Below are positions 1 through 64,000 of a DNA stretch of 64,000 bases, piece by piece; the first letter of the stretch is position 1; each line of letters starts with the position of its first letter. The position numbers and the translations under genes are program-made. The stretch is taken from positions 1 to 64,000 of IMG/VR virus record IMGVR_UViG_3300034351_000048; one strand, 5' to 3'. The stretch comes from a virus. The notes beneath the pieces are model-generated. The model worked only from the letters and a program-made list of their open reading frames with translations. It had not been told where the DNA came from and did no database searches.

Positions 1-2
1 AG

Positions 3-188
3 ATAAATTTGGAAAATTTGGAAGAGAATGAGAGAGGGATGCTTACGGATAATCAATTGAATGATGATAAAGTCTTTATACAACAATTTAAAGATGCTAT
101 GAAAAAGCTTGTTATTAATCCCGAGTTGGAAGAAATGGCGGGTAAGGTAATAGATTATGATCCAAATAAGGAGGAAGATAATGAATAA
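3..188 (+). CDS. 3' end of an unidentified gene (partial)
   Basis: The frame is open from base 3 to a TAA at 186-188, giving about 61 C-terminal residues. The start lies outside the window. The peptide is acidic and polar and ends with a stretch rich in Asp, Glu and Asn. Its stop overlaps the start of the next gene by 8 bases, which indicates translational coupling. It resembles no family I recognise. Confidence 0.6.
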   Translation: MNLENLEENERGMLTDNQLNDDKVFIQQFKDAMKKLVINPELEEMAGKVIDYDPNKEEDNE

Positions 189-498
189 CGAAAAGATAAA
201 TAAAACAATAGAAAATTTAAAAGATATTTTTGAAGGGTATCTTATCTATTGGCAAGATGATTTAATACGTAAATTTGATATAATATATCTTAAAAAATAC
301 GGCTATTATGAAGCATATATAAATTTCAGATATGATAATGAAGTAACATTTTCTATTTATGAAAAAGAGGACGGGTATTATATAAGCGATAATGATATTG
401 ATTACCCATTAGATGAGAGGAATTTATTATTTTTATTAGTAGAACCTTTATTAAACAGGCTTGATTATTATAGAGAACAGGAGAAAGAAGATAAATAA
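181..498 (+). CDS. Small hypothetical protein (105 aa)
   Basis: I chose the ATG at 181 because AAGGAGG lies at 168-174. An in-frame ATG at 157 has no ribosome binding site and lies inside the preceding gene. The product is soluble, rich in Asp, Glu, Tyr and Ile, with no Cys cluster or membrane segment. It follows the partial upstream gene with an 8-base overlap and precedes an intergenic hairpin repeat at 499-530. No family recognised. Confidence 0.7.
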   Translation: MNNEKINKTIENLKDIFEGYLIYWQDDLIRKFDIIYLKKYGYYEAYINFRYDNEVTFSIYEKEDGYYISDNDIDYPLDERNLLFLLVEPLLNRLDYYREQEKEDK

Positions 499-530
499 CG
501 TAGTAATAATCAACTATTATCACGACAATA
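499..530 (+). repeat. Dispersed intergenic hairpin, copy 1
   Basis: The element has an imperfect inverted repeat with a right arm TATTATCACGACAA, matching the core TATTATCACTACAAA of five other intergenic sites. It starts next to the stop codon at 498. Its function is unknown. An RNA processing site or a protein-binding hairpin is possible. Confidence 0.45.
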
Positions 531-609
531 AGAAATAAGAATTTATGGAAAAAAAAGCTAAGGTTTATAAAAGTTATTTAATTTTTCACAAAATAATCTA
601 TGTATAAAT

Positions 610-637
610 TTGACTTATTTCATAATATTATTATATT
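610..637 (+). promoter_or_regulatory. Sigma-70-like promoter for the KilA-N gene
   Basis: TTGACT at 610-615 and TATATT at 632-637 are separated by 16 bases. The site lies 30 bases before the ATG at 667. It resembles six or more other promoters in the window. Confidence 0.65.
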
Positions 638-666
638 TTAAATATCTAAATTTAAAGGATTATATT

Positions 667-1278
667 ATGAAAACAGAAGTAATAATGAAACGTAAATTAT
701 TTGATAGTGAAATATCACAGAAAAGTAAATCAGAGTTTTTTAGTGCAACTGACTTGGTTAGAGCGGGTAATAAATGGAGAATTAACAATAATATGCAGCC
801 TTTCAATATGAGTGAATGGCTTCAACAAAAAACAACAAAAGAATTTATAAATGCATTAGAAAATAAATATGGAACTGTTAAAATATCAGGTAAAGGTAGA
901 GGTAAGCATACGTGGGTGCATCCTTTCTTATTTATCGATATGGCATTGGCTATAAACCCACAATTAAAAATTGAGGTATATGATTGGTTATACGACCACT
1001 TATTAAAATATCGTAATGATAGTGGAGACAGTTATAAAAGAATGTGTGGGGCGTTATATGAAAATATGACTAATAAAAGAGAATTTCAAAATTATATAAA
1101 AGAAGTATCAAGGGAAATTCGCAAAGCTTGTGGTGTGGAAGATTGGCAAACAGCAACAGAGAATCAACTTGAGTTAAGAGATAAAATTCATGATAATATT
1201 GCTTTATTATCAGATGTTCTTAGAGATAACAAACAATCTGTTAAATTGAGCATATTAAAAACATTTGATAGGAGGTAA
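667..1278 (+). CDS. KilA-N domain DNA-binding protein
   Basis: This is probably a DNA-binding regulator of the KilA-N class found in phages and large DNA viruses. The KilA-N hallmarks occupy roughly residues 15-115: FSATDLVRAGNKW, then a segment with EWLQQKTTKEFI, then WVHPFLFIDMALAINP and VYDWLYDHLL. The remaining C-terminal part is helical and unassigned. I chose the ATG at 667 because AAAGGA precedes it. The reading frame extends upstream to a TTG at 610, but that TTG is the -35 box of the promoter. The gene has no structured leader, unlike four other antirepressor-like genes here. Its stop TAA is inside the AGGAGGTAA that serves the next gene. KilA-N membership is clear. A role in repressing or activating early genes is inferred. 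Confidence 0.85.
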   Translation: MKTEVIMKRKLFDSEISQKSKSEFFSATDLVRAGNKWRINNNMQPFNMSEWLQQKTTKEFINALENKYGTVKISGKGRGKHTWVHPFLFIDMALAINPQLKIEVYDWLYDHLLKYRNDSGDSYKRMCGALYENMTNKREFQNYIKEVSREIRKACGVEDWQTATENQLELRDKIHDNIALLSDVLRDNKQSVKLSILKTFDRR

Positions 1279-1279
1279 T

Positions 1280-1573
1280 ATGTTTGAAATTTTATATATT
1301 AGTATCGAAATGTTAAAATATATAATAGGGTTTGATTGTAAGATAGAAAAGGAAAATTTCCCAGAAGCTAATTTATTATTTGATAATGGGATTACATCTA
1401 AGATACAAATTCAGGAAGATATCTTAAATCATAATACATATGTTTTTATAAATTTAAATGATGGATATAAGGATGTATGGGAGAAGATAAAATTTGATAC
1501 TATACATAATGATCATTATAATGTAATTAGAAAAGAATTAGAAAGAATAGTTAAAAATTTCATGGCGTATTAG
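1280..1573 (+). CDS. Small hypothetical protein (97 aa)
   Basis: The start ATG at 1280 follows AGGAGG at 1270-1275. An earlier in-frame start at 1265 would overlap the KilA-N gene and has no binding site. The product is a soluble, Ile/Asn/Lys-rich protein with no motif I recognise. It is transcribed with the KilA-N gene and followed 9 bases later by the next gene. Confidence 0.75.
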   Translation: MFEILYISIEMLKYIIGFDCKIEKENFPEANLLFDNGITSKIQIQEDILNHNTYVFINLNDGYKDVWEKIKFDTIHNDHYNVIRKELERIVKNFMAY

Positions 1574-1582
1574 GAGGATACA

Positions 1583-1957
1583 ATGAAATATATTGAATTA
1601 TATGTGAATAATGAATTTGAGTTTACTATGCCTTTATTTCAAATTCATTATAGCGATGAACTATATGACGAGATGGCACCAAAAGAAAATGCGATACTTT
1701 TATATTTTAGGGATTATGATGATGAGGTGTATCGTGTAAAGATATCAGGAACAAAAGAATATACGCAATATATAGAATTTCTTATAAAGGGGGGAGGTGA
1801 TTTTATCAGGATAGATATAAACACTAAAGATAAAGAATTTTATTACTATTCCTTAGAAGAAAAAGTCCCTACTTTTCAGGTAGTTACACAGAAACTTCGA
1901 GATCATGACTACCACATAAATGAAAATGGTGAGAGTGTATTAGATGAGGAGGAATAA
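1583..1957 (+). CDS. Acidic hypothetical protein (124 aa)
   Basis: The start is supported by AGGAGG seven bases upstream. The product is acidic and Tyr-rich, ending in a run of Asp and Glu. The stop TAA shares a base with the ATG of the next gene, so the two are probably translationally coupled. I do not recognise the family. Confidence 0.75.
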   Translation: MKYIELYVNNEFEFTMPLFQIHYSDELYDEMAPKENAILLYFRDYDDEVYRVKISGTKEYTQYIEFLIKGGGDFIRIDINTKDKEFYYYSLEEKVPTFQVVTQKLRDHDYHINENGESVLDEEE

Positions 1958-2127
1958 TGAGTAATTGGTATAAAGTTTATAGATATATCTCTTTACACAT
2001 GGGGTGGTTATATCAAGAAACTGATAGACCTATACCTGAAAATTTATTATCTGATTTATATGAGCTTTTTCCAAAGATAAAGAAAAGAATAATTAAGAAA
2101 TGGTATAAAAACATATTAGAATTATAA
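1957..2127 (+). CDS. Small basic hypothetical protein (56 aa)
   Basis: This short gene starts at the ATG at 1957, one base overlapping the previous stop, with GAGGAGGAATA just upstream. The product runs from MSNWYKVYRYISL to a Lys-rich C-terminus with KIKKRIIKKWYKN. The aromatic and basic content suggests nucleic acid or protein binding, but this is a guess. AAGGAGG directly after the stop serves the ClpP-like gene. Confidence 0.65.
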   Translation: MSNWYKVYRYISLHMGWLYQETDRPIPENLLSDLYELFPKIKKRIIKKWYKNILEL

Positions 2128-2136
2128 GGAGGAATA

Positions 2137-2697
2137 ATGAGTGATGAAAATAAGATATTAACATTCAATATAGGTAATAAAATTTATTTTAATGGTGATA
2201 TAGATACAGAAAATGTTAATAAATTTGTAGAAATTTTATATAGTATTAGTGATATTGATATGATCAATCTCGAGAGTAAAACAATAGAATTAAGAATACA
2301 CATAAATTCATATGGGGGTTATTTACATGAAGGTATAAGGCTTATGGAGATTATAAATGCTTATAAAAAGATATATACGGATATAACAATAATAGGCATA
2401 GTAAATTCCATATGTTATTCAGCGGCTGTTATGTTATTATTAACATGTGATAAAAGATATATAGGTAAATTTGGCAGTATTATGATACACCAGAGCCATT
2501 ATGGTTATACAGATTATCACCACCAAAACAAAGCTTATACTGATTTTTCAGAAAACCTTATGAATAAAAAGAAAGAATTTATATTGAGTAAGACAAAGAT
2601 TAATAAAGAACAATTAGAAGAAGCAATGAAAACAGATTTATGGATGGATTGTTATAATGCATTGGAATTAGGATTTGTTGATGAAATTACTGATTAA
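2137..2697 (+). CDS. ClpP-like serine protease
   Basis: The protein belongs to the ClpP/crotonase fold. Residues 54-61 (IHINSYGG) match the ClpP beta-strand and oxyanion segment. Ser95 in CYSAAVMLL fits the catalytic serine position, and His118 in IMIHQSHYG fits the catalytic histidine. Asp167 or Asp171 near the C-terminus (DLWMDCYNALELGFVDEI) is the likely acid. At 186 residues it is close to bacterial ClpP length. It lies in an early-type cluster far from the head genes, where a separate XkdF-type prohead protease is found. Therefore it more likely acts on host or phage regulatory proteins, or replaces host ClpP, than in capsid maturation. That role is inferred. No ATPase partner is visible nearby. 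Confidence 0.85.
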   Translation: MSDENKILTFNIGNKIYFNGDIDTENVNKFVEILYSISDIDMINLESKTIELRIHINSYGGYLHEGIRLMEIINAYKKIYTDITIIGIVNSICYSAAVMLLLTCDKRYIGKFGSIMIHQSHYGYTDYHHQNKAYTDFSENLMNKKKEFILSKTKINKEQLEEAMKTDLWMDCYNALELGFVDEITD

Positions 2698-2739
2698 AAT
2701 TCACTTAGTGTTATCTATCCTATAAGCAAACAACAACCC

Positions 2740-2767
2740 TTCAATAAATTTTATTTGAATTTTTTTT
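2740..2767 (+). terminator. Possible Rho-independent terminator after the ClpP-like gene
   Basis: TTCAATAAA and TTTATTTGAA can pair as an AU-rich stem with one bulge, followed directly by a run of eight T. The stem is weak because it has almost no GC pairs. Its position between the ClpP-like gene and the next promoter supports the call. Confidence 0.45.
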
Positions 2768-2787
2768 AATATTTTTTATAAATTTTG

Positions 2788-2816
2788 TTGACTTTTTATA
2801 ATTATGTAATTATATT
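2788..2816 (+). promoter_or_regulatory. Strong sigma-70-like promoter
   Basis: TTGACT at 2788-2793 and TATATT at 2811-2816 are separated by 17 bases. The 87 bases from the -35 box to the next ATG are nearly duplicated at 9709-9797, where they also drive a single gene cluster. Confidence 0.75.
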
Positions 2817-2874
2817 ATTATATGTAAGACTTAAGAAAGTTTTACAATAAATAAAAAGATAAGAGGTAAGAAAA

Positions 2875-3828
2875 ATGAAAAAATTAAATAATTTAAAAAA
2901 AGAATTAGAAGAAAATAATTTTGGGGTTGTATTATCAAACGGTGTTATGACAATAACACATAATGCTTATGATGTTACATATAATGAATATGAAAATTTT
3001 GTTGTAGAGAAACTACGACAATTTACACTAACAAATGATGAGAGATGTGTTGGAAACAGTAATATCCATTACAGCACTCAATTTGGTGGAAGTTGGAAAT
3101 TTTATAGTCACTATGTTACGGATGGCTGGTTAAAAGTCGTTTTTGCCGAAACTAACAAAGACGATGAAAAAATAATTTTCTTATACAAGAACATTAAAAA
3201 TATTGAAATTGAAAATATCCTAAAAAAGGAAGAAAAAGAACGACAGAGAAAAAAAGAAGAAAAACTACGAGAAAAAGAAGAACAACAAAAGAACTATAAA
3301 AAGCTGTCATTCTCAAACGAAAACGAAATTGAAATTTTTTTCAAAAACCTTGTAGAAAAAATAAATGGAACCCAATTCGATTATATTGGGTTTAACATGG
3401 GTAAATTAGAAGAAACTTTTCAAATTTTGTTTATAAAAGAAGATTTAATCGTAATTGAAAAATTATGGGAAAAAAATTATAATAATATTTGGAAATATAC
3501 CAACATTAAAAAATATTGGGATGAGTCAATCTCATTTTCGGAAATGAGGAACTTTGACAATTACTCATACACCTGTCATAACCACAAAGATAGATGTAAT
3601 CATGCTATTAGGCAGGATCGGCACTACTCTCTCTTAATGAAAAACGGCAAGGCTGTTAAATCCAATAACCATGGCGGTAAAATAGACTGGCAGAGCTATG
3701 TAAAAAAGCATAGTAACAACGCCATAGTAATAACAAAGGATGAATGGGATTTTGACGATGCCCCAATCTCCTCTTATATGGAAATGCATCTTTATTATAA
3801 AGGCAAAATCATTAGAACTGTCTTATAA
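2875..3828 (+). CDS. Two-domain hypothetical protein with charged linker (317 aa)
   Basis: The start follows AGAGGTAAG. The N-terminal part (residues about 1-115) is followed by a highly charged Glu/Lys/Arg segment of about 30 residues (about 118-147), probably a helix or coiled coil. The C-terminal domain has a Cys/His cluster (CHNHKDRCNHAIRQDRH, near residues 238-254) that could bind a metal. The last third of the gene and the following 150 bases use more C than neighbouring genes, which could reflect separate origin. It has its own promoter and leader copy at 2788-2874. No family recognised. Confidence 0.8.
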   Translation: MKKLNNLKKELEENNFGVVLSNGVMTITHNAYDVTYNEYENFVVEKLRQFTLTNDERCVGNSNIHYSTQFGGSWKFYSHYVTDGWLKVVFAETNKDDEKIIFLYKNIKNIEIENILKKEEKERQRKKEEKLREKEEQQKNYKKLSFSNENEIEIFFKNLVEKINGTQFDYIGFNMGKLEETFQILFIKEDLIVIEKLWEKNYNNIWKYTNIKKYWDESISFSEMRNFDNYSYTCHNHKDRCNHAIRQDRHYSLLMKNGKAVKSNNHGGKIDWQSYVKKHSNNAIVITKDEWDFDDAPISSYMEMHLYYKGKIIRTVL

Positions 3829-3977
3829 TCTAAAATGCCGGAGTTACAAACATTCTAATTAATTACAAACCCCGTAAATTTCGATACCTTTTTGTTACTT
3901 ATCACATTACATATCTATACTACAAAGCATTTCACAAAATATTATCTATTCAACACAAACAAATTTTAATAAAATTC

Positions 3978-4006
3978 TTTACAAACCCGTGAATTTTTAG
4001 TAATAT
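3978..4006 (+). promoter_or_regulatory. Candidate promoter for the 4039-6508 cluster
   Basis: TTTACA at 3978-3983 and TAATAT at 4001-4006 are 17 bases apart. The rest of the 210-base gap (3829-4038) shows no gene or clear hairpin. The match is weaker than the TTGACT promoters. Confidence 0.45.
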
Positions 4007-4038
4007 TTATATATATATTAAAATTTTTGGAGGAATTT

Positions 4039-4218
4039 ATGAATAATAAGAAAGAAAATCAACCCCCAAATCTAAGAGAAGCTACCACATGCACAGATTG
4101 TAAACATTATAAATATCAAGATTTGGGATGCGGAGAATGGGAAGAAATTTGTCAAAAATATGATTTTATAATAAACGAATATTTAATTTGTGATGATTTT
4201 GAGGAGGTAAGTAAATGA
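4039..4218 (+). CDS. Small cysteine-cluster protein (59 aa)
   Basis: The ATG at 4039 follows GGAGG; the TTG at 4027 lies on the binding site. The protein carries C-x2-C (CTDCKHY), one central Cys (EICQKY), and a C-terminal ICDDFEE. Four cysteines in this arrangement suggest a small zinc-binding fold, although this is inferred. Its segments NLREATTCT and INEYLICDDFEE recur almost unchanged at the C-terminus of the protein encoded at 13081-13482 on the other strand. Related modules occur in at least four other genes here. Function unknown. Confidence 0.75.
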   Translation: MNNKKENQPPNLREATTCTDCKHYKYQDLGCGEWEEICQKYDFIINEYLICDDFEEVSK

Positions 4219-4511
4219 ATAAATATAAAAAAATTGTTAAAGATATATGTAAAAATTTGGATATAAATTATTTTAAGATAGAATATAAATCAGAAAGTGA
4301 AAATGTTGTTGATTTTTATGTAAGAATGAATGATGGGGATTATACTTACTCTTATTATTTTCTTATAGGAGAAGCACCCAGATGTTCTTTACATCTAAAA
4401 ATAGATAAGGCAAATGATTGTATATTTAGAAATGTTTATTATAAATTAGATGATTTTAAATTGACTTTAGAAACTGTGATGAAATTATTATTATGTAGAG
4501 ATAATTATTAG
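4215..4511 (+). CDS. Small hypothetical protein (98 aa)
   Basis: The gene overlaps the previous stop by four bases (ATGA), and GAGGAGG lies upstream within that gene. The product is soluble with mixed charge and no recognised motif. The 3' end overlaps the left arm of a dispersed hairpin at 4494-4524, so that element is partly coding here. Confidence 0.75.
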   Translation: MNKYKKIVKDICKNLDINYFKIEYKSESENVVDFYVRMNDGDYTYSYYFLIGEAPRCSLHLKIDKANDCIFRNVYYKLDDFKLTLETVMKLLLCRDNY

Positions 4512-4524
4512 TTATCACTACAAA
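4494..4524 (+). repeat. Dispersed intergenic hairpin, copy 2
   Basis: TGTAGAGATAA (4494-4504) and TTATCACTACA (4512-4522) are an 11-base inverted repeat with one mismatch. The right arm carries the shared TATCACTACAAA core. It lies between the stop at 4511 and the binding site for the gene at 4541. Confidence 0.6.
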
Positions 4525-4540
4525 CAAAAAAGGAGATGTT

Positions 4541-5020
4541 ATGTTACCACAATATTCATTCGAAACGATACAAAAAATGAGAGAAATCGAATTAGAGAAT
4601 AATTTAAAAAATAAAGAATTTGATTCTTTATTAAATAATTACAAATCAAAAAAAGTATGTGATTTTGTTATTGGAGACCAAATTAAAATCAAAGATGACT
4701 TTTATTATGGTTCTTGGTTTTATGAACATTGGGATTTAAATTCTTTGTTAGATAATCGTAGATATGATTCACCTACTTATATAAGTATGAAACATGATGT
4801 CAATAGAGAAATGAGATCGATAGAAAAATTCAGGAATTCTTTTAATCCTAATGAATTTATAGATTCTTTAAAAGGTAAAATCTTTATTATAAAGGATATC
4901 GTATTTACAAAAGAAGGTATGTATTTTGATCAACACGTTATAAGAATGCATATCCAAGATGAGAATTATAGGAGTTATTATATAACTGGTTATGAAATAG
5001 AAAAAACCACCCACGATTAA
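4541..5020 (+). CDS. Hypothetical protein (159 aa)
   Basis: The start is preceded by AAAGGAG. The N-terminal 50 residues are helical and charged, and the remainder is aromatic-rich with several Tyr-Phe-Asp segments. No membrane segment, Cys cluster or family signature is visible. It sits between two genes in the same small-gene operon. Confidence 0.7.
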   Translation: MLPQYSFETIQKMREIELENNLKNKEFDSLLNNYKSKKVCDFVIGDQIKIKDDFYYGSWFYEHWDLNSLLDNRRYDSPTYISMKHDVNREMRSIEKFRNSFNPNEFIDSLKGKIFIIKDIVFTKEGMYFDQHVIRMHIQDENYRSYYITGYEIEKTTHD

Positions 5021-5029
5021 GGAGGGATT

Positions 5030-5353
5030 ATGAAGGGTAAAGAATATGTCATGATAGATAATAAAAAATATTATTATGATTATATTATATTTGATTACAG
5101 GGATTTAATCGAAAACCCACCAATTGATAATTTGTATAACATTCATTTCTATAGATACATACCTATGTTTTTACGTATATATCGCACGAATCCAAGAAAT
5201 GAAGCTTATGTAGTAGGGTTTTCTATAAAAATAAGTAATGAGAATCTTTGTAAATATATAAATTATCGTAAAAAAGATTATAAAAAGTATGTTATAAATT
5301 ACATAAATAAACACTATAAAAATGAACTAAAAATAAATTGTCGTGATATGTGA
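5030..5353 (+). CDS. Tyrosine-rich hypothetical protein (107 aa)
   Basis: AAGGAGGG lies just before the ATG. The product is unusually rich in Tyr, Asn and Lys and has no membrane segment. Its final codons overlap the left arm of dispersed hairpin copy 3. No family recognised. Confidence 0.7.
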   Translation: MKGKEYVMIDNKKYYYDYIIFDYRDLIENPPIDNLYNIHFYRYIPMFLRIYRTNPRNEAYVVGFSIKISNENLCKYINYRKKDYKKYVINYINKHYKNELKINCRDM

Positions 5354-5369
5354 ATATTATCACTACAAA
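5338..5369 (+). repeat. Dispersed intergenic hairpin, copy 3
   Basis: TTGTCGTGATA (5338-5348) and TATCACTACAA (5358-5368) form an 11-base inverted repeat with one mismatch. The right arm runs straight into the GGAGG of the next gene, so folding could affect its translation. Confidence 0.6.
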
Positions 5370-5380
5370 GGAGGATATTT

Positions 5381-5572
5381 ATGCTTAATTTCAATACAAT
5401 TGCTTATTATAGATTAGAGTTTCTTTCCTATAAAGATTGGTATAATTTCTATATGTATTATAGTTTTAAATACTTTCCATTTGAGATAGATTCTTTAAAT
5501 ATAAACGTATTAGCAAATGTAGTGCATAACCGAACTATAAAGGGCATGTATTGTAATTATTTTCAAATGTGA
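5381..5572 (+). CDS. Small aromatic-rich hypothetical protein (63 aa)
   Basis: GGAGG is ten bases before the ATG. The product has many Tyr, Phe and Asn residues and no continuous membrane segment. The next gene's binding site overlaps this stop. No family recognised. Confidence 0.65.
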   Translation: MLNFNTIAYYRLEFLSYKDWYNFYMYYSFKYFPFEIDSLNINVLANVVHNRTIKGMYCNYFQM

Positions 5573-5586
5573 TAAGGAGAAAAGCA

Positions 5587-5835
5587 ATGGCTAAAAAAGA
5601 AATAGAAAATTTAAAAAAGCATAACAAATTTAAAGTATATGAGGAAGATGGGTATGAACATCAACAAAGATGTAAACTAAGTTTATACAATCATGGTTAT
5701 AGAACACCTATTAACGGTTGTTCAAATTGCAAATATTATATAAAAGATAAAGGTTATCGAAATAAATATAAGTGTGAAATATTCGATATACAAACAGATG
5801 CGGTTGGTATATGTGATTTATATGAAGATTATTAA
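5587..5835 (+). CDS. Small cysteine-cluster protein (82 aa)
   Basis: The ATG at 5587 follows AAGGAG; the in-frame GTG at 5569 overlaps the previous stop and has no binding site. The C-terminal half carries GCSNCKYY, then a single Cys (KYKCEIF), then GICDLYEDY. This matches the C-x2-C-K-x-Y ... C ... C-D-x-[FY] module of the proteins at 4039, 11104 and 13081. A small metal-binding role is inferred. The N-terminal 35 residues are basic and specific to this copy. Confidence 0.75.
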   Translation: MAKKEIENLKKHNKFKVYEEDGYEHQQRCKLSLYNHGYRTPINGCSNCKYYIKDKGYRNKYKCEIFDIQTDAVGICDLYEDY

Positions 5836-5846
5836 GGAGATATAAA

Positions 5847-6032
5847 ATGAAATTATTATTACGAATTTTAGACTGTATCGTTATCAAATATTTAAAAAAA
5901 TATTATAATATTATAATAGGGTATGATGAAAAAAAGGAACTTAAGGGTTTAGCCTTACGCAACAGAGTATCGGGTAAAGTTATTTATACAGATAAATATA
6001 TAAAAGATATGGAGAGTAAAAATAATGAATAA
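5847..6032 (+). CDS. Small basic hypothetical protein (61 aa)
   Basis: AAGGAG lies nine bases before the ATG. The N-terminal region is hydrophobic and basic (LLLRILDCIVIKYLKKYY), possibly an amphipathic helix. The rest is polar and Lys-rich. No family recognised. Confidence 0.65.
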   Translation: MKLLLRILDCIVIKYLKKYYNIIIGYDEKKELKGLALRNRVSGKVIYTDKYIKDMESKNNE

Positions 6033-6045
6033 ATAGGAGGTTCAA

Positions 6046-6363
6046 ATGGCTAAAAAAATGCTATCTTATAAATTCGATGGAATATATGAAATAGTAAATT
6101 TCTTTTATTGTGTTATAGACAATTTTGAATTGAAAATCCCTTTATCCTTTTTCAGAAAATATAATTTTATATTGCGGATAATGCATGACAAAGAATGTGA
6201 TGATAAAGGAAGGATATTACTATATAATAATATAGAAATAATATTAAATCAATTATTTCAAATTAATAATAAATCAAATTTAAAATTTTTCGATGGGGGT
6301 GGGCTATATTATATAATTGATATAAACAAAGAACAAATAAAATTTAAATTATGTATAAGGTAA
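6046..6363 (+). CDS. Hypothetical protein (105 aa)
   Basis: AGGAGG precedes the ATG. The product is a mixed hydrophobic and charged soluble protein with two Cys and no recognised motif. It is near the end of the plus-strand cluster that began at 4039. Confidence 0.7.
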   Translation: MAKKMLSYKFDGIYEIVNFFYCVIDNFELKIPLSFFRKYNFILRIMHDKECDDKGRILLYNNIEIILNQLFQINNKSNLKFFDGGGLYYIIDINKEQIKFKLCIR

Positions 6364-6367
6364 TATT

Positions 6368-6508
6368 ATGACAGAACTAAAAATGCCGAATAGTAAATTA
6401 AATAAAATACTCAAAAAGAGAACTAACAAAAGAATTAGATATAGTAAAAAGACTTTAATTAATTATGGTGGTTATAAGAAATGGTATGATAAGTGGGGAT
6501 TAATTTAG
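6368..6508 (+). CDS. Very small basic protein (46 aa)
   Basis: The frame MTELKMPNSKLNKILKK continues to a TAG at 6506-6508 and is strongly Lys/Arg-rich. A weak AAGGTAAT site precedes the ATG, overlapping the end of the preceding gene. It is the last plus-strand gene before the convergent minus-strand cluster. Its basic nature would suit nucleic acid binding. The call rests on context and composition only. Confidence 0.5.
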   Translation: MTELKMPNSKLNKILKKRTNKRIRYSKKTLINYGGYKKWYDKWGLI

Positions 6509-6523
6509 ATTTATATAAACATA

Positions 6524-6787
6524 CTATTCTATATAATGATCATATACAGTAATATACCCATTCGGTACAATCAATCCATTATAATAATCAAAGTTTTCAC
6601 ATATATCATCAAACATATCCGCAAGTTTATTTAAATCTTCTAATGTATTTAATTCTATCCAAATTGAAGTGTTATTAGTAGTATTTTCGGGATCATAAGA
6701 TGTTTTAAATACATGTTTTAATATTTTATTATATCCAGTTAAGGCTTCCTTTTCATCCCATCTTGAAGAACGTAATTTGTAAATCAT
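6524..6787 (-). CDS. Small hypothetical protein (87 aa)
   Basis: The start is preceded on the minus strand by AGGAGAG. The product is acidic in its second half and has no recognised motif. It is the last gene of the minus-strand cluster transcribed from 8494-8522 and converges with the plus-strand cluster. Confidence 0.7.
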   Translation of the reverse strand: MIYKLRSSRWDEKEALTGYNKILKHVFKTSYDPENTTNNTSIWIELNTLEDLNKLADMFDDICENFDYYNGLIVPNGYITVYDHYIE

Positions 6788-6837
6788 TCTATCTCTCCTA
6801 TTTTAACATTACAAAGCTATTAATTTCTTTATTTAAA

Positions 6838-6927
6838 TTATTTAATTTTTTTAGTAGGTATCGTGTATATAACTATAGCTATTATACTAGCAATAATACA
6901 AAACCCCAAAATATATAGTGATATCAT
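6838..6927 (-). CDS. Single-span membrane peptide (29 aa)
   Basis: A near-perfect AGGAGGTGAT site lies directly before this ATG. The peptide MISLYILGFCIIASIIAI continues to a short Lys-rich tail, which is one transmembrane helix with an inside-positive end. The strong binding site is the main reason to call it. It could be a membrane-active or regulatory peptide, but nothing more can be said. Confidence 0.6.
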   Translation of the reverse strand: MISLYILGFCIIASIIAIVIYTIPTKKIK

Positions 6928-6936
6928 AATCACCTC

Positions 6937-7305
6937 CTAATTCGATTTGAAATGATGTTTACATTCAGGAATATCAATATTTTTATATTCATTTGTCTTT
7001 ATAAATTCACTTTCAAAATTCAAATTATCTTTATAAATATATAATTCTATATTCTCACCTTGAAAGTTATGGCCTGCTAAACAGGGTATAACAGGCTCTT
7101 TCAAACTTGGTTGTTCTGGAGCTAACATACATATGAAAAAAGCAACCGCTATAAAACAAAAAATAACGCCTATAACCATTATAAAATCTAACCAATCGGG
7201 TATGTGCTTACCTATTCCACATAATATAGATGGAAGACCTAAACATAAAAATATTACCACACAACACCCTAAAAACCCAAATAAATATATTAAATTACTA
7301 CTCAT
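6937..7305 (-). CDS. Membrane protein with two helices (122 aa)
   Basis: Residues about 5-28 and 40-62 are hydrophobic helices. They are followed by a polar C-terminal domain of about 55 residues containing three Cys/His pairs near the end (CLAGHNF, CKHHF). The gene lies between the single-span peptide and the gene at 7315. It is part of the minus-strand early operon. No family recognised. Confidence 0.7.
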   Translation of the reverse strand: MSSNLIYLFGFLGCCVVIFLCLGLPSILCGIGKHIPDWLDFIMVIGVIFCFIAVAFFICMLAPEQPSLKEPVIPCLAGHNFQGENIELYIYKDNLNFESEFIKTNEYKNIDIPECKHHFKSN

Positions 7306-7314
7306 AGAACCTCC

Positions 7315-7770
7315 TTATACAAACCATTCAGGCTTTTTTGTTTTCCAAGATACCATGTATCTCTTTTCATTCATATATAAATCTCTATAAGCTGTTACAA
7401 CATCCTTGTGTTTATGTTGTTCAGTAGTAACATTGGCAAAAGGTGTTAATCCTATTGGTAAATCAGGTGGAGTTAATGTTAAACACATATTGTAGGCTTT
7501 GTGGTTATAGCCATGATTAAATCTTTTTCTATACTCATTGTTAAGATGTTTTGTAAGCTCTCTAAGATACAACCAATTTGTTTTACTTTCATTACACCAC
7601 TTAACAACAGGGTGATATTCATGTGTCATTTTATACCCACAATCCAGGCCGTTTAATCGGCACACAGTAGACAATATCTGTGTATATTCTGTAATCATTT
7701 TTATTACATGTTTATCGCAATGGTAAGAAGCATTAGTTTTTGGATCTAAGTCTAAAATAAATATGTTCAT
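7315..7770 (-). CDS. Conserved phage protein with HCDKHVIKM motif
   Basis: The sequence begins MNIFILDLDP and has the HCDKHVIKMITEYTQILSTV segment, a HPVVKWCNES segment and a C-terminal KKPEWF. I recognise this pattern from a widespread phage protein family of about 150-200 residues. Members have sometimes been linked to pyrimidine-dimer glycosylases, but I cannot show a catalytic site here and do not assert that activity. It is transcribed with neighbouring small genes from the 8494-8522 promoter. Confidence 0.65.
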   Translation of the reverse strand: MNIFILDLDPKTNASYHCDKHVIKMITEYTQILSTVCRLNGLDCGYKMTHEYHPVVKWCNESKTNWLYLRELTKHLNNEYRKRFNHGYNHKAYNMCLTLTPPDLPIGLTPFANVTTEQHKHKDVVTAYRDLYMNEKRYMVSWKTKKPEWFV

Positions 7771-7779
7771 ATAAACCCC

Positions 7780-8112
7780 CTAAAATAAATTCAATTGATC
7801 TTGTAAGTTCATTGGTAAATATTTAAGGAATTCGTTATCTAAGATCAATCTTATATCCTTTTCAAGCTGTTTCAATTCAGGTTCGTTAATGTCCCATTCC
7901 TCATACTCACATTCTATTAACGATTCGATTGTTTTTTCTAAATTAGAATCAGTTTCTAATATCAGTTCATAATACCATGAATGATGATAGTTTATATTAA
8001 ATTCATCTTCAATCAAATAATTTAATTGTGTTTCTATATGATTTTTGAATGTTTTGTAATTATCGTATAGTTCTAAAGTTATTTTTGTTAATTGTTTGTC
8101 TAAGCTATTCAT
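7780..8112 (-). CDS. Acidic hypothetical protein (110 aa)
   Basis: I chose the ATG at 8112 because AGGAG lies six bases upstream; the in-frame ATG at 8118 abuts the binding site. The product is strongly acidic, Leu- and Glu-rich, and probably helical. Acidic small phage proteins sometimes act as inhibitors of host DNA-binding enzymes, but no specific match is seen. Confidence 0.7.
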   Translation of the reverse strand: MNSLDKQLTKITLELYDNYKTFKNHIETQLNYLIEDEFNINYHHSWYYELILETDSNLEKTIESLIECEYEEWDINEPELKQLEKDIRLILDNEFLKYLPMNLQDQLNLF

Positions 8113-8122
8113 AATCATCTCC

Positions 8123-8413
8123 TTATTTTACCCATTCTGTTTTTATTAATTTTTTATAAATATCTATTAATTCTCTTACTCTGTTATTCCATCCAATATA
8201 ATTAGTAACATAACAAACCCGTTTTTCACTATATTCCATATTTTTTATTTCTTCTTTTATTTTTTCAAATATTTCATAAGAACTTCCATGCATATCATGG
8301 CTTTCGTAATATTTCAAATCAATATTACGTTTCATATAATGTTCATACAACATATCTTCTAATGTATGAATCATCCATTCTTTTTCATTTGCATATAAAC
8401 TTAAATTATACAT
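8123..8413 (-). CDS. Hypothetical protein (96 aa)
   Basis: AAAGGAG precedes the ATG. The product is helical and charged, with no recognised motif. It is the first gene after the minus-strand promoter at 8494-8522, with a GC-rich hairpin in its leader at 8442-8466. Confidence 0.7.
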   Translation of the reverse strand: MYNLSLYANEKEWMIHTLEDMLYEHYMKRNIDLKYYESHDMHGSSYEIFEKIKEEIKNMEYSEKRVCYVTNYIGWNNRVRELIDIYKKLIKTEWVK

Positions 8414-8441
8414 ATAAAATCTCCTTTTTTATAATAATATA

Positions 8442-8466
8442 GGGTGATGTTTGATCTCCACCACCC
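8442..8466 (-). promoter_or_regulatory. GC-rich leader hairpin
   Basis: On the minus strand GGGTGGTG and CATCACCC pair over eight positions (one G-U) around a nine-base loop. It lies between the promoter and the binding site of the gene at 8413. It has no T tract, so it is not a standard terminator. Confidence 0.5.
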
Positions 8467-8493
8467 CGATCTATGTTAATGCTTATATTAACA

Positions 8494-8522
8494 ATAATAA
8501 TCATTTTATTATAAAAAGTCAA
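8494..8522 (-). promoter_or_regulatory. Promoter for the minus-strand cluster 8413-6524
   Basis: On the minus strand TTGACT (8522-8517) and TATTAT (8499-8494) are 17 bases apart, with the T-rich spacer shared by other strong promoters here. Confidence 0.7.
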
Positions 8523-8534
8523 CAAATTTTAAAT

Positions 8535-8565
8535 AAAAAAATAGGAGTATAAAATAATATACTCC
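8535..8565 (-). terminator. Rho-independent terminator of the AntA-like gene
   Basis: On the minus strand an 8-bp perfect stem GGAGTATA/TATACTCC (8565-8558 with 8551-8544) is followed by TATTTTTTTA. It lies about 100 bases after the stop of the antirepressor gene. Confidence 0.75.
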
Positions 8566-8666
8566 CGAAATGTTTTTTCTGAGGTAAAGCAAAGCAATGA
8601 ATTCAAAGAATTCCATATTAAAATAATAAAATTTGTGGAATTTACAAATATTTAAGGTAAGAATTT

Positions 8667-9467
8667 TTAATTTTCAATCAATTTTAAGTATTGGTTTTTG
8701 TCTTTTTCACACATACACTTAATGTAATCATCACTTTCTATTTCTTTTGGTTTATCTTGACCTACCAATGCACCGAGTTTTTCCATAATAGCTTTTATAT
8801 TTTGGTAAATTTCTTTATAAGGAATACCCTCATCTATTTGTTTAATCATTTCTTTCATTGAGGTGCTTTCAGCAACTGTAATCTTAGCTAATTGAACATA
8901 ATCACAACAATCCCTAAGATTTTTATTGATTTTGTTTAGAGAATCTACACGAAATAAAGCTTTATTTATCATTTTTGTGATTAACATAAAGTATTTATCC
9001 GCGTGTTTACTTCCATTTTCTTCCGCATATTTCTGAAAAGCACGTATTCCATCTGTTAATTCATGCCTTTGTAGTTTCCCTTTTGTTCTTGCGTCAATCC
9101 ATTCTTGGTTATGATGATTTTCTTGTATATTTCGTAATTGTTTATCACGTTCAATAAAATATTTTCTTATACATCTTGCTAAATTATTATTTTCAGTCAT
9201 ACCAAGTTCTTTTGCCATATCAATAGATACATGATATTCTTTTTCAGGGCGGCCTTTAGATTTAACGTCATTTTTGACGATAATTATATAGTCTTCTTGT
9301 TCAATAAACCCATAATCCTTGATTCTCCTTTGTATCCATTTAGAGAATTCAGTTTTTATTTCTAAATATTCCCATAAATCCCTTGAATTTACAGTGTCTA
9401 TTTGTAATTTTTTGTTGTTTTCGATTTTTACTAAAGATTCAAACTCTTCTTTTTTAAATTGTTTCAT
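8667..9467 (-). CDS. AntA/AntB-type antirepressor
   Basis: The N-terminal 110 residues match the AntA/AntB antirepressor domain: VNSRDLWEYLEIKTEFSKWI, then GFIEQEDYIIIVKND, GRPEKEYHVSIDMAKELGMT and ARCIRKYFIERDKQ. The C-terminal 150 residues are helical, with a conserved-looking NKALFRVDSLNKINKNLRD shared with the paralogue at 59365-60198. Antirepressors of this family inactivate phage repressors or otherwise switch gene programmes. The gene has its own promoter (9598-9626), a structured RNA leader whose switch strand can mask the GAGGA binding site, and a terminator (8535-8565), so it forms a single-gene unit. The regulatory target is not visible in this window. Confidence 0.85.
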   Translation of the reverse strand: MKQFKKEEFESLVKIENNKKLQIDTVNSRDLWEYLEIKTEFSKWIQRRIKDYGFIEQEDYIIIVKNDVKSKGRPEKEYHVSIDMAKELGMTENNNLARCIRKYFIERDKQLRNIQENHHNQEWIDARTKGKLQRHELTDGIRAFQKYAEENGSKHADKYFMLITKMINKALFRVDSLNKINKNLRDCCDYVQLAKITVAESTSMKEMIKQIDEGIPYKEIYQNIKAIMEKLGALVGQDKPKEIESDDYIKCMCEKDKNQYLKLIEN

Positions 9468-9591
9468 AGTGTGAGTTCCTCACCATATTAAAATATCATT
9501 CACAAAGTGAACGTAGGCACATATTCCAATATGGTGAGTTTAAATGAGTGCCCATTTAGCCTAAAACCACCAATATTTTTATATGAACCTA
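9468..9591 (-). promoter_or_regulatory. Structured RNA leader A (c4-like switch) of the AntA-like gene
   Basis: On the minus-strand RNA, stem I pairs 9577-9564 with 9541-9528. The 3' strand of stem I, CTCACCATATT (9538-9528), is also perfectly complementary to AATATGGTGAG (9489-9479), which runs into the GAGGA binding site. The loop contains GCCTA-pairable TAGGC (9563-9559) and, alternatively, GGCAC (9552-9548), both able to pair with GTGCCTA (9520-9514). Hairpin II is TTCAC-TTT-GTGAA (9511-9499), followed by TGATATTTT. The same layout occurs at 17869, 53139 and 55544. Its transcription start is predicted near 9591. Confidence 0.8.
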
Positions 9592-9597
9592 CTATAT

Positions 9598-9626
9598 AAT
9601 ATACAAAATTTATCCAACAAAGTCAA
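9598..9626 (-). promoter_or_regulatory. Promoter of the AntA-like gene and its leader
   Basis: On the minus strand TTGACT (9626-9621) and TATATT (9603-9598) are exactly 17 bases apart. The predicted start lies just before stem I of leader A. Confidence 0.75.
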
Positions 9627-9708
9627 ATTTTAGAATTCAAACTCTATCAATACTGAAAAGATTTTATAAAAATTATAAAAAATTATTTAAATTTATTTTA
9701 CAAAAGTG

Positions 9709-9737
9709 TTGACTTTTTATAATTATATTAGTATATT
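9709..9737 (+). promoter_or_regulatory. Strong promoter, duplicate of the one at 2788
   Basis: TTGACT at 9709-9714 and TATATT at 9732-9737 are 17 bases apart. The downstream leader (ATGTAAGGCTTAA, AAGTTTTACAA, AGAGGTAAAG) closely repeats the leader at 2817-2874. It is divergent from the promoter at 9598-9626. Confidence 0.75.
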
Positions 9738-9797
9738 ATTATATGTAAGGCTTAAAAAAGTTTTACAAAAAAATTAAAAAAAAGAGAGGTAAAGAAA

Positions 9798-10103
9798 ATG
9801 GAAACAAAAAAAATTACAAAAAAAGTAAGAAGATCAATCAAAGAAAAGATATTAAACACTATCGAACAACATGAAAAAAGGTCAAAAAGTTATTTCTGGA
9901 AACCCAACACCAACGCTGGTGGAAGAAGATCAATAGAAAATAAATTTAAAATTGACCATCCTTCTTATTCCTTTACACATCAAGGGATAAAATATGAAAT
10001 AATTACAAGTTTAGATGTATCATGTAAGAATTATTACTATTCTTTGTCTGTATATGTAGATGCAGAAAAGAAAAATATTAAAACATTAAAAAAACTTATA
10101 TGA
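9798..10103 (+). CDS. Basic hypothetical protein (101 aa)
   Basis: AGAGGTAAAG lies just upstream. The first 50 residues are strongly Lys/Arg-rich (KKITKKVRRSIKEK), and the C-terminal half alternates Tyr and Ser in a probable beta-rich domain. It is the first gene after the duplicated promoter module and may bind nucleic acid, which is inferred from charge only. Confidence 0.7.
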   Translation: METKKITKKVRRSIKEKILNTIEQHEKRSKSYFWKPNTNAGGRRSIENKFKIDHPSYSFTHQGIKYEIITSLDVSCKNYYYSLSVYVDAEKKNIKTLKKLI

Positions 10104-10113
10104 CAAAATAAGG

Positions 10114-10139
10114 TTTTCGGTAATCCTTAAAACCGAAAA
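10114..10139 (+). promoter_or_regulatory. Intergenic hairpin between 9798 and 10164 genes
   Basis: TTTTCGGT (10114-10121) and ACCGAAAA (10132-10139) form a perfect 8-bp stem with a 10-base loop. No T tract follows, so it may be an attenuator, a processing site or an mRNA-stabilising hairpin. Confidence 0.5.
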
Positions 10140-10163
10140 TAACCATAAATGGAGGAGATTTTT

Positions 10164-10364
10164 ATGGAAACAAAAACAAATGCAGAGCAAATCTGTAAAA
10201 GTTTTGTAGCTATAGCTGCAAACTATTCAAGAGAGCTAAGAATTTTAGAAAAAGATTACAAAAGCTTCCTAAATTATATTCTAAAGGAAGCTGACAAGCT
10301 ACCTGAAAGAGTAAAAGCAAAAATTATAAGCAAAATAAAAAAATTGGAGGGAATAGATGAATGA
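10164..10364 (+). CDS. Small helical hypothetical protein (66 aa)
   Basis: The ATG at 10164 follows GGAGGAG; the in-frame ATG at 10149 lies on that site. The product is helical with regular charged residues (SRELRILEKDYKSFLNYILK). It overlaps the next gene by eight bases (GATGAATGA), so coupling is likely. Confidence 0.7.
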   Translation: METKTNAEQICKSFVAIAANYSRELRILEKDYKSFLNYILKEADKLPERVKAKIISKIKKLEGIDE

Positions 10365-10527
10365 TTATTTTAATATCAGAAAAATCAATAAATTACAATG
10401 TAAAAACTGCCTATATTTCAATAAATACAAATGTGATAAAGGGATTAATATAAACAAACAAATATGTAAATTTAATATATTCTTTAAATCTGAAAAAATA
10501 AAAAAGGAGACAACTTATGTTAAATAA
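10357..10527 (+). CDS. Small cysteine-cluster protein (56 aa)
   Basis: TTGGAGGG precedes the ATG at 10357, which overlaps the previous stop. The protein has LQCKNCLYFNKYKCDKG and then QICKFNIFF, matching the C-x2-C-x-[YF] ... C ... C-x-F module of five other genes here. It is the most compact version and has little besides the module. A metal-binding role is inferred. Its end overlaps the next gene by 11 bases. Confidence 0.7.
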   Translation: MNDYFNIRKINKLQCKNCLYFNKYKCDKGININKQICKFNIFFKSEKIKKETTYVK

Positions 10528-10897
10528 GGAAGTTAAAGAGAGAAAATACAATATACATGAGTATGAAAACTATACAGAAAAAGAAGCTATACTTGAAAAA
10601 ATACATATGTATAGGTTAGCAAAAACGCCTGAATGGGAAATAAGAGAAAGGCTTATAGATAAAATTTCTAAAGAGTATATATACTTATTACCAACACAAG
10701 AAAGACCCGTATTAGATAAAATTGAAAGGGTTGAATATAAAACATCAGACGATCCTTTTGATCACAGTTATGGATACTATTATAAAGCCTATTTTAAAAA
10801 TAGTGAAATTGTTGCGGAATTCGGTGAAAGTGATATTGATGATGTATTAAAGGATTATTCAGGTATAATAACTGAGAAAGACATTAGAAAAGCTTAG
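10517..10897 (+). CDS. Acidic hypothetical protein (126 aa)
   Basis: AAGGAG lies eight bases before the ATG and inside the previous gene. The product is charged, with a Tyr-rich middle (HSYGYYYKAYF) and an acidic end. It converges with, and overlaps by 14 bases, the minus-strand gene at 10884. No family recognised. Confidence 0.7.
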   Translation: MLNKEVKERKYNIHEYENYTEKEAILEKIHMYRLAKTPEWEIRERLIDKISKEYIYLLPTQERPVLDKIERVEYKTSDDPFDHSYGYYYKAYFKNSEIVAEFGESDIDDVLKDYSGIITEKDIRKA

Positions 10898-11120
10898 ATT
10901 TAATTTGTTCAAGCAATTCTTTGTAATTACTTTCCAACTCTTCCAAAGAATCAAAATCATAATTTTCTTTATTATCCTCAATTATAACAGTTATATAAAA
11001 ATAAGGATTATGCTTACAATTTAAGATATCTCTCCAAGGTTTTTCATTAAAATCCATATAAATTTCCCATACCTTATTATCAGGTAGATTTATTATCTCA
11101 TTTTTAATTTTTATTATCAT
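10884..11120 (-). CDS. Small hypothetical protein (78 aa)
   Basis: I chose the ATG at 11120 because GGAGG lies nine bases upstream on the minus strand; a longer frame from 11168 would overlap the neighbour more. The product contains Trp-rich segments (KVWEIYMDFNEKPWRD) and an acidic helical end. It is last in the minus-strand operon that begins at 16931. Confidence 0.65.
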   Translation of the reverse strand: MIIKIKNEIINLPDNKVWEIYMDFNEKPWRDILNCKHNPYFYITVIIEDNKENYDFDSLEELESNYKELLEQIKSKLF

Positions 11121-11286
11121 CTTTTCCTCCATTTTTATCTTTAAAATCGTCACAAATATGGCTTTCATCTACACGAATTTTATATTTTTTACATTCGTTA
11201 TATGAAAGTTTTTGTGAGTCTATTTCTTTACATTTAACACATTCTAAACAAGAGATTACTTCTCTAAAATTAGGTGCTTGTTTCAT
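11104..11286 (-). CDS. Small cysteine-cluster protein (60 aa)
   Basis: The protein begins MKQAPNFREVISCLECVKC and later has ECKKYKI and HICDDFKD. The NFRE-x5-C-x2-C start and ICDDF end align with the proteins at 4039 and 13081. One extra Cys lies after the first pair. It overlaps the kinase-like gene by four bases, so the two may be translated together. The role is unknown. Confidence 0.7.
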   Translation of the reverse strand: MKQAPNFREVISCLECVKCKEIDSQKLSYNECKKYKIRVDESHICDDFKDKNGGKDDNKN

Positions 11287-11900
11287 AGATTTTCCTCTTT
11301 AATTATAATTTTATTTATAACTTTTTTCACATTAGCTGTCAATTCCCTTACTGTAAGTTGTTTTTCATTGTTATACGGTTTTACATAATGAACAGAATTA
11401 TTTTTCAATTTACCATAATAGTATTTTATGGCATATAGATAAGCTTTATTCAGTTTCTTTAAATCTAAAGAAGATATATTCCAAGATTCATGGTTTCTTT
11501 TCATTAAGTTTTCATAACAATATTCTGATGTATTAGTTATATATATTGTATCGAATTTATCATAATTGCATCTTTCTTCATAATCAATACATTCAAAATT
11601 GAATATTCTATCTTTATTATTAAAACAATTTTTAGTAAAATAAGCATAGTTACTTAATATATATCTATCCGCTATAACATGTTTTTTATTAAGTATTCTT
11701 AATAAGATATCATTATAATCATATCTATCATGTGCATAATTTTCATATGTGTAATATCCTTTATTGGCTTTATCTTTATCTAAAAACACTGGATATTTAA
11801 CAAAATCAAATTTGTTATCATCTAATTCTTTTTGTAAAATATTATATACGGATGATTTACCACATCCATTAATGCCTTCTAACACTATAAGTTTTTTCAA
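11283..11900 (-). CDS. Deoxynucleotide (dTMP-type) kinase
   Basis: This protein probably phosphorylates a deoxynucleoside monophosphate or deoxynucleoside for phage DNA synthesis. Residues 8-17 form a P-loop (EGINGCGKSS), and HVIADRYILSNYAY near residue 75-88 matches the DRY segment of thymidylate kinases. At 205 residues it has the usual family length. The start codon is TTG at 11900, six bases after AAGGAGG. It lies downstream of the sliding clamp gene, separated by a terminator at 11918-11952. Substrate choice between dTMP and another nucleotide cannot be decided from sequence alone. Confidence 0.75.
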   Translation of the reverse strand: MKKLIVLEGINGCGKSSVYNILQKELDDNKFDFVKYPVFLDKDKANKGYYTYENYAHDRYDYNDILLRILNKKHVIADRYILSNYAYFTKNCFNNKDRIFNFECIDYEERCNYDKFDTIYITNTSEYCYENLMKRNHESWNISSLDLKKLNKAYLYAIKYYYGKLKNNSVHYVKPYNNEKQLTVRELTANVKKVINKIIIKEENL

Positions 11901-11917
11901 ATAAGCCTCCTTATAAA

Positions 11918-11952
11918 TAAAAATAAGCAGTATATAATATCTATATACTGCT
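11918..11952 (-). terminator. Rho-independent terminator after the sliding clamp gene
   Basis: On the minus strand an 11-bp perfect stem AGCAGTATATA/TATATACTGCT (11952-11942 with 11936-11926) is followed by TATTTTTATTT. It lies 23 bases after the stop of the clamp gene. Some read-through to the kinase gene is likely, because no promoter is evident there. Confidence 0.75.
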
Positions 11953-11974
11953 CTATAGATTAAAAAATAAAAAA

Positions 11975-13084
11975 TTAAGTGTTTTGTGTTCTCATTAAAG
12001 CAATCAAATGTATATTTTGGAAAGTTTCTTTATTATACAATTCAACCGCAAGATTGTTACTAAACAACAATGTTATTTGATCTGATTCTATAGTAGAGAT
12101 ACCATTCATTAAAAAATCTACATTAATACTAAATTCGGCATTATTTAAAGATTTGTTTATTTTTATCGGGTCTGATTTGAATTCGCCTTTGTTATTTTTA
12201 GCATGTATTATAAGACTGTCTGAAATAGATATTCTAATAGGAGATATATTGTTTCCGTTTTTACTAAACACCTTAGCTTTTTTTAGTTCTTTTAGAATTT
12301 CTGCTTTATTTATTTGTATTTCATTTTCAAATTTTTCAGGTAAAATTCTTTGGTAGTTAATAAAATTACCTTCTATCAAATTACTTATTAGTTCTACTTC
12401 CTCTGATACTCTAAATTTTATAAAGTTTTCTAATATTACAATTTCTATAGTTTTAGAATTAAATTTTAATAGTTCAGGAACTATCCTTTTTGGAACTGTT
12501 ATTCTGAATTCTAAATCGCCGTATTTTTCATCAATGTTTATTTCATATTTGGAAAGAACCTTACCAGAAGTAGCTACAATTGTAATGTAATCAGTCTTTT
12601 TCATTTTCTCTAAACATATACCATTTAAATCAAACCTCATTTCATCTTTACATATAGCATCTTTAACAAATTTAATAGCATTAATCAGCTCATTTGTATC
12701 TATTTCAAACTTTAAAGTTTCTTCCAAATCGTTTAGGATGTAGATTTCATCTTTGTTTTCTTCAATTACCTGAACTACAAATTGATCTTTGTTGATATAC
12801 ATTAGATTTTTATTTACATTTAAATTAACAGTTGAATCTTTGTCTAAACTATTCAAGATATCAAGTAAAAGAGTAGGATCAATAGAGAATATCAAGTCTT
12901 TTTCTTCTTTTATTTCATCTAAGAATAGTAAAACATACTGTTCATTGTTCCTAAAGAATACTTTCAAGGTGTTTTTTTCAACAAAAAACAAAAACTTATG
13001 AAAATGACTTGTATTTTTATCTATTAAATTTCTATACTTACTTAATTTTTCATATAAAAATTCTACATTTGTAGTAAAATTCAT
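11975..13084 (-). CDS. dnaN: DNA polymerase III beta subunit (sliding clamp)
   Basis: The protein is 369 residues, matching bacterial beta clamps with three repeated domains of about 120 residues. Clamp-like segments include FSIDPTLLLDILNSLDKDS in domain 1, LNGICLEKM plus ATSGKVLSKYEI in domain 2, and FSINVDFLMNGISTIESDQI and a C-terminal LIALMRTQ (compare the MPMR end of DnaN) in domain 3. It would encircle DNA and tether a polymerase. No polymerase or clamp loader is present in this window, so it may serve host Pol III or a phage enzyme encoded elsewhere. Its start overlaps the upstream gene by four bases. Confidence 0.8.
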   Translation of the reverse strand: MNFTTNVEFLYEKLSKYRNLIDKNTSHFHKFLFFVEKNTLKVFFRNNEQYVLLFLDEIKEEKDLIFSIDPTLLLDILNSLDKDSTVNLNVNKNLMYINKDQFVVQVIEENKDEIYILNDLEETLKFEIDTNELINAIKFVKDAICKDEMRFDLNGICLEKMKKTDYITIVATSGKVLSKYEINIDEKYGDLEFRITVPKRIVPELLKFNSKTIEIVILENFIKFRVSEEVELISNLIEGNFINYQRILPEKFENEIQINKAEILKELKKAKVFSKNGNNISPIRISISDSLIIHAKNNKGEFKSDPIKINKSLNNAEFSINVDFLMNGISTIESDQITLLFSNNLAVELYNKETFQNIHLIALMRTQNT

Positions 13085-13482
13085 TTATTTTCCTCCTCAA
13101 AATCATCGCATATTAAATATTCGTTTATTCCAACTCCATATTTCTCACACTTTTCATAATCCCCTGCCCCCATAATAGGTGTAAAATCATAATATTTACA
13201 TTTAGTACATGTAGTAGCCTCTCTCAAATTTGGGGGGCCTATTTTCTCTAAATATTTGATAGGAACAATCCAGCTGTTTTCTTTTAATTTAACTTCAGTG
13301 TATATTCTATCAGGTATAATATTACTTTCCACAGTATAAGTTGCGGTTACAATTTTATTACTTAGCTCATTTACAAAGCAAGCAAAAGTTTTTATATCTG
13401 TAGTATCGTCCCCGTTGCATAATTTAAACATTGTTTCTATATCTTTGAATTTTACCTTATCACCTTTTTTAAATTTACTCAT
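13081..13482 (-). CDS. Two-domain protein with a C-terminal cysteine module
   Basis: Residues 1-80 begin FKKGDKVKFKD and resemble a small SH3- or KOW-like barrel, which is inferred. Residues about 82-133 reproduce the cysteine module of the 4039 protein: NLREATTCTKCKYY, EKCEKY and INEYLICDDFEEENK. The near identity across opposite strands shows recent duplication or recombination of the module. GGAGG precedes the ATG. It overlaps the clamp gene by four bases. Confidence 0.75.
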   Translation of the reverse strand: MSKFKKGDKVKFKDIETMFKLCNGDDTTDIKTFACFVNELSNKIVTATYTVESNIIPDRIYTEVKLKENSWIVPIKYLEKIGPPNLREATTCTKCKYYDFTPIMGAGDYEKCEKYGVGINEYLICDDFEEENK

Positions 13483-13485
13483 TTA

Positions 13486-13836
13486 TTACCTCCTTATTAT
13501 CTCTCTTAATTCCCTATTAGATTCTTTTAACATTATATTACGTTTTCTTCTATAAAAATCATTAAGAATAACTGTTCCTTTTGCTATATCTACATATCCA
13601 ATAAAATCTTTTATAGCCCATTCAAATGAATCTAAATAATCTCTGTTAAATTCAGTTTCAGCCACATCTTTTCCAAGTTGAAAGGCTGCGGTTTCTACTC
13701 TTAACAATTCATTTTTATATTGTTCTCTTCTCTGTTCATCTACTATATAAGTAATAAATATAAAGATAAACAGGCAAGATAGGGCAGTAAATAGAACATA
13801 GCGAAAAGTCCATATATCAAACTTTGCATATTTCAT
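13486..13836 (-). CDS. Membrane-anchored hypothetical protein (116 aa)
   Basis: The ATG at 13836 follows AGGAGG; the frame extends to 13884 inside the upstream gene without a binding site. Residues about 10-31 (YVLFTALSCLFIFIFITYIV) form a transmembrane helix. The remainder is a charged, probably helical domain. Orientation is probably N-in with a periplasmic or external C-terminus, which is inferred. Confidence 0.7.
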   Translation of the reverse strand: MKYAKFDIWTFRYVLFTALSCLFIFIFITYIVDEQRREQYKNELLRVETAAFQLGKDVAETEFNRDYLDSFEWAIKDFIGYVDIAKGTVILNDFYRRKRNIMLKESNRELREIIRR

Positions 13837-13840
13837 TTGA

Positions 13841-14044
13841 TTATTCCTCCTCATAAATCCATATATCATATTTTGGGCATTCACAATAATCTGGAGTTAA
13901 ATTTATCACCAACTCATTATTTTTTTTAATGGTTATTCTTTTAACTCCAGGATTAAATTCAAAATTCTGATCTATAGTCATATTTAAATCACCAAATCTA
14001 TTTTTTATATGTTCTAATTCTTTTATTAAATCCGAGATTTTCAT
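13841..14044 (-). CDS. Small hypothetical protein (67 aa)
   Basis: GGAGG lies before the ATG. The protein starts with a helical charged segment (ISDLIKELEHIKNRFGD) and ends with a CECPKYDIWIYEEE stretch. The N-terminal part resembles a short segment common in phage proteins that begin with DLI-x-L-x3-x-FGD, of unknown role. It overlaps the ankyrin gene by four bases. Confidence 0.65.
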   Translation of the reverse strand: MKISDLIKELEHIKNRFGDLNMTIDQNFEFNPGVKRITIKKNNELVINLTPDYCECPKYDIWIYEEE

Positions 14045-14448
14045 TTTATTTCCTCCAAATTCGGTCTAATTAGGTCAAACATGATATCACTTGTTTCTAT
14101 CGATAACTCGCGGATATCTTTTAAGTATTCAAGTTTTTTTGACTTAAAATCAAACCCATTTTCTATTAACAATTTTACAATTTTAGACCTTCGGGTTCTT
14201 ATTGCTAAATGCATAGGCGATTGAGATTCTTTAAATAAATTGACGTCAGCACCATTTTCTATTAGAAGCTTACAAAGTGGATAATCTTTATTATTTATAG
14301 CATACATCAATGAGGTCCAACCCATTGCGTTTATCTTATTTATATCATTAATATCCTTTTCATCAAGTGTTAGAACGTTTTGATTTTTTATTCTATACAT
14401 TAAACTTGTATATTCAAACATATTAAAATATAAATTAATTTTATCCAT
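14041..14448 (-). CDS. Ankyrin repeat protein
   Basis: At least two ankyrin repeats are visible: MGWTSLMYAINNKDYPLCKLLIENGADVN (about residues 42-70) and SPMHLAIRTRRSKIVKLLIENGFD (about 77-100). Flanking segments may hold degenerate repeats. Ankyrin repeats mediate protein-protein contacts, so this small protein may bind a host factor. Such repeats are not frequent in phage early operons. The gene lies in the minus-strand cluster and overlaps its downstream neighbour by four bases. Confidence 0.8.
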   Translation of the reverse strand: MDKINLYFNMFEYTSLMYRIKNQNVLTLDEKDINDINKINAMGWTSLMYAINNKDYPLCKLLIENGADVNLFKESQSPMHLAIRTRRSKIVKLLIENGFDFKSKKLEYLKDIRELSIETSDIMFDLIRPNLEEIK

Positions 14449-14468
14449 TACCTATTTCTCCTTTATTT

Positions 14469-14500
14469 TTTGTAGTGATAATCTTTTGTTAGCACGACGA
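14469..14500 (-). repeat. Dispersed intergenic hairpin, copy 4
   Basis: The plus-strand TTTGTAGTGATAAT (14469-14482) is the reverse of the shared ATTATCACTACAAA core, so the element has the same sense as its genes. The partner TTAGCACGACG (14489-14499) pairs imperfectly (about 8 of 11). It lies between the 14489 and 14448 genes. Confidence 0.5.
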
Positions 14501-14917
14501 TTTATTTAAAAACACTTCTATAAAAGCTTCAGCCTTTATATTATCATCTATTTTCTTTTGTTTTCGATTATCCCTATACTTAACAGTTTCTTCATAGATT
14601 ATTGGTTCTAACTCTTCCATTATAGATATAAACTTTATCATATACTTTTCATAATCTGTTTCATGAATATTATTTAATATTATTTCTTCAATATCAAAAT
14701 CTTTGCTAAATATTTTTTGTCTTACTTTCACATCAATACTTTTCAGAAAACCTAATTTGAAACGTATAATTGTAACATATAAATCATCAATATAATGCGA
14801 ATTTATATATTTGAAACTATAATAGTTGTGTTTATATATGCTTTTTAGAATTATCATCAAACAAAATATATTTTTATATTTTATCTTTAGTTCATCTAAT
14901 ACCAATTTTTTATTCAT
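14489..14917 (-). CDS. Hypothetical protein (142 aa)
   Basis: I prefer the ATG at 14917, which has GAGGA eight bases upstream, over the ATG at 14932, which has none. The product is helical and basic, ending in a Lys-rich segment and CysSer. No family is recognised. It is adjacent to dispersed hairpin copy 4, which overlaps its stop. Confidence 0.7.
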   Translation of the reverse strand: MNKKLVLDELKIKYKNIFCLMIILKSIYKHNYYSFKYINSHYIDDLYVTIIRFKLGFLKSIDVKVRQKIFSKDFDIEEIILNNIHETDYEKYMIKFISIMEELEPIIYEETVKYRDNRKQKKIDDNIKAEAFIEVFLNKSSC

Positions 14918-14921
14918 GAAT

Positions 14922-15176
14922 TTATTCCTCATTTAACCATTCGTCATAACACGTTGTATCTCCAATAATTGTATTAGATACATTTAAGTAAGCTTTTTTC
15001 AGTCTTCTTTTAGAATAATCTTTATATTTATTTTTAAACATTTCTAAAAGATCGTATTCCTCATCGTATAGAAAATTAAATATTTGGCATGTTCCTAATA
15101 ACACACCCCCATCCAACTCATCTTTTATTCTTTCATCAAGAAAATCATACATTCTATTTTCTATTTTTGTTTTCAT
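14922..15176 (-). CDS. Hypothetical protein (84 aa)
   Basis: AAGGAG precedes the ATG. The product is acidic in its first half and basic in the middle (KYKDYSKRRLKKAYLNVS), with no recognised motif. Dispersed hairpin copy 5 lies immediately before its binding site. Confidence 0.7.
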   Translation of the reverse strand: MKTKIENRMYDFLDERIKDELDGGVLLGTCQIFNFLYDEEYDLLEMFKNKYKDYSKRRLKKAYLNVSNTIIGDTTCYDEWLNEE

Positions 15177-15187
15177 TTATATCTCCT

Positions 15188-15223
15188 TTTGTCTTGATAA
15201 TACATGCTTTGTAGCACTACAAA
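15188..15223 (-). repeat. Dispersed intergenic hairpin, copy 5
   Basis: The element has the arms TTTGTCTTGATAATA (15188-15202) and GTAGCACTACAAA (15211-15223), pairing with three mismatches over 12. TTTGTAG and CTACAAA at the right end also pair with each other around two bases. It overlaps the stop of the 15217 gene. Confidence 0.5.
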
Positions 15224-15486
15224 TTCCTTATCCATATAGTATGATTTTTCCAAAAGACATAATCTTTATCATTATGTCCTACAAATCCAGTTTCACCATC
15301 ATCACCAAAAAACTCACCAGAACATTCAGGATGAATGAACATAATTTCTTTTAACCCTAATAATAAGGAATCTATATCAAATTCTCCTTTTATAACAAAT
15401 CCCTTATCTAAAAATAACATATAATCGATATCTTCTTCATGTAATAAATTTTTTGTTTTTTCCAAAATTTCATTTATATAATACAT
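15217..15486 (-). CDS. Acidic hypothetical protein (89 aa)
   Basis: AGAGGTG lies before the ATG. The product is acidic and Gly-rich near the middle (GEFFGDDGETGFVGHNDKD) and contains three Trp or aromatic clusters near the end. No family recognised. It is flanked by hairpin copies 5 and 6. Confidence 0.7.
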   Translation of the reverse strand: MYYINEILEKTKNLLHEEDIDYMLFLDKGFVIKGEFDIDSLLLGLKEIMFIHPECSGEFFGDDGETGFVGHNDKDYVFWKNHTIWIRNL

Positions 15487-15509
15487 AGTTTCACCTCTAT
15501 TTTATTTTT

Positions 15510-15542
15510 TTTGTAGTGATAATACATGCTTATTATGACGAT
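15510..15542 (-). repeat. Dispersed intergenic hairpin, copy 6
   Basis: TTTGTAGTGATAATA (15510-15524) is an exact reverse of the shared core, and TATTATGACGA (15531-15541) is its imperfect partner. It shares ACATGCTT with copy 5. It lies between two minus-strand genes. Confidence 0.5.
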
Positions 15543-15809
15543 TTATTTATCAGCTATCACAGTAATAATTATATTATGTAAATCATTCCTTATATTGCCA
15601 TAAGAGTCTGATATAAGATGTTTTTTTAAATCATTTATATTATCATATTCTCCATAGACATCATATCGAAAATTTCCATTTATATCTTTATATTCATAAA
15701 TATTTGTTTTTGAATCGTATTGACAATTACATATTATATAATGTTCTTTACCTTCAATATCAAAATCTTGATAATAAAAATAAAGTTTTTTTGATTTTTT
15801 ATCATCCAT
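15543..15809 (-). CDS. Tyrosine-rich hypothetical protein (88 aa)
   Basis: AAGGAG precedes the ATG. The product is rich in Tyr, Asp and Asn, probably beta-structured, with no membrane segment or motif. It is part of the run of small unknown genes 16931-14041. Confidence 0.7.
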   Translation of the reverse strand: MDDKKSKKLYFYYQDFDIEGKEHYIICNCQYDSKTNIYEYKDINGNFRYDVYGEYDNINDLKKHLISDSYGNIRNDLHNIIITVIADK

Positions 15810-15844
15810 AAAATCTCCTTAAATTTTAAGAATTTTTTTATCTT

Positions 15845-16033
15845 TTAAAGTATTATATATATTATAATATATATTCCAATACCAAAAAAAACAGGAGATA
15901 ATATCCAAAACCAAGACCAAGTTATTATATTAGCCACTCTAAGTAATATAAAACATAAAGTCAAAAGTGAAACAGTTGTGGTAAGAATATTAAATATGAT
16001 AATTATAATTTTTCTTGTTTTTTCACTATTCAT
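15845..16033 (-). CDS. Small two-helix membrane protein (62 aa)
   Basis: After an N-terminal SEKTRKI segment there are two hydrophobic helices (about residues 8-29 and 38-60) separated by a short turn containing Trp. AGAGGTAAT precedes the ATG. Small two-helix proteins of phages can be holins or membrane modulators, but its location in an early-type operon does not favour a lysis role. Confidence 0.65.
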   Translation of the reverse strand: MNSEKTRKIIIIIFNILTTTVSLLTLCFILLRVANIITWSWFWILSPVFFGIGIYIIIYIIL

Positions 16034-16043
16034 AATTACCTCT

Positions 16044-16385
16044 TTATGCTTCCATATGGCTTAATAATACATCTTCTAATATTATTTCTGTATCAGAAGA
16101 ATAATATTCAAACGCTTTATTAACTAAATTTTTCATATCTATATTTTCCTTTATCTTAATATTAACAAAAAAATTTCTAATATCATAATAATTTCTCATT
16201 TTAAAGTAAATATTTTCTGTATCAAGTCGAATTTCCATTATGAAATTCTTTGTGTATATAGTGTTATTTATAATATCTTTAGATAAATCTTGATTAATCT
16301 CTATAAAATCTCCACTTCTTTTCAGTTCGTATAAATCTTTTATGAATTTTTGTGAAATATCATATCTTTCTTTTAATGTTTTCAT
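16044..16385 (-). CDS. Hypothetical protein (113 aa)
   Basis: GGAGG precedes the ATG. The protein is helical and charged, with a Tyr/Asn/Ile-rich middle. Its start overlaps the upstream gene by four bases. No family recognised. Confidence 0.7.
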   Translation of the reverse strand: MKTLKERYDISQKFIKDLYELKRSGDFIEINQDLSKDIINNTIYTKNFIMEIRLDTENIYFKMRNYYDIRNFFVNIKIKENIDMKNLVNKAFEYYSSDTEIILEDVLLSHMEA

Positions 16386-16672
16386 TTTTCCTCCAATTTT
16401 TTAATATATTTGTCAAAATTTGTGTAAATTTTAGGGAGAATCTTAAAGTTTATTATATCATTTACATTTACTTCAAATTCCCCTAATATATGATCCTCAT
16501 AATCACTCAAGATAAGATTATTTAAAGCATTTTTTATTAATTTATTTCTTTTTTCTTTTAAGTTTGTAGATATATTTTCTTTGTTTTCATGTAAACTTTG
16601 AAATATTATTATCTCAAAATTCACCAACTCGGTTATTTTTGTTTCAATATTAGATACTATTTCACTAATCAT
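16382..16672 (-). CDS. Hypothetical helical protein (96 aa)
   Basis: GGAGG precedes the ATG. The sequence is Glu-, Lys- and Ile-rich with a long predicted helix in the first half. It overlaps both neighbours by a few bases, indicating coupled translation. No family recognised. Confidence 0.7.
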   Translation of the reverse strand: MISEIVSNIETKITELVNFEIIIFQSLHENKENISTNLKEKRNKLIKNALNNLILSDYEDHILGEFEVNVNDIINFKILPKIYTNFDKYIKKLEEK

Positions 16673-16931
16673 AGATCAAATCCTCCATTGTTTCATAAAG
16701 TTTATTATTATTGTCAGTTGATAATGTAGGATTGAATTTCATATATTTATCTTTGAAGTTACTTAAGAAGTCGATAGAAAAAACCCATAATTTATTGTCA
16801 GAGAAAGATAAATATACTTTTTGTTGGTTTATAACGGTTACTTTGATATTATAATAACCTTTTTTGAACAAATAATTCATGTTGTCATGTATTAATTTTG
16901 TTTGTTCGTAAGATAATTCTTGATTTTCCAT
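16665..16931 (-). CDS. Hypothetical protein (88 aa), first gene of the operon
   Basis: AGGAG lies before the ATG. The product is soluble, with a beta-rich centre and no recognised motif. It is the first gene after the promoter at 16974-17002 and so heads the operon that includes the clamp and kinase genes. Confidence 0.7.
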   Translation of the reverse strand: MENQELSYEQTKLIHDNMNYLFKKGYYNIKVTVINQQKVYLSFSDNKLWVFSIDFLSNFKDKYMKFNPTLSTDNNNKLYETMEDLIYD

Positions 16932-16973
16932 TTTTTAATCTCCTATTTTTTATTTTCTAATCTATATGTTATA

Positions 16974-17002
16974 AATATACTAATATAATTATAAAAAGTC
17001 AA
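16974..17002 (-). promoter_or_regulatory. Promoter of the 16931-10884 operon
   Basis: On the minus strand TTGACT (17002-16997) and TATATT (16979-16974) are 17 bases apart, with the same T-rich spacer (TTTTATAATTATATTAG) seen at 9709. This is one of the strongest promoter matches in the window. Confidence 0.75.
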
Positions 17003-17118
17003 CACTTTTGTAAAATATTTTTAAAATAAATTTGAATTTTTTATTTAATGTTTTGTGTGTTTGCTTATTAGAAAAGTAAAATGGGTGGAATTAGAAAAAT
17101 TAAAAAAGAAATTTTATG

Positions 17119-17868
17119 TTATTTTTTGTATTCTTTGGCTACTTTCTTTCGTATATATTCAAACCCTTTTTTAGTAACTAAAGTTACGGGTTTATTTCCA
17201 ACTTCTTTAATCATTTTCTCTTTAACTTTGAAATATCCAAGTTCAATATAAGGTTGTTTAGGAACATTTGAACCATTCAGCATAAACAATATCTCTTCTT
17301 CTCTTAAGAACTTGAATAATCTTACAACTCCAATATCAATGCCTTTACTACTTAACAACTTTGCAACTTCATTCATAGTCATTAAATTTTCATCATTCAT
17401 AAAATCGTCGTAAGAATTTGCTTTTGGTAAAAGAACTTGTTTCTCAGCTTCTAATTTTTCATTTTCAAGTGCTAATCTTCCAGCTTCTAAGAGGGCTTCG
17501 GCATAGGATTGTGGAATGTTATATTGTTTTTCTTGTATTTCTTTTAATTTAAAATAACTTTTAACAAGTTTATTATACACATCCCATGCTTCGGATGTAC
17601 CAATACTTTTAGCGTGTTTCAAAGCTCCTGATTCTGTCCATAAGTATATAGGTCTTTGAGAATTCTCACTATTCGAAAATTTCGAATATTCTTTATTGGA
17701 CTTAGAAATAAGTATATAATCGATGTTTTCAGTATATTGATTTTTATTATTATTGAAATTTTGTTGGATTTTTATTGGTTTAACACCATAAAATTCTGCT
17801 AATTCTTTAGTTGTTAAGACTATTTTTTCTTTATATTGTTTTTGATTTAATTTTGTTAGGTCTGTCAT
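17119..17868 (-). CDS. ORF6N-KilAC antirepressor-type regulator
   Basis: Residues about 13-110 form an ORF6N domain (LTTKELAEFYGVKPIKIQQNF and LWTESGALKHAKSIGTSEA). A short coiled segment with LALENEKLEAEKQ follows. Residues about 148-245 match the KilAC/phage antirepressor C-terminal domain (MTMNEVAKLLSSKGIDIG, LFKFLREEEIL, QPYIELGYFKVKE, VTKKGFEYIRKK). The first 115 residues are nearly identical to the protein at 52368-53138, which carries a different C-terminal domain. It has its own promoter (18000-18027) and structured leader B. It probably binds DNA or a repressor and alters phage gene expression. No terminator is obvious in 17003-17118. Confidence 0.85.
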   Translation of the reverse strand: MTDLTKLNQKQYKEKIVLTTKELAEFYGVKPIKIQQNFNNNKNQYTENIDYILISKSNKEYSKFSNSENSQRPIYLWTESGALKHAKSIGTSEAWDVYNKLVKSYFKLKEIQEKQYNIPQSYAEALLEAGRLALENEKLEAEKQVLLPKANSYDDFMNDENLMTMNEVAKLLSSKGIDIGVVRLFKFLREEEILFMLNGSNVPKQPYIELGYFKVKEKMIKEVGNKPVTLVTKKGFEYIRKKVAKEYKK

Positions 17869-17993
17869 AATTAGACTCCATCAACTATAAAAAACGCTCA
17901 TTCACCAAAGGTAAACGTAACCACAGCATTTAAATATAGTTAATGGATCAAAGAGGGTGGTTATTTCTCTTAAATCCATTAAAATAACTATAC
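17869..17993 (-). promoter_or_regulatory. Structured RNA leader B (c4-like switch) of the ORF6N-KilAC gene
   Basis: On the minus-strand RNA, stem I pairs 17992-17967 with 17955-17935 in three blocks (including AATGGAT with ATCCATT). Its 3' strand TCCATTAACTATA (17947-17935) can instead pair over 13 positions (one G-U) with TATAGTTGATGGA (17889-17877), which ends in the GGAG binding site. Loop bases TAACCAC (17963-17957) pair perfectly with GTGGTTA (17924-17918). Hairpin II is TTTACC-TTT-GGTGAA (17915-17901), followed by TGA. The predicted transcript starts at the base of stem I. Confidence 0.85.
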
Positions 17994-17999
17994 AAATAA

Positions 18000-18027
18000 A
18001 ATATAACATATTTATTTTAAAAGTCAA
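18000..18027 (-). promoter_or_regulatory. Promoter of the ORF6N-KilAC gene and leader B
   Basis: On the minus strand TTGACT (18027-18022) and TATATT (18005-18000) are 16 bases apart. The -35 box overlaps the stop codon of the upstream gene, so the regulator can be expressed independently of it. Confidence 0.65.
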
Positions 18028-18317
18028 ATATTTAAGTTTAATTTTTTGAACCTCTCATCATTTATAACTTTATTTAGAGCTATTTTAAATAGCCTTGTAA
18101 CATTCGATTTGTTACATTTTAAGACCTTACTTATTCGAACATTCGAGTAATTTTCAAATACACGTAATCCGAATGCTAATTCTTGTTTTTCACTTAACTT
18201 TTCATCAATAATATCCTGAATTGTATGCTTATTTGTTTTATCTTTGAAAAGTTGTCTTATTATATCAATTTTTTTTAATGTGCTTAAATTTTCCATGTTT
18301 TCTAACGTATTTTCCAT
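18024..18317 (-). CDS. Sigma-factor region-4-like protein (97 aa)
   Basis: Residues about 40-92 read LSEKQELAFGLRVFENYSNV, then RISKVLKCNKSNVTRLFKIAL, which has the layout of sigma-70 region 4 with its helix-turn-helix. No region 2 is present, so it cannot be a complete sigma factor. It may be a late transcription activator or a sigma-like DNA-binding regulator. It lies in a minus-strand group divergent from the late operon, which suits a late-gene regulator. That role is inferred. AAGGAG precedes the ATG. Confidence 0.55.
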   Translation of the reverse strand: MENTLENMENLSTLKKIDIIRQLFKDKTNKHTIQDIIDEKLSEKQELAFGLRVFENYSNVRISKVLKCNKSNVTRLFKIALNKVINDERFKKLNLNI

Positions 18318-18336
18318 TAAAATATATCTCCTTTTA

Positions 18337-18786
18337 TTAAATTTTAGACCATTTTATTAAGCCCGTTAAGAATTCTACTAATTCACTTCTTTTTATTATA
18401 ATTTCACTTTCCCTACTGAAAGCCCCGGATGCTATTTTTATATATTCAGATTTTTTAGGTTCAAAAGAATCTATAAAAGTACCTCTTATGGATGTTCCCC
18501 ATGATATTTTATCATATAAGAAAGGCATATTGACCATTATAATGTAATTTTTGTAGTTCTTTTCGTTTTCTATATAGTGAAAAGTATCCTTATAAAGAAT
18601 AGCTTCTAATACTTCGAGCATATCTTTTGCTAACATCTCATCCATTTCTCCATCATAGGTAGTAAAATCAAAAATTTCATTCCCTAAATGTTCTAATTTG
18701 CTATAATCGTCACCACCAACACATGGATCATTTACCCAATCTTGGTAGTTTTTTTCAAGCATTTCAATATAATCATTCTCACTCAT
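18337..18786 (-). CDS. Acidic hypothetical protein (149 aa)
   Basis: GAAGGTG precedes the ATG. The product is acidic with several Trp and Tyr residues and no recognised motif. It lies between the sigma-like gene and another unknown gene in the same direction. Confidence 0.7.
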   Translation of the reverse strand: MSENDYIEMLEKNYQDWVNDPCVGGDDYSKLEHLGNEIFDFTTYDGEMDEMLAKDMLEVLEAILYKDTFHYIENEKNYKNYIIMVNMPFLYDKISWGTSIRGTFIDSFEPKKSEYIKIASGAFSRESEIIIKRSELVEFLTGLIKWSKI

Positions 18787-18804
18787 ATAAACACCTTCTA
18801 TAAA

Positions 18805-19284
18805 TCATATTTTTTTTAACGTTTCAGATAAAAAATCTTTAGTTTTTTCTTCTTTTGATTTTATTAGAGCTTCTTCTTTTTCCTTTTCTTCTATATATTC
18901 GTCATACAACTTTATTGATTCTGGAATAGCTTCTTTGAAGATATTAAGTATTGTTTCAATAGATTTTTCATTTAAATAAGGATTAATAGAAGATTCCTCC
19001 CAAAATTCTTCATGTTTATAATATTCAGTAAATCCTTTATCTTCTACATTTAGTTTAACATCTGGATTAGTAGGGTTATAATAATTCATTATCAACTCAA
19101 TTTTTTCATCTAATTGGAATTTATATACATATTTGTTACCACTACACTCTCTATAAAAGTCAAACATTCCTTTTTTATAATATGGATATGGTAAATGGCA
19201 ATTATATTTTTTCAAATGTTTAGCTCTAAATTTATCAAAAACGGTTTTAATTATACTAACATAATTTATATCACTATTATTCAT
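18805..19284 (-). CDS. Hypothetical protein (159 aa) with charged C-terminus
   Basis: GAGAGG precedes the ATG. The N-terminal 120 residues contain several Tyr-Pro segments, and the C-terminal 40 residues are rich in Glu and Lys and probably helical. It overlaps the upstream gene by four bases. No family recognised. Confidence 0.7.
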   Translation of the reverse strand: MNNSDINYVSIIKTVFDKFRAKHLKKYNCHLPYPYYKKGMFDFYRECSGNKYVYKFQLDEKIELIMNYYNPTNPDVKLNVEDKGFTEYYKHEEFWEESSINPYLNEKSIETILNIFKEAIPESIKLYDEYIEEKEKEEALIKSKEEKTKDFLSETLKKI

Positions 19285-19565
19285 TTAAGCCTCTCTATGA
19301 ATTTATCTAAATACAATATTTTTTCATCAGATTCTAAAAAATCTATAAATTTTAGGTTCAAAACATCCAATTTTAAATTTAAACTATCGGTTTTATTATG
19401 GCATCCAAATACCTTGATCTCTATATCAAGTTTTTTATTAATAAATTCTAACCATATACTAAATTTCTTACATGGTTCTAACATAGGGATTTCATAAATT
19501 ATAAAATTAAAATTTATCAAATTATCTAAATTATATACAACATCATTAATAATAATGAATCGCAT
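19281..19565 (-). CDS. Hypothetical protein (94 aa)
   Basis: GGAGG precedes the ATG. The product is Ile-, Leu- and Asn-rich, with beta character in the first half and no recognised motif. It is the first minus-strand gene divergent from the late operon. A weak promoter (TTGTAA, 17 bases, TAGTAT on the minus strand) lies between about 19587 and 19615. Confidence 0.65.
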   Translation of the reverse strand: MRFIIINDVVYNLDNLINFNFIIYEIPMLEPCKKFSIWLEFINKKLDIEIKVFGCHNKTDSLNLKLDVLNLKFIDFLESDEKILYLDKFIERLK

Positions 19566-19697
19566 TCAAACCTCCAAAATTCATGAATATACTATAAAAA
19601 TAATAAAAAATTTACAAAAATACAAAAAATTTTACAAAAAAATTTGTTTTAATTTAAAAGTGTTATTATTTTAATATATATAGTTAAAGGAATTTTA

Positions 19698-21401
19698 ATG
19701 ATTGATGTTTTTAATAAGTTATTACAAATAAACTCAGGTAAAAAGATATCTTTAAGTAAGAAAGAGATACAACAATTACCTATAGAATTACAATATGAGT
19801 TATATAAACAACGTATTGATTATTTTACGAGGGATTTTTTAGATTTATTTCTATATAAGCACCATAGGCGGTGGATTAATCATATAGACACACATAAAAA
19901 TTCTTTATTAATGGCTCCAAGAGATCACGGTAAAAGTGAAACAGTGGGTAAAGCATTAGTTACACATAAGATATGTTTTAATCTTAATATACGAATTTTA
20001 TTTATATCTGAAACAGTAGATAGTGTAGCGTTAAAATCTTTAAATCAAGTAAGACACGAATTAGAATTTAATGTAGAATTATTGGAATTTTTTAGAAAAT
20101 ATTATAAAAATCCAAGTTTTTCTTTTAGATTAAGAGGTAATACGTGGACTCAATCAGATTTTTTAGTAAATAGAACAAAGAACTTGAAAGAAAACACTGT
20201 TCACGCAGCTGGGGCTAAGACATCTATTACAGGCCAACATTATGATTTGATTATATGCGATGATATTATATCTGATAAGAGTGTAAGAGTAGAGAAACAA
20301 AGGGAAATTTTAAGAGAATGGTTTTCTAAAACATTAATAAACTTATTAGTAGATACAGAAGATTCTAAAATATGTGTAATAGGAACTCCAAAACATTATG
20401 ATGATATATATAAAACATTAGAAGAGGGAAATGTATTTTCTGTATTAAGAGACAAAGCTATTATAGAAGGTGATTTAAATTCTGAGTATTATCAATATAT
20501 TATAGATGAAAAAAATGATAGTGTGAAGGTTGTATTTCCACATGAAGAAGATAAATTAAGATATAAATTATTATGGCCTTATAATGAGAAAACAGGGCAT
20601 GGTAAAACTATAGAAGCTTTATTATTAAAAAAATATACGATGGACTCTATTGATCCAGGTCAATTCACACGTGAAATTCAGTGTGAAATTCTTGATGATG
20701 ATTTATCTCTTTTTAGTTATTCTTTATTAGATTCGGCTAAAGACATACATCTTTCTTATATAGATGATATAAAAGAATTACCTAATTGGTATAGTAGTAA
20801 AAACATTCGATATATAATTCAATCTTGGGATTTGGCAGTAGTGTCTGATAAAAATAGAGCTACTCAAAGAGACACCGATTATACAGTTGGGATTACTTTT
20901 GGATTAGATGAGAATTTCAATAAATATCTTTTAAATATATTTAGAGATCGTGGATTATCTCAATATGACTTAAAATCTAAAATATTTGAATTAGCAACTA
21001 TTTTTAACCCTGATGCGGTTATAATCGAAAGAAATGCGGCTCAAGATTTTATGGTTCAAGAATTGGCTGCGAGTACTAATATTCCTATATACCCACATAC
21101 AACTACTAAAATGAATAAAAGCGATAGTCTAAGAGGTCTTTTACAATTATGGCATACAAACTTATATAACCATAAGATAAAATTTCCTTATCATACAATG
21201 CAAGATAAGCGTAAAACAGATATTATTTTTAATGAGTTACATCGATATGGAAGTGAAAAACACGATGATACTATAATGTCTATATGGTTTACGTTGTATT
21301 TTATAAGTAATAGTGAATTAATGAAAGCTTATAGAGAAACCCATGCTTTTCAGAGACCTACAAGGTCAAATAGACCGCAAATCCAAAGAGGGAAGCTATA
21401 A
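19698..21401 (+). CDS. terL: Terminase large subunit
   Basis: This is the ATP-driven DNA packaging motor. The ATPase domain has a Walker A segment at residues 73-80 (APRDHGKS) and a Walker B segment at 182-189 (YDLIICDD), with a coupling-type IGTP at 228-231. The C-terminal RNase H-like nuclease has Asp378 (QSWDLA), Glu444 (VIIERN) and Asp523/524 (KHDD). At 567 residues it has the normal length. The ATG follows AAAGGA. It opens the late operon, and no recognisable small terminase lies next to it. The 132 bases before it are AT-rich with a divergent arrangement and contain ATATAGTTAAA, also found before the protease gene. Confidence 0.95.
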   Translation: MIDVFNKLLQINSGKKISLSKKEIQQLPIELQYELYKQRIDYFTRDFLDLFLYKHHRRWINHIDTHKNSLLMAPRDHGKSETVGKALVTHKICFNLNIRILFISETVDSVALKSLNQVRHELEFNVELLEFFRKYYKNPSFSFRLRGNTWTQSDFLVNRTKNLKENTVHAAGAKTSITGQHYDLIICDDIISDKSVRVEKQREILREWFSKTLINLLVDTEDSKICVIGTPKHYDDIYKTLEEGNVFSVLRDKAIIEGDLNSEYYQYIIDEKNDSVKVVFPHEEDKLRYKLLWPYNEKTGHGKTIEALLLKKYTMDSIDPGQFTREIQCEILDDDLSLFSYSLLDSAKDIHLSYIDDIKELPNWYSSKNIRYIIQSWDLAVVSDKNRATQRDTDYTVGITFGLDENFNKYLLNIFRDRGLSQYDLKSKIFELATIFNPDAVIIERNAAQDFMVQELAASTNIPIYPHTTTKMNKSDSLRGLLQLWHTNLYNHKIKFPYHTMQDKRKTDIIFNELHRYGSEKHDDTIMSIWFTLYFISNSELMKAYRETHAFQRPTRSNRPQIQRGKL

Positions 21402-21700
21402 TGAAATACAAATATTTTAGATATATAGAATCAGGTGTTATACAACCCCTTGATGATTTAGATAATATTAAAGAATTAAAGAAAGATAGGAATATAGAAT
21501 TATTATCCACACACCAAATTCAAGAAGAAATTTATGAAGTTATAAAAGAAACAAGGTTATTGTATAAAATTAGGAATAAAAAGAAATTGCTTGAAACTTG
21601 TATTGAACGTGTTAATTTTTATGTAGGATTAGATTTTGATGAATTTGATAAAGAATTTTCATGTTTTTACAACTATATCGTATCTAAAATATACACGTAA
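21401..21700 (+). CDS. Small hypothetical protein (99 aa) after terminase
   Basis: The ATG shares one base with the terminase stop, indicating coupling. The protein is helical and charged with no recognised motif. Its position between the large terminase and portal would fit a packaging or head accessory, which is inferred from place only. Confidence 0.7.
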   Translation: MKYKYFRYIESGVIQPLDDLDNIKELKKDRNIELLSTHQIQEEIYEVIKETRLLYKIRNKKKLLETCIERVNFYVGLDFDEFDKEFSCFYNYIVSKIYT

Positions 21701-21765
21701 TTATTTTAAATTTTAAATTTATTATAATTTTAATTATATTTATAAACAAAATAAAGGATGGAAAT

Positions 21766-22005
21766 ATGGATACAAATAAAACTTTTATATGGGATTTGTT
21801 TTTTAAGTTGTTTGATACAGCAGTAGGAACAATTATAATAATGGCTTGTTATTTTAGCTATTATTTAACATTAGAAATTCAAGAATGTATACAAGCAAAA
21901 GAATTTTTAACAGGTGAAAACTTTGTTATGAGCTTAATTTCTTTAGGTGTATTAATTGGAAGTATTGTAACAGCTGTTAAAAAGACAGTAGATAAGAATG
22001 CTTGA
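21766..22005 (+). CDS. Two-helix membrane protein, holin candidate (79 aa)
   Basis: Residues about 15-35 and 52-70 are hydrophobic helices, with a short polar loop between them and a charged Lys/Asp tail. Small size and two helices match class II holins. However, it sits between terminase and portal rather than beside a lysis enzyme, so the holin call is tentative. AAGGATGG precedes the ATG. It overlaps the next gene by eight bases. Confidence 0.4.
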   Translation: MDTNKTFIWDLFFKLFDTAVGTIIIMACYFSYYLTLEIQECIQAKEFLTGENFVMSLISLGVLIGSIVTAVKKTVDKNA

Positions 22006-22183
22006 AATTAAATGCTGTCATATCTGTAAATATTTTAAAAAGTGTAAAATTGTAAAACAAATACAGAGAAAAGAATCTAATTTAAAGAAAAAAACTGATT
22101 TTGGTAAATTGTTTTGTATAGAATTTGAAAAAATAAAAAGGATGGGAAGAGACTATAATGGAAAAGACAGAACAAACGAATAA
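21998..22183 (+). CDS. Small basic cysteine-cluster protein (61 aa)
   Basis: The protein begins MLEIKCCHICKYFKKCKIV and has LFCIEFEK later, matching the C-x2-C-K-[YF] ... C ... C-x-F module found in five other small genes here. It is strongly basic. It overlaps the portal gene by 26 bases, and its binding site lies inside the holin-like gene. A nucleic-acid or metal-binding role is inferred. Confidence 0.65.
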   Translation: MLEIKCCHICKYFKKCKIVKQIQRKESNLKKKTDFGKLFCIEFEKIKRMGRDYNGKDRTNE

Positions 22184-23966
22184 AACTAATAGCAATGTAA
22201 GACTAAAGGTGATTTCTAAGTCTACACAATCAACTTTAGCTACTTATTTTGTAACTTCAAATGATATTGTGGATGGGGGTATTTTAGCTCCCATTTTTAA
22301 TGAAAATTTGTATGATTTGATAAATGATTCAGCCCCTTTCTCAATTTCTATACGAACAATTGCCAAATATACATGCGATAATGGGTTTAAGTTAGTATTA
22401 AAACAAAAAGAGCATGAAGAATTGATAAAACAAAGTGAAAAATTAAAACGTAGGATAGAAGAATTACAACAACGACAATACAATTTAAATACTGAATTAG
22501 AAACAATAAAAAACGAAATTGGCAAATCCAATAATACAGTTACAAATGATGAAATACTTAAAGCAGAGGAAGATATAACTACACAAATATCTATATTACA
22601 GCATGAATTAAACGAGGCCCTCGATAAGGAACGCTATGAAGAAGAAATAAGAAAAGAAAAAGCTCATATAGAGAATATACTGAAAAATATTAATCCTGAA
22701 AAATCTATAAATACCTTATTAAAAGAGGGATTAATACAAGGTTTGATTTATGGGTATACCGGATATGAGGTTGTTTTCAATTCTTTAAAAGATAGATTCC
22801 AATTAATTAGAATACCTACGCATGAATTAAGAATAACACAAAGAGATAGGGAATTTACAACATATAAAATTGAAGATGAAAATGGAAATGAAGTAGAAAT
22901 GGATTGGAGATTTAGGAAATATGTTCAATATCAAGGAAATTTAGATATAACTGATAGCACTAAGTTTTCTACAGTTTATTTTAAAGATATAAACGATCCA
23001 AGAAATTTGAATTACACAACAGGAGAATATACTACAGAAACTCTACCAGATAATGTAGAAGCTAATCCTTGTATGTTTTTGAATTTTGGTATATTACAAG
23101 ATAGAGAATACCCTTATCCTATATGGTTAGGTGGATTCAATGATATAATGGGTTTCTATTACGCTACAAAATTAAATAAAAACTGGTTTGAAGATGGCAT
23201 GCTTGTATCTATGGCTGTTGTTGTCGATGGTGTTCTTGATGAGGATACATACAATGAATTAACCACATTATTAGATTCGGCTAAAGGTATAGAGAACTCG
23301 GCAAAACTGATTGTAATAGAAAACCTACAAAAGAACAACTCAGGATCTACAGTAGGATTAAATTTTAATTCAGGTATGGATAATAAATTTAATGTGAGTT
23401 TTGAAAAATTACCTGCTATGGATTTAAAAGATGGGCAGTTCTTAGAATACATTAGACAAACAATTAAAAATATTCGTATGTTGTTTAATATCCCTGCTAT
23501 TTTACTTGGATTAGAAGAAAGTTATAACAGAAATACTGCGATAATGGCGGTTGAAATGGCTAATCAGCAGTTTCAATCGTATCGATCCGAATTAGAAAAC
23601 ATGGTAAATAGAATACTTAAAGAAATAGGGATAAAATACCATGAATTTAAGCTTAATACTCCAAACATTACCGATTATAAAGAAGTTGTTGAGATGCTTA
23701 AACCTTTTATAGAAAATGATATCATACCTGTTAAGAATATACATGATATTTTTAATGAAATATTTAATACCGATGTTAAAGTAGAAGGTGAGGAAGATTT
23801 ATTAATTTCTGAATGGAAAAATGAACGTATTACAGAATTTGATAATATGAATAACACGGAAGAATCTAATGAAAATAGCATTGAAATACCTGAAAATGTT
23901 CAAAATGAAATCGGTAAAGTGTTACAAAAACATAATATAAACTATACATTTTTTAAAATAAAGTAA
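22158..23966 (+). CDS. Portal protein
   Basis: The portal ring forms the DNA entry vertex and the head-tail junction. The 602-residue length and downstream core (residues about 185-520) match SPP1/PBSX-like portals, including YGYTGYEVVF, the WLGGFNDIMGFYY segment and the IRMLFNIPAILLGL region followed by MAVEMANQQFQSYR. Residues about 83-175 are an unusual coiled-coil insertion rich in Glu, Gln and Lys near the N-terminus. It follows terminase and precedes the prohead protease, the expected order. Identification rests on order, length and these segments. Confidence 0.85.
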   Translation: MEKTEQTNKTNSNVRLKVISKSTQSTLATYFVTSNDIVDGGILAPIFNENLYDLINDSAPFSISIRTIAKYTCDNGFKLVLKQKEHEELIKQSEKLKRRIEELQQRQYNLNTELETIKNEIGKSNNTVTNDEILKAEEDITTQISILQHELNEALDKERYEEEIRKEKAHIENILKNINPEKSINTLLKEGLIQGLIYGYTGYEVVFNSLKDRFQLIRIPTHELRITQRDREFTTYKIEDENGNEVEMDWRFRKYVQYQGNLDITDSTKFSTVYFKDINDPRNLNYTTGEYTTETLPDNVEANPCMFLNFGILQDREYPYPIWLGGFNDIMGFYYATKLNKNWFEDGMLVSMAVVVDGVLDEDTYNELTTLLDSAKGIENSAKLIVIENLQKNNSGSTVGLNFNSGMDNKFNVSFEKLPAMDLKDGQFLEYIRQTIKNIRMLFNIPAILLGLEESYNRNTAIMAVEMANQQFQSYRSELENMVNRILKEIGIKYHEFKLNTPNITDYKEVVEMLKPFIENDIIPVKNIHDIFNEIFNTDVKVEGEEDLLISEWKNERITEFDNMNNTEESNENSIEIPENVQNEIGKVLQKHNINYTFFKIK

Positions 23967-24031
23967 TAGAATATATTACTTATCAATCCTTAACGCAAAT
24001 CTTAAAAAATAATTAAAAAAATTCAATAATT

Positions 24032-24062
24032 TTTACAAATCTTTTCAATACAAGGGTATAAT
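24032..24062 (+). promoter_or_regulatory. Candidate promoter before the prohead protease gene
   Basis: TTTACA at 24032-24037 and a perfect TATAAT at 24057-24062, preceded by GGG, are 19 bases apart, or 18 using TTACAA. The 190-base gap 23967-24157 is otherwise AT-rich and holds a second motif, ATATAGTTAAA, at 24128-24138. Confidence 0.4.
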
Positions 24063-24157
24063 ACAGTTTAAGTTTGTATATTATATGTTTTTATTTTACT
24101 ATAGTATATATTAAAATGTTATATTACATATAGTTAAATTTAAATTGGAGAAATTCT

Positions 24158-25150
24158 ATGAGTAAAGCACTATTTAAATTATCCAATGTTGATATTCATG
24201 AAATTTCTGTTACAAAATCACCCGCAGTTGAGGAAGCTACAGTAATTGTAAGAAAATCTGATAATTCTATTCAAATAGAAACAAACATTATACATAAAAA
24301 TGATAAAGGCCAAATATTTCAATATGCATTAGTCCCAAATAAACCTGACAAACAAGGGGATGTAATAACCGATAGTGAAATAGAAAAAGCTACAGAGAGA
24401 TTAAAGAAAACAATATTTGACGGTGGATTACGTATAGGCAAGGAACATACGGACTTTAACAATGATGTTGTGGATTATGCTTTTACAGAGTATGACGATT
24501 CAGGATTTATAGCAAAACATTATGGGTTTCCGGAAGATAAAATAGTTAAAGGTGCTATGATTGTTGGAATGCAATTAACAGAATTCGGTAAAAGTGAATT
24601 TGATAATGGGAATTTTAAAGGAATTTCTATAGGTGGAATAGCAGAAAAAGAAGATATAGAAAAATCTATAAATAACAATTCTAATGATATAATAAAATCG
24701 TTATTATCTACAATTTTAGGTATAAAAACAGATATAAATTTAGAACAGTTAATAAAAAATGCTGTAAATGAACAAATAGAAATTTTAAAAAATGATAAAA
24801 CAGATAAATCGGAGGTTAAAAAATCTATGGCTGATGAAAATAAAGATCAAAAATTAGATGAAACAAAGACTGGAAATGAAGTTTCAAAATCTAATACAGA
24901 TCCAACACAAGAAAAGTTGTTAGAGCTTGAAAAAAGCTACAATGAACAGGTGAACAATAACAAGATTTTAATGGATTCTATAACAGAATTGAAAGATATT
25001 GTTAAAAATCTTAGTGGCAAACTGGATACAAATATAGAAACTGTAGATAAATTAGCAAAAGCTAAGGGTGTATCTAAAACCAATGATCCTCAACCATTTG
25101 AAAAAATGTTCCAAAATGGTTTATTCGGGGATGATGAAGATCAAAAGTAA
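24158..25150 (+). CDS. XkdF-like prohead serine protease with scaffold-like C-terminus
   Basis: This protein probably cleaves scaffold and capsid proteins during head maturation. Residues 55-165 match the XkdF-type protease: YALVPNKPDKQGDVI, a candidate catalytic His97 (IGKEHTDF), and Ser157 (FKGISIGG). Residues about 185-330 are polar and helical with coiled-coil character, typical of a scaffold. A second in-frame ATG (codon 224, at 24827) follows GGAGG at 24811-24815 by 11 bases. That could make a separate 107-residue scaffold protein. It sits between portal and major capsid genes. Confidence 0.85.
   Translation: MSKALFKLSNVDIHEISVTKSPAVEEATVIVRKSDNSIQIETNIIHKNDKGQIFQYALVPNKPDKQGDVITDSEIEKATERLKKTIFDGGLRIGKEHTDFNNDVVDYAFTEYDDSGFIAKHYGFPEDKIVKGAMIVGMQLTEFGKSEFDNGNFKGISIGGIAEKEDIEKSINNNSNDIIKSLLSTILGIKTDINLEQLIKNAVNEQIEILKNDKTDKSEVKKSMADENKDQKLDETKTGNEVSKSNTDPTQEKLLELEKSYNEQVNNNKILMDSITELKDIVKNLSGKLDTNIETVDKLAKAKGVSKTNDPQPFEKMFQNGLFGDDEDQK
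24827..25150 (+). CDS. Possible nested scaffold protein from an internal start
   Basis: The internal in-frame ATG of the protease gene has its own GGAGG and encodes MADENKDQKLDETKTGNE and a coiled C-terminal part. This mirrors the lambda C/Nu3 arrangement, in which scaffold is the C-terminal part of the protease product. The spacer of 11 bases is somewhat long, so expression is not certain. Confidence 0.5.
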   Translation: MADENKDQKLDETKTGNEVSKSNTDPTQEKLLELEKSYNEQVNNNKILMDSITELKDIVKNLSGKLDTNIETVDKLAKAKGVSKTNDPQPFEKMFQNGLFGDDEDQK

Positions 25151-25170
25151 GAGCAAAGGAGTTTTAAATT

Positions 25171-26097
25171 ATGGGTAATGTAGTAGATTTAAGAAAAGCG
25201 TTATCAACAGATAAACTTGGTACATTGGGTGTTAGATCACCTGAACAGGCAAGAAGATTTATAGAAAAGCTTAGAGCTGAACCAACAACGTTACAATACG
25301 CAAATGTTGTTCAAATGAGTAATGAGAGTAGAGTTTTTAATAAATTAGATATAACAAGTAGATTTATAAAACCTGCTAATGAAGGTATAAGATTAAGTGA
25401 TGGAGATAAAGTAGATCCCGCACATAGCACTGTAACACTAACAACTTATAAATACATTGGTGAAATGGATATTACATATGAAACTATTGAAGATAATATC
25501 GCAAGAAACCAATTAATCCCACAACTTAGAAGTTTAATTTCTAGAAAAGTTGCTGAAGATATTAGTGATTATGTTATGAATGGCGATACTACAAGTTCCG
25601 ATGTTGAACTGAAAAGAATGAATGGGTTTTTGAAATTAGCTACTTCAAATGTATATGATTTAGTAAACAATCCTATTTCTTTAACACACTTTGATGGAGC
25701 TTTAGCTTTATTTCCTCTTAGATATAGAACTCAATTAAGAAACTGTAAATGGATTTTACAACCAAGAACAAGAGATACATATATTTTAGGATTAACAAAT
25801 GTAGATACAATGCTCGGTGATGAGGCAAGAAACACAAGATTAAACCCTAATCCTTTAGGTTATCCTATACAATTAGATTCTATTATCGATACTTATGCAA
25901 GTGGAAGTAATACAGACACAAGAGGTCTTTTTACAACACCTGAAAACATGTTAATAGGAATCTATAGACAATTTAATATTGATTTAATCGATGATAGACA
26001 TAGAGAAGTGTTTACACTTCATGTAAGTGGTAGAGTTGGTTGTCAATACTTAGAAGAAGAAATGGTTGTTAAATTAAACAATATTCAAATTGCTTAA
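25171..26097 (+). CDS. Major capsid protein (HK97 fold)
   Basis: The 308-residue protein forms the head shell. Its location after the protease and scaffold, its size and segments such as ITYETIEDNIARNQLI, the glycine-containing MNGDTTSSD loop and RQFNIDLIDDRHREVFTLHVSGRVG at the end fit HK97-fold capsid proteins (the last resembles the P-domain region). AAAGGAG precedes the ATG. It lacks a long N-terminal delta domain, consistent with a separate scaffold. Confidence 0.85.
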   Translation: MGNVVDLRKALSTDKLGTLGVRSPEQARRFIEKLRAEPTTLQYANVVQMSNESRVFNKLDITSRFIKPANEGIRLSDGDKVDPAHSTVTLTTYKYIGEMDITYETIEDNIARNQLIPQLRSLISRKVAEDISDYVMNGDTTSSDVELKRMNGFLKLATSNVYDLVNNPISLTHFDGALALFPLRYRTQLRNCKWILQPRTRDTYILGLTNVDTMLGDEARNTRLNPNPLGYPIQLDSIIDTYASGSNTDTRGLFTTPENMLIGIYRQFNIDLIDDRHREVFTLHVSGRVGCQYLEEEMVVKLNNIQIA

Positions 26098-26119
26098 TTG
26101 AAAATTTTGGAGGAAGTGA

Positions 26120-26410
26120 ATGAAATTAGCTTTAAAGGTTGGATCACAATATTCGGTGGCAATACCTAATAAAAAATCAACAGGGCATAATGATAAGTTT
26201 TTAAAAATTAAATTTGTTAAGAATGAACCTGTTGAAGTAGATGAAACTTTAAAAACAAGTGATAATCAAAAATTAACTAAGTATCTTTTATCCATGAAAG
26301 AAATTATTTCACATGGTGGAGATACAATTGAAAGAAATATTTTTGATGAAATTAAAGAAGAAATAGAAGAAGATAATAAAATAGATACAAACAAGAAAGG
26401 AGCTAAATAA
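26120..26410 (+). CDS. Hypothetical head-region protein (96 aa)
   Basis: GGAGG precedes the ATG. The product is mixed polar, Lys/Glu-rich at the end and has no recognised motif. Its position between capsid and decoration genes suggests a head or connector accessory. Confidence 0.65.
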   Translation: MKLALKVGSQYSVAIPNKKSTGHNDKFLKIKFVKNEPVEVDETLKTSDNQKLTKYLLSMKEIISHGGDTIERNIFDEIKEEIEEDNKIDTNKKGAK

Positions 26411-26411
26411 G

Positions 26412-26786
26412 ATGGCTGATATAAATTGGATTAGATCCAAAAGACCATGTACTACAATTGTTGCTGCTAAAAGATTTATAAATACACAAGGAACAACCTA
26501 TCCTACAGGAGCGGGCGATGATTCTTTAGGGTGTAACATGGTTACAGGCGCTATAGGTGATTATTTATCTTATGCGGGTATTGGAGCCGAAATTGTAGCT
26601 ACATGTGCGGATTCAAGTGCCTTAACTTTAGGAACAAGCTTTGAATTAATGGTAGAAGCTTTAACAGGTAAATTAATCGCAGCTACCACGGGTGAAAAAG
26701 TAGTTGCTGAATTGATTGATATTTTAGGTACACCTGGAGTAGATGGAGATATTGTAGTAAGAGTTGTAAGTTATTACATGCCTTAA
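26412..26786 (+). CDS. Capsid decoration-like protein (124 aa)
   Basis: The product is small, Gly/Ala/Thr-rich and beta-structured, with a layout like DUF2190-type decoration proteins (GCNMVTGAIGDYLSYAGIG, ALTGKLIAATTGEKVVAELI, DGDIVVRVVSYY). Such proteins bind the outside of HK97 shells and stabilise them. It is followed by two longer genes whose N-terminal domains look related in role. Confidence 0.6.
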   Translation: MADINWIRSKRPCTTIVAAKRFINTQGTTYPTGAGDDSLGCNMVTGAIGDYLSYAGIGAEIVATCADSSALTLGTSFELMVEALTGKLIAATTGEKVVAELIDILGTPGVDGDIVVRVVSYYMP

Positions 26787-26809
26787 TATTAATACACAGA
26801 GAGGTTATT

Positions 26810-27823
26810 ATGGAATTTAAAAGAATGGAAGATGGCACTATAGCTATAAAAAGTTATAAGGTAGCCAACGAAGCAATGGTTAAAGGTGATGCGTTAGACT
26901 CTCTTGGTGATAGAAAATCGACAACAGGTTCATGTGTTGGTATTATGGCAGAAAATACTTCAAGTGGAACTTTTTTTTACTATTATCCATTGAATACAAA
27001 CATTGCTAGAATAACAATAGCTACCGGATTTGATGCTAATACCGGTATAGAATTAAAATATACTCATGGTACAGGTTGGGAACAGGCAAGCTCTACAGAT
27101 ATAGTTGGTGCTGTATTGATTGAACCTGTAGACAAAACACCTACAGCCTCTACAATACTAGCTGGAGAAGATGTATATGCTGTTGTTATAAGAGGAGTAG
27201 GTGGGGCTTCTTCAGGAACTAATTTCTTATCCTTGACAGACACTCCAAGTGCTTATACTTCAAGTGGCAGTAAGTTACTTGCCGTAAATGCGGGTGGGAC
27301 TGCTGTTGAATTCACGGATGCTTTAGCTACAAAAAAGACAATTACAATTGCGGATACAGTAAATTCTGAATGTTTAGCATTAGTTCAAAATGATGTTACA
27401 AATAATCCTGACACCTTATTAATAACAAACACTGGAACAGGTAATGAAATTGAAGTAAACACAGATGAATTCGTAGTTGATAAAGGTTCTATATTACATA
27501 AAGGTCAAATAAGTGCTCCAATAGTAACACTTGTGGATGGTGCTACAATTACACCTGATTTCAATGATGGGAATGTTCAATCTATTACACTTGGAGATAA
27601 TAGAAACATGGCTAACCCATTGAATATGACAAGTGGAGCTAGATATACATTATTTGTTATACAAGATGGTACTGGTAGTAGAACTATAACTTGGGATACA
27701 GCTTATTTATGGGAAAGTGGCACAGCTCCAACATTATCTACTGGTGCAGGAGACGTTGATATTATAGAATTTATTAGTGACGGAACAAACATGTATGGAG
27801 TAGATTATTTAGATTTTAGCTAA
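26810..27823 (+). CDS. Head decoration or head-fibre protein (337 aa)
   Basis: The N-terminal ~125 residues (MVKGDALDSLGDRKSTTGSC... EDVYAVVIRGVGG) form a decoration-type beta domain. A fibre-type segment LSLTDTPSAYTSSGSKLLAV follows, then a Ser/Thr-rich section and a C-terminal domain ending SDGTNMYGVDYLDF, common in phage surface proteins. AGAGAGG precedes the ATG. It probably decorates the virion surface; a receptor role is possible. Confidence 0.6.
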   Translation: MEFKRMEDGTIAIKSYKVANEAMVKGDALDSLGDRKSTTGSCVGIMAENTSSGTFFYYYPLNTNIARITIATGFDANTGIELKYTHGTGWEQASSTDIVGAVLIEPVDKTPTASTILAGEDVYAVVIRGVGGASSGTNFLSLTDTPSAYTSSGSKLLAVNAGGTAVEFTDALATKKTITIADTVNSECLALVQNDVTNNPDTLLITNTGTGNEIEVNTDEFVVDKGSILHKGQISAPIVTLVDGATITPDFNDGNVQSITLGDNRNMANPLNMTSGARYTLFVIQDGTGSRTITWDTAYLWESGTAPTLSTGAGDVDIIEFISDGTNMYGVDYLDFS

Positions 27824-27833
27824 GGGTGGAAAT

Positions 27834-30245
27834 TTGGAAACTAGGTTGATAAATGACAAATTAGCATATAAAATATACAAAACATCCATTGAAGATGTTA
27901 ATCAAGGCGATGGTATAGACCTAAGGGGAGACCGCTTAAACAGGGGGAACTCCCCTATCTTAGGTATATCAGCTTTGAATATTAAAGCAGGTCAAAATAT
28001 TTGGGTTTATCTACCTGGTACTGTTTCTGAAATAGTAATAAATGAAATTGTAGATTTAACATCCAATGCAGAATTATATTATGATGCGGATTTCGGCGGA
28101 TGGGTAAATTCAGCTTCTACAGAATATACAAATTTTATTATAACTAACCCTTCAAATAAAACTTTAACATCCACTTTACCTATAGGGACTAAAGTTGAAG
28201 GTATAATTATATATAGTAAAGATATAAATTCTTCCCCATCAACAATTTTTAATAAAATACAATTTGATACAACATATACACCAGGTACAGAACCCGAAGG
28301 ATTGGTATGGTGGAATTCTGATGATTATACATTAAATATCTCAACGGGTATTGGCCCTGTATTACAAGTAGGACAAGAAGACTATATAGTTGTATATAAT
28401 GCTAATGCTTATCAAATTGATAATGGGAAAGTCGTTCAACCGTCAGGTGGTTTAACGGGAAATATTATAAATATTGACAAAGCTATTGCAAATACTCATG
28501 AAGGTTTTGAACGTGCTATATGGGTAACAACAATGGATATCCCTGCCAGTTCTATAGGATTAGCTGTAAAATTTGGTAAGGTAAGAAATTTAGACACCTC
28601 AACTTTTAATCTTGGCGATACAGTTTATTTAAGTGATACTACAGCGGGTGAGTTAACTTCAACTCCTCCATCTTTTCCAAGTTATAGAGTTCAAATAGGT
28701 GGAATTGCTGTTAAGGATAGTACAAATGGGGAATTATTTGTATCTCCAAGAGGAGAAGAATCACAAGATACAGCAATTAATTTTTGGAATGGGGCGTTTA
28801 GGGAAAGTTTTGATTTTAGAATTGAAAGTAATGGCAGTGTTATAACCGGTTATCTTAATCCATCAAACGGGCATGATGATATGACAATGATATTTAGTGA
28901 TGGATTCTCAATGCTTACAACAATGCCACCTGTTGAAATAGTATTAACTGCAGGAACAGATACAAACCCACAGGTTAATTACGTATATGTTCCTAAATCA
29001 ACTAAAACATTAACGGTATCTACGTCATCTTTTCCTTACGATAGTGAGCATATCAAAGTTGCACAAGTTTTACTACAATCAGTTGTAAGTGTTCAGCATA
29101 ATGGTGCATTACGTAATCAAAATTGGAATGATCATATTGAAGATACTAAAACTTTTCAAGGTCACCTTTTACATATAGGGGAAAAACTTAGACAATTTGA
29201 AGCACAGTGGTTTTCTGGAACTTCAGGTTCTGTTACTATTAATTCAACTCCAACTCCTGATAATGTGTTTATAAAAGTAACTTCTGGTATAGTTTATCAG
29301 TTACATAGGCAAAATTTTCCTATATTAGATATGAATCCTCATACAATTGATGCTGTAGATATAGTGTTAAAAACATTCACAATAAGTGGAGATGGGGACT
29401 TAAGTTCTATATTTCCTGATGGTAGATTAATAAATGTAAATGGGTCAACTGGAAATAATGGGTTATATACAATAGATTCAACAACATATTCAGCACCAGA
29501 TTTTATTATAACAGTTGAAGAGCCTATACCAGATACAACCGCTGATGGATATATAGCTGATGATATACATGTTGTAAATAATTTTACAACTTCTTATAAA
29601 AAAATATTAAATCTTAATTCTGAAACTACAGATGCTTTAGGAAATACATTAGCAAATAAATCTTTTAGTTTTGTTTTATGGGGGGTAGCAAATAAATCAG
29701 GTGAACCCTCACATATAATGTTAAACTTACCTACTGGATCGTATGCAAGATTATCACCTGATTTGGCTGTAAATGATGCTAATAATTATTCAGTTTATTC
29801 TATACCAGATGAATTTAAGGGAGTAGGTTTTCTTATAGCAAGATTTACTTTCCAATTAGGACCTGTAGGACAATCATGGACATTATATAATACAGAAGAT
29901 TTGAGAGGTAAAATTCCTAATTCAACCGCTGGCGGTGGTGCTGGTGGTGGAGGAGTAACCGAGTTTACAGGACTTAACGATACACCCTCCACATATATAA
30001 GCGAAGCGGGGAATTTTACAAAAGTAAACGATTCTGAAAATGCGATAGAGTTTTCAAGCTTAAATGAAGATAGCTCTGGTAATATAAGCATAAGTGGGGT
30101 TCTTAAAATAGGTCAATTCAATGCAACTGAAGCCTCTGGATTGACACCCGCGAATGGGGATTTTATATATGTAACATCTACAAACGGAACTTTTACAAGC
30201 ATTGGTTTTTGGGGTTATGAAAGCGGATCATGGGTAAAATTATAG
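27834..30245 (+). CDS. Large virion surface protein (803 aa), head-fibre candidate
   Basis: The start codon is TTG at 27834 after AAGGGTGG. The first ~135 residues resemble the N-terminus of the preceding protein (NQGDGIDLRGDRL, TKVEGIIIYSKD), so the two are paralogues. A long beta-rich body follows, then a flexible Gly linker near residue 700 (AGGGAGGGG) and a segment TGLNDTPSTYISEAGN, a repeat of the motif seen in the 26810 protein. The arrangement suggests a shell-attached fibre. No enzymatic domain is recognised. Confidence 0.6.
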   Translation: METRLINDKLAYKIYKTSIEDVNQGDGIDLRGDRLNRGNSPILGISALNIKAGQNIWVYLPGTVSEIVINEIVDLTSNAELYYDADFGGWVNSASTEYTNFIITNPSNKTLTSTLPIGTKVEGIIIYSKDINSSPSTIFNKIQFDTTYTPGTEPEGLVWWNSDDYTLNISTGIGPVLQVGQEDYIVVYNANAYQIDNGKVVQPSGGLTGNIINIDKAIANTHEGFERAIWVTTMDIPASSIGLAVKFGKVRNLDTSTFNLGDTVYLSDTTAGELTSTPPSFPSYRVQIGGIAVKDSTNGELFVSPRGEESQDTAINFWNGAFRESFDFRIESNGSVITGYLNPSNGHDDMTMIFSDGFSMLTTMPPVEIVLTAGTDTNPQVNYVYVPKSTKTLTVSTSSFPYDSEHIKVAQVLLQSVVSVQHNGALRNQNWNDHIEDTKTFQGHLLHIGEKLRQFEAQWFSGTSGSVTINSTPTPDNVFIKVTSGIVYQLHRQNFPILDMNPHTIDAVDIVLKTFTISGDGDLSSIFPDGRLINVNGSTGNNGLYTIDSTTYSAPDFIITVEEPIPDTTADGYIADDIHVVNNFTTSYKKILNLNSETTDALGNTLANKSFSFVLWGVANKSGEPSHIMLNLPTGSYARLSPDLAVNDANNYSVYSIPDEFKGVGFLIARFTFQLGPVGQSWTLYNTEDLRGKIPNSTAGGGAGGGGVTEFTGLNDTPSTYISEAGNFTKVNDSENAIEFSSLNEDSSGNISISGVLKIGQFNATEASGLTPANGDFIYVTSTNGTFTSIGFWGYESGSWVKL

Positions 30246-30254
30246 GAGTGAATT

Positions 30255-30755
30255 ATGAGTGATTATTACACAAGCCCTAAATATGGGGTTGCAGTTAAAG
30301 AAGGTTCTTCTTCTTGGATAGTAAAATTAAATGATTTAAATCAAATTTTAACAGATTCAGATTTAGAACAATTACAAAATGAATACAGGGAATATTATGC
30401 ACCTAATGCGGTCAAATGGTTATTATTTTTAGAAGTAGATACAAATTATATAGCTCAAAATCCATTGTTATTAACAAATATAGATGATTTAATAACAGGT
30501 TATCAAACATCACCACCTTCAACCGAACCAAATGTAGGAACTAAATATATTGTTAAGACTACGGGTTTAAGCGGATGGGCATCACAGGATGAAAAATTAG
30601 CGGTTTATATTAATACTGCAAATCCTTATGACCCAACTGATGCAACACAATGGGCGTTTTTAACACCTTCGGATGGGTATGTTGTTCAAAATAAAGCGGA
30701 TGATAAGGTTTATGAGTGGAGTAGTGCTATTTCAGCACAATGGGGTGAATTATAA
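30255..30755 (+). CDS. Phage structural protein, DUF2793-like C-terminus (166 aa)
   Basis: The C-terminal 90 residues (NVGTKYIVKTTGLSGWASQ, LAVYINT, WAFLTPSDGYVVQNKADDK) resemble the DUF2793 segment common in phage virion surface proteins. The N-terminal part is specific. It shares its last base with the next ATG. It lies among head and connector genes. Confidence 0.6.
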   Translation: MSDYYTSPKYGVAVKEGSSSWIVKLNDLNQILTDSDLEQLQNEYREYYAPNAVKWLLFLEVDTNYIAQNPLLLTNIDDLITGYQTSPPSTEPNVGTKYIVKTTGLSGWASQDEKLAVYINTANPYDPTDATQWAFLTPSDGYVVQNKADDKVYEWSSAISAQWGEL

Positions 30756-31300
30756 TGTATTGTAGTATAGAGGAAGTCAGAAATAAAGATACTTTAAATT
30801 TAACAACTGCTATGACAGATAGTGAAATAGAAAATTACATTCAAGTTTCTATGGATATGATAGACCATTTAACTAAAAGTATTTTTGATGTAAGATATTT
30901 AAAGTTTACATATGATGATTTGAATATCTATGACTACTCTATATTTACACCCTATCCAGTAATTAGTTTGGATTATGTGAAAGATTATGATACTGAGATT
31001 GAAGTAAAATACACCAAAGGAAAAAGGAAAATAACGTCTATAATAAGCTATGTAGATAAATATAAATTTTCTAAATATACAACCGTTGAAGGTTATTTTG
31101 GTTATGAGGAAACACCTTTTGAAATCAAAGAGGCTACATGTATATTAGCTTTATGGATTATAGAATATAAAGATGATTTAAGTCCTAATATATTAAGAGA
31201 AAGTATAGATACTATTACGGTTCAATATGGCAGTAAATTACCTAATCAAGTATTGAATTTATTGTTTTCTAAGACAAGGACACGTATGAAGTTGATTTGA
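30755..31300 (+). CDS. Head-tail connector protein (181 aa)
   Basis: The sequence has the layout of a gp6-like or YqbG-like adaptor: a helical N-terminus (MTDSEIENYIQVSMDMIDHLTK), a beta middle and a helical section KEATCILALWIIEYKDD. It is the first of five short genes between head and sheath genes, the usual place for adaptor, stopper and terminator proteins. Confidence 0.65.
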   Translation: MYCSIEEVRNKDTLNLTTAMTDSEIENYIQVSMDMIDHLTKSIFDVRYLKFTYDDLNIYDYSIFTPYPVISLDYVKDYDTEIEVKYTKGKRKITSIISYVDKYKFSKYTTVEGYFGYEETPFEIKEATCILALWIIEYKDDLSPNILRESIDTITVQYGSKLPNQVLNLLFSKTRTRMKLI

Positions 31301-31309
31301 GGTTAATAA

Positions 31310-31681
31310 ATGATTTCAAGATTTTTATGGGATCGATTTAAAGTATCCTTAACTATAAAAAATAATGATGAAATATTTTACATAAATGGAATTAGGAAAT
31401 TAAAAAATCCTGGAACTAAATCAAGTTTATTAACTTCCCCTGAAACAAATGTAGGGTATTCAAGTGAGAAAACACAAACTTTTTATATATATCCGAAAGA
31501 TAAAGAATTGTTAGAAGAAGGGTATAACATAATACATATAGGAACAGATAATTATGAAAATAATCCTTTTGTAATTAAATATATACATCCAAATGCTTAT
31601 AGATTAGGTAGTGCGATGTTTTATGTAATAGAATGTGAGAATGACAGAAAAATAACCTTAAGTGAGGGGGGAATTTTATAA
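31310..31681 (+). CDS. Connector or neck protein (123 aa)
   Basis: The gene follows a GAGGTTA site. The product is a small mostly beta protein, consistent with a head-closure stopper, but no signature is decisive. The call rests mainly on gene order between the adaptor and tail completion genes. Confidence 0.5.
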   Translation: MISRFLWDRFKVSLTIKNNDEIFYINGIRKLKNPGTKSSLLTSPETNVGYSSEKTQTFYIYPKDKELLEEGYNIIHIGTDNYENNPFVIKYIHPNAYRLGSAMFYVIECENDRKITLSEGGIL

Positions 31682-31938
31682 TGGAATTTAGATATAAATT
31701 AAAAATAGATTATACAGACACAAAATTAAAAAATGTTTATAAGGAATATGATAAAATCTACAATATACCAAATGAATTAGTAAAATACGCTAAAAATTTA
31801 AAATTTCAAGGAATTAATGTATTTGAAGAAATTTCAAAAATTGAAATCAAGAAAGTAGAAAAAAAAGAAAAGATTTCAAAAAATGAAGACTCTAAGAATG
31901 ACAAAGATAAAAAAGATTTCAAAGAAGAAAAAGAGTAA
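31681..31938 (+). CDS. Small charged hypothetical protein (85 aa)
   Basis: GAGGGGGG lies shortly before the ATG. The last 35 residues are almost entirely Lys, Glu, Asp and Ser and are likely disordered. The N-terminal 50 residues are a short mixed domain. Its position among connectors suggests a structural or assembly role. Confidence 0.6.
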   Translation: MEFRYKLKIDYTDTKLKNVYKEYDKIYNIPNELVKYAKNLKFQGINVFEEISKIEIKKVEKKEKISKNEDSKNDKDKKDFKEEKE

Positions 31939-31960
31939 AAAGTAAAGGTGTATTCACATA

Positions 31961-32389
31961 ATGGTTAATATTAGAGTAGATGATAGACAATTAAGAAATC
32001 ACATACTTAAATTAAATACCAGATTAAAAAGTGGTATGAAGAAAGTATTTAATAAATTGGCTAATGAGACATTAAAAAGAACTGATAAAAGATGGGATCA
32101 ACAGGTCAACCCTGATTTCGAACCTTGGAAACCTTTAGCATTTTCCACAATTATGAGAAAAGGGCATGCTACTATTTTATATGATACAGGATTATTACAA
32201 GATTCAATAGAAAAAGAAATATATAATGACGGATATAAAATATTTACAGATGTGGATTATGCCGTTTATCATCAATATGGAACACATAACATAGAAAAAA
32301 GAGAATTCTTAGGGTTTGAGGAAGAGGAAGTAAAAAGAGCAAGAGAAATAATAGTAAACTTCTTGGAAAAAGGTGATATACGTGAGTGA
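31961..32389 (+). CDS. Tail completion protein, virion-morphogenesis family (142 aa)
   Basis: The pattern ILYDTGLLQDSIEKEI, then TDVDYAVYHQYGTH and EKREFLGFEEEE matches the phage virion morphogenesis family (Mu gpG and P2 gpS related). Members act in head-tail joining or tail completion. AAGGTG lies upstream of the ATG. It overlaps the next gene by eight bases when the GTG start is used. Confidence 0.75.
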   Translation: MVNIRVDDRQLRNHILKLNTRLKSGMKKVFNKLANETLKRTDKRWDQQVNPDFEPWKPLAFSTIMRKGHATILYDTGLLQDSIEKEIYNDGYKIFTDVDYAVYHQYGTHNIEKREFLGFEEEEVKRAREIIVNFLEKGDIRE

Positions 32390-32930
32390 TGTAAACAGTG
32401 TGGCTAACATAGTATATAGTTTCTTAAAAACGAAATTAATAACAATAGGTATTCCATCCGAAAAATGTTTTTTATATGTTTTGGATGATACACCTACAAA
32501 GTTTTATGATATACCCGCTGCCATGATATACTTTGATATAGCTAATGATGAAAATATATTTACTAAACAGTATTCACAAAGAAATATTTCAAATACTGAA
32601 AATTATATTTATAATAAAGTTGTCAGTCAGACTTTAAATTGCATTGTTAATATCTTTGATTCAAGGGAAAAGATATTTTTACATAAAGATAGGTTTTATA
32701 CTGTATTTAATACAGATGTAATACCATATGAAGAAAACGATATTACAAATAACATAAAATTAAATTTTAAAAGAAATCAAATAGCATCTTTAGAATCTAA
32801 AAAACCAGGTGTATGTGTAGCACAGATTTTTATGGAATTTATGTACTCCTTATTTTTTATTCAAGAAGGTGGCTATAAAATTACAGATATCGATACAAGT
32901 AATGTAAGATATCGAGAAGAAATTCAATAA
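32382..32930 (+). CDS. Tail terminator-like protein (182 aa)
   Basis: I chose the GTG at 32382 because AAGGTGAT lies just upstream; another GTG at 32373 overlaps that site. The product has a mixed alpha/beta layout. Its position after the tail completion gene and before the sheath suggests a tail terminator or sheath-cap protein. No decisive motif is seen. Confidence 0.5.
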   Translation: MSDVNSVANIVYSFLKTKLITIGIPSEKCFLYVLDDTPTKFYDIPAAMIYFDIANDENIFTKQYSQRNISNTENYIYNKVVSQTLNCIVNIFDSREKIFLHKDRFYTVFNTDVIPYEENDITNNIKLNFKRNQIASLESKKPGVCVAQIFMEFMYSLFFIQEGGYKITDIDTSNVRYREEIQ

Positions 32931-32942
32931 TAGGAGGGTTAA

Positions 32943-34652
32943 ATGACACCAAGAACGATTACAAGATTAGCAGAAACCGCAAGTATACCAAATTTAGAAG
33001 ATGTTGATTTCACACCGTTAATTGTAGCTAACGGCCCAAGTGGTGCTATAAGTAGTGTAACAGCCGACGCAGGAAATACAGGTGATGGAACAGTTGCATT
33101 TGCTAATGAACCTACAGCGGATTTGGATTTAGTTATAGATGTAACAACAACAGGTGTAGTTGGTGTAATGGCTTTTAGATATTCAATCGATGGGGGAACT
33201 AATTATTCAGATCCTATATCTTCTGTAGGTCAAACAAGTGGAGTAGCTTTTGATTTTATAGAAAACATGACTATAACTTTAACAGATGGAACATCACCTT
33301 TTACATTAGGTGATAAATGGTACGCTACAATGAATGGATCAATGTTGGCTAATTATCCTGTATTAGTAACTCCTGATTCTGTAGATACTATAGTTAAAGG
33401 CGGACATTTATATGACGCTATAAAGATGTATTTTAATGCGAGTGTAAATACTTATGGATCACCAGGAAGATGTTATGCTATAAGACCTACAAATGATAAT
33501 GCGGGTAGTTTAGGAACTGTAACAAGTGTTATAACAGGTAATGGAACTATAGGAATCGCGGGGACACCTACACGAGATATGGAAATAAAAGTAGAAATAA
33601 TATTAGTAGGCGGTCAATGTGCAACGGCTAAATATAGATATTCTATAAACGGTGGAGATACTTGGAGTGATACTTATACAACCCCTGCATCTGGAACAGG
33701 TGTTTATATAGGTTATGGTGTAACAGTTACATTTACAGATGGTTCGGCTCCAAGTTATAACATAGGAGATTATGCCGAAGTTACTGCAACAGCACCTTAC
33801 GCAACTGATATATTAAAAGCATTTTCCGATAGTTTAAGCACTATATTAGTAAGAGATGATGTTAAATATAATGGAAATTTCGGGATGATATTAGTTGCAG
33901 AGGATACAGAATATTCAGAATGGCTATACATGACAGAAATTCTTGACCAAATTGAGGATGCGGGTTATCCACAATGGTGTATAATGCAACCGGATCAAAG
34001 AACCTCTGTTGAAACTGTTTCAGCATGGGTTACAGATACAGTTAATGAAGCAACACCGTTTTTTGATAAAAGAATTGCTATAACACCATTTTCTATAAAT
34101 ACAAATCTATATACAAATAAGAACTTTTCATCCATATTAATGGGTGTTTATTCAGTAGTTCCAGTAGGATTCGACGCAGGAGATATCAATTATGTAAATT
34201 TATTAGACTCAGGTATAACAAGTGTAGTTGATAAAGATGCTTTAAGAGCTTATAGAGATACTTTGGATGAGGCAAGATATGTAGTTGTATATGACAAACC
34301 AAATATTGACGGGGACTTTATAGCTAATTCAAACTTGATGAGTACAAGTGGTAGTTCATATAAATATATAAGAGATATTAGAGTAGCTAATAGAGTAAGA
34401 AGATTGGCACAGGTTAAAGGTGATACGATGTTGAAGAGGACTTATTTAAATAATGCCTCTTCTCTAATAGCAATAGCTACAGAAATAGAAACTTATATAC
34501 TGAATAATACTCGTGGCCAAGTTACAGATATTAATGTAGAAGTTCTTTCAAGTTTAACAGATTTACAGAATGGTACTGTTAGATTAAAAATAGTTATAGA
34601 TAAAACATTATTGCTTGATGAATTAGATATAACAGTTCAATATAGCGCATAG
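32943..34652 (+). CDS. Contractile tail sheath protein
   Basis: The 569-residue protein probably forms the contractile sheath. The C-terminal part (RDTLDEARYVVVYDKPNI, RVANRVRRLAQVKGDTMLKR, a final beta strand) fits sheath proteins of the DUF2586 type. Residues 34-130 and 188-283 are a duplicated beta domain, each with an RYSI-[DN]-GG segment, a TDGT or TDGS loop and a GD-containing end. These two copies would be surface-exposed. AGGAGGG precedes the ATG, and the tube gene follows. Confidence 0.8.
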   Translation: MTPRTITRLAETASIPNLEDVDFTPLIVANGPSGAISSVTADAGNTGDGTVAFANEPTADLDLVIDVTTTGVVGVMAFRYSIDGGTNYSDPISSVGQTSGVAFDFIENMTITLTDGTSPFTLGDKWYATMNGSMLANYPVLVTPDSVDTIVKGGHLYDAIKMYFNASVNTYGSPGRCYAIRPTNDNAGSLGTVTSVITGNGTIGIAGTPTRDMEIKVEIILVGGQCATAKYRYSINGGDTWSDTYTTPASGTGVYIGYGVTVTFTDGSAPSYNIGDYAEVTATAPYATDILKAFSDSLSTILVRDDVKYNGNFGMILVAEDTEYSEWLYMTEILDQIEDAGYPQWCIMQPDQRTSVETVSAWVTDTVNEATPFFDKRIAITPFSINTNLYTNKNFSSILMGVYSVVPVGFDAGDINYVNLLDSGITSVVDKDALRAYRDTLDEARYVVVYDKPNIDGDFIANSNLMSTSGSSYKYIRDIRVANRVRRLAQVKGDTMLKRTYLNNASSLIAIATEIETYILNNTRGQVTDINVEVLSSLTDLQNGTVRLKIVIDKTLLLDELDITVQYSA

Positions 34653-34664
34653 GAGGTAATAAGA

Positions 34665-35138
34665 ATGGCAATAAGTAATTTTCCTGATTCAATCGGTGAG
34701 GTTATCGGTTGGAGTCAAATGGTTATTACTATAAATGGAATAGTTTTCCCAGGTATACAAAGAATAAAAACACCTGATATAGAATTTGGAGTAGAAAACA
34801 TTTATGGTCAAGGGGTAAGTGGTATAGGTTATTCTGTAGGAAATACGGAACCAGATGTAGGTGCGATTGATGTATTAAAAGATAGTTATTTAGATATGTT
34901 AGTTCAATTAACTGCGAATGCTCAAGAAGTAGAATTAACAAATACACCATTGACAATTGTAATATCATCTGATCCAGATCAGAATGCTATCGTAGATCAA
35001 GTTATAGAAACATATAGAAATGTAAAAGTTACTAAGATAACTAAACCTGATATGAATCAAGGTGATAAATCATTTATGTATACTTTAGATTTAAGATTCC
35101 CTAATGAGGGTGATTTAGATATAACAAGGAAAGTATAA
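34665..35138 (+). CDS. Tail tube protein (157 aa)
   Basis: AGGAGG precedes the ATG. The size, the place directly after the sheath and the beta-rich layout (VEFG-type strands, LTIVISSDPD) match tail tube proteins of contractile tails. Residues 112-157 end in YTLDLRFPNEGDL. The identification is mainly by order. Confidence 0.7.
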   Translation: MAISNFPDSIGEVIGWSQMVITINGIVFPGIQRIKTPDIEFGVENIYGQGVSGIGYSVGNTEPDVGAIDVLKDSYLDMLVQLTANAQEVELTNTPLTIVISSDPDQNAIVDQVIETYRNVKVTKITKPDMNQGDKSFMYTLDLRFPNEGDLDITRKV

Positions 35139-35139
35139 T

Positions 35140-35733
35140 ATGGCATTTGAAACCCTTGTAAATACTTTAGGAAATATAGAAAACACAGTGGGGATTATAA
35201 GTGGTCAAATAGCGGATTACGATGTAAGACAAATAACAGGTCTAATCCCCAACCTGTTTTTGCAACATGGATGGTCTTCCACAATGTATTTAATTAATGC
35301 GTTGTATCTACCAGGAATACAAGAATTTGAACCTCCTACTTTTGGAGGTGTAAATGATATATCCAATATGGATTATGAGGAAGTATATACACCTAATTAT
35401 AGTTTTCCAATAGGTAGAAGATATAAAAACGCTTCGGGTTCTAATAATTCTGATACACAAAGTGGGTATTTTAATGTATTAAGACAAGATTTAGTATCAT
35501 TCTTAAGATGGATAGAAACACCACAAGCAGACAAAAACAATATGTTGATATTAGAAGTTATGGGATCGGCAAGAGCCGAACCAACTGTAAATTCTATAAC
35601 TGTTTATAAAAATGTAAAATTGAAAAGTTGTAAAGAATCTACAAGAAAACAAGGTGATAAGGCATATACGGGTAGGATCAATTTAATTTTTACAGAAAGA
35701 CCTCATATTTATACGGCATTAGGGGAAGTTTAA
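35140..35733 (+). CDS. Tail structural protein (197 aa), second tube-like
   Basis: The gene starts two bases after the tube gene. The product is beta-rich and ends KQGDKAYTGRINLIFTERP, similar in phrasing to the preceding tube protein (NQGDKSFMYTLDLRF). It could be a tail-tube initiator, cap or second tube component. Confidence 0.5.
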   Translation: MAFETLVNTLGNIENTVGIISGQIADYDVRQITGLIPNLFLQHGWSSTMYLINALYLPGIQEFEPPTFGGVNDISNMDYEEVYTPNYSFPIGRRYKNASGSNNSDTQSGYFNVLRQDLVSFLRWIETPQADKNNMLILEVMGSARAEPTVNSITVYKNVKLKSCKESTRKQGDKAYTGRINLIFTERPHIYTALGEV

Positions 35734-35735
35734 AT

Positions 35736-35764
35736 TTGACTTATTTTTAAATTTGTATTATTTT
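35736..35764 (+). promoter_or_regulatory. Candidate promoter inside the late operon
   Basis: TTGACT at 35736-35741 and TATTTT at 35759-35764 are 17 bases apart, shortly after a stop codon and 30 bases before a gene. The -10 box is weak. Confidence 0.4.
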
Positions 35765-35793
35765 AATTTAAAATATACAAAAAAGAGGAAAAT

Positions 35794-36084
35794 ATGACAA
35801 AAAATATAACTATTATAATATTAATATTCGTAATATTAGTATTATTTATAAACACTAACCAAAATAATCTAAGCTCACAAGAATTAAAAATAGATACTGT
35901 AATTTTCAGTGATTCTACACAAGATATATATGATGAATACCAAGAAATACTCAACAAAAATAATCCAAATACAAGTGATTTAAAGCGTCTTAATTCAATC
36001 TTTTTAACAATTATGTATGATAACATTAAAAATCAACAAAAGGTGTATAATAACCTTAAAATTTTAACTAAAAGTTGTAAATAA
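35794..36084 (+). CDS. Membrane-anchored or secreted small protein (96 aa)
   Basis: Residues about 5-20 (ITIIILIFVILVLFI) form an N-terminal hydrophobic segment, a signal anchor. The rest is a helical polar domain ending in SerCysLys. A membrane protein between tail tube and chaperone genes is unexpected and may be a moron-type insertion with its own promoter at 35736. GAGG precedes the ATG. Confidence 0.6.
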   Translation: MTKNITIIILIFVILVLFINTNQNNLSSQELKIDTVIFSDSTQDIYDEYQEILNKNNPNTSDLKRLNSIFLTIMYDNIKNQQKVYNNLKILTKSCK

Positions 36085-36095
36085 TCGGAGGAAAT

Positions 36096-36500
36096 ATGAT
36101 AAAAATAGAGGAAAAAACAAATTATCAACAAAGAATTGATAAGGTAATCAAAGAAGAAAAAGAGAAAAGACACAATCTTTTTGATTGGGAATTGGAAATA
36201 CCTGAAGAAGATGGAAAACATATAGATTCAGAAGGCAATAAATATAACATTTATTATTGTGTATATAGAATGCCTACTTCACAAGAATTTAAAGAGATAA
36301 AAAAGAAAGCAAGCCTCTTTAATTCGGGTAAATTACAAGATTTTGATAATGAAGATATACTCCAAAATTGTTGTATATTTCCAACATTTCAGGAAATGCA
36401 ACGTTTTGAAGAGGCACATTTAGGAACTTTTGATGAATTAGTAAAAGAAATTATATCTAAGACAAGTTTAAATGCGGTTAGCCGCTCAAAAAAGTTGTAG
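36096..36500 (+). CDS. Tail assembly chaperone, short form
   Basis: The 134-residue protein sits directly before the tape measure gene, the place of tail chaperones. Near its 3' end the zero-frame codons TCA AAA AAG (36486-36494) contain the slippery heptamer A AAA AAG. Six bases later it stops at TAG 36498-36500. A GCGG-TTAG-CCGC hairpin precedes the slip site. It would bind the tape measure protein during tail assembly. Confidence 0.75.
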   Translation: MIKIEEKTNYQQRIDKVIKEEKEKRHNLFDWELEIPEEDGKHIDSEGNKYNIYYCVYRMPTSQEFKEIKKKASLFNSGKLQDFDNEDILQNCCIFPTFQEMQRFEEAHLGTFDELVKEIISKTSLNAVSRSKKL

Positions 36501-36820
36501 ACTATGGTAAGGACTACTTTAAAGAGAACGAGCTGTTCAATTATTTGATTGAAACTTTCTTTGTACAAGATTATATTAAAAATAATCTTAGAAATAATGT
36601 ATTTTATAGAATAAAAAAGAATGTATTAGCTCTCTTTGGTAAGGAACCTAAAAATAAAGTAAACGAGTTTTTTACTAAAGATATAAATAAAGTAGATGTG
36701 TTCTCTGATGAATACCTTACCGCGGTTGGATATGTGTTATCCTTAAGAGATTTCTTTAAGGATATAATAAGAGATGGAACTATGGAAGCCTTAGCAGAGG
36801 TGTTGAAAAAGGTAAAATAA
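36489..36820 (+). CDS. Frameshift extension of the tail chaperone (-1 frame)
   Basis: After a -1 slip on A AAA AAG, reading continues from 36494 through GTT GTA GAC without a stop into the frame ending at 36820. This adds 108 residues to give a fusion of about 241 residues. The downstream frame has only a TTG at 36545 without a ribosome binding site, so it is unlikely to be an independent gene. The arrangement equals the G/GT or E/E' pairs of other tailed phages. Confidence 0.8.
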
Positions 36821-39800
36821 ATGGCTAAAAATGTAGATGTTTCGATACATTTTCTAACAAAAGGTAAAGATGCTGTTTTAAACTCTATGAAGAGTATAAC
36901 AGGTTCTATTGGGCATATGGCTAAAGTAGGTGCCGTTCAACTTGGTAATTTCTTCAAAGATTCTATTCAACTTGGCCAAGATTTTGAAATGGCTATTACA
37001 CAAGTAGGAGTTACAGCGGGAGCTACAGAAGAAGAATTTAATCAATTGTCTGAAGCCGCTAAAAAAGCAGGTGAAACAACTATGTTTACAGCCGTCGAAT
37101 CCGCGGATGCTTTAAATAATTTAGCCTCTGCGGGTTTTGGTGTTAAAGGTTCTATAGATTTATTACAACCAACTTTAAAATTAGCAGTTGGAGGAAATTT
37201 AAGTTTAGAAAAATCATCTAAGGTTGTAACAGCCGCATTAAAAGGATTTGGAGTTGAAAGCGAAAATGCTGAGGGGCTTTTAGATAAATTATTAAAAACT
37301 ACTCAAGTAAGTAGTATCAAAATGGGTGATTTAACGGCTGTTTTAGGTAATATGAGTGCTAAAGTAGTAGTATTCCAAGGGCACATTGAAGGTTTTATAG
37401 GGACTTCACTCGCAATGGCGGGTGCTTTAAAAGATTCAGGTATATCAGCAAGCAAGGCTGGGACTGATGTTGCGAGGTTAGTTGAGAGGTTTGGTGCGGC
37501 GGGTGAAAAGGAATCTGTAATAGCCAGTTTATTTGAAGGAGATGCGAAGGCTTTATTTGATACCGAAGGTAAAATGCTTGATGTTTTGGATATTGTAGAT
37601 AAGTTTCAAGAAAAATTTAAAGGTTTTAAAAATGAAGGGTTATTATTTAAGGATTTAAATTCTACTTTTGAGAATTTAATGCCAAGATTCAATGAGTTAT
37701 TACCTGACACTCAATCCGCATTAGATGCTATAACTCAATTATACGCGGCTCATCCTGATCAATTAAAAAAAATAATGGAAACTTTTAATAAGACTTCTAA
37801 AGATTCTCAAAAGGATTTTTTAATAGAGACACTTAATAAAAGTCAACAATCCTTAAATGCTTTAGGAAGACTTGGTACCGAAGGGGCTGTATCTTTTATA
37901 GGAAACTTGATAAAAGATAATGAGGAAATGTCAGAAAGATTCTTCAATAGTTTAGGCAAGTTTACAGATGCGGATACTTGGAACATAATGAAAGATTTAT
38001 TAGGAACAAAAGGTCTTTCTACTTTCTTCACATTAGTTAATCAAGGAACTGATAACATAAGAGCTAACGCTAAAAAAATAAATGAAGCAAGTGGGGAATT
38101 AGCCGCGGCCGAAAAAAAGTTCAATGATACTCTAAAAGGTCAAGTGGCTTTATTTCAATCGGCATGGCAAGGATTTCAATTAAGAACATCTGATCAATTA
38201 CAAAGTACTATAAAAAATACTATAGGAGGCGTTAGAAATTTATTATTTGGTGGGGAAGAAGTTCAAATTCCAGTGGATTTAGGCCTGGATGAGGCTGATA
38301 AGTTTATAAGTCAAAAATTAAATGAAGGTTTTCAAAAAGTTGATGGAAAACTTGTAAAAAAAGGTTTGTTAGATTTAATTGATTTAGAAGCTATAGGAAA
38401 CGCATTTAAAGGCCTTATGGATAGTGCTTTAAGTATGGCAAATAAACTTGTTCCAATTATAACAGATATATTTGATAAATTCAAAACAGGTGATTTTGGT
38501 GGAATTGTTACAATAATAATGGATATGGTAATTAAAGGATTAAATAAAATGGCTGAAAGGATACCCGCCATTATAAACTCTATTGCGGAAGCTTTACCTG
38601 GGATAATAACTTCCTTAGCAACATCTTTGCCTAAAATAGCTACAGCTTTAACAAAGATATTAACTACTTTATTAAGTAGTTTTATAAAAGTATTACCGAA
38701 TATAATAGAAGCAATATTAACAGAATTACCTAAAATTATCGAGGCGATATTAACAGAATTACCTAAAATTGTTGAAATGTTAATTGGGTTATTACCTGAT
38801 ATTGTAGAATCTTTAAGTGCCTTATTACCAAATCTTATTAATACTATAATAAGTGTTTTACCTCAAATAATAAATTCTATAATTCAACTATTGCCTACAT
38901 TGATAAATAGTATTATAGGAATATTACCAACGTTAATAAATGCTATTGTGGAATTATTACCTGGCCTTATTGCTGGTATTTTAGCTCTTTTACCAGGTTT
39001 AATTGAAAATATAATTGGGTTATTACCAACATTGATTCAAGCTATAATATCCCTTATACCCGAACTTATTGGTGGTATAATTGAAGTTTTACCATATCTT
39101 ATTCAATCTTTAGTAGAATTATTACCTGGTATCATTACAGGGATTATTGATCTTTTACCTGGGTTGATAGAATCTATTATTTCACTATTACCAACATTAA
39201 TTGAGGCTATTGTAACTTTAATACCTACTTTAATAGATACAATAGTTAATTTAATTCCAATTATTATAAATTCTATTATTACAATGATACCAGAAATAAT
39301 AAATTCAATAGTTGAGGCAATACCTCAAATTATAAATTCAATAGTCGAAGCTATTCCACAGATTATAACTTCTATATTAGATGCTTTGCCTGAAATAATA
39401 ATGAGTATTATTGAAGCTATACCAGATATAATATTATCAATAGTTGAGGCAATACCTCAAATTATAACAGCAATAAATGAAAAAGCTCCTGATATAATAT
39501 TAGCAATTTTAAAGGAACTTCCAAGAATAATTAAAGTCTTAGTGTTTGATTTACCTAAACAAATAATAGACGCGTTAATAGCTCAAGTTCCTAAATTAGC
39601 AACCGCGTTAGGTAAAGCCATATCTGGGGTTTTTAGTGGCATTAGTGGTTTTTTTGATAATTTATTTGGTAAAAGTGGCCCTCAAAAAAAAGCTAACGGT
39701 GGATTAATAACAGGCCCAAGTTCACCATTAGATTCTATTCCAGCTTTATTAACAGGTGGCGAGTTTGTAGTAAATGCGGATTCTACAAGGAAATTTTTAC

Positions 39801-40042
39801 CTTTATTGGAACAAATAAATACAAACGGGTTTCCTAAATTCGCTACAGGTGGCAAGGTAGAATTACCAAATATTACACCTACAAATGTTACAAATATGGG
39901 AAGTGAAACACAAAATAAAAACGTTAGTTTAAGTATAGGTAATATAAGTATAAATGGTGTAAAGAGTGATATAAACGCATCAGAATTGGCTGCTATGATA
40001 AAGAAAGAAATAGCAGACGAATTAAATTTATTGATATCGTAG
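36821..40042 (+). CDS. Tail tape measure protein
   Basis: The 1073-residue protein sets tail length. The first 400 residues carry a TIGR01760-type core (ITQVGVTAGATEEEFNQLSE, ALNNLASAGFG, SGISASKAGTDVARLVERF). Bases 38693-39550 encode 26 consecutive 11-residue repeats of the form [LI]-P-x-[IL]-I-x3-[IL]-x-x, an extremely hydrophobic helical stretch. The C-terminus has the GGLITGPSSPLDSIPALLTGGEF and FATGGKVELP segments typical of tape measures. The ATG directly follows the frameshifted chaperone stop. Confidence 0.9.
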   Translation: MAKNVDVSIHFLTKGKDAVLNSMKSITGSIGHMAKVGAVQLGNFFKDSIQLGQDFEMAITQVGVTAGATEEEFNQLSEAAKKAGETTMFTAVESADALNNLASAGFGVKGSIDLLQPTLKLAVGGNLSLEKSSKVVTAALKGFGVESENAEGLLDKLLKTTQVSSIKMGDLTAVLGNMSAKVVVFQGHIEGFIGTSLAMAGALKDSGISASKAGTDVARLVERFGAAGEKESVIASLFEGDAKALFDTEGKMLDVLDIVDKFQEKFKGFKNEGLLFKDLNSTFENLMPRFNELLPDTQSALDAITQLYAAHPDQLKKIMETFNKTSKDSQKDFLIETLNKSQQSLNALGRLGTEGAVSFIGNLIKDNEEMSERFFNSLGKFTDADTWNIMKDLLGTKGLSTFFTLVNQGTDNIRANAKKINEASGELAAAEKKFNDTLKGQVALFQSAWQGFQLRTSDQLQSTIKNTIGGVRNLLFGGEEVQIPVDLGLDEADKFISQKLNEGFQKVDGKLVKKGLLDLIDLEAIGNAFKGLMDSALSMANKLVPIITDIFDKFKTGDFGGIVTIIMDMVIKGLNKMAERIPAIINSIAEALPGIITSLATSLPKIATALTKILTTLLSSFIKVLPNIIEAILTELPKIIEAILTELPKIVEMLIGLLPDIVESLSALLPNLINTIISVLPQIINSIIQLLPTLINSIIGILPTLINAIVELLPGLIAGILALLPGLIENIIGLLPTLIQAIISLIPELIGGIIEVLPYLIQSLVELLPGIITGIIDLLPGLIESIISLLPTLIEAIVTLIPTLIDTIVNLIPIIINSIITMIPEIINSIVEAIPQIINSIVEAIPQIITSILDALPEIIMSIIEAIPDIILSIVEAIPQIITAINEKAPDIILAILKELPRIIKVLVFDLPKQIIDALIAQVPKLATALGKAISGVFSGISGFFDNLFGKSGPQKKANGGLITGPSSPLDSIPALLTGGEFVVNADSTRKFLPLLEQINTNGFPKFATGGKVELPNITPTNVTNMGSETQNKNVSLSIGNISINGVKSDINASELAAMIKKEIADELNLLIS
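38693..39550 (+). repeat. Coding tandem repeat, 26 copies of 33 bp
   Basis: The region encodes 26 exact-spacing 11-residue units, each beginning with Leu-Pro, Ile-Pro or Ala-Pro. DNA identity between units is moderate and varies at third positions, so the repeat is conserved mainly at protein level. Confidence 0.85.
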
Positions 40043-40050
40043 GTTAAAAA

Positions 40051-41406
40051 ATGGCAAGAGTTACTTATGATTTAAAAATATACGATGGAACATTAACACC
40101 TAAGTTAAATATACCTGGAGTAACAAAAGTTACTGTTAAACGTAAGCTTGAAGAACCAAGTGAAATAGAGATAATATTACCTACTTATGAGAATTTACCA
40201 AGAAAGTCAATAAAATTTGGAGATAAAATAGTTTGGAAACGTGGTTATGATGATGAAAATGAAACGGTGTTTATAGGTTATGTTACAGAAATGACTGAAG
40301 AACAGCCTTATACGATAAGAGGGAAAGATATTCTATATTTTATTTTCAGAAATACAAATACAGTACCCCCTGTATTTAGAAGAACTGATTCTCTTTTATA
40401 TATTAATGAATTTTTTTCAGAATTATTAAAAGATCCTTCTCATAAAACAAGAATAAAAGTTGATTGGACATTAAAAAATAATTTTTTTCCAATGACACGG
40501 TTATTTTATACGTATGGAACTCCTAGTTATAAATTTTATTTTGATAGACTAAAATTAATAACAATACCGAGAATAAATTACTATATGGATTTTAATGATG
40601 AGGAAGAAGAGGTATTAACTTTTTTTGAAGATTTAAATTTAGTAGCAATACCTCGGGTTACTATTTCTGATAATAATATCATTTCAAAATCTTTAAAATT
40701 AAAAAAACAAGTTCAAAAAAATATAAGGGTTTTTGTATATCAAGTATCGCCTTACACTGATTATAATGATGAAGGAAGAAAAAAATATGATTACAATGTG
40801 ACTATGTATCCTCCAAGAGGATTTAATTACACATTGAAACAAAAAACTGACTTCCCTTCAATATATGAGATCGTAGAAACTGCTTCTAACGTGGTTGTTA
40901 ATACTACTGTTGATTTGGCAAAATCCCCATTAGATTTGACTCTTGTTGCAACAGATCTTGATCGGGATGCGTCAATGCGATTATATGCAGTAAAAAAAGA
41001 AAATGAAAAAGAAATTGTCACAACTGGATTATTAAATCCCGATACATTAGAAGTAGAAATAGTAGAGTTTTATTTGAAAGTTAGTGATGTTAAAAGATTA
41101 AGAGATAATGCCATAGAAAAAGAAAGAGACCCGTTAACAGGAGAGGAAAGGGGCAGGTTTAATCCCAAGGATTATGCTATAGAACAATGGAAAAAACTTA
41201 CATTGTTCAATGGGTTAGTAGGTGGAGAATTCACAATATTTGGTAAACCACTTGTAAAGCCTGGAGACAAAATTGATTTAATATTAACTAATTTAGAAGA
41301 ATATCATTTTGGTCAATATGTCTCTGAAGTTGAGGATATAACCTATCAAGGTATAAAACAAAAAATAACTTTGAGAGAAAGGGATATAAATGAGTCAGCT
41401 AGTTAA
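40051..41406 (+). CDS. Baseplate hub protein (gpD/XkdQ-like)
   Basis: The 451-residue protein starts with beta strands (VTYDLKIYDGTLTPKLN, VTVKRKLEEPSEIEI) and has KFGDKIVWKRGYDDENETVFIG and FTIFGKPLVKPGDKIDL segments. These match XkdQ and gpD-like hub proteins, which form the base of the tail needle. It overlaps the spike gene by 17 bases. The binding site is weak (TAGGTTA). Confidence 0.75.
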   Translation: MARVTYDLKIYDGTLTPKLNIPGVTKVTVKRKLEEPSEIEIILPTYENLPRKSIKFGDKIVWKRGYDDENETVFIGYVTEMTEEQPYTIRGKDILYFIFRNTNTVPPVFRRTDSLLYINEFFSELLKDPSHKTRIKVDWTLKNNFFPMTRLFYTYGTPSYKFYFDRLKLITIPRINYYMDFNDEEEEVLTFFEDLNLVAIPRVTISDNNIISKSLKLKKQVQKNIRVFVYQVSPYTDYNDEGRKKYDYNVTMYPPRGFNYTLKQKTDFPSIYEIVETASNVVVNTTVDLAKSPLDLTLVATDLDRDASMRLYAVKKENEKEIVTTGLLNPDTLEVEIVEFYLKVSDVKRLRDNAIEKERDPLTGEERGRFNPKDYAIEQWKKLTLFNGLVGGEFTIFGKPLVKPGDKIDLILTNLEEYHFGQYVSEVEDITYQGIKQKITLRERDINESAS

Positions 41407-42106
41407 TTCTATACAAAAAGCTATATATAAAACAATGGATAAACAATGTAAAATAATTGTAGGTACTATAACTGAAATCGACGAGGAAAATTATTCATGT
41501 ACTATTGAATCAGGGGAAAAAACATATCAAGGAGTTGAATTAGATACTATCCATTTAGAAGAAGAGAATAAGTTGTTTAGGAGTATTATAATAATACCTG
41601 AAATAAGCTCTTATTGTGTAGCTATATCATACAGAGACGATCAAATAAGTTTAATATCGGCTAAATTGATAGATAGGATTTTAATTGGTAATAAAGAAAA
41701 TGATTTTGTTTTCACTATAGATATAATAAACAATACTTTTGATTTACAAAGTGGGGAAGATATAAACATTAATATAACAGATAGTACTATAAATATTACA
41801 AATAAAAATTCAAGTGCGGTTTTAGAAAACGATAAAATAACTGTTAATTCTACAGCATTAGAACTAAATGGAAACGGTGAATCCGCACCTTTAGGGGATA
41901 CTATATCAAGTGCCTTAGCTTCTACTTTAGGATATATAAGTGACACTTTAGGATTTATTACATCACATACACATGTTGATCCTATAAGTGGATTATTGCC
42001 TATAAACCCTGCGGATATACCATTTATAACCGCAAAACAAGGAGAAGTTTCGGCGTTACAAGGACAAGAAAGCACGTGGAAAAGCACAAAAACGAAATTG
42101 GAGTAA
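41390..42106 (+). CDS. Baseplate spike protein (gpV-like)
   Basis: An N-terminal OB-like part (residues 1-95) is followed by a beta-repeat region with alternating polar strands (ININITDSTINITNKNS). The C-terminal HTHVDPISGLLPINPAD is a typical spike ending with HxH, which may bind iron at the tip. It sits between hub and wedge genes. The product would pierce the envelope during injection. Confidence 0.75.
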   Translation: MSQLVNSIQKAIYKTMDKQCKIIVGTITEIDEENYSCTIESGEKTYQGVELDTIHLEEENKLFRSIIIIPEISSYCVAISYRDDQISLISAKLIDRILIGNKENDFVFTIDIINNTFDLQSGEDININITDSTINITNKNSSAVLENDKITVNSTALELNGNGESAPLGDTISSALASTLGYISDTLGFITSHTHVDPISGLLPINPADIPFITAKQGEVSALQGQESTWKSTKTKLE

Positions 42107-42112
42107 TTTAAA

Positions 42113-42727
42113 ATGGCTACAAATTTACCATTAACGTTAAACGATCCTACATATTTATCACAACTTGGTGTTGCTTCTTATGACAATACAAGAATTTATG
42201 TTCCAACGGGTTATACTGATGAGTATATTAATCAAGAATTTTGGGAAAATAGAGTTGTAATTAATGGTAATATAATAAATTTTCCAATTTCTATTACAAA
42301 TATGACTGCTAAAAACAGAATATTTGAATACCCTGTAGAATCTGGATTAGGAAACGGGTTAGAATTTTCAGGTAGGGATCCTTATTCTTTTACTATAAAT
42401 ATTAAAATTCTTGATGATACTACGTATACATACGAAAGTTCTTTAAATCTGATATTAAATCTATTAAATACATCTGTTAATGAACAATTAACCATAGTGC
42501 ATCCTTTATTACTACAACATGGAATAAATCAATTTTATGTGTTAGGTTGGTCTAAAACAGATATAGATAGAACAAGTGAGATTAATATTAGTTGTAAAGA
42601 ATACAGAGATAATTTTGTAGAATTTTTAGGTTCGTTTATTTATGAAAATGATGAACAAGATATTAATAATAATTTAAATCCAACATTAATTGATGAGTTT
42701 ACAAATTATTTAGAATCTTTATCTTAA
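42113..42727 (+). CDS. Baseplate-region protein (204 aa)
   Basis: GGAG lies before the ATG. The product is beta-rich with NRVVINGNIINFPISITN and SGRDPYSFTINIKILDD, and has an acidic helical end. I recognise no family. Its position between spike and wedge genes suggests a baseplate component. Confidence 0.55.
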   Translation: MATNLPLTLNDPTYLSQLGVASYDNTRIYVPTGYTDEYINQEFWENRVVINGNIINFPISITNMTAKNRIFEYPVESGLGNGLEFSGRDPYSFTINIKILDDTTYTYESSLNLILNLLNTSVNEQLTIVHPLLLQHGINQFYVLGWSKTDIDRTSEINISCKEYRDNFVEFLGSFIYENDEQDINNNLNPTLIDEFTNYLESLS

Positions 42728-42736
42728 GGAGGAAAA

Positions 42737-43096
42737 ATGCTTGATTGGGATTTAGTTAAAGAAACGAGTGAAGAAACGGGAGTAATAGCAGGCGATATTA
42801 TTATAAATTCCAAAGGTGATATAAAAACTATAGGTGATTATACATCAGAATCTTATACAAATCTATTAACTGGAAATAATATTCTTAATGGGTTAATATG
42901 GGAAAGAACGGCTATTTTTAATTTATATAGAACTGATATAAGTGCGGCTATGACTTATATAGAAAGTTTATATGAAACAAATAATAAAATACAAAGTATA
43001 ATTGTTAGTTTAGATACGGATACAAATACTTTAATTATTACTTATACTACAAACAACGAATCAAATTTATTGGAGGTGCAGTTAAGTGGCATTTAG
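42737..43096 (+). CDS. Baseplate wedge protein (gp46/gpW-like)
   Basis: AAGGAGG precedes the ATG. The 119-residue protein has the size and layout of Mu gp46/XkdS or gpW/gp25 wedge proteins, with an N-terminal GDIIINSKGDIKTIGD segment and a C-terminal beta hairpin. It precedes and overlaps the baseplate J gene, as in other contractile phages. Confidence 0.65.
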   Translation: MLDWDLVKETSEETGVIAGDIIINSKGDIKTIGDYTSESYTNLLTGNNILNGLIWERTAIFNLYRTDISAAMTYIESLYETNNKIQSIIVSLDTDTNTLIITYTTNNESNLLEVQLSGI

Positions 43097-44201
43097 TAGA
43101 CCTACAATTGACGATATAAAAGCCGATTATATAGCGGCTGCGGTTTCTAATTTTCCAGAAGCAAGTGCTATACTTGATTGGAGTAATTTTTCTATTATAA
43201 GGGGGCATTCTCTTGCCTTTGTAGTAATGACAGATAAATTATATGAAAATTTAGAACAAGCAAGAAATGATATTTGGTATGATACAGCATCCGAGGATGC
43301 ATTAGAGCAACATTTGGAAGATAAAGGTTTAACAAGAGGTGTTGCAACAAAAGCAAGTGGAACCGTAAGAATAGGTAGTACAACTTTACCTACAAGTACC
43401 ATAACAATACCTGGACTTTTTCAGGTTTCTACAAGCGATGAAACGCCAATAGTCTTTGAAACTGATGAACAAGTAACAATAAGCCCGGCTACTCCTGTTG
43501 ATGGATTAGGATATTATACCGTTGAAGTCGATGTAACAGCTTTTCAAGCAGGCAGTGATGGGAATACAGTTCAGGGTGCTATAAATACAGTAGTTACAAG
43601 TTTAGCGGGTGTAAATATAGTGTATTCAACAACCGTAACAGGTGGTGGAACTGATGAAGAAAGTATCGCTTCCATGAGAGAAAGACTTAAAAACGTTATA
43701 ACTCCTGCACCACACACTAAAAGTTGGTATATAACTGAAGCAAGCAATTTTGCTTTTATAAAAGATGCTTATGTAGAATGTTCTTCAGAAGGCAATGGTC
43801 ATGTAAATATATTCTTAGCGGGGGTAGCTTCCTTATCTCCTGCTCAAATACAAGAAGTTGAAGATTATTTTAACGATCCTGAACAAAGCGAATGTGTTGC
43901 TAATGTAGTTACTGCAAGTGAAGTTATGGATGTTCCAATTAATATTACTATAAATGTTTATAGAACGGATACAAGTGTGGATGTAACCACTATACAAAAC
44001 GCAATAGATGGATTCTTTACTACTTTAGGTGTTAAAGAAGATTTTGTTTTGAGTGCATGTGCGGGTTATATAAGAGATAATGTAGATTATATTTACGATA
44101 TAACATTTACATTACCAACCGCAAATGTGGTTATAAATGCGGGGGAAGTAGCTACATTGAACACCTTAAATGTAAATCTTATTGATACTACAAATGATTA
44201 A
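43086..44201 (+). CDS. Baseplate J-like wedge protein
   Basis: The 371-residue protein has the baseplate J pattern: YENLEQARNDIWYDTASEDALEQHLEDKGL near the N-terminus, GTVRIGSTT, an immunoglobulin-like middle (VEVDVTAFQAGSDGNTVQGA), TGGGTDEESIASMRERL, and the GNGHVNIFLAG segment. The start is a GTG at 43086 inside the previous gene, with GGAGG upstream. It bridges the wedge to the tail fibre network. Confidence 0.9.
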   Translation: MAFSRPTIDDIKADYIAAAVSNFPEASAILDWSNFSIIRGHSLAFVVMTDKLYENLEQARNDIWYDTASEDALEQHLEDKGLTRGVATKASGTVRIGSTTLPTSTITIPGLFQVSTSDETPIVFETDEQVTISPATPVDGLGYYTVEVDVTAFQAGSDGNTVQGAINTVVTSLAGVNIVYSTTVTGGGTDEESIASMRERLKNVITPAPHTKSWYITEASNFAFIKDAYVECSSEGNGHVNIFLAGVASLSPAQIQEVEDYFNDPEQSECVANVVTASEVMDVPINITINVYRTDTSVDVTTIQNAIDGFFTTLGVKEDFVLSACAGYIRDNVDYIYDITFTLPTANVVINAGEVATLNTLNVNLIDTTND

Positions 44202-44212
44202 GGGGAAATTAG

Positions 44213-45586
44213 ATGTATAGTTTTAATTTAGATGATATAAAAAAAGATGAAAATTTTCCTAAAAATCTTAATGTGTTAGAATATGATTATTTAAATAATA
44301 CAAACTTAAATAAACCAAATTCTATTAAATTATTAGAAACGGATTATAATTTCAGTGATCCTGCAAATGACAATATTAATGATTATGTATATAACGCTAT
44401 TTTTATTACAACTGCAACCGGAACAGACTTAGATAATTTGGGTAGAAACTTAGGTATACCAAGAATTTCAGGCGAAAGTGATAATGATTACAGATTTAGG
44501 CTATTAGGTTTAACGGGATTATTTGATGGATATGCTTATGTTCAAAAAATATTGGATTATTTCACATATTTTGGAGAAACTGTAAATTTTTGGTATAAAT
44601 ATTTTTTTGTTAAAAGAAAAAGTATGTATGATAATGCCATGTGTTTTGATATTGACGCAGGATCTAATCTTGAGGATAATTTAGCAAATGGTATACCTCT
44701 TACAGTAGCTTCTTATCTTAATTATACAATAAGATTCGATTTAGACCCTAAGGTTACAACATTAGCAGGGGGTTCTACATACTCCCCTGTTTTAGATAGT
44801 GTTATAAGTGGATTAGTTTTAAATGATTATACAGGATTAGACTTTTTAACACAAGCTGAAATTGATGCGCATATCTTAGCTATAAGTAAGTTAGCAAAGA
44901 TATGCTCAAAATTTATTGTTACACCTACACAAGTTCATATACCAGATCATAATTGGAATTTACAAGAAACAAGTGGAACTGATGTTTTTGATACAGGTTT
45001 TGTTGGTAGAAATGGAACAAATACAAACGCTACTGTAAATAATGCGGGTGTGTCTACAAATCATAAAAGTTATTATTTCGGTGGAACAGCTTATCTTAAA
45101 CATGATACAATTCCATCTTATCATAATTTCTTTTATTCAATTTGGATAAATACTACAAATACAAGTGGAAATATAATTAATATTGTTGATACAAGTGGAA
45201 ACTTAGATTGGGAACTTAAATTAAATACTAATGTATTAAGATTAGTCGTAGATAGGTTTGAAGGTTCACCATTAACTTACGATGGAACAACTACAGTGAA
45301 TGATGGAAATTGGCATCATATTGTTATAAAGAGTGATAATGATAAATTTTATTTATATATAGATACAGTTGAAGAATTCACACAAGATAAAACATTAACA
45401 AATTTATCAAAATGGGCTTATACAAGTAAGGCTGTAGAAATATATCATGGTGTAAGTTATGAAGGTGCTTCTTTAAATAATTACATCAATAATACATATA
45501 TGGAAAATATTCAATTTATTACAAACCCGTTATCATTGGCTTATGTAGATTATTATTACAATAATGGTGATGGAAGATTATTATAA
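44213..45586 (+). CDS. Tail protein (gp48/gpI-like) fused to a LamG-type domain
   Basis: Residues about 1-180 match the wedge protein that follows J (gpI/gp48/XkdT neighbour), with ATGTDLDNLGRNLGIPRISG. Residues about 245-457 form a laminin-G or concanavalin-type domain (WNLQETSGTDVFD, SYYFGGTAYLKHD, FFYSIWINT, VNDGNWHHIVIKSDNDKF), which usually binds sugars. The fusion places a sugar-binding domain on the baseplate, possibly for receptor contact. Confidence 0.75.
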   Translation: MYSFNLDDIKKDENFPKNLNVLEYDYLNNTNLNKPNSIKLLETDYNFSDPANDNINDYVYNAIFITTATGTDLDNLGRNLGIPRISGESDNDYRFRLLGLTGLFDGYAYVQKILDYFTYFGETVNFWYKYFFVKRKSMYDNAMCFDIDAGSNLEDNLANGIPLTVASYLNYTIRFDLDPKVTTLAGGSTYSPVLDSVISGLVLNDYTGLDFLTQAEIDAHILAISKLAKICSKFIVTPTQVHIPDHNWNLQETSGTDVFDTGFVGRNGTNTNATVNNAGVSTNHKSYYFGGTAYLKHDTIPSYHNFFYSIWINTTNTSGNIINIVDTSGNLDWELKLNTNVLRLVVDRFEGSPLTYDGTTTVNDGNWHHIVIKSDNDKFYLYIDTVEEFTQDKTLTNLSKWAYTSKAVEIYHGVSYEGASLNNYINNTYMENIQFITNPLSLAYVDYYYNNGDGRLL

Positions 45587-45600
45587 AACGGAGGATATGA

Positions 45601-48243
45601 ATGAGTACAAGTTTAGATAAATATTCAAAATATAGAGATTCTTTAGGTGTTAAATTACCTATCAAACAATTTGTGGAAGATTTTGAATTAAACAGAGACA
45701 ACTTCTTAGATATGTCTCAAAATATACGTGAAGATTTAATAAATGATGGAATTTTAAGTGGATTATTAGGTTCAGGTGCAACTACTTCTCAATTCGACTT
45801 ATCAACTGGGTATTTTCAACAAACAAATATAAGAAGTGGATTAGAAACTATTTATAATTTAGATGTATCCTTATATGTGGATGATACTTATTATGTATAT
45901 ATCAATAATGCAGAAACTACATTAAATATATCTGTTCCACAAGATCCAGTATTAACATCACACCCTTACATACAAAATCAAGGAACTGTAACTGTAAGTT
46001 CTAATGACGCTTTATCTGGAATAAAGGTATGTAGTTTTATAACCGTAAGTGGTGTAATATCGAGTGTTGATAATAATACCTTTAGAGATATAGCCACAAT
46101 AAAAACTGTAACGGATGATACAAAAGTTGAATCAGATACACCTAATTCATATACATCGGGTGTGACAATTACTCAAGGCGTTCAAGCTGATTGGGGAATA
46201 AATGCGAGTAATATTTATAGTGATGTTATAGTAATAACTTATAAAACGGATTCTGATAATATAGTAACACAAAAAGTCTCTGGATTTGATTCAAGTTCAA
46301 GTGGGGATTTAAGACCTATAGCTACAAGAACTTCTACAAGTGGTTCAGCTTGGAGTAGTTGGTATATATCAGGTATAAGCACTACAAATTGGGAATTTTT
46401 ACACACAACTCAAGCGGGTAATGCTGATTTAGTAATGGCAAAAGATGGAAGTGGTGATTTAACATTTAAAAAATTAGAAAATGATAATTTCGATTACAAT
46501 AGAAATAGAACTGTATCTGTAACTGTCGCGGCTTACAATTCAACTGCAAAAGATAAAGCAACAGCTGACTATGTGTGTGATGGAACATCTGATGAGGTAG
46601 AAATAAACGCCGCGATTGTAGAAACCGGGGCTGCCAATGGGGGTATCGTAATGTTATTGCCCGGAACATATGCATTAGATGATACAATTGATATTACTTA
46701 TGACGATGTATATCTAAAAGGAAGTGGTAAGCAATCTACAGATATAAAAACAGTTGTTAGTGATACTTTCCATTCTATAGAAATTCAAGGTGCCTCGAAT
46801 ATAGTTGTTTCGGATTTAGCTATTACAAGAGCTGATTCTACTGGTTATGGTATACGTTGTGTTAATGCCATAGGAACTAATAGAATACAAGTAAATAATT
46901 GTCATATAGAAGGTGGGGCTTATAATGTAGCTATAGATTCAAATCAATTTTGTAATATTACAAATTGTGAATTAGAAGCGGATACTTCGGCTATTTTTGT
47001 AAATGACGGCGATAATATAGAAATTTCAAGTAATAATTTCACAAATACATCCACTCCTATTTCTATTAGTGTAGTAGGATTATCACCTTCTAAACTTAAA
47101 ATTTTAAACAACTATTCTGTATCAGATCAGTTTTTGACAATGACAGGTTGCGATGATAGTGTTATTTCAGGTAATACCCAAATTGCGGGAAATGATACGG
47201 CGATAGAATTAATCTCAAGCGATAACAATCATATTATTAATAACAATATATCTACTTCTACAACTTATGGTGCTATTGAAATAACAGGAACAAGTGAGGG
47301 TAATATTATTTCTGAAAATATTATAGAGAATAGAAGTTATGGTATTTTATTTAGTAATTCTACAGCGGGAAACAAATATTACAATAAAATCCAAAACAAT
47401 GTTTTCAATGATATGAATGGAACTATAATTACGCTTACATCTGAGTGCTTTAATACTGAAATAAACTCAAACAAGTTTATAGGTTCTAATGTTGCAGCGG
47501 CTGAACATGGTATATCCGCTACAAGTGATGATAATACAGTTATACAAAACAACCAATTTACAGAATTTGCAAGTGGGTTAAGTAGTGCTTTAATAGTATG
47601 TACTGGTAGCTCTGTTTTAAAAATACATAATAATACATTGATTGATAATTCTGCAAGTAACATACGATTAACAGGGTGTAGTAATACACAAGTTACATCT
47701 AACTATATTACGAGTGGAACTAATGGTATATATATAGAAAATGGTACTTATCATCAAATAAGTAATAATCATATTTTAAGTGTAGCAAATGAAGGTATAT
47801 TATGTACTAATACAGGTGGTGCGGGTGATGACAGTATAATAACAGGAAATATTATATATAATGCTTCCTCAGATGGGATAGGATTATCTGGAAATAATAT
47901 AACTATAACAGGAAATGGTATTACTCATTGTTCAGGATATGGGGTAAGGATATATACAAGTGGTAATTATTGCACTGTAACTGGAAATACCATTACAGAT
48001 AACGGTAATGCTGGGATTTATGTGGGTGATGGGGATTATAATACAGTAACAGGTAATAGTCTTTATAATAACACAACATATGAAATTTGGGTAAGAGGTA
48101 GTGGATTAAGAAATACAATCACAGGGAATAATTGTAGAGCGGGTATCATACAAATAGACGGCGATTATAACGCGATTGTTTCAAATATAGCTACTGTCAA
48201 CAATACAGGTACAGGTAATCAATTATCTACAAATATTGTATAA
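45601..48243 (+). CDS. Tailspike with right-handed beta-helix
   Basis: The N-terminal ~300 residues are an attachment and beta region. A pectate-lyase-type start follows (VAAYNSTAKDKATADYVCDG, then GGIVMLLPGTYALDDTIDI), and a long series of PbH1-type coils with repeated Asn ladders (ITNCELEADT, ISSNNFTNTS, ITGNTITDNGNAGIYVGDG). Such proteins are tailspikes, often with polysaccharide lyase or hydrolase activity, though catalytic residues cannot be assigned. AAACGGAGG precedes the ATG. It ends the adhesion part of the operon. Confidence 0.85.
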   Translation: MSTSLDKYSKYRDSLGVKLPIKQFVEDFELNRDNFLDMSQNIREDLINDGILSGLLGSGATTSQFDLSTGYFQQTNIRSGLETIYNLDVSLYVDDTYYVYINNAETTLNISVPQDPVLTSHPYIQNQGTVTVSSNDALSGIKVCSFITVSGVISSVDNNTFRDIATIKTVTDDTKVESDTPNSYTSGVTITQGVQADWGINASNIYSDVIVITYKTDSDNIVTQKVSGFDSSSSGDLRPIATRTSTSGSAWSSWYISGISTTNWEFLHTTQAGNADLVMAKDGSGDLTFKKLENDNFDYNRNRTVSVTVAAYNSTAKDKATADYVCDGTSDEVEINAAIVETGAANGGIVMLLPGTYALDDTIDITYDDVYLKGSGKQSTDIKTVVSDTFHSIEIQGASNIVVSDLAITRADSTGYGIRCVNAIGTNRIQVNNCHIEGGAYNVAIDSNQFCNITNCELEADTSAIFVNDGDNIEISSNNFTNTSTPISISVVGLSPSKLKILNNYSVSDQFLTMTGCDDSVISGNTQIAGNDTAIELISSDNNHIINNNISTSTTYGAIEITGTSEGNIISENIIENRSYGILFSNSTAGNKYYNKIQNNVFNDMNGTIITLTSECFNTEINSNKFIGSNVAAAEHGISATSDDNTVIQNNQFTEFASGLSSALIVCTGSSVLKIHNNTLIDNSASNIRLTGCSNTQVTSNYITSGTNGIYIENGTYHQISNNHILSVANEGILCTNTGGAGDDSIITGNIIYNASSDGIGLSGNNITITGNGITHCSGYGVRIYTSGNYCTVTGNTITDNGNAGIYVGDGDYNTVTGNSLYNNTTYEIWVRGSGLRNTITGNNCRAGIIQIDGDYNAIVSNIATVNNTGTGNQLSTNIV

Positions 48244-48266
48244 TGAATACAAATGGAGGTAAAATA

Positions 48267-48890
48267 ATGAAAAACTTTTTATTTAAACTATATTTGGTTT
48301 TTTCTTATATATATACATATATGATAATTCTATTTACAACAATAATATTTAATTTATATTATTTTATTAAATTTAAAAAAATGGGTGTATATAATAAGAA
48401 AAAAAATGATTTGTTATATATGATAAATCACGTTAAAAATATACAAGATATGTTTGATTTACAAAAAACTCTTATACCAAATTATTATAATGATCCCTTA
48501 TTTGGGGCATTAAATTGGTTTTCAACAACATTAATAACATATCTTAGAACTTTTTATTTAAATCTTGAAAAACATTCCAAAAATTGTTATGAATACGCAA
48601 GAATTATAAAAGATGTTATAGATAAAAGTGATTTAGGAGAAACTTATTTTAAAACAGAATTAGTAAGTTTACTTTCTTATAAACCTTTTATAAAATACAA
48701 TCATGTTATTACACTTGCGTATAGAAAAAGCTCTACAAATAAAACTGTTGTGGATGTTTTTTCACCTTACGATTTAATTGAAACTGTTTTAGAAGAAGAT
48801 TTAAAGAGTAAATTATATAAAATAATGGAAAAATATTTTGAAAAAGACAATGTAAAATATATTCCATATTATTTAAGAATATTGTTTTAG
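48267..48890 (+). CDS. Membrane-anchored transglutaminase/papain-like protein 1
   Basis: I chose the ATG at 48267 after GGAGG; 48243 has none. Residues about 10-36 are a hydrophobic anchor. Cys107 (SKNCYEYARI), His146 (YNHVITLAYR) and Asp163 (VVDVFSPYD) have the order and spacing of a transglutaminase-like Cys-His-Asp triad. The fold assignment is inferred from this pattern. It precedes two further anchored Cys/His proteins. Roles in cell-wall entry, lysis or host-protein cleavage are possible. Confidence 0.55.
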   Translation: MKNFLFKLYLVFSYIYTYMIILFTTIIFNLYYFIKFKKMGVYNKKKNDLLYMINHVKNIQDMFDLQKTLIPNYYNDPLFGALNWFSTTLITYLRTFYLNLEKHSKNCYEYARIIKDVIDKSDLGETYFKTELVSLLSYKPFIKYNHVITLAYRKSSTNKTVVDVFSPYDLIETVLEEDLKSKLYKIMEKYFEKDNVKYIPYYLRILF

Positions 48891-48905
48891 AATTTGGAGG
48901 AAACA

Positions 48906-49187
48906 ATGGATAAAGAAAATAAAAAAGTAAAAATATTTAATTTATTACTAGTACTTATAGGCATTTTATGTACAAGTTTAGCGATACTTGTTATATCCAC
49001 AGGTATATTCGGGTTAGACTTGGAAGCCAATACCTTAATAGAATTTGGGGATGAGATTAATAATAAAGACGAAAGCTTGAAACAAGATAGAACCTTTGAA
49101 AATGTAGAAGGGGATGATTATTTATATAAATTTGAGATAGATTCTAATAAGAACTCTCAATTCTTAAAAAATTACAACAAAAAATAA
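48906..49187 (+). CDS. Single-span membrane protein (93 aa)
   Basis: The ATG at 48906 follows GGAGG. Residues about 10-32 form one transmembrane helix, and the remainder is a charged domain likely outside the cytoplasm. It lies between two Cys/His peptidase-like genes. It may be a holin, spanin partner or anchor, but no motif decides. Confidence 0.6.
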   Translation: MDKENKKVKIFNLLLVLIGILCTSLAILVISTGIFGLDLEANTLIEFGDEINNKDESLKQDRTFENVEGDDYLYKFEIDSNKNSQFLKNYNKK

Positions 49188-49205
49188 TAAAAAGTTGGAG
49201 GAAAT

Positions 49206-50327
49206 ATGAAGAAGATAGATAAAAAATCTTTGATAACATCTATAATTTCTATTGTTTTACTTATCCTATCTTTAGTATTTAGTAATAAAGTAAAATTGAA
49301 AATGGAATTATCTGTTCTACATACAGAATCATCTATAGTTATAGAAAAAGATAATAAATTATATAAACCAATAGATGGGCTGAATGAAAAAGATGGAATA
49401 AATGACGTATTAGAAATAGAATTAGCATTAAACAATACAAAATTATATTATCCAAATGTTGTTAATAATAAAATAGAAGAAGATGATATAAAATTAATTG
49501 AAGAATTTAACGATTTTTATTTTATAGATAAAGAAGTAGATACAGAGGATATTTTAAAAGATGTAAATTTTTTGAATAGATTGTATGAATTAACCACAAA
49601 AATTATAAAAAGAAATGACACCAAATATTTGAATCAAAGGTTAAGTAGTGATCCTAAAATAGCTTATAATAGTTGTGTTCCTTATTCAGCAACAATTGGG
49701 TTGCAAACACTTGGTATTGATATAAATCCAGATGATTTAACACATTATTTCAAAGGGGAATTAAAAGAATATGCTTTACAATACCATAGCATTGTAGATT
49801 ATGCAGTTAGAAATTATGGAAACTGGATTGAAACTTATGTAAGAGATAGAAAACTATACCAAATATTTGGTGTTTTAAAATATGGCATAAATATCCACCC
49901 TAAAGTGATGAAATCAAAATATTATTTAAAATTTGGTTATAAGAATATAAACTGGATAGAAAACTATATAAACAAAAATAACACAGGGTTAGTTATAAGC
50001 ACATTTTTACCTTATTTAGTAGATAACAAATGGGAACCTGAGAATAAAACTAAATTTAAGGGGGGGCATGCTGTTTATTTAAGAGATATATTATCTTTAA
50101 ATATAAAGGAAAATGATTATACAAGTAAAGAAATTCTCGGTGTTATTTTACAAGATCCTTTCGGTAATCCTAATACTAATTATGATTTATTAGATGGACA
50201 TGGAGTATTATTAAGAATAGACAAGTTTCAAAAATGTGTAAAAACAGACTTAACCGATAATAGGAAATTCTATAGTAGTGATGATGAAATTCGGGTTTTA
50301 TATTGGGATTTAAAAACAAATTATTAA
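49206..50327 (+). CDS. Membrane-anchored C39-like peptidase candidate
   Basis: Residues about 8-26 are a hydrophobic anchor. Cys157 in NSCVPYSATIGLQTLG, His288 in KGGHAVYLRDI and Asp317 in LQDPFGNPN match the triad order and neighbourhood of C39-type peptidases (NxCxP/A, GGHA, DP). The 373-residue length includes about 130 residues before the domain. It is placed with two other Cys/His proteins and a spanin-like protein, which suggests envelope work. Substrate unknown. Confidence 0.65.
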   Translation: MKKIDKKSLITSIISIVLLILSLVFSNKVKLKMELSVLHTESSIVIEKDNKLYKPIDGLNEKDGINDVLEIELALNNTKLYYPNVVNNKIEEDDIKLIEEFNDFYFIDKEVDTEDILKDVNFLNRLYELTTKIIKRNDTKYLNQRLSSDPKIAYNSCVPYSATIGLQTLGIDINPDDLTHYFKGELKEYALQYHSIVDYAVRNYGNWIETYVRDRKLYQIFGVLKYGINIHPKVMKSKYYLKFGYKNINWIENYINKNNTGLVISTFLPYLVDNKWEPENKTKFKGGHAVYLRDILSLNIKENDYTSKEILGVILQDPFGNPNTNYDLLDGHGVLLRIDKFQKCVKTDLTDNRKFYSSDDEIRVLYWDLKTNY

Positions 50328-50337
50328 GGAGACAGTT

Positions 50338-51018
50338 ATGAGAAAGTTTATTATATATATATTAATTATATTTGCATTCATATTTTCCTCCATTTATGGA
50401 TGTGATAAGGGGTATAACCCTGATTTAGGCATACATGTAGATAAGAAATTAAGTTTTGAGTTAAACTCTATAGATTCTCAAAATCTTAAAAATAATATCT
50501 ATAGCCTCACAAAAGATTACTACAAAAAAGGTTATACTTCTTATCTATTTTTGGATAGGTATTATAATATACCAAAATTAAATGATGATAGTGAAAAAAA
50601 TGATTTGAAAGATATCTTGTTGGAATTTGACAATAATTTTAAATATAGAGATGGAACGTTTGATTGTGATAAGTTTTCACGAATATTTCAAGCTTTCTGC
50701 ATTCTGAGTAATAATGATGATATTATTAAGAATGAAAAGATGCTTTCAATTGGTATTTTAAATTTCTATTATACCAATTTACATAATGAAAAATCAGGGC
50801 ATAGTATTAATATTCTTGCTTACTTGAATGATAAAGATGAAATAGAAATAAGATTATTAGAACCTCAATTATTATCAACAAAATTTCTTAGATCATATGT
50901 AGACACATTTGAAGAAGATCAAAAGAAAAAAGATATAATTTTCCAATATGCTATTACTACAATAGATGATTATTTTGAAGATTTTAAAGATGTATATATA
51001 GGATTAATGTTATTTTGA
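50338..51018 (+). CDS. Lipoprotein, transglutaminase-like
   Basis: The N-terminus is a signal peptide with a lipobox-like SSIYGC, so Cys22 would be lipidated. Cys110 in FDCDKFSRIF, His155 in KSGHSINILAYLND and Glu175 in RLLEPQ fit the transglutaminase-like layout seen in phage and bacterial proteins with D-C-D and G-H. AAGGAG precedes the ATG. It is the third Cys/His protein in this row. Confidence 0.6.
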   Translation: MRKFIIYILIIFAFIFSSIYGCDKGYNPDLGIHVDKKLSFELNSIDSQNLKNNIYSLTKDYYKKGYTSYLFLDRYYNIPKLNDDSEKNDLKDILLEFDNNFKYRDGTFDCDKFSRIFQAFCILSNNDDIIKNEKMLSIGILNFYYTNLHNEKSGHSINILAYLNDKDEIEIRLLEPQLLSTKFLRSYVDTFEEDQKKKDIIFQYAITTIDDYFEDFKDVYIGLMLF

Positions 51019-51659
51019 AAAAATTTAAAGAAATCCTAAAAAAAGTTTGGGAATTTATAAAAAAACATCTCGATAAAATAATAATTATTGGGGTTATATT
51101 AATTTTAATATTAAATATTTTTAATTTAAATAAAACTAACCCCGATATATCTAAACTTGAAAAAACGATTGAAGAACAAAGAAAAAAATTAGATAAAAAA
51201 GATAGCGAATTACAAGTAAAAATCCAAGAACTTAAAAATAAGAGCTCAGAATCAGAACTTTTTAGGCAAAAAGGTATACAATTACTAAACGAGTTAAAAA
51301 GTGCTAAAAATGATAGTAATTTTAACGCCTATTTGAATTATTTTACATTTGCTTCTGAGTTTTCTATTTTTAACGAGAATTTTGCTAAAGAAAATGAACA
51401 AACTTATATAATGCTTACTGGATATTATAACGAATTAGTTGTATATGATAATCAACTAAAAGAATATAAAAAAGCTGTAGACACACAAATATATAAATTA
51501 TCTGTAATACCTTATGTAATGGGTTGGAAATCAGATAAGTTTTATATAGGTGGTGGAATAGATTTAAGAGTTCCTATTAACTATAAATTTGCTATTATTG
51601 GAGGGGTTGGATATTATAATCAACCTTTTGTTAAAATTGGAATTGATATAAAATTTTAA
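51015..51659 (+). CDS. Spanin-like membrane protein (214 aa)
   Basis: The start is a TTG overlapping the previous stop. Residues about 22-38 are a transmembrane helix with a basic N-terminus. A coiled coil follows (about 45-95), then a helical region and a Gly/Tyr-rich end. The layout resembles an inner-membrane spanin or a Rz-like protein, but its C-terminal 50 residues look beta-barrel-like (YKFAIIGGVGYYNQPFVKIG). It closes the late operon. Confidence 0.5.
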   Translation: MKKFKEILKKVWEFIKKHLDKIIIIGVILILILNIFNLNKTNPDISKLEKTIEEQRKKLDKKDSELQVKIQELKNKSSESELFRQKGIQLLNELKSAKNDSNFNAYLNYFTFASEFSIFNENFAKENEQTYIMLTGYYNELVVYDNQLKEYKKAVDTQIYKLSVIPYVMGWKSDKFYIGGGIDLRVPINYKFAIIGGVGYYNQPFVKIGIDIKF

Positions 51660-51664
51660 TTTAA

Positions 51665-51994
51665 TTATATTCCTATACTTGTATCTGATTTTGTATTACT
51701 ATTATCTACGATATTATGAGTTACTTTACACTTATCATCAAATATATCACTCCAAGTATTATTTGGATATTCACAATCTTGAAATTTACAATCCTTAATA
51801 ATACAATTATCAAAAGAAGCTTTCTTAAAGTCGCAATTTATGAATCTCATATGTTTGAATGTAATGTTTTCAAAAACAGTTGTAATAGTTTCGTTTTCGA
51901 TTGTTTCATTTTCAAAAGTTGTATTATTCCCGATAAAATAAAGTTCACTTTTCCCATCTATTTTATCGAACTCTAAAAATTTTTTAAAAGTCAT
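51665..51994 (-). CDS. Pentapeptide-repeat-like protein (109 aa)
   Basis: Residues about 45-75 show the pattern F-x-N-C-x-F with KHMRFINCDFKKASFDNC and IIKDCKFQDC, typical of a short pentapeptide repeat helix. Such proteins can mimic DNA or act as scaffolds, but only about six units are visible. It converges with the late operon end at 51659. AAGGAG precedes the ATG. Confidence 0.6.
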   Translation of the reverse strand: MTFKKFLEFDKIDGKSELYFIGNNTTFENETIENETITTVFENITFKHMRFINCDFKKASFDNCIIKDCKFQDCEYPNNTWSDIFDDKCKVTHNIVDNSNTKSDTSIGI

Positions 51995-52368
51995 TATTTA
52001 TTCTCCTTATTTGAAATCTTTTCCATAAAATTTTCTAATACACTTTTACATATAAATAACATATCGTTTTGTGTATAAAAATCTTCGTAAAATTTGATTT
52101 TTATTTTTCTTATTTCGACAAATTTAGATAAATTCTCATCTTCATAAATATTTTCTATAATTTCAAAATGTGAATCATTTATATCTATAAATCCATGACT
52201 GAATATGATTTCATATGATTTCTCATTTTCATAAAAATATTCTAAATATAAATATTGAGCTTTATCAGAAAAAGACATATCTCTTTCTATCTTAATATTT
52301 GGGTTATATTTATATATTATATTTCTGAATTCATTTTTTGTCTTATGTATAAAATCTAAATTATCCAT
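51994..52368 (-). CDS. Hypothetical protein (124 aa)
   Basis: The start overlaps the stop of the preceding minus-strand regulator by one base. The product is charged and aromatic, with no motif. It is cotranscribed with the ORF6N-ORF6C gene and the pentapeptide-like gene. Confidence 0.7.
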   Translation of the reverse strand: MDNLDFIHKTKNEFRNIIYKYNPNIKIERDMSFSDKAQYLYLEYFYENEKSYEIIFSHGFIDINDSHFEIIENIYEDENLSKFVEIRKIKIKFYEDFYTQNDMLFICKSVLENFMEKISNKENK

Positions 52369-53138
52369 TATCGATTCTCCTTACCGAATAATTCAGAAGC
52401 TAAATCATACAAATCTTTTAATTTACCATTTTGATCTATAATATCTAATTTTGTTAATTTACCTGTTTCTTTTTGTTTTCTTTCTCTTGCGTATACATCA
52501 AAATGATATCTATACTTGAACTGTAAATATAACTTTTTCCAAGTATCATGCATACTCAAATATTTAGTTTGAGCGTATGTTCTAACAATAAGATTAATTT
52601 TTGATCTTGTAGTTAATTCATTTGCATTGTCATGAGAAAGGGGTAATTCATTAAAAGTATTCTCGTTTTCTTCCTGAACTTGTTTTATAGAATTTACATC
52701 TTCTTGTAATTTTAGCATGTTTTCTTCATGTTCAACTAATTTATTTACACAAGCTTGTAAAGCATATATATTAGACAAATCAGGCCTTTCTATTTGTTTT
52801 TCTTGTATTTCTTTTAATTTAAAGTAACTTTTAACAAGTTTATTATAAACATCCCATGCCTCAGGAGTCCCAATACTTTTAGCGTGTTTTAAGGCTCCTG
52901 ATTCTGTCCATAGATATATAGGGCGTTTTCCATTTTTGTTATCTTGAAATTCACGATAACTATTATCACTAAATGATATAATCAAATAATCAATATTTTC
53001 AATATATTTCTCATTGTTTCTATTAAAATTGTAACTTATAATTTTTGTATCAACACCATAAAATTCTGCTAATTCTTTAGTTGTTAATACAATAGTGTCA
53101 TTATATTGTTTTTGATTTAATTTTGAAATGTCGGTCAT
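52368..53138 (-). CDS. ORF6N-ORF6C antirepressor-type regulator
   Basis: I chose the ATG at 53138 (MTDISKLNQKQYND) because it matches the start of the 17119 protein and follows AGGAG. Residues about 13-110 are an ORF6N domain (LTTKELAEFYGVDTKIIS, YLWTESGALKHAKSIG). A coiled segment follows, and residues about 178-250 match ORF6C (SKINLIVRTYAQTKYLS, WKKLYLQFKYRYHFDVYA). The N-terminal 115 residues are nearly identical to the 17119 protein, so the two differ mainly by C-terminal domain swap. Structured leader C precedes it. Confidence 0.85.
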   Translation of the reverse strand: MTDISKLNQKQYNDTIVLTTKELAEFYGVDTKIISYNFNRNNEKYIENIDYLIISFSDNSYREFQDNKNGKRPIYLWTESGALKHAKSIGTPEAWDVYNKLVKSYFKLKEIQEKQIERPDLSNIYALQACVNKLVEHEENMLKLQEDVNSIKQVQEENENTFNELPLSHDNANELTTRSKINLIVRTYAQTKYLSMHDTWKKLYLQFKYRYHFDVYARERKQKETGKLTKLDIIDQNGKLKDLYDLASELFGKENR

Positions 53139-53250
53139 GTTAAGACTCCTATTAAATAAAATATCATTCATTATAAAATGAAAGGGGATAAAAATTTCAT
53201 TTAATAGGATTAGAGAATTATCCCGGTTTCCTAATCCTATTAAAAATCTA
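53139..53250 (-). promoter_or_regulatory. Structured RNA leader C (c4-like switch) of the ORF6N-ORF6C gene
   Basis: On the minus-strand RNA, stem I pairs 53244-53231 with 53213-53200 (14 bp, perfect). The 3' strand TCCTATTAAAT (53209-53199) is also a perfect 11-bp match for ATTTAATAGGA (53157-53147), which forms most of the AGGAG binding site. Loop GGGATAA (53224-53218) pairs perfectly with TTATCCC (53191-53185). Hairpin II is AATGAA with TTCATT (53182-53167), followed by TGATATTTT. Confidence 0.85.
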
Positions 53251-53256
53251 TGTAAA

Positions 53257-53305
53257 ATAAACCCCGAAGTATATAGATCGTAAATGAGGTGGTATCGGGG
53301 TTTAT
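53257..53305 (-). promoter_or_regulatory. 11-bp hairpin between tRNA-Leu and leader C
   Basis: On the minus strand ATAAACCCCGA (53305-53295) and TCGGGGTTTAT (53267-53257) form a perfect 11-bp stem with a 27-base loop, followed by TTTTAC. It may be a partial terminator or a processing hairpin between tRNA and leader. The long loop is unusual for a terminator. Confidence 0.55.
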
Positions 53306-53360
53306 ACTAAAAAATATTAAAGGAGATCAAATGAAAAAATTAATTTTCAATATTAGAAAA

Positions 53361-53444
53361 TGCGAAGTAAAGGAATCGAACCTTCAAGCTCTTACGAGCG
53401 GCAGATTTTAAGTCTGTTGCGTTTACCTGTTTCGCCAACCTCGC
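53361..53444 (-). tRNA. tRNA-Leu (anticodon UAA)
   Basis: The minus strand folds as a class II tRNA of 84 bases. The acceptor stem is GCGAGGT with ACTTCGC (one G-U). The anticodon loop is CTTAAAA with anticodon TAA, and the long variable arm is GCTC-GTAA-GAGC. The T arm is GAAGG-TTCGATT-CCTTT. The 3' CCA is not encoded. UUA is a common leucine codon in this AT-rich genome, so the tRNA likely supports phage translation. The promoter at 53504-53532 drives it. Confidence 0.9.
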
Positions 53445-53503
53445 AAAATTACCACTTAACGTGGTAAAAACAATTTGCCAAAAAGTATTTTTATCATAAT
53501 TTA

Positions 53504-53532
53504 AATATACTAAATTAGATTAAAACAGTCAA
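53504..53532 (-). promoter_or_regulatory. Promoter of tRNA-Leu and probably the ORF6N-ORF6C gene
   Basis: On the minus strand TTGACT (53532-53527) and TATATT (53509-53504) are 17 bases apart. No other clear promoter lies between the tRNA and leader C, so one transcript may hold tRNA, leader and regulator. Confidence 0.7.
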
Positions 53533-53557
53533 ATTTATTTTAAATAAAATTTAAAAG

Positions 53558-53586
53558 TTGACTTTTTATAATCATTTTAGTATATT
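53558..53586 (+). promoter_or_regulatory. Promoter of the replication-side cluster
   Basis: TTGACT at 53558-53563 and TATATT at 53581-53586 are 17 bases apart, divergent from 53504-53532. It serves the nuclease gene at 53606. Confidence 0.75.
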
Positions 53587-53605
53587 TAAATTGTGGAGGT
53601 GAAAT

Positions 53606-54370
53606 ATGATAGATAAAGATAAATTAAGATTATCACCAACAAAAATTTTATTATACCAACAATGCCCTTATAAATTTAAAAAACAGGTTATAGATAAAGA
53701 TTATAAACCTTCAATATGGTTAGATTTAGGATCAGTTACACATGGTATTATTGAAGAACTCACAAAAAATCGTATGGAAAAAGATACAAGTTTTATAAAT
53801 TTGTTTATAGATGATTATTTAGATAAAACAGAATATAATAATACAGAAAAACAAGAAATTAAAAAAACATCCACAAATATGGTTGATACTTGTTATAATT
53901 CTATAGATGATTTTATAAGGAAATTGGAAGATTATTATGTAGAAATGTGGTTTGAAACTAATTTAAATGGATTTAAGTTTGTAGGTAAATCAGATTTAAT
54001 AGGTAAATCCAAAAACGGTAATTATTATATTGTAGATTACAAAACAAGTAAACCAAATAAAAAAACAGGTTTACACTATGAAACGGATTTTGACCAATGG
54101 TTAATGTATGCTCTATTGTTTAGAATAGATAAAAGATTAGAAGGATTGAACCCTATTTGTAGGGCTTGGTATTTAAGAACTAATACCATACATGAAAAAA
54201 AGTTCACAAATGATGATATAGATAAAATATTTATAAAAGCTCATTGTATATTGGATATGATAGACAATGACATATATAATTACAATAAAAGCGGTGAGCG
54301 AAAAGGATTTCACCCAAAAAGAAACAAATTTTGTAATTGGTGTGATTATAATAGGATATGCAGGAGGTAA
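53606..54370 (+). CDS. RecB/Cas4-like PD-(D/E)xK nuclease
   Basis: The core residues are His46 (GSVTHGIIEE), Asp130 (FVGKSDLI), Asp144 and Lys146 (YYIVDYKTSK), matching the PD-(D/E)xK exonuclease fold. Cys20 plus Cys243, Cys246 and Cys252 (FCNWCDYNRIC) match the four-Cys iron-sulfur cluster of AddB and Cas4-like nucleases. The 254-residue length fits. It probably processes DNA ends in recombination or replication. GTGGAGG precedes the ATG, which follows a strong promoter. Confidence 0.85.
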   Translation: MIDKDKLRLSPTKILLYQQCPYKFKKQVIDKDYKPSIWLDLGSVTHGIIEELTKNRMEKDTSFINLFIDDYLDKTEYNNTEKQEIKKTSTNMVDTCYNSIDDFIRKLEDYYVEMWFETNLNGFKFVGKSDLIGKSKNGNYYIVDYKTSKPNKKTGLHYETDFDQWLMYALLFRIDKRLEGLNPICRAWYLRTNTIHEKKFTNDDIDKIFIKAHCILDMIDNDIYNYNKSGERKGFHPKRNKFCNWCDYNRICRR

Positions 54371-54371
54371 T

Positions 54372-55268
54372 GTGGCAAATATTCTTAAAGAATTAAATGG
54401 TGTAAATTATCATACAATTGGAAAGTATCTTGGAAGTAATAAAGAACATATATTCTACCTTGTATATTTGGATGAGGAACAAAAATTACAAAAAAGAATT
54501 GAAGAAAACAAAGATAAAATATATTCTGATATAATACGAATACCTATACAAAGCTTTATAGATAATGATGTGTTTAAAAAGTGGAGTTCTAAAGATATTG
54601 TAGTTGATTATTTCAGTGATAAAACAAAAATAGAAAAAAAATTAGTAAATGATTTTATAGATGGAAAAGAAAATTCTTATGAAATAGCATTAGAAATAAA
54701 TAGGTATATAAAATTCTTTGATTGTGAGTTAAAATCTATACATAGAAATAAATCGTTAAAAGAACAAAAAAAACAAAAGATAAGAGTTATAATGAACCGA
54801 TTGTTTGATTTATTCTATGATTACAATATATCTTTAAAATCTTTTATTATGATAATGGAATCAAGCAAAGGTAAACTCTATAATGCTGTAAATAATTATA
54901 GAATTAGTAGAAATATACAACAACATTTAAACCTATTTTTACATGATTTTCCTACTAAATATGAAGAAAAGAAGAGATTATTTTTAGAATATATTGAACT
55001 ATACAAAGATGTTAAAAACATGCTATGTGTTTATAGAGACAAAATAAATAAAGAGAGATTTAAGCTAAACTATCAATACTACAAAATATTTTTAGATACT
55101 CCTATAGTAAAGGTTCAAAAGCTTATGGATATTTATACATACGTGAGAAATAGAGGTTTAATGTCTGTTGATGAGCCTTTAAGATTAAATTTTAATGAAA
55201 ATATAGAGAAGTTGAAAGTCTTAAATCAAATTGCGGATATAAAAGAATTTAAAGATTTGGCTTTGTAA
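54372..55268 (+). CDS. Hypothetical protein (298 aa)
   Basis: I chose the GTG at 54372 because AGGAGG precedes it and the nuclease stop lies at 54368-54370; the frame extends upstream but would overlap by 104 bases. The protein is mostly helical and basic, with a middle Lys/Asn/Arg-rich section (RNKSLKEQKKQKIRVIMNR). No family is recognised. Coupling to the nuclease suggests a joint role in DNA metabolism. Confidence 0.7.
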   Translation: MANILKELNGVNYHTIGKYLGSNKEHIFYLVYLDEEQKLQKRIEENKDKIYSDIIRIPIQSFIDNDVFKKWSSKDIVVDYFSDKTKIEKKLVNDFIDGKENSYEIALEINRYIKFFDCELKSIHRNKSLKEQKKQKIRVIMNRLFDLFYDYNISLKSFIMIMESSKGKLYNAVNNYRISRNIQQHLNLFLHDFPTKYEEKKRLFLEYIELYKDVKNMLCVYRDKINKERFKLNYQYYKIFLDTPIVKVQKLMDIYTYVRNRGLMSVDEPLRLNFNENIEKLKVLNQIADIKEFKDLAL

Positions 55269-55285
55269 AAATATTTTATTTAAAT

Positions 55286-55313
55286 TTGACTTTTTTAAAT
55301 TTATTGTTATATT
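55286..55313 (+). promoter_or_regulatory. Promoter of an intergenic transcript
   Basis: TTGACT at 55286-55291 and TATATT at 55308-55313 are 16 bases apart. About 180 bases follow before the next promoter at 55510, with no convincing gene. Confidence 0.6.
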
Positions 55314-55319
55314 TTAATA

Positions 55320-55505
55320 TATATTATTTATCATAGATTAATTAATTGCTTCCCATAACCTCTTTTAAAAAGAATTATGAGGAGTTGGAATTCAAAATCA
55401 ATATCTTCAATAGAAGAAATAATTTGCTTTACATGCCTTTTATATGAGCTATGGTCGGAACTCATATGATAAAAATCTAAACACCTCTTAATTTTTCAAA
55501 TAAAA
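55320..55505 (+). ncRNA. Candidate small non-coding RNA
   Basis: The region starts after a promoter and contains hairpins ATATGAG/CTCATAT (about 55446-55470) and TCTTC-AATA-GAAGA. Two anti-ribosome-binding-site-like stretches, AACCTCTTTT and ACACCTCTTA, are present. The only frame of note encodes about 30 residues and lacks a binding site. It could be a trans-acting RNA or simply a leader. No family is recognised. Confidence 0.35.
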
Positions 55506-55509
55506 TTAC

Positions 55510-55537
55510 TTGACTTTTAAAATAGTTTTATTATTAT
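55510..55537 (+). promoter_or_regulatory. Promoter of leader D and its ORF6N gene
   Basis: TTGACT at 55510-55515 and TATTAT at 55532-55537 are 16 bases apart. The predicted start near 55544 lies just before stem I of leader D. Confidence 0.65.
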
Positions 55538-55543
55538 TTATAA

Positions 55544-55666
55544 GTATAAACTAAAAATTAACCAGATTAAGATATATACCGACTTTCTTAATCTTGTTAG
55601 TTTATATGTTGTCGGTACATCCACCTTTGGTGGGTGAACATATTTTCTAACAAGGTGATAAAAACC
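55544..55666 (+). promoter_or_regulatory. Structured RNA leader D (c4-like switch) of the ORF6N-nuclease gene
   Basis: Stem I pairs AAACTAA (55548-55554) with TTAGTTT (55597-55603) and GATTAAG (55565-55571) with CTTAATC (55587-55593). Part of its 3' strand, ATCTTGTTAG, can instead pair with CTAACAAGGT (55647-55656), which is most of the AAGGTGAT binding site. Loop TACCGAC (55577-55583) pairs perfectly with GTCGGTA (55611-55617). Hairpin II is CCACC-TTT-GGTGG (55621-55633), followed by GTGAACATATTTT. It is the plus-strand member of the four-element set. Confidence 0.85.
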
Positions 55667-56350
55667 ATGTCAAATTTAATAAAAATAACAAATAACATCT
55701 CAATTGAAGAAATACTCTACAAAGGACAAAGAGTATTAACTTCAAAGCAACTTGCCGAAATTTACAATTGTAATGAAAGGCAAATCCGTCAAAACTTTAA
55801 TAATAATAAGGATAAATTTATTGAAGGTAAACATTATGTTAAGCTTATTGGAGAAGATTTAAAAGAATTTAAGAAAGATATTAAAACAAAAAATTTAGTA
55901 AATAAATACACACCTGAATTAAATTTATTCACTTTGAAAGGTTGCTTATTACAAAGTAACTTCATTACATCTATCAATGATAAAAATTTACAGTCTATTT
56001 ATAAATATTTTGGGGTTGAAAATAATCTTACAATAGGTAATTCTATTCAAAGAACAGAGTATTATTATTTAGATGAACTTAGAAAGGCTTTCGATGGAAT
56101 ATTTGATATAACTTCACAATTGACTATAGGAATGTATAGAATAGATTATTACATACAGAAATACAATATAGCAATAGAATGTGATGAAAACAATCATAAC
56201 GATAGAGATAGAGACTATGAAATACAAAGAGAAAAGTTTATAAAAAAAGAATTAGGTTGTAAAATTATACGATTTGATCCTAAATTTATATCTATTGGAG
56301 AATTAATAAATAAAATCTTATGTGCTATAAAGGAGATGGATAATGAATAG
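55667..56350 (+). CDS. ORF6N regulator fused to a nuclease-like domain
   Basis: The ATG at 55667 follows AAGGTGAT; an upstream GTG at 55634 lies inside leader D. Residues about 10-100 are an ORF6N domain (LTSKQLAEIYNCNERQIRQNF, FIEGKHYVKL). Residues about 135-225 (YRIDYYIQKYNIAIECDENN, CKIIRFDPKF) fit a small PD-(D/E)xK or Vsr-like fold with Asp160, Glu171 and Asp173. The combination of an antirepressor-type DNA-binding domain with a nuclease domain is notable. It overlaps the next ORF6N gene by eight bases. Confidence 0.75.
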   Translation: MSNLIKITNNISIEEILYKGQRVLTSKQLAEIYNCNERQIRQNFNNNKDKFIEGKHYVKLIGEDLKEFKKDIKTKNLVNKYTPELNLFTLKGCLLQSNFITSINDKNLQSIYKYFGVENNLTIGNSIQRTEYYYLDELRKAFDGIFDITSQLTIGMYRIDYYIQKYNIAIECDENNHNDRDRDYEIQREKFIKKELGCKIIRFDPKFISIGELINKILCAIKEMDNE

Positions 56351-57107
56351 TATTGTTAAAATAACTGAAAATATCATGATAGAGGAAATAATTTATAATG
56401 GCAAAAGAATGCTTACTTCAAAGCAATTAGCAAGTATCTATGATACAGAGTTGAAAAACATACAATATAACTTTAAATATCATGAAAATAAATTTATTGA
56501 AGGTAAGCATTATATTAAACTTTCTGGAAATGAATTAAAAGAATTTAAAGACTTACCTGGAATTTCAAGGTTAGTTTCTAAAAATACCCCCACGCTGGTT
56601 TTATGGTGTGAAGAAGGTGCCGTTTTAATGGCTAAAACTATAAACACAGATCAAGCATGGGAAGTTTCACATAAGCTTGTAAATTTTTATTTTGAAAATA
56701 AAGATCAAAAACAAATTCCTGAAAACCTATCTAAACTTGAAATATTAAAGATGGCTTTGGAAAGTGAAGAAAAGAGAATAAAATTAGAAGAAGAAAATAA
56801 AAAATTACTTCCAAAAGCTGAATTTTACGATGCCGTTACACAAAGTGAAAACTGGACTTCTATTGGAAAAGTTTCAAAAATATTATCAATTAAGAATTTA
56901 GGTAGGAATAATTTATTCAAAAAATTAAGAGAATTAGGATTATTAAGTCCTGAGAATGAACCTTATCAACCTGGTATTGAAGCTGGATATTTTAAAGTTA
57001 TAGAAGAACCTTATGAAAAATCCGACGGCAGTGTAGATATATACTACAAAACCGTCGTTTCTCAAAAAGGTATTGACTATATACTAAAAAAATTGAAAGA
57101 ACAATAA
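56343..57107 (+). CDS. ORF6N-KilAC antirepressor-type regulator
   Basis: Residues about 10-117 are an ORF6N domain (LTSKQLASIYDTELKNI, FIEGKHYIKL, LWCEEGAVLMAKTIN). Residues about 150-254 match KilAC (LPKAEFYDAVTQ, NWTSIGKVSKILSI, LFKKLRELGLL, YQPGIEAGYFKVIEEPY, VVSQKGIDYILKKL). The ATG at 56343 lies within the end of the preceding gene after AAGGAG, so it is translated from the leader D transcript. It is a tandem partner of the fused regulator. Confidence 0.85.
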   Translation: MNSIVKITENIMIEEIIYNGKRMLTSKQLASIYDTELKNIQYNFKYHENKFIEGKHYIKLSGNELKEFKDLPGISRLVSKNTPTLVLWCEEGAVLMAKTINTDQAWEVSHKLVNFYFENKDQKQIPENLSKLEILKMALESEEKRIKLEEENKKLLPKAEFYDAVTQSENWTSIGKVSKILSIKNLGRNNLFKKLRELGLLSPENEPYQPGIEAGYFKVIEEPYEKSDGSVDIYYKTVVSQKGIDYILKKLKEQ

Positions 57108-57117
57108 TTGATAAACA

Positions 57118-57136
57118 ACCCCCTGGTGTAGGGGGT
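57118..57136 (+). promoter_or_regulatory. GC-rich intergenic hairpin
   Basis: ACCCCCT (57118-57124) and AGGGGGT (57130-57136) pair over seven positions around a five-base loop. No T tract follows, so it is not a classic terminator. It lies between the regulator and replication initiator genes. Confidence 0.5.
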
Positions 57137-57168
57137 GTAACTATATTAACTTAGAGGAGATTTTACAT

Positions 57169-57927
57169 ATGATTTTACCAATCATCTTTAATAAAGATAA
57201 TAAAACTAATCTAAAAAGGCAAATTTTAAAAGAAAAAAAATTAACTCCAACCGAAAGATTAATTTTAATGGATATATGTGATTACATTGATATTGGCTAT
57301 CATAAAGAGAAAATCAACTATGCTTATTGTTCTTATATACACCTAAGTGAAGAATTAGGAATTTCTAAAAAAACTGTTATAAATTCTATAAAAAAATTAG
57401 AATATTTAAAATATATAAAAATCGAAAAAACTAAAAATTCTACTAATAAATATTTTTTATTATCAAATAATTTTACAAAAAATAAGAATTTTGAAGATGA
57501 TACAAGTAGTGAAAAAATTACACCACCTAAAAATATAGAACAGAATAACATTAAAGATGAATTTATACCTAAAGAAGGTAGTGAAAAATTTACACTGGGG
57601 GTGGTGAAAAATTTACACCCAATATATAAGAATATAAGAATTAAGAATTCTAGAATAAAGAAATTTAAAAAAAAGAAAGAAAAAAATTTGATTAATAATA
57701 AAAATTTTATATCATTTACAGATGAGTATAATAAATTTAAAAAAGGAGCTTTTATGAAAGATCCAGATGATATGACTTTAGAAGAGAAAAGAGAAGAGGT
57801 ATTGAAAATGTTTGAGAATGTTCAAACAGAGGAAGAAATATTAAAAAAAAGAAAGAAAATGGAAGAACAAAAAAAGAAGTTTATGAAAGAGTGTGAAGAA
57901 AAAGAAAATAATGAATTTTATTATTAG
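57169..57927 (+). CDS. Phage replication initiator with winged-helix domain
   Basis: Residues about 22-100 form a winged-helix domain (LTPTERLILMDICDYID, IHLSEELGISKKTVINSIKKLEYLKYIKI). A linker with two SEK-[IF]-T segments is encoded by repeated DNA (57509-57619). A charged C-terminal part ends with EEKREEVLKMFENVQTEEE. This layout equals phage initiators with the origin inside the gene. It precedes the DnaB-like helicase. GAGGAG precedes the ATG. Confidence 0.75.
   Translation: MILPIIFNKDNKTNLKRQILKEKKLTPTERLILMDICDYIDIGYHKEKINYAYCSYIHLSEELGISKKTVINSIKKLEYLKYIKIEKTKNSTNKYFLLSNNFTKNKNFEDDTSSEKITPPKNIEQNNIKDEFIPKEGSEKFTLGVVKNLHPIYKNIRIKNSRIKKFKKKKEKNLINNKNFISFTDEYNKFKKGAFMKDPDDMTLEEKREEVLKMFENVQTEEEILKKRKKMEEQKKKFMKECEEKENNEFYY
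57509..57619 (+). repeat. Iterons of a candidate replication origin
   Basis: Three copies of GTGAAAAAWTTACAC[CT] lie at 57509-57524, 57581-57596 and 57604-57619 inside the initiator gene. The next 100 bases are nearly pure A and T and could serve as the unwinding region. The layout resembles the lambda O gene origin. Confidence 0.65.
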
Positions 57928-57935
57928 GAGATTTT

Positions 57936-59261
57936 ATGACTGATACACTTAGAATGAGTTTACCTTATAATGAATATGCTGAAAAGGCTTTATTAATAAA
58001 GATATTACAAAATATAGATAACGATATCATGGAAAACATGGTGTCGAGGCTTAAACCAAATGATTTTTATAATTCTGAATATAAGAAAATTTATAAGAAA
58101 TTTTATGATTTATATAATGCTGATAAGGAATTTACAAAATCTAATTTAATTGAAACTATGAATGACGGTTCTATTTTAGATGATACTCTTAGATCACTAA
58201 TGGAACCAAGTTATAACACGGATACTACGAACACTTTAATTAATGTGATAAAGCAAAAATCCTTATTGAGAGTTTTTATAAAAAAACAAACTGCCTTAAT
58301 TGAGAAGGCTTATCAAAGCGATAATTTAGAATCTTTAACAGAAGAAGCTAACCAGATATTTACACAATTATCTAATATGACTACAGATCAGGATTTGAAA
58401 CAAATTGGAGAAGATTTTGACAACTTCGTTTATGGGTTAGAAAAGAAAGTAGTTGGGCATATTATACCAACTTATTTGAAAGATCTTGATAATACAATAG
58501 TTGGGTTTAAAAAAGGCGAGTTTGTAACTTTAGCCGGTAGACCTGGAATGGGTAAGAGTGCTTACATGTCAACAATGGCAAAAAATCAAGCTCAACACGG
58601 ATTTAAAGTTGGTATTTATAGCTTAGAAATGACTAAAGATACCGTTTTTTCAAGGTTGGTTTGTGATATTTGTAATGTTGATTCAAAAAAGATTAGACAA
58701 CGAGATTTTACAAACGATGAAATAGAAAGAATTGTTGATAAAAGAAAAGAGATTAGAGATTTACCAATATATCTTAGTGATAGTCCTTATACGGATGTAT
58801 TAAAAATAAAAGCAAATGTCCGTAAATTACATAAACAAACAGGTATTGATATTCTATACATAGATTACCTTGATTATTTACTTAATTTTTCTGATAAAAA
58901 TGTAAATGTTAAAGATCAAATAGCAAACATCACAAAACATTTATCGCAATTAGCTAAGGAACTTGGAATAGTTGTTGTGTTACTATCACAATTAAACAGA
59001 GATATTGAAAGCCGAAAAGACAAAACACCTAAACTGTCAGATTTAAAGAATAGTTCAAATATTGAACAAGAAAGCGACATGGTGTTATTTGTGGATAGAC
59101 CTGACTATTACACTGATAAAAAGTATGAAGATAAAGAATGTGAAATAGCTTCTATACATATAGCTAAAAACAGGTCGGGTTCTCCTGGTAAGATAGATAT
59201 AGAATTTGAGAAGAAATATATAAGATTTAAAGATTTATCATCAGAAAATTTTGATTCTTGA
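57936..59261 (+). CDS. DnaB-like replicative helicase
   Basis: The 441-residue protein has an N-terminal helical domain, Walker A at 201-208 (GRPGMGKS) and Walker B with Asp310 (ILYIDYLDYL). Further DnaB motifs are VGIYSLEM, VVVLLSQLNRDIE and a terminal segment HIAKNRSGSPGKIDIEF. It unwinds DNA at the phage fork, loaded by the preceding initiator. AGGAG precedes the ATG. Confidence 0.95.
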   Translation: MTDTLRMSLPYNEYAEKALLIKILQNIDNDIMENMVSRLKPNDFYNSEYKKIYKKFYDLYNADKEFTKSNLIETMNDGSILDDTLRSLMEPSYNTDTTNTLINVIKQKSLLRVFIKKQTALIEKAYQSDNLESLTEEANQIFTQLSNMTTDQDLKQIGEDFDNFVYGLEKKVVGHIIPTYLKDLDNTIVGFKKGEFVTLAGRPGMGKSAYMSTMAKNQAQHGFKVGIYSLEMTKDTVFSRLVCDICNVDSKKIRQRDFTNDEIERIVDKRKEIRDLPIYLSDSPYTDVLKIKANVRKLHKQTGIDILYIDYLDYLLNFSDKNVNVKDQIANITKHLSQLAKELGIVVVLLSQLNRDIESRKDKTPKLSDLKNSSNIEQESDMVLFVDRPDYYTDKKYEDKECEIASIHIAKNRSGSPGKIDIEFEKKYIRFKDLSSENFDS

Positions 59262-59278
59262 TAAAATTTTATTATATT
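59251..59278 (+). promoter_or_regulatory. Candidate promoter for the second AntA-like gene
   Basis: TTGATT at 59251-59256 and TATATT at 59273-59278 are 16 bases apart, overlapping the end of the helicase gene. A weak version of the c4-like leader may follow, but its pairings are short. Confidence 0.4.
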
Positions 59279-59320
59279 ATAAATGATTTTCTAATTTTGA
59301 AAATTTAAATTGTTCATAAT

Positions 59321-59348
59321 TACCCTCCTTTATTGGAGGGGTATTTTA
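59321..59348 (+). promoter_or_regulatory. Hairpin before the second AntA-like gene
   Basis: TACCCTCC and GGAGGGGTA (59321-59343) pair over eight positions with one bulged G, followed by TTTT. It could be a terminator after the helicase or hairpin II of a degenerate leader element. Confidence 0.5.
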
Positions 59349-59364
59349 ACAAAGAGGAAATAAG

Positions 59365-60198
59365 ATGAGAGAATTTAATAGAAATGAGTTTGAATCTTTA
59401 GTAAAAATCCAAAACAATAATAAGTTACAAATAGATACTATAAATGCCCGTGATCTATGGGAATATTTGGAAGTGGATACTCGATTTAACGATTGGATAA
59501 AGAATCGTATTTATAAATATCAATTTGTTGAATCACACGATTATATATGCCTTACTAAAAAAAAAGAAACGCGTAGAAATGACGGTCAAAAAGGCTCTGC
59601 AGTCATTACTGAATACCATATTTCTATTAATATGGCAAAAGAGTTGTCTATGGTAGAAAACAGTAATCTTGGTAGGGCAGTAAGATTATATTATATAGAA
59701 TTAGAAAAAGAATTAAAAGAAATTAGAAATAATGATGATAGACAAACGGCTTTATGGGAAACAATAAGAGTAGAATCTAAAATAGAAAGAAAAGATTTTA
59801 CTGATTCTATACAATCTTTAGTAAATTATGCAATTGATATGGGTGCGAGTGATGGCGTTAAATGGTATTATAAGCACATTACAAGTGCTTTAAACAAAGC
59901 TCTTTTTAGAATAGAATCTTTACAAAAAGTTCATAAAAACCTAAGGGATGAAATAAGTTATATTCAATTAAGTCATATTATCACATTAGAAACTATCCTT
60001 AGAAATAGAATATTAGAAATGGTAAATATGGGGTTTGAATATAAGACAATATATGAGAATTTAAAGGAATTATGTATACAACAAGGAAAACTTATAGGCA
60101 AAGAAAAACCACGATATATTACAGAAAAAGAATACAAATCATGTATGAATAAAAAGGAATTAAAATTATATAGCAAAGATCAAAATTTATTATTTTAG
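59365..60198 (+). CDS. AntA/AntB-type antirepressor 2
   Basis: The first 110 residues match AntA (INARDLWEYLEVDTRFNDWI, QFVESHDYICL, TEYHISINMAKELSMVENS, GRAVRLYYIELEKEL). The C-terminal part is helical with NKALFRIESLQKVHKNLRDE, shared with the 8667 paralogue. AGAGGA precedes the ATG. The two paralogues lie at opposite ends of the window and on opposite strands. Target unknown. Confidence 0.85.
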   Translation: MREFNRNEFESLVKIQNNNKLQIDTINARDLWEYLEVDTRFNDWIKNRIYKYQFVESHDYICLTKKKETRRNDGQKGSAVITEYHISINMAKELSMVENSNLGRAVRLYYIELEKELKEIRNNDDRQTALWETIRVESKIERKDFTDSIQSLVNYAIDMGASDGVKWYYKHITSALNKALFRIESLQKVHKNLRDEISYIQLSHIITLETILRNRILEMVNMGFEYKTIYENLKELCIQQGKLIGKEKPRYITEKEYKSCMNKKELKLYSKDQNLLF

Positions 60199-60207
60199 GA
60201 GGAATTT

Positions 60208-60456
60208 ATGAGTAAAATTGATAAGAACTCACAGGCTTATGAAATAGTAAAAAATTTTTTATATTATATTTTATATACTTTATTAAGTCCGATTATCATT
60301 ATTATACCTACTTTGATAACGTTCGTATTATATAATAATGTTATTCGTTATACTTTTAATTTAAAAAATTTGGCTTTTTTAGAAATTTGGAGTATATTTA
60401 TTATTATATATATTATTATCTTAAGTTTTGTAAAATTTATTAAAAAATTTAATTAG
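60208..60456 (+). CDS. Two-helix membrane protein (82 aa)
   Basis: AGGAGG precedes the ATG. Residues about 18-43 and 55-78 are hydrophobic helices, with a basic C-terminus. It is cotranscribed with the antirepressor and HU-like genes. A holin-like or membrane-modulating role is possible, without evidence. Confidence 0.65.
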   Translation: MSKIDKNSQAYEIVKNFLYYILYTLLSPIIIIIPTLITFVLYNNVIRYTFNLKNLAFLEIWSIFIIIYIIILSFVKFIKKFN

Positions 60457-60467
60457 GATTTAAAATC

Positions 60468-60770
60468 TTGGATAAAAAAAAGTTTATAGAAGAATTTCAA
60501 TTATACTTAGCAATAAAAGGCGAAAGATATTCACACAGAAAATTAAAATTTATTGTAAGTTCTTTTTTTGAACTTATGGAAAAGGTTTTAATAGAAAATG
60601 AAGAGAACATAAAATTCAGTGAATTTGGCGTATTTAGTTCTTATATTAGAAAGCCGAGAGATTCATATGATCCTTATAATCGACAGAAAGTAAAAATTAA
60701 AATGTCTCGATATCCTAAATTTAAATTTTCTAAGAAATTACTTACAAGATTTAAAAAGAAAAGGATATGA
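60468..60770 (+). CDS. HU/IHF-like DNA-binding protein
   Basis: The protein matches the HU layout: an N-terminal helical pair (LKFIVSSFFELMEKVLIEN), IKFSEFGVFSSYIRKPRD in place of the GFGTF segment, and YPKFKFSKKLLTRFKKK at the end. It would bend DNA, for example at the origin or during packaging. The start is TTG at 60468 with AGGAT upstream. It lies after membrane and antirepressor genes. Confidence 0.75.
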   Translation: MDKKKFIEEFQLYLAIKGERYSHRKLKFIVSSFFELMEKVLIENEENIKFSEFGVFSSYIRKPRDSYDPYNRQKVKIKMSRYPKFKFSKKLLTRFKKKRI

Positions 60771-60772
60771 TT

Positions 60773-60949
60773 ATGGAACATCAAACATGTGCTTGTTGTG
60801 GGATTACCTTATATGATTCATCTAAGATTAGAACAATCTATTTACCAGATCATAACAAAGAAATATTATCGCTTGTATGTATAGATTGTTATAATAGATT
60901 GAAAAGTCAAAAGCATAAAACAGAGGAGATAAAAGATAATGAATGTTGA
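60773..60949 (+). CDS. Small zinc-ribbon-like protein (58 aa)
   Basis: The ATG at 60773 follows AAGGA by seven bases; 60767 abuts it. Two C-x2-C pairs (CACCG and CIDC) about 30 residues apart suggest one zinc site. The order differs from the other cysteine-cluster family. It overlaps the MazG-like gene by 11 bases. Confidence 0.65.
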   Translation: MEHQTCACCGITLYDSSKIRTIYLPDHNKEILSLVCIDCYNRLKSQKHKTEEIKDNEC

Positions 60950-61280
60950 TTTTAAATATTATACAGAAAGATCGTTAAGGACCTGTAATTATTATAACGA
61001 AATAAAAAAACATAATGACAACCCATATTTGATTGAGGAATTAGATTATAAACGTATGAATAATAATGCTATGGGTATAGGTGGAGAAAGTGGTGAAATA
61101 ATAGATATTTTAAAAAAACATTTACATCAAGGTAAAAATTTGGATAAAGAACATTTAAAAGAAGAGATTGGGGATTTGTTTTGGTATTTATCTAATTTAA
61201 TAAATCAAATGGGTTTTGATTTAAATGAAATTTTGGAAGAAAATATAAAAAAATTAGAGAATAGATACTTAAATTGTTGA
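60939..61280 (+). CDS. MazG-like nucleotide pyrophosphohydrolase
   Basis: The segment GGESGEIIDILKKHLHQG, then HLKEEIGDLFWYLSNLI, has the E-x2-E ... E-x2-D metal-binding arrangement of MazG and related all-alpha NTP pyrophosphatases. Such phage proteins may clear abnormal nucleotides or alter ppGpp-type signals. GGAG precedes the ATG. The stop lies inside the next promoter. Confidence 0.8.
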   Translation: MNVDFKYYTERSLRTCNYYNEIKKHNDNPYLIEELDYKRMNNNAMGIGGESGEIIDILKKHLHQGKNLDKEHLKEEIGDLFWYLSNLINQMGFDLNEILEENIKKLENRYLNC

Positions 61281-61305
61281 CTTTTTATAATTATTTTATT
61301 ACATT
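61277..61305 (+). promoter_or_regulatory. Promoter of the recombination cluster
   Basis: TTGACT at 61277-61282 overlaps the previous stop codon and TACATT at 61300-61305 is 17 bases away. It precedes the gene at 61342. Confidence 0.65.
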
Positions 61306-61341
61306 TAATATATCCTTACTAAATTATAAAAAGAGGTTTTT

Positions 61342-62253
61342 ATGAAATATATAAAAAATGATTTACCTAAAATGAGTATAAAAGGTAATGATTATGTTAA
61401 GGTGCACGAAAGAATCTTATTTTTTAGAGAGAATTACCCAGAATTTTCGATATTAACAGAAATATTAAATATTATTAACTCAAGTGTAGTTATTAAAGCT
61501 TCTATACTTGATGAAAAAAGGGAAATTAGGTTTACAGGATTAGCTTGTGGTTCTTTTGGGAATGAAAAAGAATTAGAAAAAACAGAAAGTGTGGCGGTAG
61601 GAAGAGCATTAGCTAACGCGGGCATTGGGATTATTGACGGCATAGCAAGTGCGGATGAGATGGCAAATTATTACAATAAAGCTGAAAATAATAATACACA
61701 AGATAAATCAACTCAAAGAACTAATACTAATACACAATCTTCTAAAAAACAATATAATAAGGTTAATAATGATGAACAATGGTATCAAATAGAAGAAAAG
61801 AAAAAAGGCTTCTTATATAAAAACAAAGATACTTTAAAAAAAGAATACTTAATTAGATACGATATACACAAGTTAGGAAATAAAAAATGGTATGTAAGTG
61901 AATCCCAAAAAGACAGGTTATTAGGAGATTATATAGATTCAATATCGGTTTTAGATGCGGATACAAAAAACGATACACAAGCCGTAACTTCTAATACTGA
62001 AAGAACAGATTTGACACCTATATTTATAGAATTATCAGATGTAATAGCGGATTCAAAAGAGTTGGCTCAGAAGTGTAAAGATCTATATGAGGATCAATCA
62101 GAAATGGGAAAAACTTTTAGAAAACAGATTATAGGATTTACAGGTAAAGATTTAAAAACGGTTACAGAAAAAGACCTTAACGAAATGATAAATATGATAA
62201 AAATTGGAGAAGATGAGATAATCAATAATATCAATAGTTTAGTAGCATTTTAA
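61342..62253 (+). CDS. Possible single-strand annealing protein (303 aa)
   Basis: The N-terminal 110 residues (VHERILFFRENYPEFSI, VVIKASILDE, TESVAVGRALANAGIGI, IASADEMANYY) resemble a common phage family with the T-x-AVGRAL pattern, linked in other phages to ssDNA-binding or Rad52-like annealing proteins. A low-complexity Asn/Thr linker follows, then a charged C-terminal domain. It stands beside a RuvC-like resolvase, which supports a recombination role. The call is not certain. Confidence 0.5.
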   Translation: MKYIKNDLPKMSIKGNDYVKVHERILFFRENYPEFSILTEILNIINSSVVIKASILDEKREIRFTGLACGSFGNEKELEKTESVAVGRALANAGIGIIDGIASADEMANYYNKAENNNTQDKSTQRTNTNTQSSKKQYNKVNNDEQWYQIEEKKKGFLYKNKDTLKKEYLIRYDIHKLGNKKWYVSESQKDRLLGDYIDSISVLDADTKNDTQAVTSNTERTDLTPIFIELSDVIADSKELAQKCKDLYEDQSEMGKTFRKQIIGFTGKDLKTVTEKDLNEMINMIKIGEDEIINNINSLVAF

Positions 62254-62262
62254 GGATTATAA

Positions 62263-63006
62263 ATGATTAAACAAAATGTTTTAGAAGCTTTGAACAAAGA
62301 ATATACCCTTATAGACTTATCCACTGATGTGGATAAGTCCCTTCTTTTTATTAATTATTTCAGCACATTTTTTCCTAATGTTGAAAGCACTTCATATATG
62401 GATGATAATAATGATAGGGTATTAATCTTATTATTGAAAAAATATGATTTTAAAATATTTAAAACATTTATGGAATTAACTTTTCTTTACGATAATTTTA
62501 AAAAATATGTAGTTCTATTTAGAAAGATGAAAAAAGGATTAATACCTATTTACAAAATGGATTTTTATGATATAGAAAAACATAGGTTATTTTATAGTAA
62601 TCTGTTATCATCACACCAAAGAAATACTACAAAAGCAGAATTAATTAAGTTGCATTTTGAAAACGATACACAAGTAGAAATTTTTGATACATATATTGAA
62701 AAGATAAAAAAAGAATATCAAGAAGTAATTTCAAAAGTATTTGATTACAATGTGTTTATGTATCATATAAATAAATATAGTATTATACCCATTGATGATT
62801 TTGATGAGAGTGATATAGATTTATATAATACCATGCATATATATAATATAGATACAAAAAAGATTGAGTATGAAAAATGTAAATTTTTATGTTTGAAAGG
62901 TAAAAAGATGTATGTGAAAAAAAATGGTAAAATGATACCTTATCACGAATTTTTGATTGATGAGAAACTAAAAATATTTGATTTTATAATTGGAGAAAAG
63001 AAATGA
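62263..63006 (+). CDS. Hypothetical protein (247 aa)
   Basis: AAGGAT precedes the ATG. The protein is mixed alpha/beta with no motif I recognise. An 11-bp perfect inverted repeat with DnaA-box sequence lies near its start (62314-62339). It overlaps the RuvC-like gene by four bases. Confidence 0.7.
   Translation: MIKQNVLEALNKEYTLIDLSTDVDKSLLFINYFSTFFPNVESTSYMDDNNDRVLILLLKKYDFKIFKTFMELTFLYDNFKKYVVLFRKMKKGLIPIYKMDFYDIEKHRLFYSNLLSSHQRNTTKAELIKLHFENDTQVEIFDTYIEKIKKEYQEVISKVFDYNVFMYHINKYSIIPIDDFDESDIDLYNTMHIYNIDTKKIEYEKCKFLCLKGKKMYVKKNGKMIPYHEFLIDEKLKIFDFIIGEKK
62314..62339 (+). repeat. Inverted DnaA-box pair inside a coding region
   Basis: GACTTATCCAC (62314-62324) and GTGGATAAGTC (62329-62339) are perfect inverted arms around TGAT. 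The minus strand contains a perfect TTATCCACA DnaA box (62336-62328), and the plus strand an 8-of-9 box. Coding constraint makes chance possible. Confidence 0.55.
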
Positions 63007-63512
63007 GAGTTTTGGCAGTTGACCCATCTATATTAGATTTAGGCATAGTAGTTATAAATGATCTAAACGATAGATTAAATATAATGGATACAAGACATGT
63101 AAATTTTAAACCTTCCACTAAAAAAAACTTAAAAACTGTAAAGAAACCGATGTTACAAAGATTTAAAGAATATTCAGATGTGGTTTTAGAATATATAGAT
63201 AAATATACCCCCGACTATATATGTATAGAAATGCCTTTTGTAAGAGTATCACAAAGAAGTCTTATTCTTTTAGTAAAATTTATAGGATATTTACTAAAAT
63301 GTTTTATGCTTAAAGTAGATGAGGCTCATATAATAGAGATAGACCCACAAGAGGTTAAAGGATTTATTACGGGTAATAGGCGTGGATCAAAAGAGGAAAT
63401 AAGGGATTTAATGGGTAAGTATTTCAGAGTAGATATGAGTGAACTTACATTAGATCAAAGTGATGCTATTGCTATAGCTTATACATGCTATTTTACAAAA
63501 ATCAATTCTTAA
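63003..63512 (+). CDS. RuvC-like Holliday junction resolvase
   Basis: The RNase H-like core shows Asp7 (LAVDPSILDLG), Glu76 (YICIEMPF) and Asp151/Asp154 (LDQSDAIAIAY), the layout of RuvC-type nucleases. The length of 169 residues fits. It would resolve branched DNA before packaging. It overlaps the preceding gene by four bases and follows a possible annealing protein. Confidence 0.85.
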   Translation: MRVLAVDPSILDLGIVVINDLNDRLNIMDTRHVNFKPSTKKNLKTVKKPMLQRFKEYSDVVLEYIDKYTPDYICIEMPFVRVSQRSLILLVKFIGYLLKCFMLKVDEAHIIEIDPQEVKGFITGNRRGSKEEIRDLMGKYFRVDMSELTLDQSDAIAIAYTCYFTKINS

Positions 63513-63531
63513 AATTTAATAGGAAAAATAT

Positions 63532-63858
63532 ATGGAAGAAAAATTTAATTTAATTAAAGTTTCTTTAAATAACTATGATTTTTTGTTATTTATAACTGAA
63601 GTAATGACAGATATTACATTACACCGTATAGAGAATGAAAATAAGGGTTATGGGCTAAATAATTCGGATTTGGATTTTTGTTATAATTGTATAGAATATT
63701 CTAAAAATAAGATTTTATCAAACAAACAGAAAGCTATGTTAGAAAAGATAATGTATAAATACAGAAAACAACTTTTAGGAATAATTTTTCAGAATCAATT
63801 TTATGTAAATGAATTAAATAAATCTATAAAAAAGGAAGTGGCTAATGAAATTCTTTGA
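63532..63858 (+). CDS. Hypothetical protein (108 aa)
   Basis: AGGAAA lies before the ATG. The product is helical and charged with no recognised motif. Its end overlaps the start of the next partial gene by 14 bases. Confidence 0.7.
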   Translation: MEEKFNLIKVSLNNYDFLLFITEVMTDITLHRIENENKGYGLNNSDLDFCYNCIEYSKNKILSNKQKAMLEKIMYKYRKQLLGIIFQNQFYVNELNKSIKKEVANEIL

Positions 63859-64000
63859 TATTGATGATAAAAGATTTTTGATAAAAGATACTATAAGAAA
63901 TAGAAAGACAATAAATATTAATTTGGAAAATGGAAACGGATATCATGAATGTAAGTTCTCATATGAATTTGATAAGATAGAACATGCTGAATATATAGAA
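63845..64000 (+). CDS. 5' part of an unidentified gene (partial)
   Basis: The ATG at 63845 follows AGGAAGTGG, and the frame stays open to the window end (52 codons, beginning MKFFDIDDKRFLIKDTI). No motif can be recognised from this part. It overlaps the previous gene, indicating coupling. Confidence 0.6.
   Translation, partial: MKFFDIDDKRFLIKDTIRNRKTININLENGNGYHECKFSYEFDKIEHAEYIE

Follow-up and report, generated by a model that had tools for sequence, protein, structure and literature searches.

A pseudoknot leader upstream of an AntA-type antirepressor gene, one of five of a common plan in a phage record, as a candidate cis-acting translational switch

To characterize leader A, the non-coding segment upstream of an AntA-type antirepressor gene, we analyzed the stretch of 64,000 nucleotides (hereafter, the window) that constitutes positions 1 to 64,000 of the IMG/VR virus record IMGVR_UViG_3300034351_000048. 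The genes around leader A, all on the minus strand (6524-13482), include a pyrimidine-dimer glycosylase-like gene (7315-7770), a deoxynucleoside kinase-like gene (11283-11900) and a phage sliding clamp gene (11975-13084). Two types of repeat are also seen in the window. A promoter-like repeat, TTGACTTTTTATAATnATnTTAGTATATTTAA, is found at several divergent gene starts (2762-2865, 9683-9786, 16974-17042, 53531-53589 and 61250-61308), and a repeat of about 40 nt, TTTGTAGTGATAAT...GACGATTTATTT, is found in three places (14466-14508, 15507-15549 and, inverted, 5331-5369).

Across the 80-kb phage record, we found five leaders of one plan, termed A to E, each located 5' of an antirepressor-type gene (one AntA, three ORF6N and one Rha). 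The features of leader A and the positions of the other four leaders are listed in Table 1. The DUF559 domain of the protein encoded behind leader D is restriction-endonuclease-like, which makes for an unusual antirepressor-like fusion, and the gene is overlapped by a further ORF6N gene at 56343, presumably on the same transcript. A second AntA gene (59365-60198), which shares 45% identity with the one behind leader A, has no such leader upstream; a terminator-like hairpin, ACCCTCCTTTATTGGAGGGGT-ATTTT, is instead located immediately 5' of its ribosome-binding site (RBS; 59322-59364, plus strand). Leader E is preceded by a tRNA-like element of 122 nt (L003:976-1097, about 73403-73524 of the record) that ends some 3 nt before the leader. 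This element scores 38.6 bits with the Rfam tRNA model, is not called by ARAGORN and contains a long insertion in the region of the anticodon arm. Its processing could set the 5' end of leader E.

Table 1 Features of leader A and positions of the related leaders. Positions refer to the window unless stated otherwise.
Feature	Position	Strand	Remarks
AntA-type antirepressor gene, behind leader A	8667-9467	-	Pfam AntA, E 2.5e-24
a2, AAUAUGGUGAG, ribosome-binding strand, leader A	9479-9489	-	partner of a' (P2a)
b2, AUAUUUU, leader A	9490-9496	-	partner of b'
Hairpin P3, GUUCAC-UUU-GUGAAU, then G(A), leader A	9498-9512	-	followed by U-rich stretch; weakly terminator-like
S 3' strand, GUGCCUA, leader A	9514-9520	-	then single C (9513)
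Second antisense segment b', GGAAUAU, leader A	9521-9527	-	pairs with 9496-9490; directly 5' of S 3' strand, as in 5/5 leaders
Antisense (switch) strand a', CUCACCAUAUU, leader A	9528-9538	-	exact complement of RBS strand 9489-9479
P1 3' arm, leader A	9533-9545	-	final six bases also belong to antisense strand
S 5' strand, UGGGCAC, in P1 loop, leader A	9548-9554	-	7/7 paired with 9520-9514
P1 5' arm, GGUGGUUUUAGGC, leader A	9559-9571	-	register common to all five leaders
5' strand UAGGUUCAUAU, may pair with AUAUGUGCCUA to close an outer stem; specific to leader A	9581-9591	-	sets predicted fold balance in A
Promoter-like site TTGACT-17-TATATT, leader A	9598-9626	-	10/12 consensus positions; ~3 promoter-like matches expected by chance per 400 bases scanned
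Leader B	17869-17980	-	precedes ORF6N+ANT gene 17119-17868
Leader C	53139-53241	-	precedes ORF6N gene 52368-53138
Leader D	55560-55666	+	precedes ORF6N+DUF559 gene 55667-56350
Leader E	73527-73631 of record, outside window	+	precedes Rha gene
S pairs (5'/3' strand)			A UGGGCAC/GUGCCUA; B UAACCAC/GUGGUUA; C GGGAUAA/UUAUCCC; D UACCGAC/GUCGGUA; E AGAUCGU/ACGAUCU

A preliminary description of leader A had noted an 11-base strand that is perfectly complementary to the binding site of the AntA gene, and both segments could indeed be located on the minus strand, namely CTCACCATATT at 9538-9528 and its exact complement, AATATGGTGAG, at 9489-9479. The latter overlaps the Shine-Dalgarno motif GAGGA (9481-9477), upstream of the ATG at 9467. 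The antisense-RBS helix extends inward through GGAATAT/ATATTTT, reaching a total of 18 bp with two G-U pairs included. The antisense strand also has an upstream partner, as the outer part of the P1 5' arm (a1, GGUGGU) mimics the RBS strand GGUGAG. In the same description, this partner in stem I (here P1) was said to be mismatched. Mismatches do remain, although the partner was redrawn as the arm at 9571-9559, where 11 of 13 positions are paired, including three G-U pairs; a P1 drawn with AAAUG/CAUUU inside was replaced by this register. The pseudoknot, previously given as 5 bp with two registers, proved to be 7 bp long with one G-U pair when drawn in the register that all five copies have in common. 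As for the promoter that was said to start the transcript just before the stem, the promoter-like match is present, and the transcript would accordingly begin near 9590-9593. However, this region is AT-rich and such matches are common in it, with about three expected by chance over the 400 bases examined, and the match therefore does not fix the start site.

All five leaders share a common frame without insertions or deletions, consisting of a P1 5' arm of 13 nt, 4 nt, the S 5' strand of 7 nt, 2 nt and a P1 3' arm of 13 nt. This frame is followed, 9-17 nt 3' of P1, by the S 3' strand, a single C, the hairpin P3 and G(A). While the S sequences are unrelated among the five leaders, S is paired at seven of seven positions in each, with two-sided variation at every pair. 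P1 is paired at 11-12 of its 13 positions across the leaders, with leader A being the weakest when only Watson-Crick pairs in the common register are counted (8/13, versus 11-12/13 in B-E). S connects the loop of P1 with a strand lying outside this stem, so that the two helices combine into an H-type pseudoknot, whose link to RBS access is suggested by pairing and covariation. In each leader, a' begins within the last 5-6 positions of P1 and pairs with the RBS strand a2 over 8-12 bp, while b', just 5' of the S 3' strand, pairs with b2, just 3' of P3, over 5-7 bp. The presence of a 7-bp pseudoknot in every copy, together with an antirepressor logic of the C4 type, goes beyond what had previously been described for this locus.

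The shared structure was assessed statistically in several ways. Over the five leaders, 94.6% of the cells in P1, S and P3 pair, a share that falls to 36-47% upon shifting the partner by 1-3 columns. Of the 26 pairs in these three helices, 18 display two-sided changes, compared with 7.5 in shuffles. For the covariation alignment, P3 of leader E was shortened. It should be considered that the covariation rests on five paralogous leaders of one virus record, as relatives were not found in the other records scanned. The antisense-RBS match of each leader is beyond chance, with the longest helix within a leader being 12 bp in A, 13 in B, 16 in C, 10 in D and 10 in E, compared with at most 9 bp across leaders. 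Leaders D and E carry the nearest codes, pairing crosswise over 9 bp, such that cross-talk between these two is conceivable. When a first-pass descriptor was applied to all ATG starts of the window, leaders A-D ranked at the top, with scores of 37, 31, 31 and 27 over a background reaching 24; leader E scored 30. Among 100 shuffled windows, a score of at least 31 was seen in none and of at least 27 in ten, whereas the real window contains three of at least 31. A looser descriptor was powerless in AT-rich sequence and was dropped. Finally, a covariance model built from leaders B-E only returned leader A as the best match beyond the training copies (E about 1e-3). At the level of sequence analysis, the anatomy, the five copies, the covariation and the gene context can thus be taken as established, and a one-strand switch, in which stem I and the RBS compete, is well supported as anatomy by the five copies, the strong covariation and the fixed geometry.

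The search for relatives took several approaches. Scanning viral contigs by protein and by pattern recovered antirepressor loci, although no leaders of this class, and no member was found among the loci from the DNA-pattern scan, in a genome scan with an ORF6N alignment or in a portal-protein search covering 392 genomes. A covariance model run on 46 virus or phage records and seven genomes yielded no member; three weak matches (E 0.02-0.05) were rejected, as none presented the layout. The antirepressor-gene regions of Fusobacterium phage Fnu1, Marinitoga camini virus 1 and Thomasclavelia phage TR-TP2 contain no such leader, and no Rfam family was matched by the window leaders in a scan of the window, in searches with leaders A and B at E values of up to 10 or with the sequence containing leader E.

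On balance, we lean towards leader A acting in cis as a translational switch within the antirepressor mRNA, with a logic like that of the C4 and IsrK leaders of other phages. In the closed form, the antisense segments a' and b' would pair with the RBS region of their own gene (P2a and P2b), turning translation off. In the open form, a' would pair with the upstream RBS imitation a1 to form P1, the P1 loop would form the pseudoknot S with the strand before P3 and the RBS would be free of P2. The two forms should be exclusive, as P1 and P2a share about six antisense bases and as the S 3' strand sits in the loop closed by P2b. The open form should arise first, since P1, S and P3 are transcribed ahead of the RBS, and the closed form may be reached later, or once some factor (RNA, protein or ligand) opens P1 and S. 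With such a switch, antirepressor levels would stay low during lysogeny and could surge upon induction. We infer each of these points, namely the prevailing form, the exclusivity, the folding order, the trigger and the biological effect. A published precedent is offered by isrK-anrP of Gifsy-1, where cis/trans partner exchange controls an antirepressor-like gene (PMC4825925).

The preliminary description had proposed computing the free energies of both folds, suspecting that leader A is differently tuned and that its binding-site pairing may be more stable than stem I. We performed this calculation with a pseudoknot penalty of +8 kcal/mol, a guessed value, identical for all leaders, on which the energies depend. 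With this penalty, the pseudoknot form lies above the best nested fold by 7.8 kcal/mol in A, 4.9 in B, 2.3 in C, 1.0 in D and 1.4 in E. These modelled energies suggest just that the two forms are close and that leader A is the least pseudoknot-prone. In the nested ensemble of leader A, a' pairs with the RBS with a probability of 0.21 if the predicted transcript retains its first ~11 nt and of 0.99 if it lacks them. As the shift is due to the outer stem UAGGUUCAUAU/AUAUGUGCCUA, whether RBS pairing wins in A hinges on the exact transcription start, and the suspected advantage of this pairing over stem I is seen only for the shorter transcript. Different tuning of leader A is thus partly supported, in that its P1 is the weakest and its pseudoknot is some 8 kcal/mol up, versus 1-5 in B-E, with the balance still depending on those first ~11 nt. 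In the other leaders, P2a has a probability of 0.03 in the nested ensemble of E, and P1 of C has a probability of 0.05 without S. A 'free' RBS is also not assured in the open form of leader A, as the RBS is predicted there to lie inside a small local hairpin, GUGAG-GAA-CUCAC.

Some of the same features can be read differently. One could consider the leader to give rise to an antisense RNA acting in trans, as with C4 of P1/P7, being cut or terminated after P3 to release a piece of ~75-100 nt that binds antirepressor RBSs and confers immunity. We regard this explanation as unlikely, yet as one to be taken seriously, as the gene context and the a1/a'/a2 logic match those of C4 and sRNA-Xcc1, as RNase P cuts C4 out of the ant transcript of P1/P7 (releasing a trans-acting RNA of ~77 nt from the larger transcript; PMC5320573), as P3 with the U-rich stretch that follows resembles a terminator in A and B and as a tRNA-like element is found ~3 nt upstream of leader E. 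Nonetheless, the adjacent a1 holds a' in P1 and should hinder binding in trans, while b' and b2 flank the S 3' strand and P3 exactly, a geometry needed for cis pairing only; moreover, the U-stretch after P3 is interrupted in A. The same hairpin could serve as a transcription attenuator, such that the alternative folds would choose between termination and read-through rather than act on translation. In A and B, P3 and its U-rich stretch score as a terminator-like element, albeit a weak one, against a chance expectation of about 0-0.1. As P3 fits both folds, it would not be switched. Its stem is only 6-7 bp long, the U stretch lies 2-5 nt away and is interrupted in A, no such element is recognisable in E and the antisense strand aims at the RBS, all of which render attenuation very improbable. 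A reading of P3 as a plain terminator was not adopted.

The pseudoknot formed by P1, S and P3 might also be a sensor domain, recognized by a metabolite or by a protein of the phage or host whose binding would shift the switch, in the manner of a riboswitch or an autoregulated leader. P1, L1, S and L2 are of fixed length in five of five divergent leaders, as are the single C that follows S and the G(A) that follows P3, suggesting a defined three-dimensional shape. However, few unpaired positions are strictly conserved, an Rfam riboswitch match is absent and the pseudoknot alone could account for the fixed lengths. A ligand or protein could conceivably read the pseudoknot, although we consider a sensor domain to be quite unlikely as the explanation of the leaders. 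A broader and speculative proposal, which we hold to be rather doubtful, is that the leaders represent a new RNA class in which the fixed-geometry pseudoknot P1-S-P3 senses a signal or times folding and sets antirepressors of several families through five private antisense-RBS codes, with prophage induction being decided at the RNA level by parallel switches. At the other extreme, the leaders could be alike merely through recent copying, with their complementarity being inherited and of no function. In line with such duplication, leaders B-E resemble one another in the sequence of the P1 region, and the ORF6N proteins are paralogs of each other. Yet S differs in five of five leaders while remaining paired at seven of seven positions, antisense and RBS have changed together in each copy and, as the AntA, ORF6N and Rha N-terminal domains represent different families, the leader has been kept across gene types. 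Duplication without function is already disfavoured by the two-sided changes and is, in our estimate, the least probable of these explanations.

Antirepressor control of the C4 type has been described in Proteobacteria and their phages; here, it would be found in a low-GC phage, in five much smaller copies that serve three antirepressor families, each with an antisense-RBS pair of its own. The leaders can be considered compact relatives, in design, of the phage P1 antisense RNA that silences its antirepressor. If a cis-acting translational switch is correct, ~95 nt would suffice to accommodate a closing stem, an antisense strand and an RBS imitation, and the natural set of five could be used directly for studying strand-exchange tuning and code insulation.

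The window leaders should be viewed as C4-type by anatomy and not as members of either of the two related Rfam families, as membership in C4 (RF01695) and in sRNA-Xcc1 (RF02221) was rejected because in both cases the gathering score was not reached and the layout differs. C4 antisense RNA is found in Proteobacteria and their phages (PMC2864571, PMC5320573), and in P1/P7 it blocks the ant mRNA at the RBS (PMC5320573, PMC12197685). With C4 of P1/P7 (targets c4-a1b1, RF03163), the window leaders share the position as leader of an antirepressor gene (with which they are presumably co-transcribed), an antisense segment complementary to both the antirepressor RBS (a2) and an upstream copy (a1), with own-RBS helices of 10-16 bp here, and a closing stem that brackets the antisense segment. 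C4, however, has a long closing stem, two inner hairpins and its antisense segment in a hairpin loop, whereas the window leaders have the 7-bp S and no inner hairpins; also unlike C4, a1 adjoins the closing stem and pairs with a' across it, thus creating the pseudoknot, and b' and b2 bracket P3.

When the descriptor matched 5' of enteric-phage antirepressor genes, the matches corresponded to Rfam C4 antisense RNA, while others corresponded to sRNA-Xcc1. Copies of the latter (L160:1828-1953 and 2919-3048, as well as L171, L165, L170, L187, L188 and L267) are located directly 5' of antirepressor-type or other phage genes. In these phage copies, a pair of segments is complementary to the RBS region and, in several cases, to upstream copies as well, which is the a1b1/a2b2 logic of C4; such complementarity is not described in PMC2996969 or PMC12189769. 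In its 3' half, sRNA-Xcc1 presents the layout closest to that of the window leaders, i.e., a', b', closing strand, hairpin, b2, a2 and start codon, as seen in the phage copies analyzed here and lying outside the Rfam definition, and several have a1/b1 copies upstream. It differs in its 5' half, where the closing stem encloses two hairpins, the second of which contains a', and in its a1/b1 being ~80-104 nt upstream. The comparison suggests that sRNA-Xcc1, described as a trans-acting Xanthomonas RNA, belongs by design with these antirepressor leaders.

Two further systems are related in principle. In isrK-orf45-anrP of Gifsy-1, the antirepressor-like anrP is controlled by two alternative mRNA folds, with a strand of the upstream part competing for the one that governs the downstream RBS, and the isrK part activates anrP translation by partner exchange (PMC4825925). 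This system is, nonetheless, larger and operates via an upstream ORF together with IsrK, a separate, terminated sRNA that acts in trans, and no pseudoknot is described for it (PMC4825925). The sar RNA of phage P22 likewise provides antisense control of ant translation (PMC12197685) but does so as a separate antisense RNA on the ant mRNA, whereas in the window leaders the antisense strand lies inside the mRNA leader itself.
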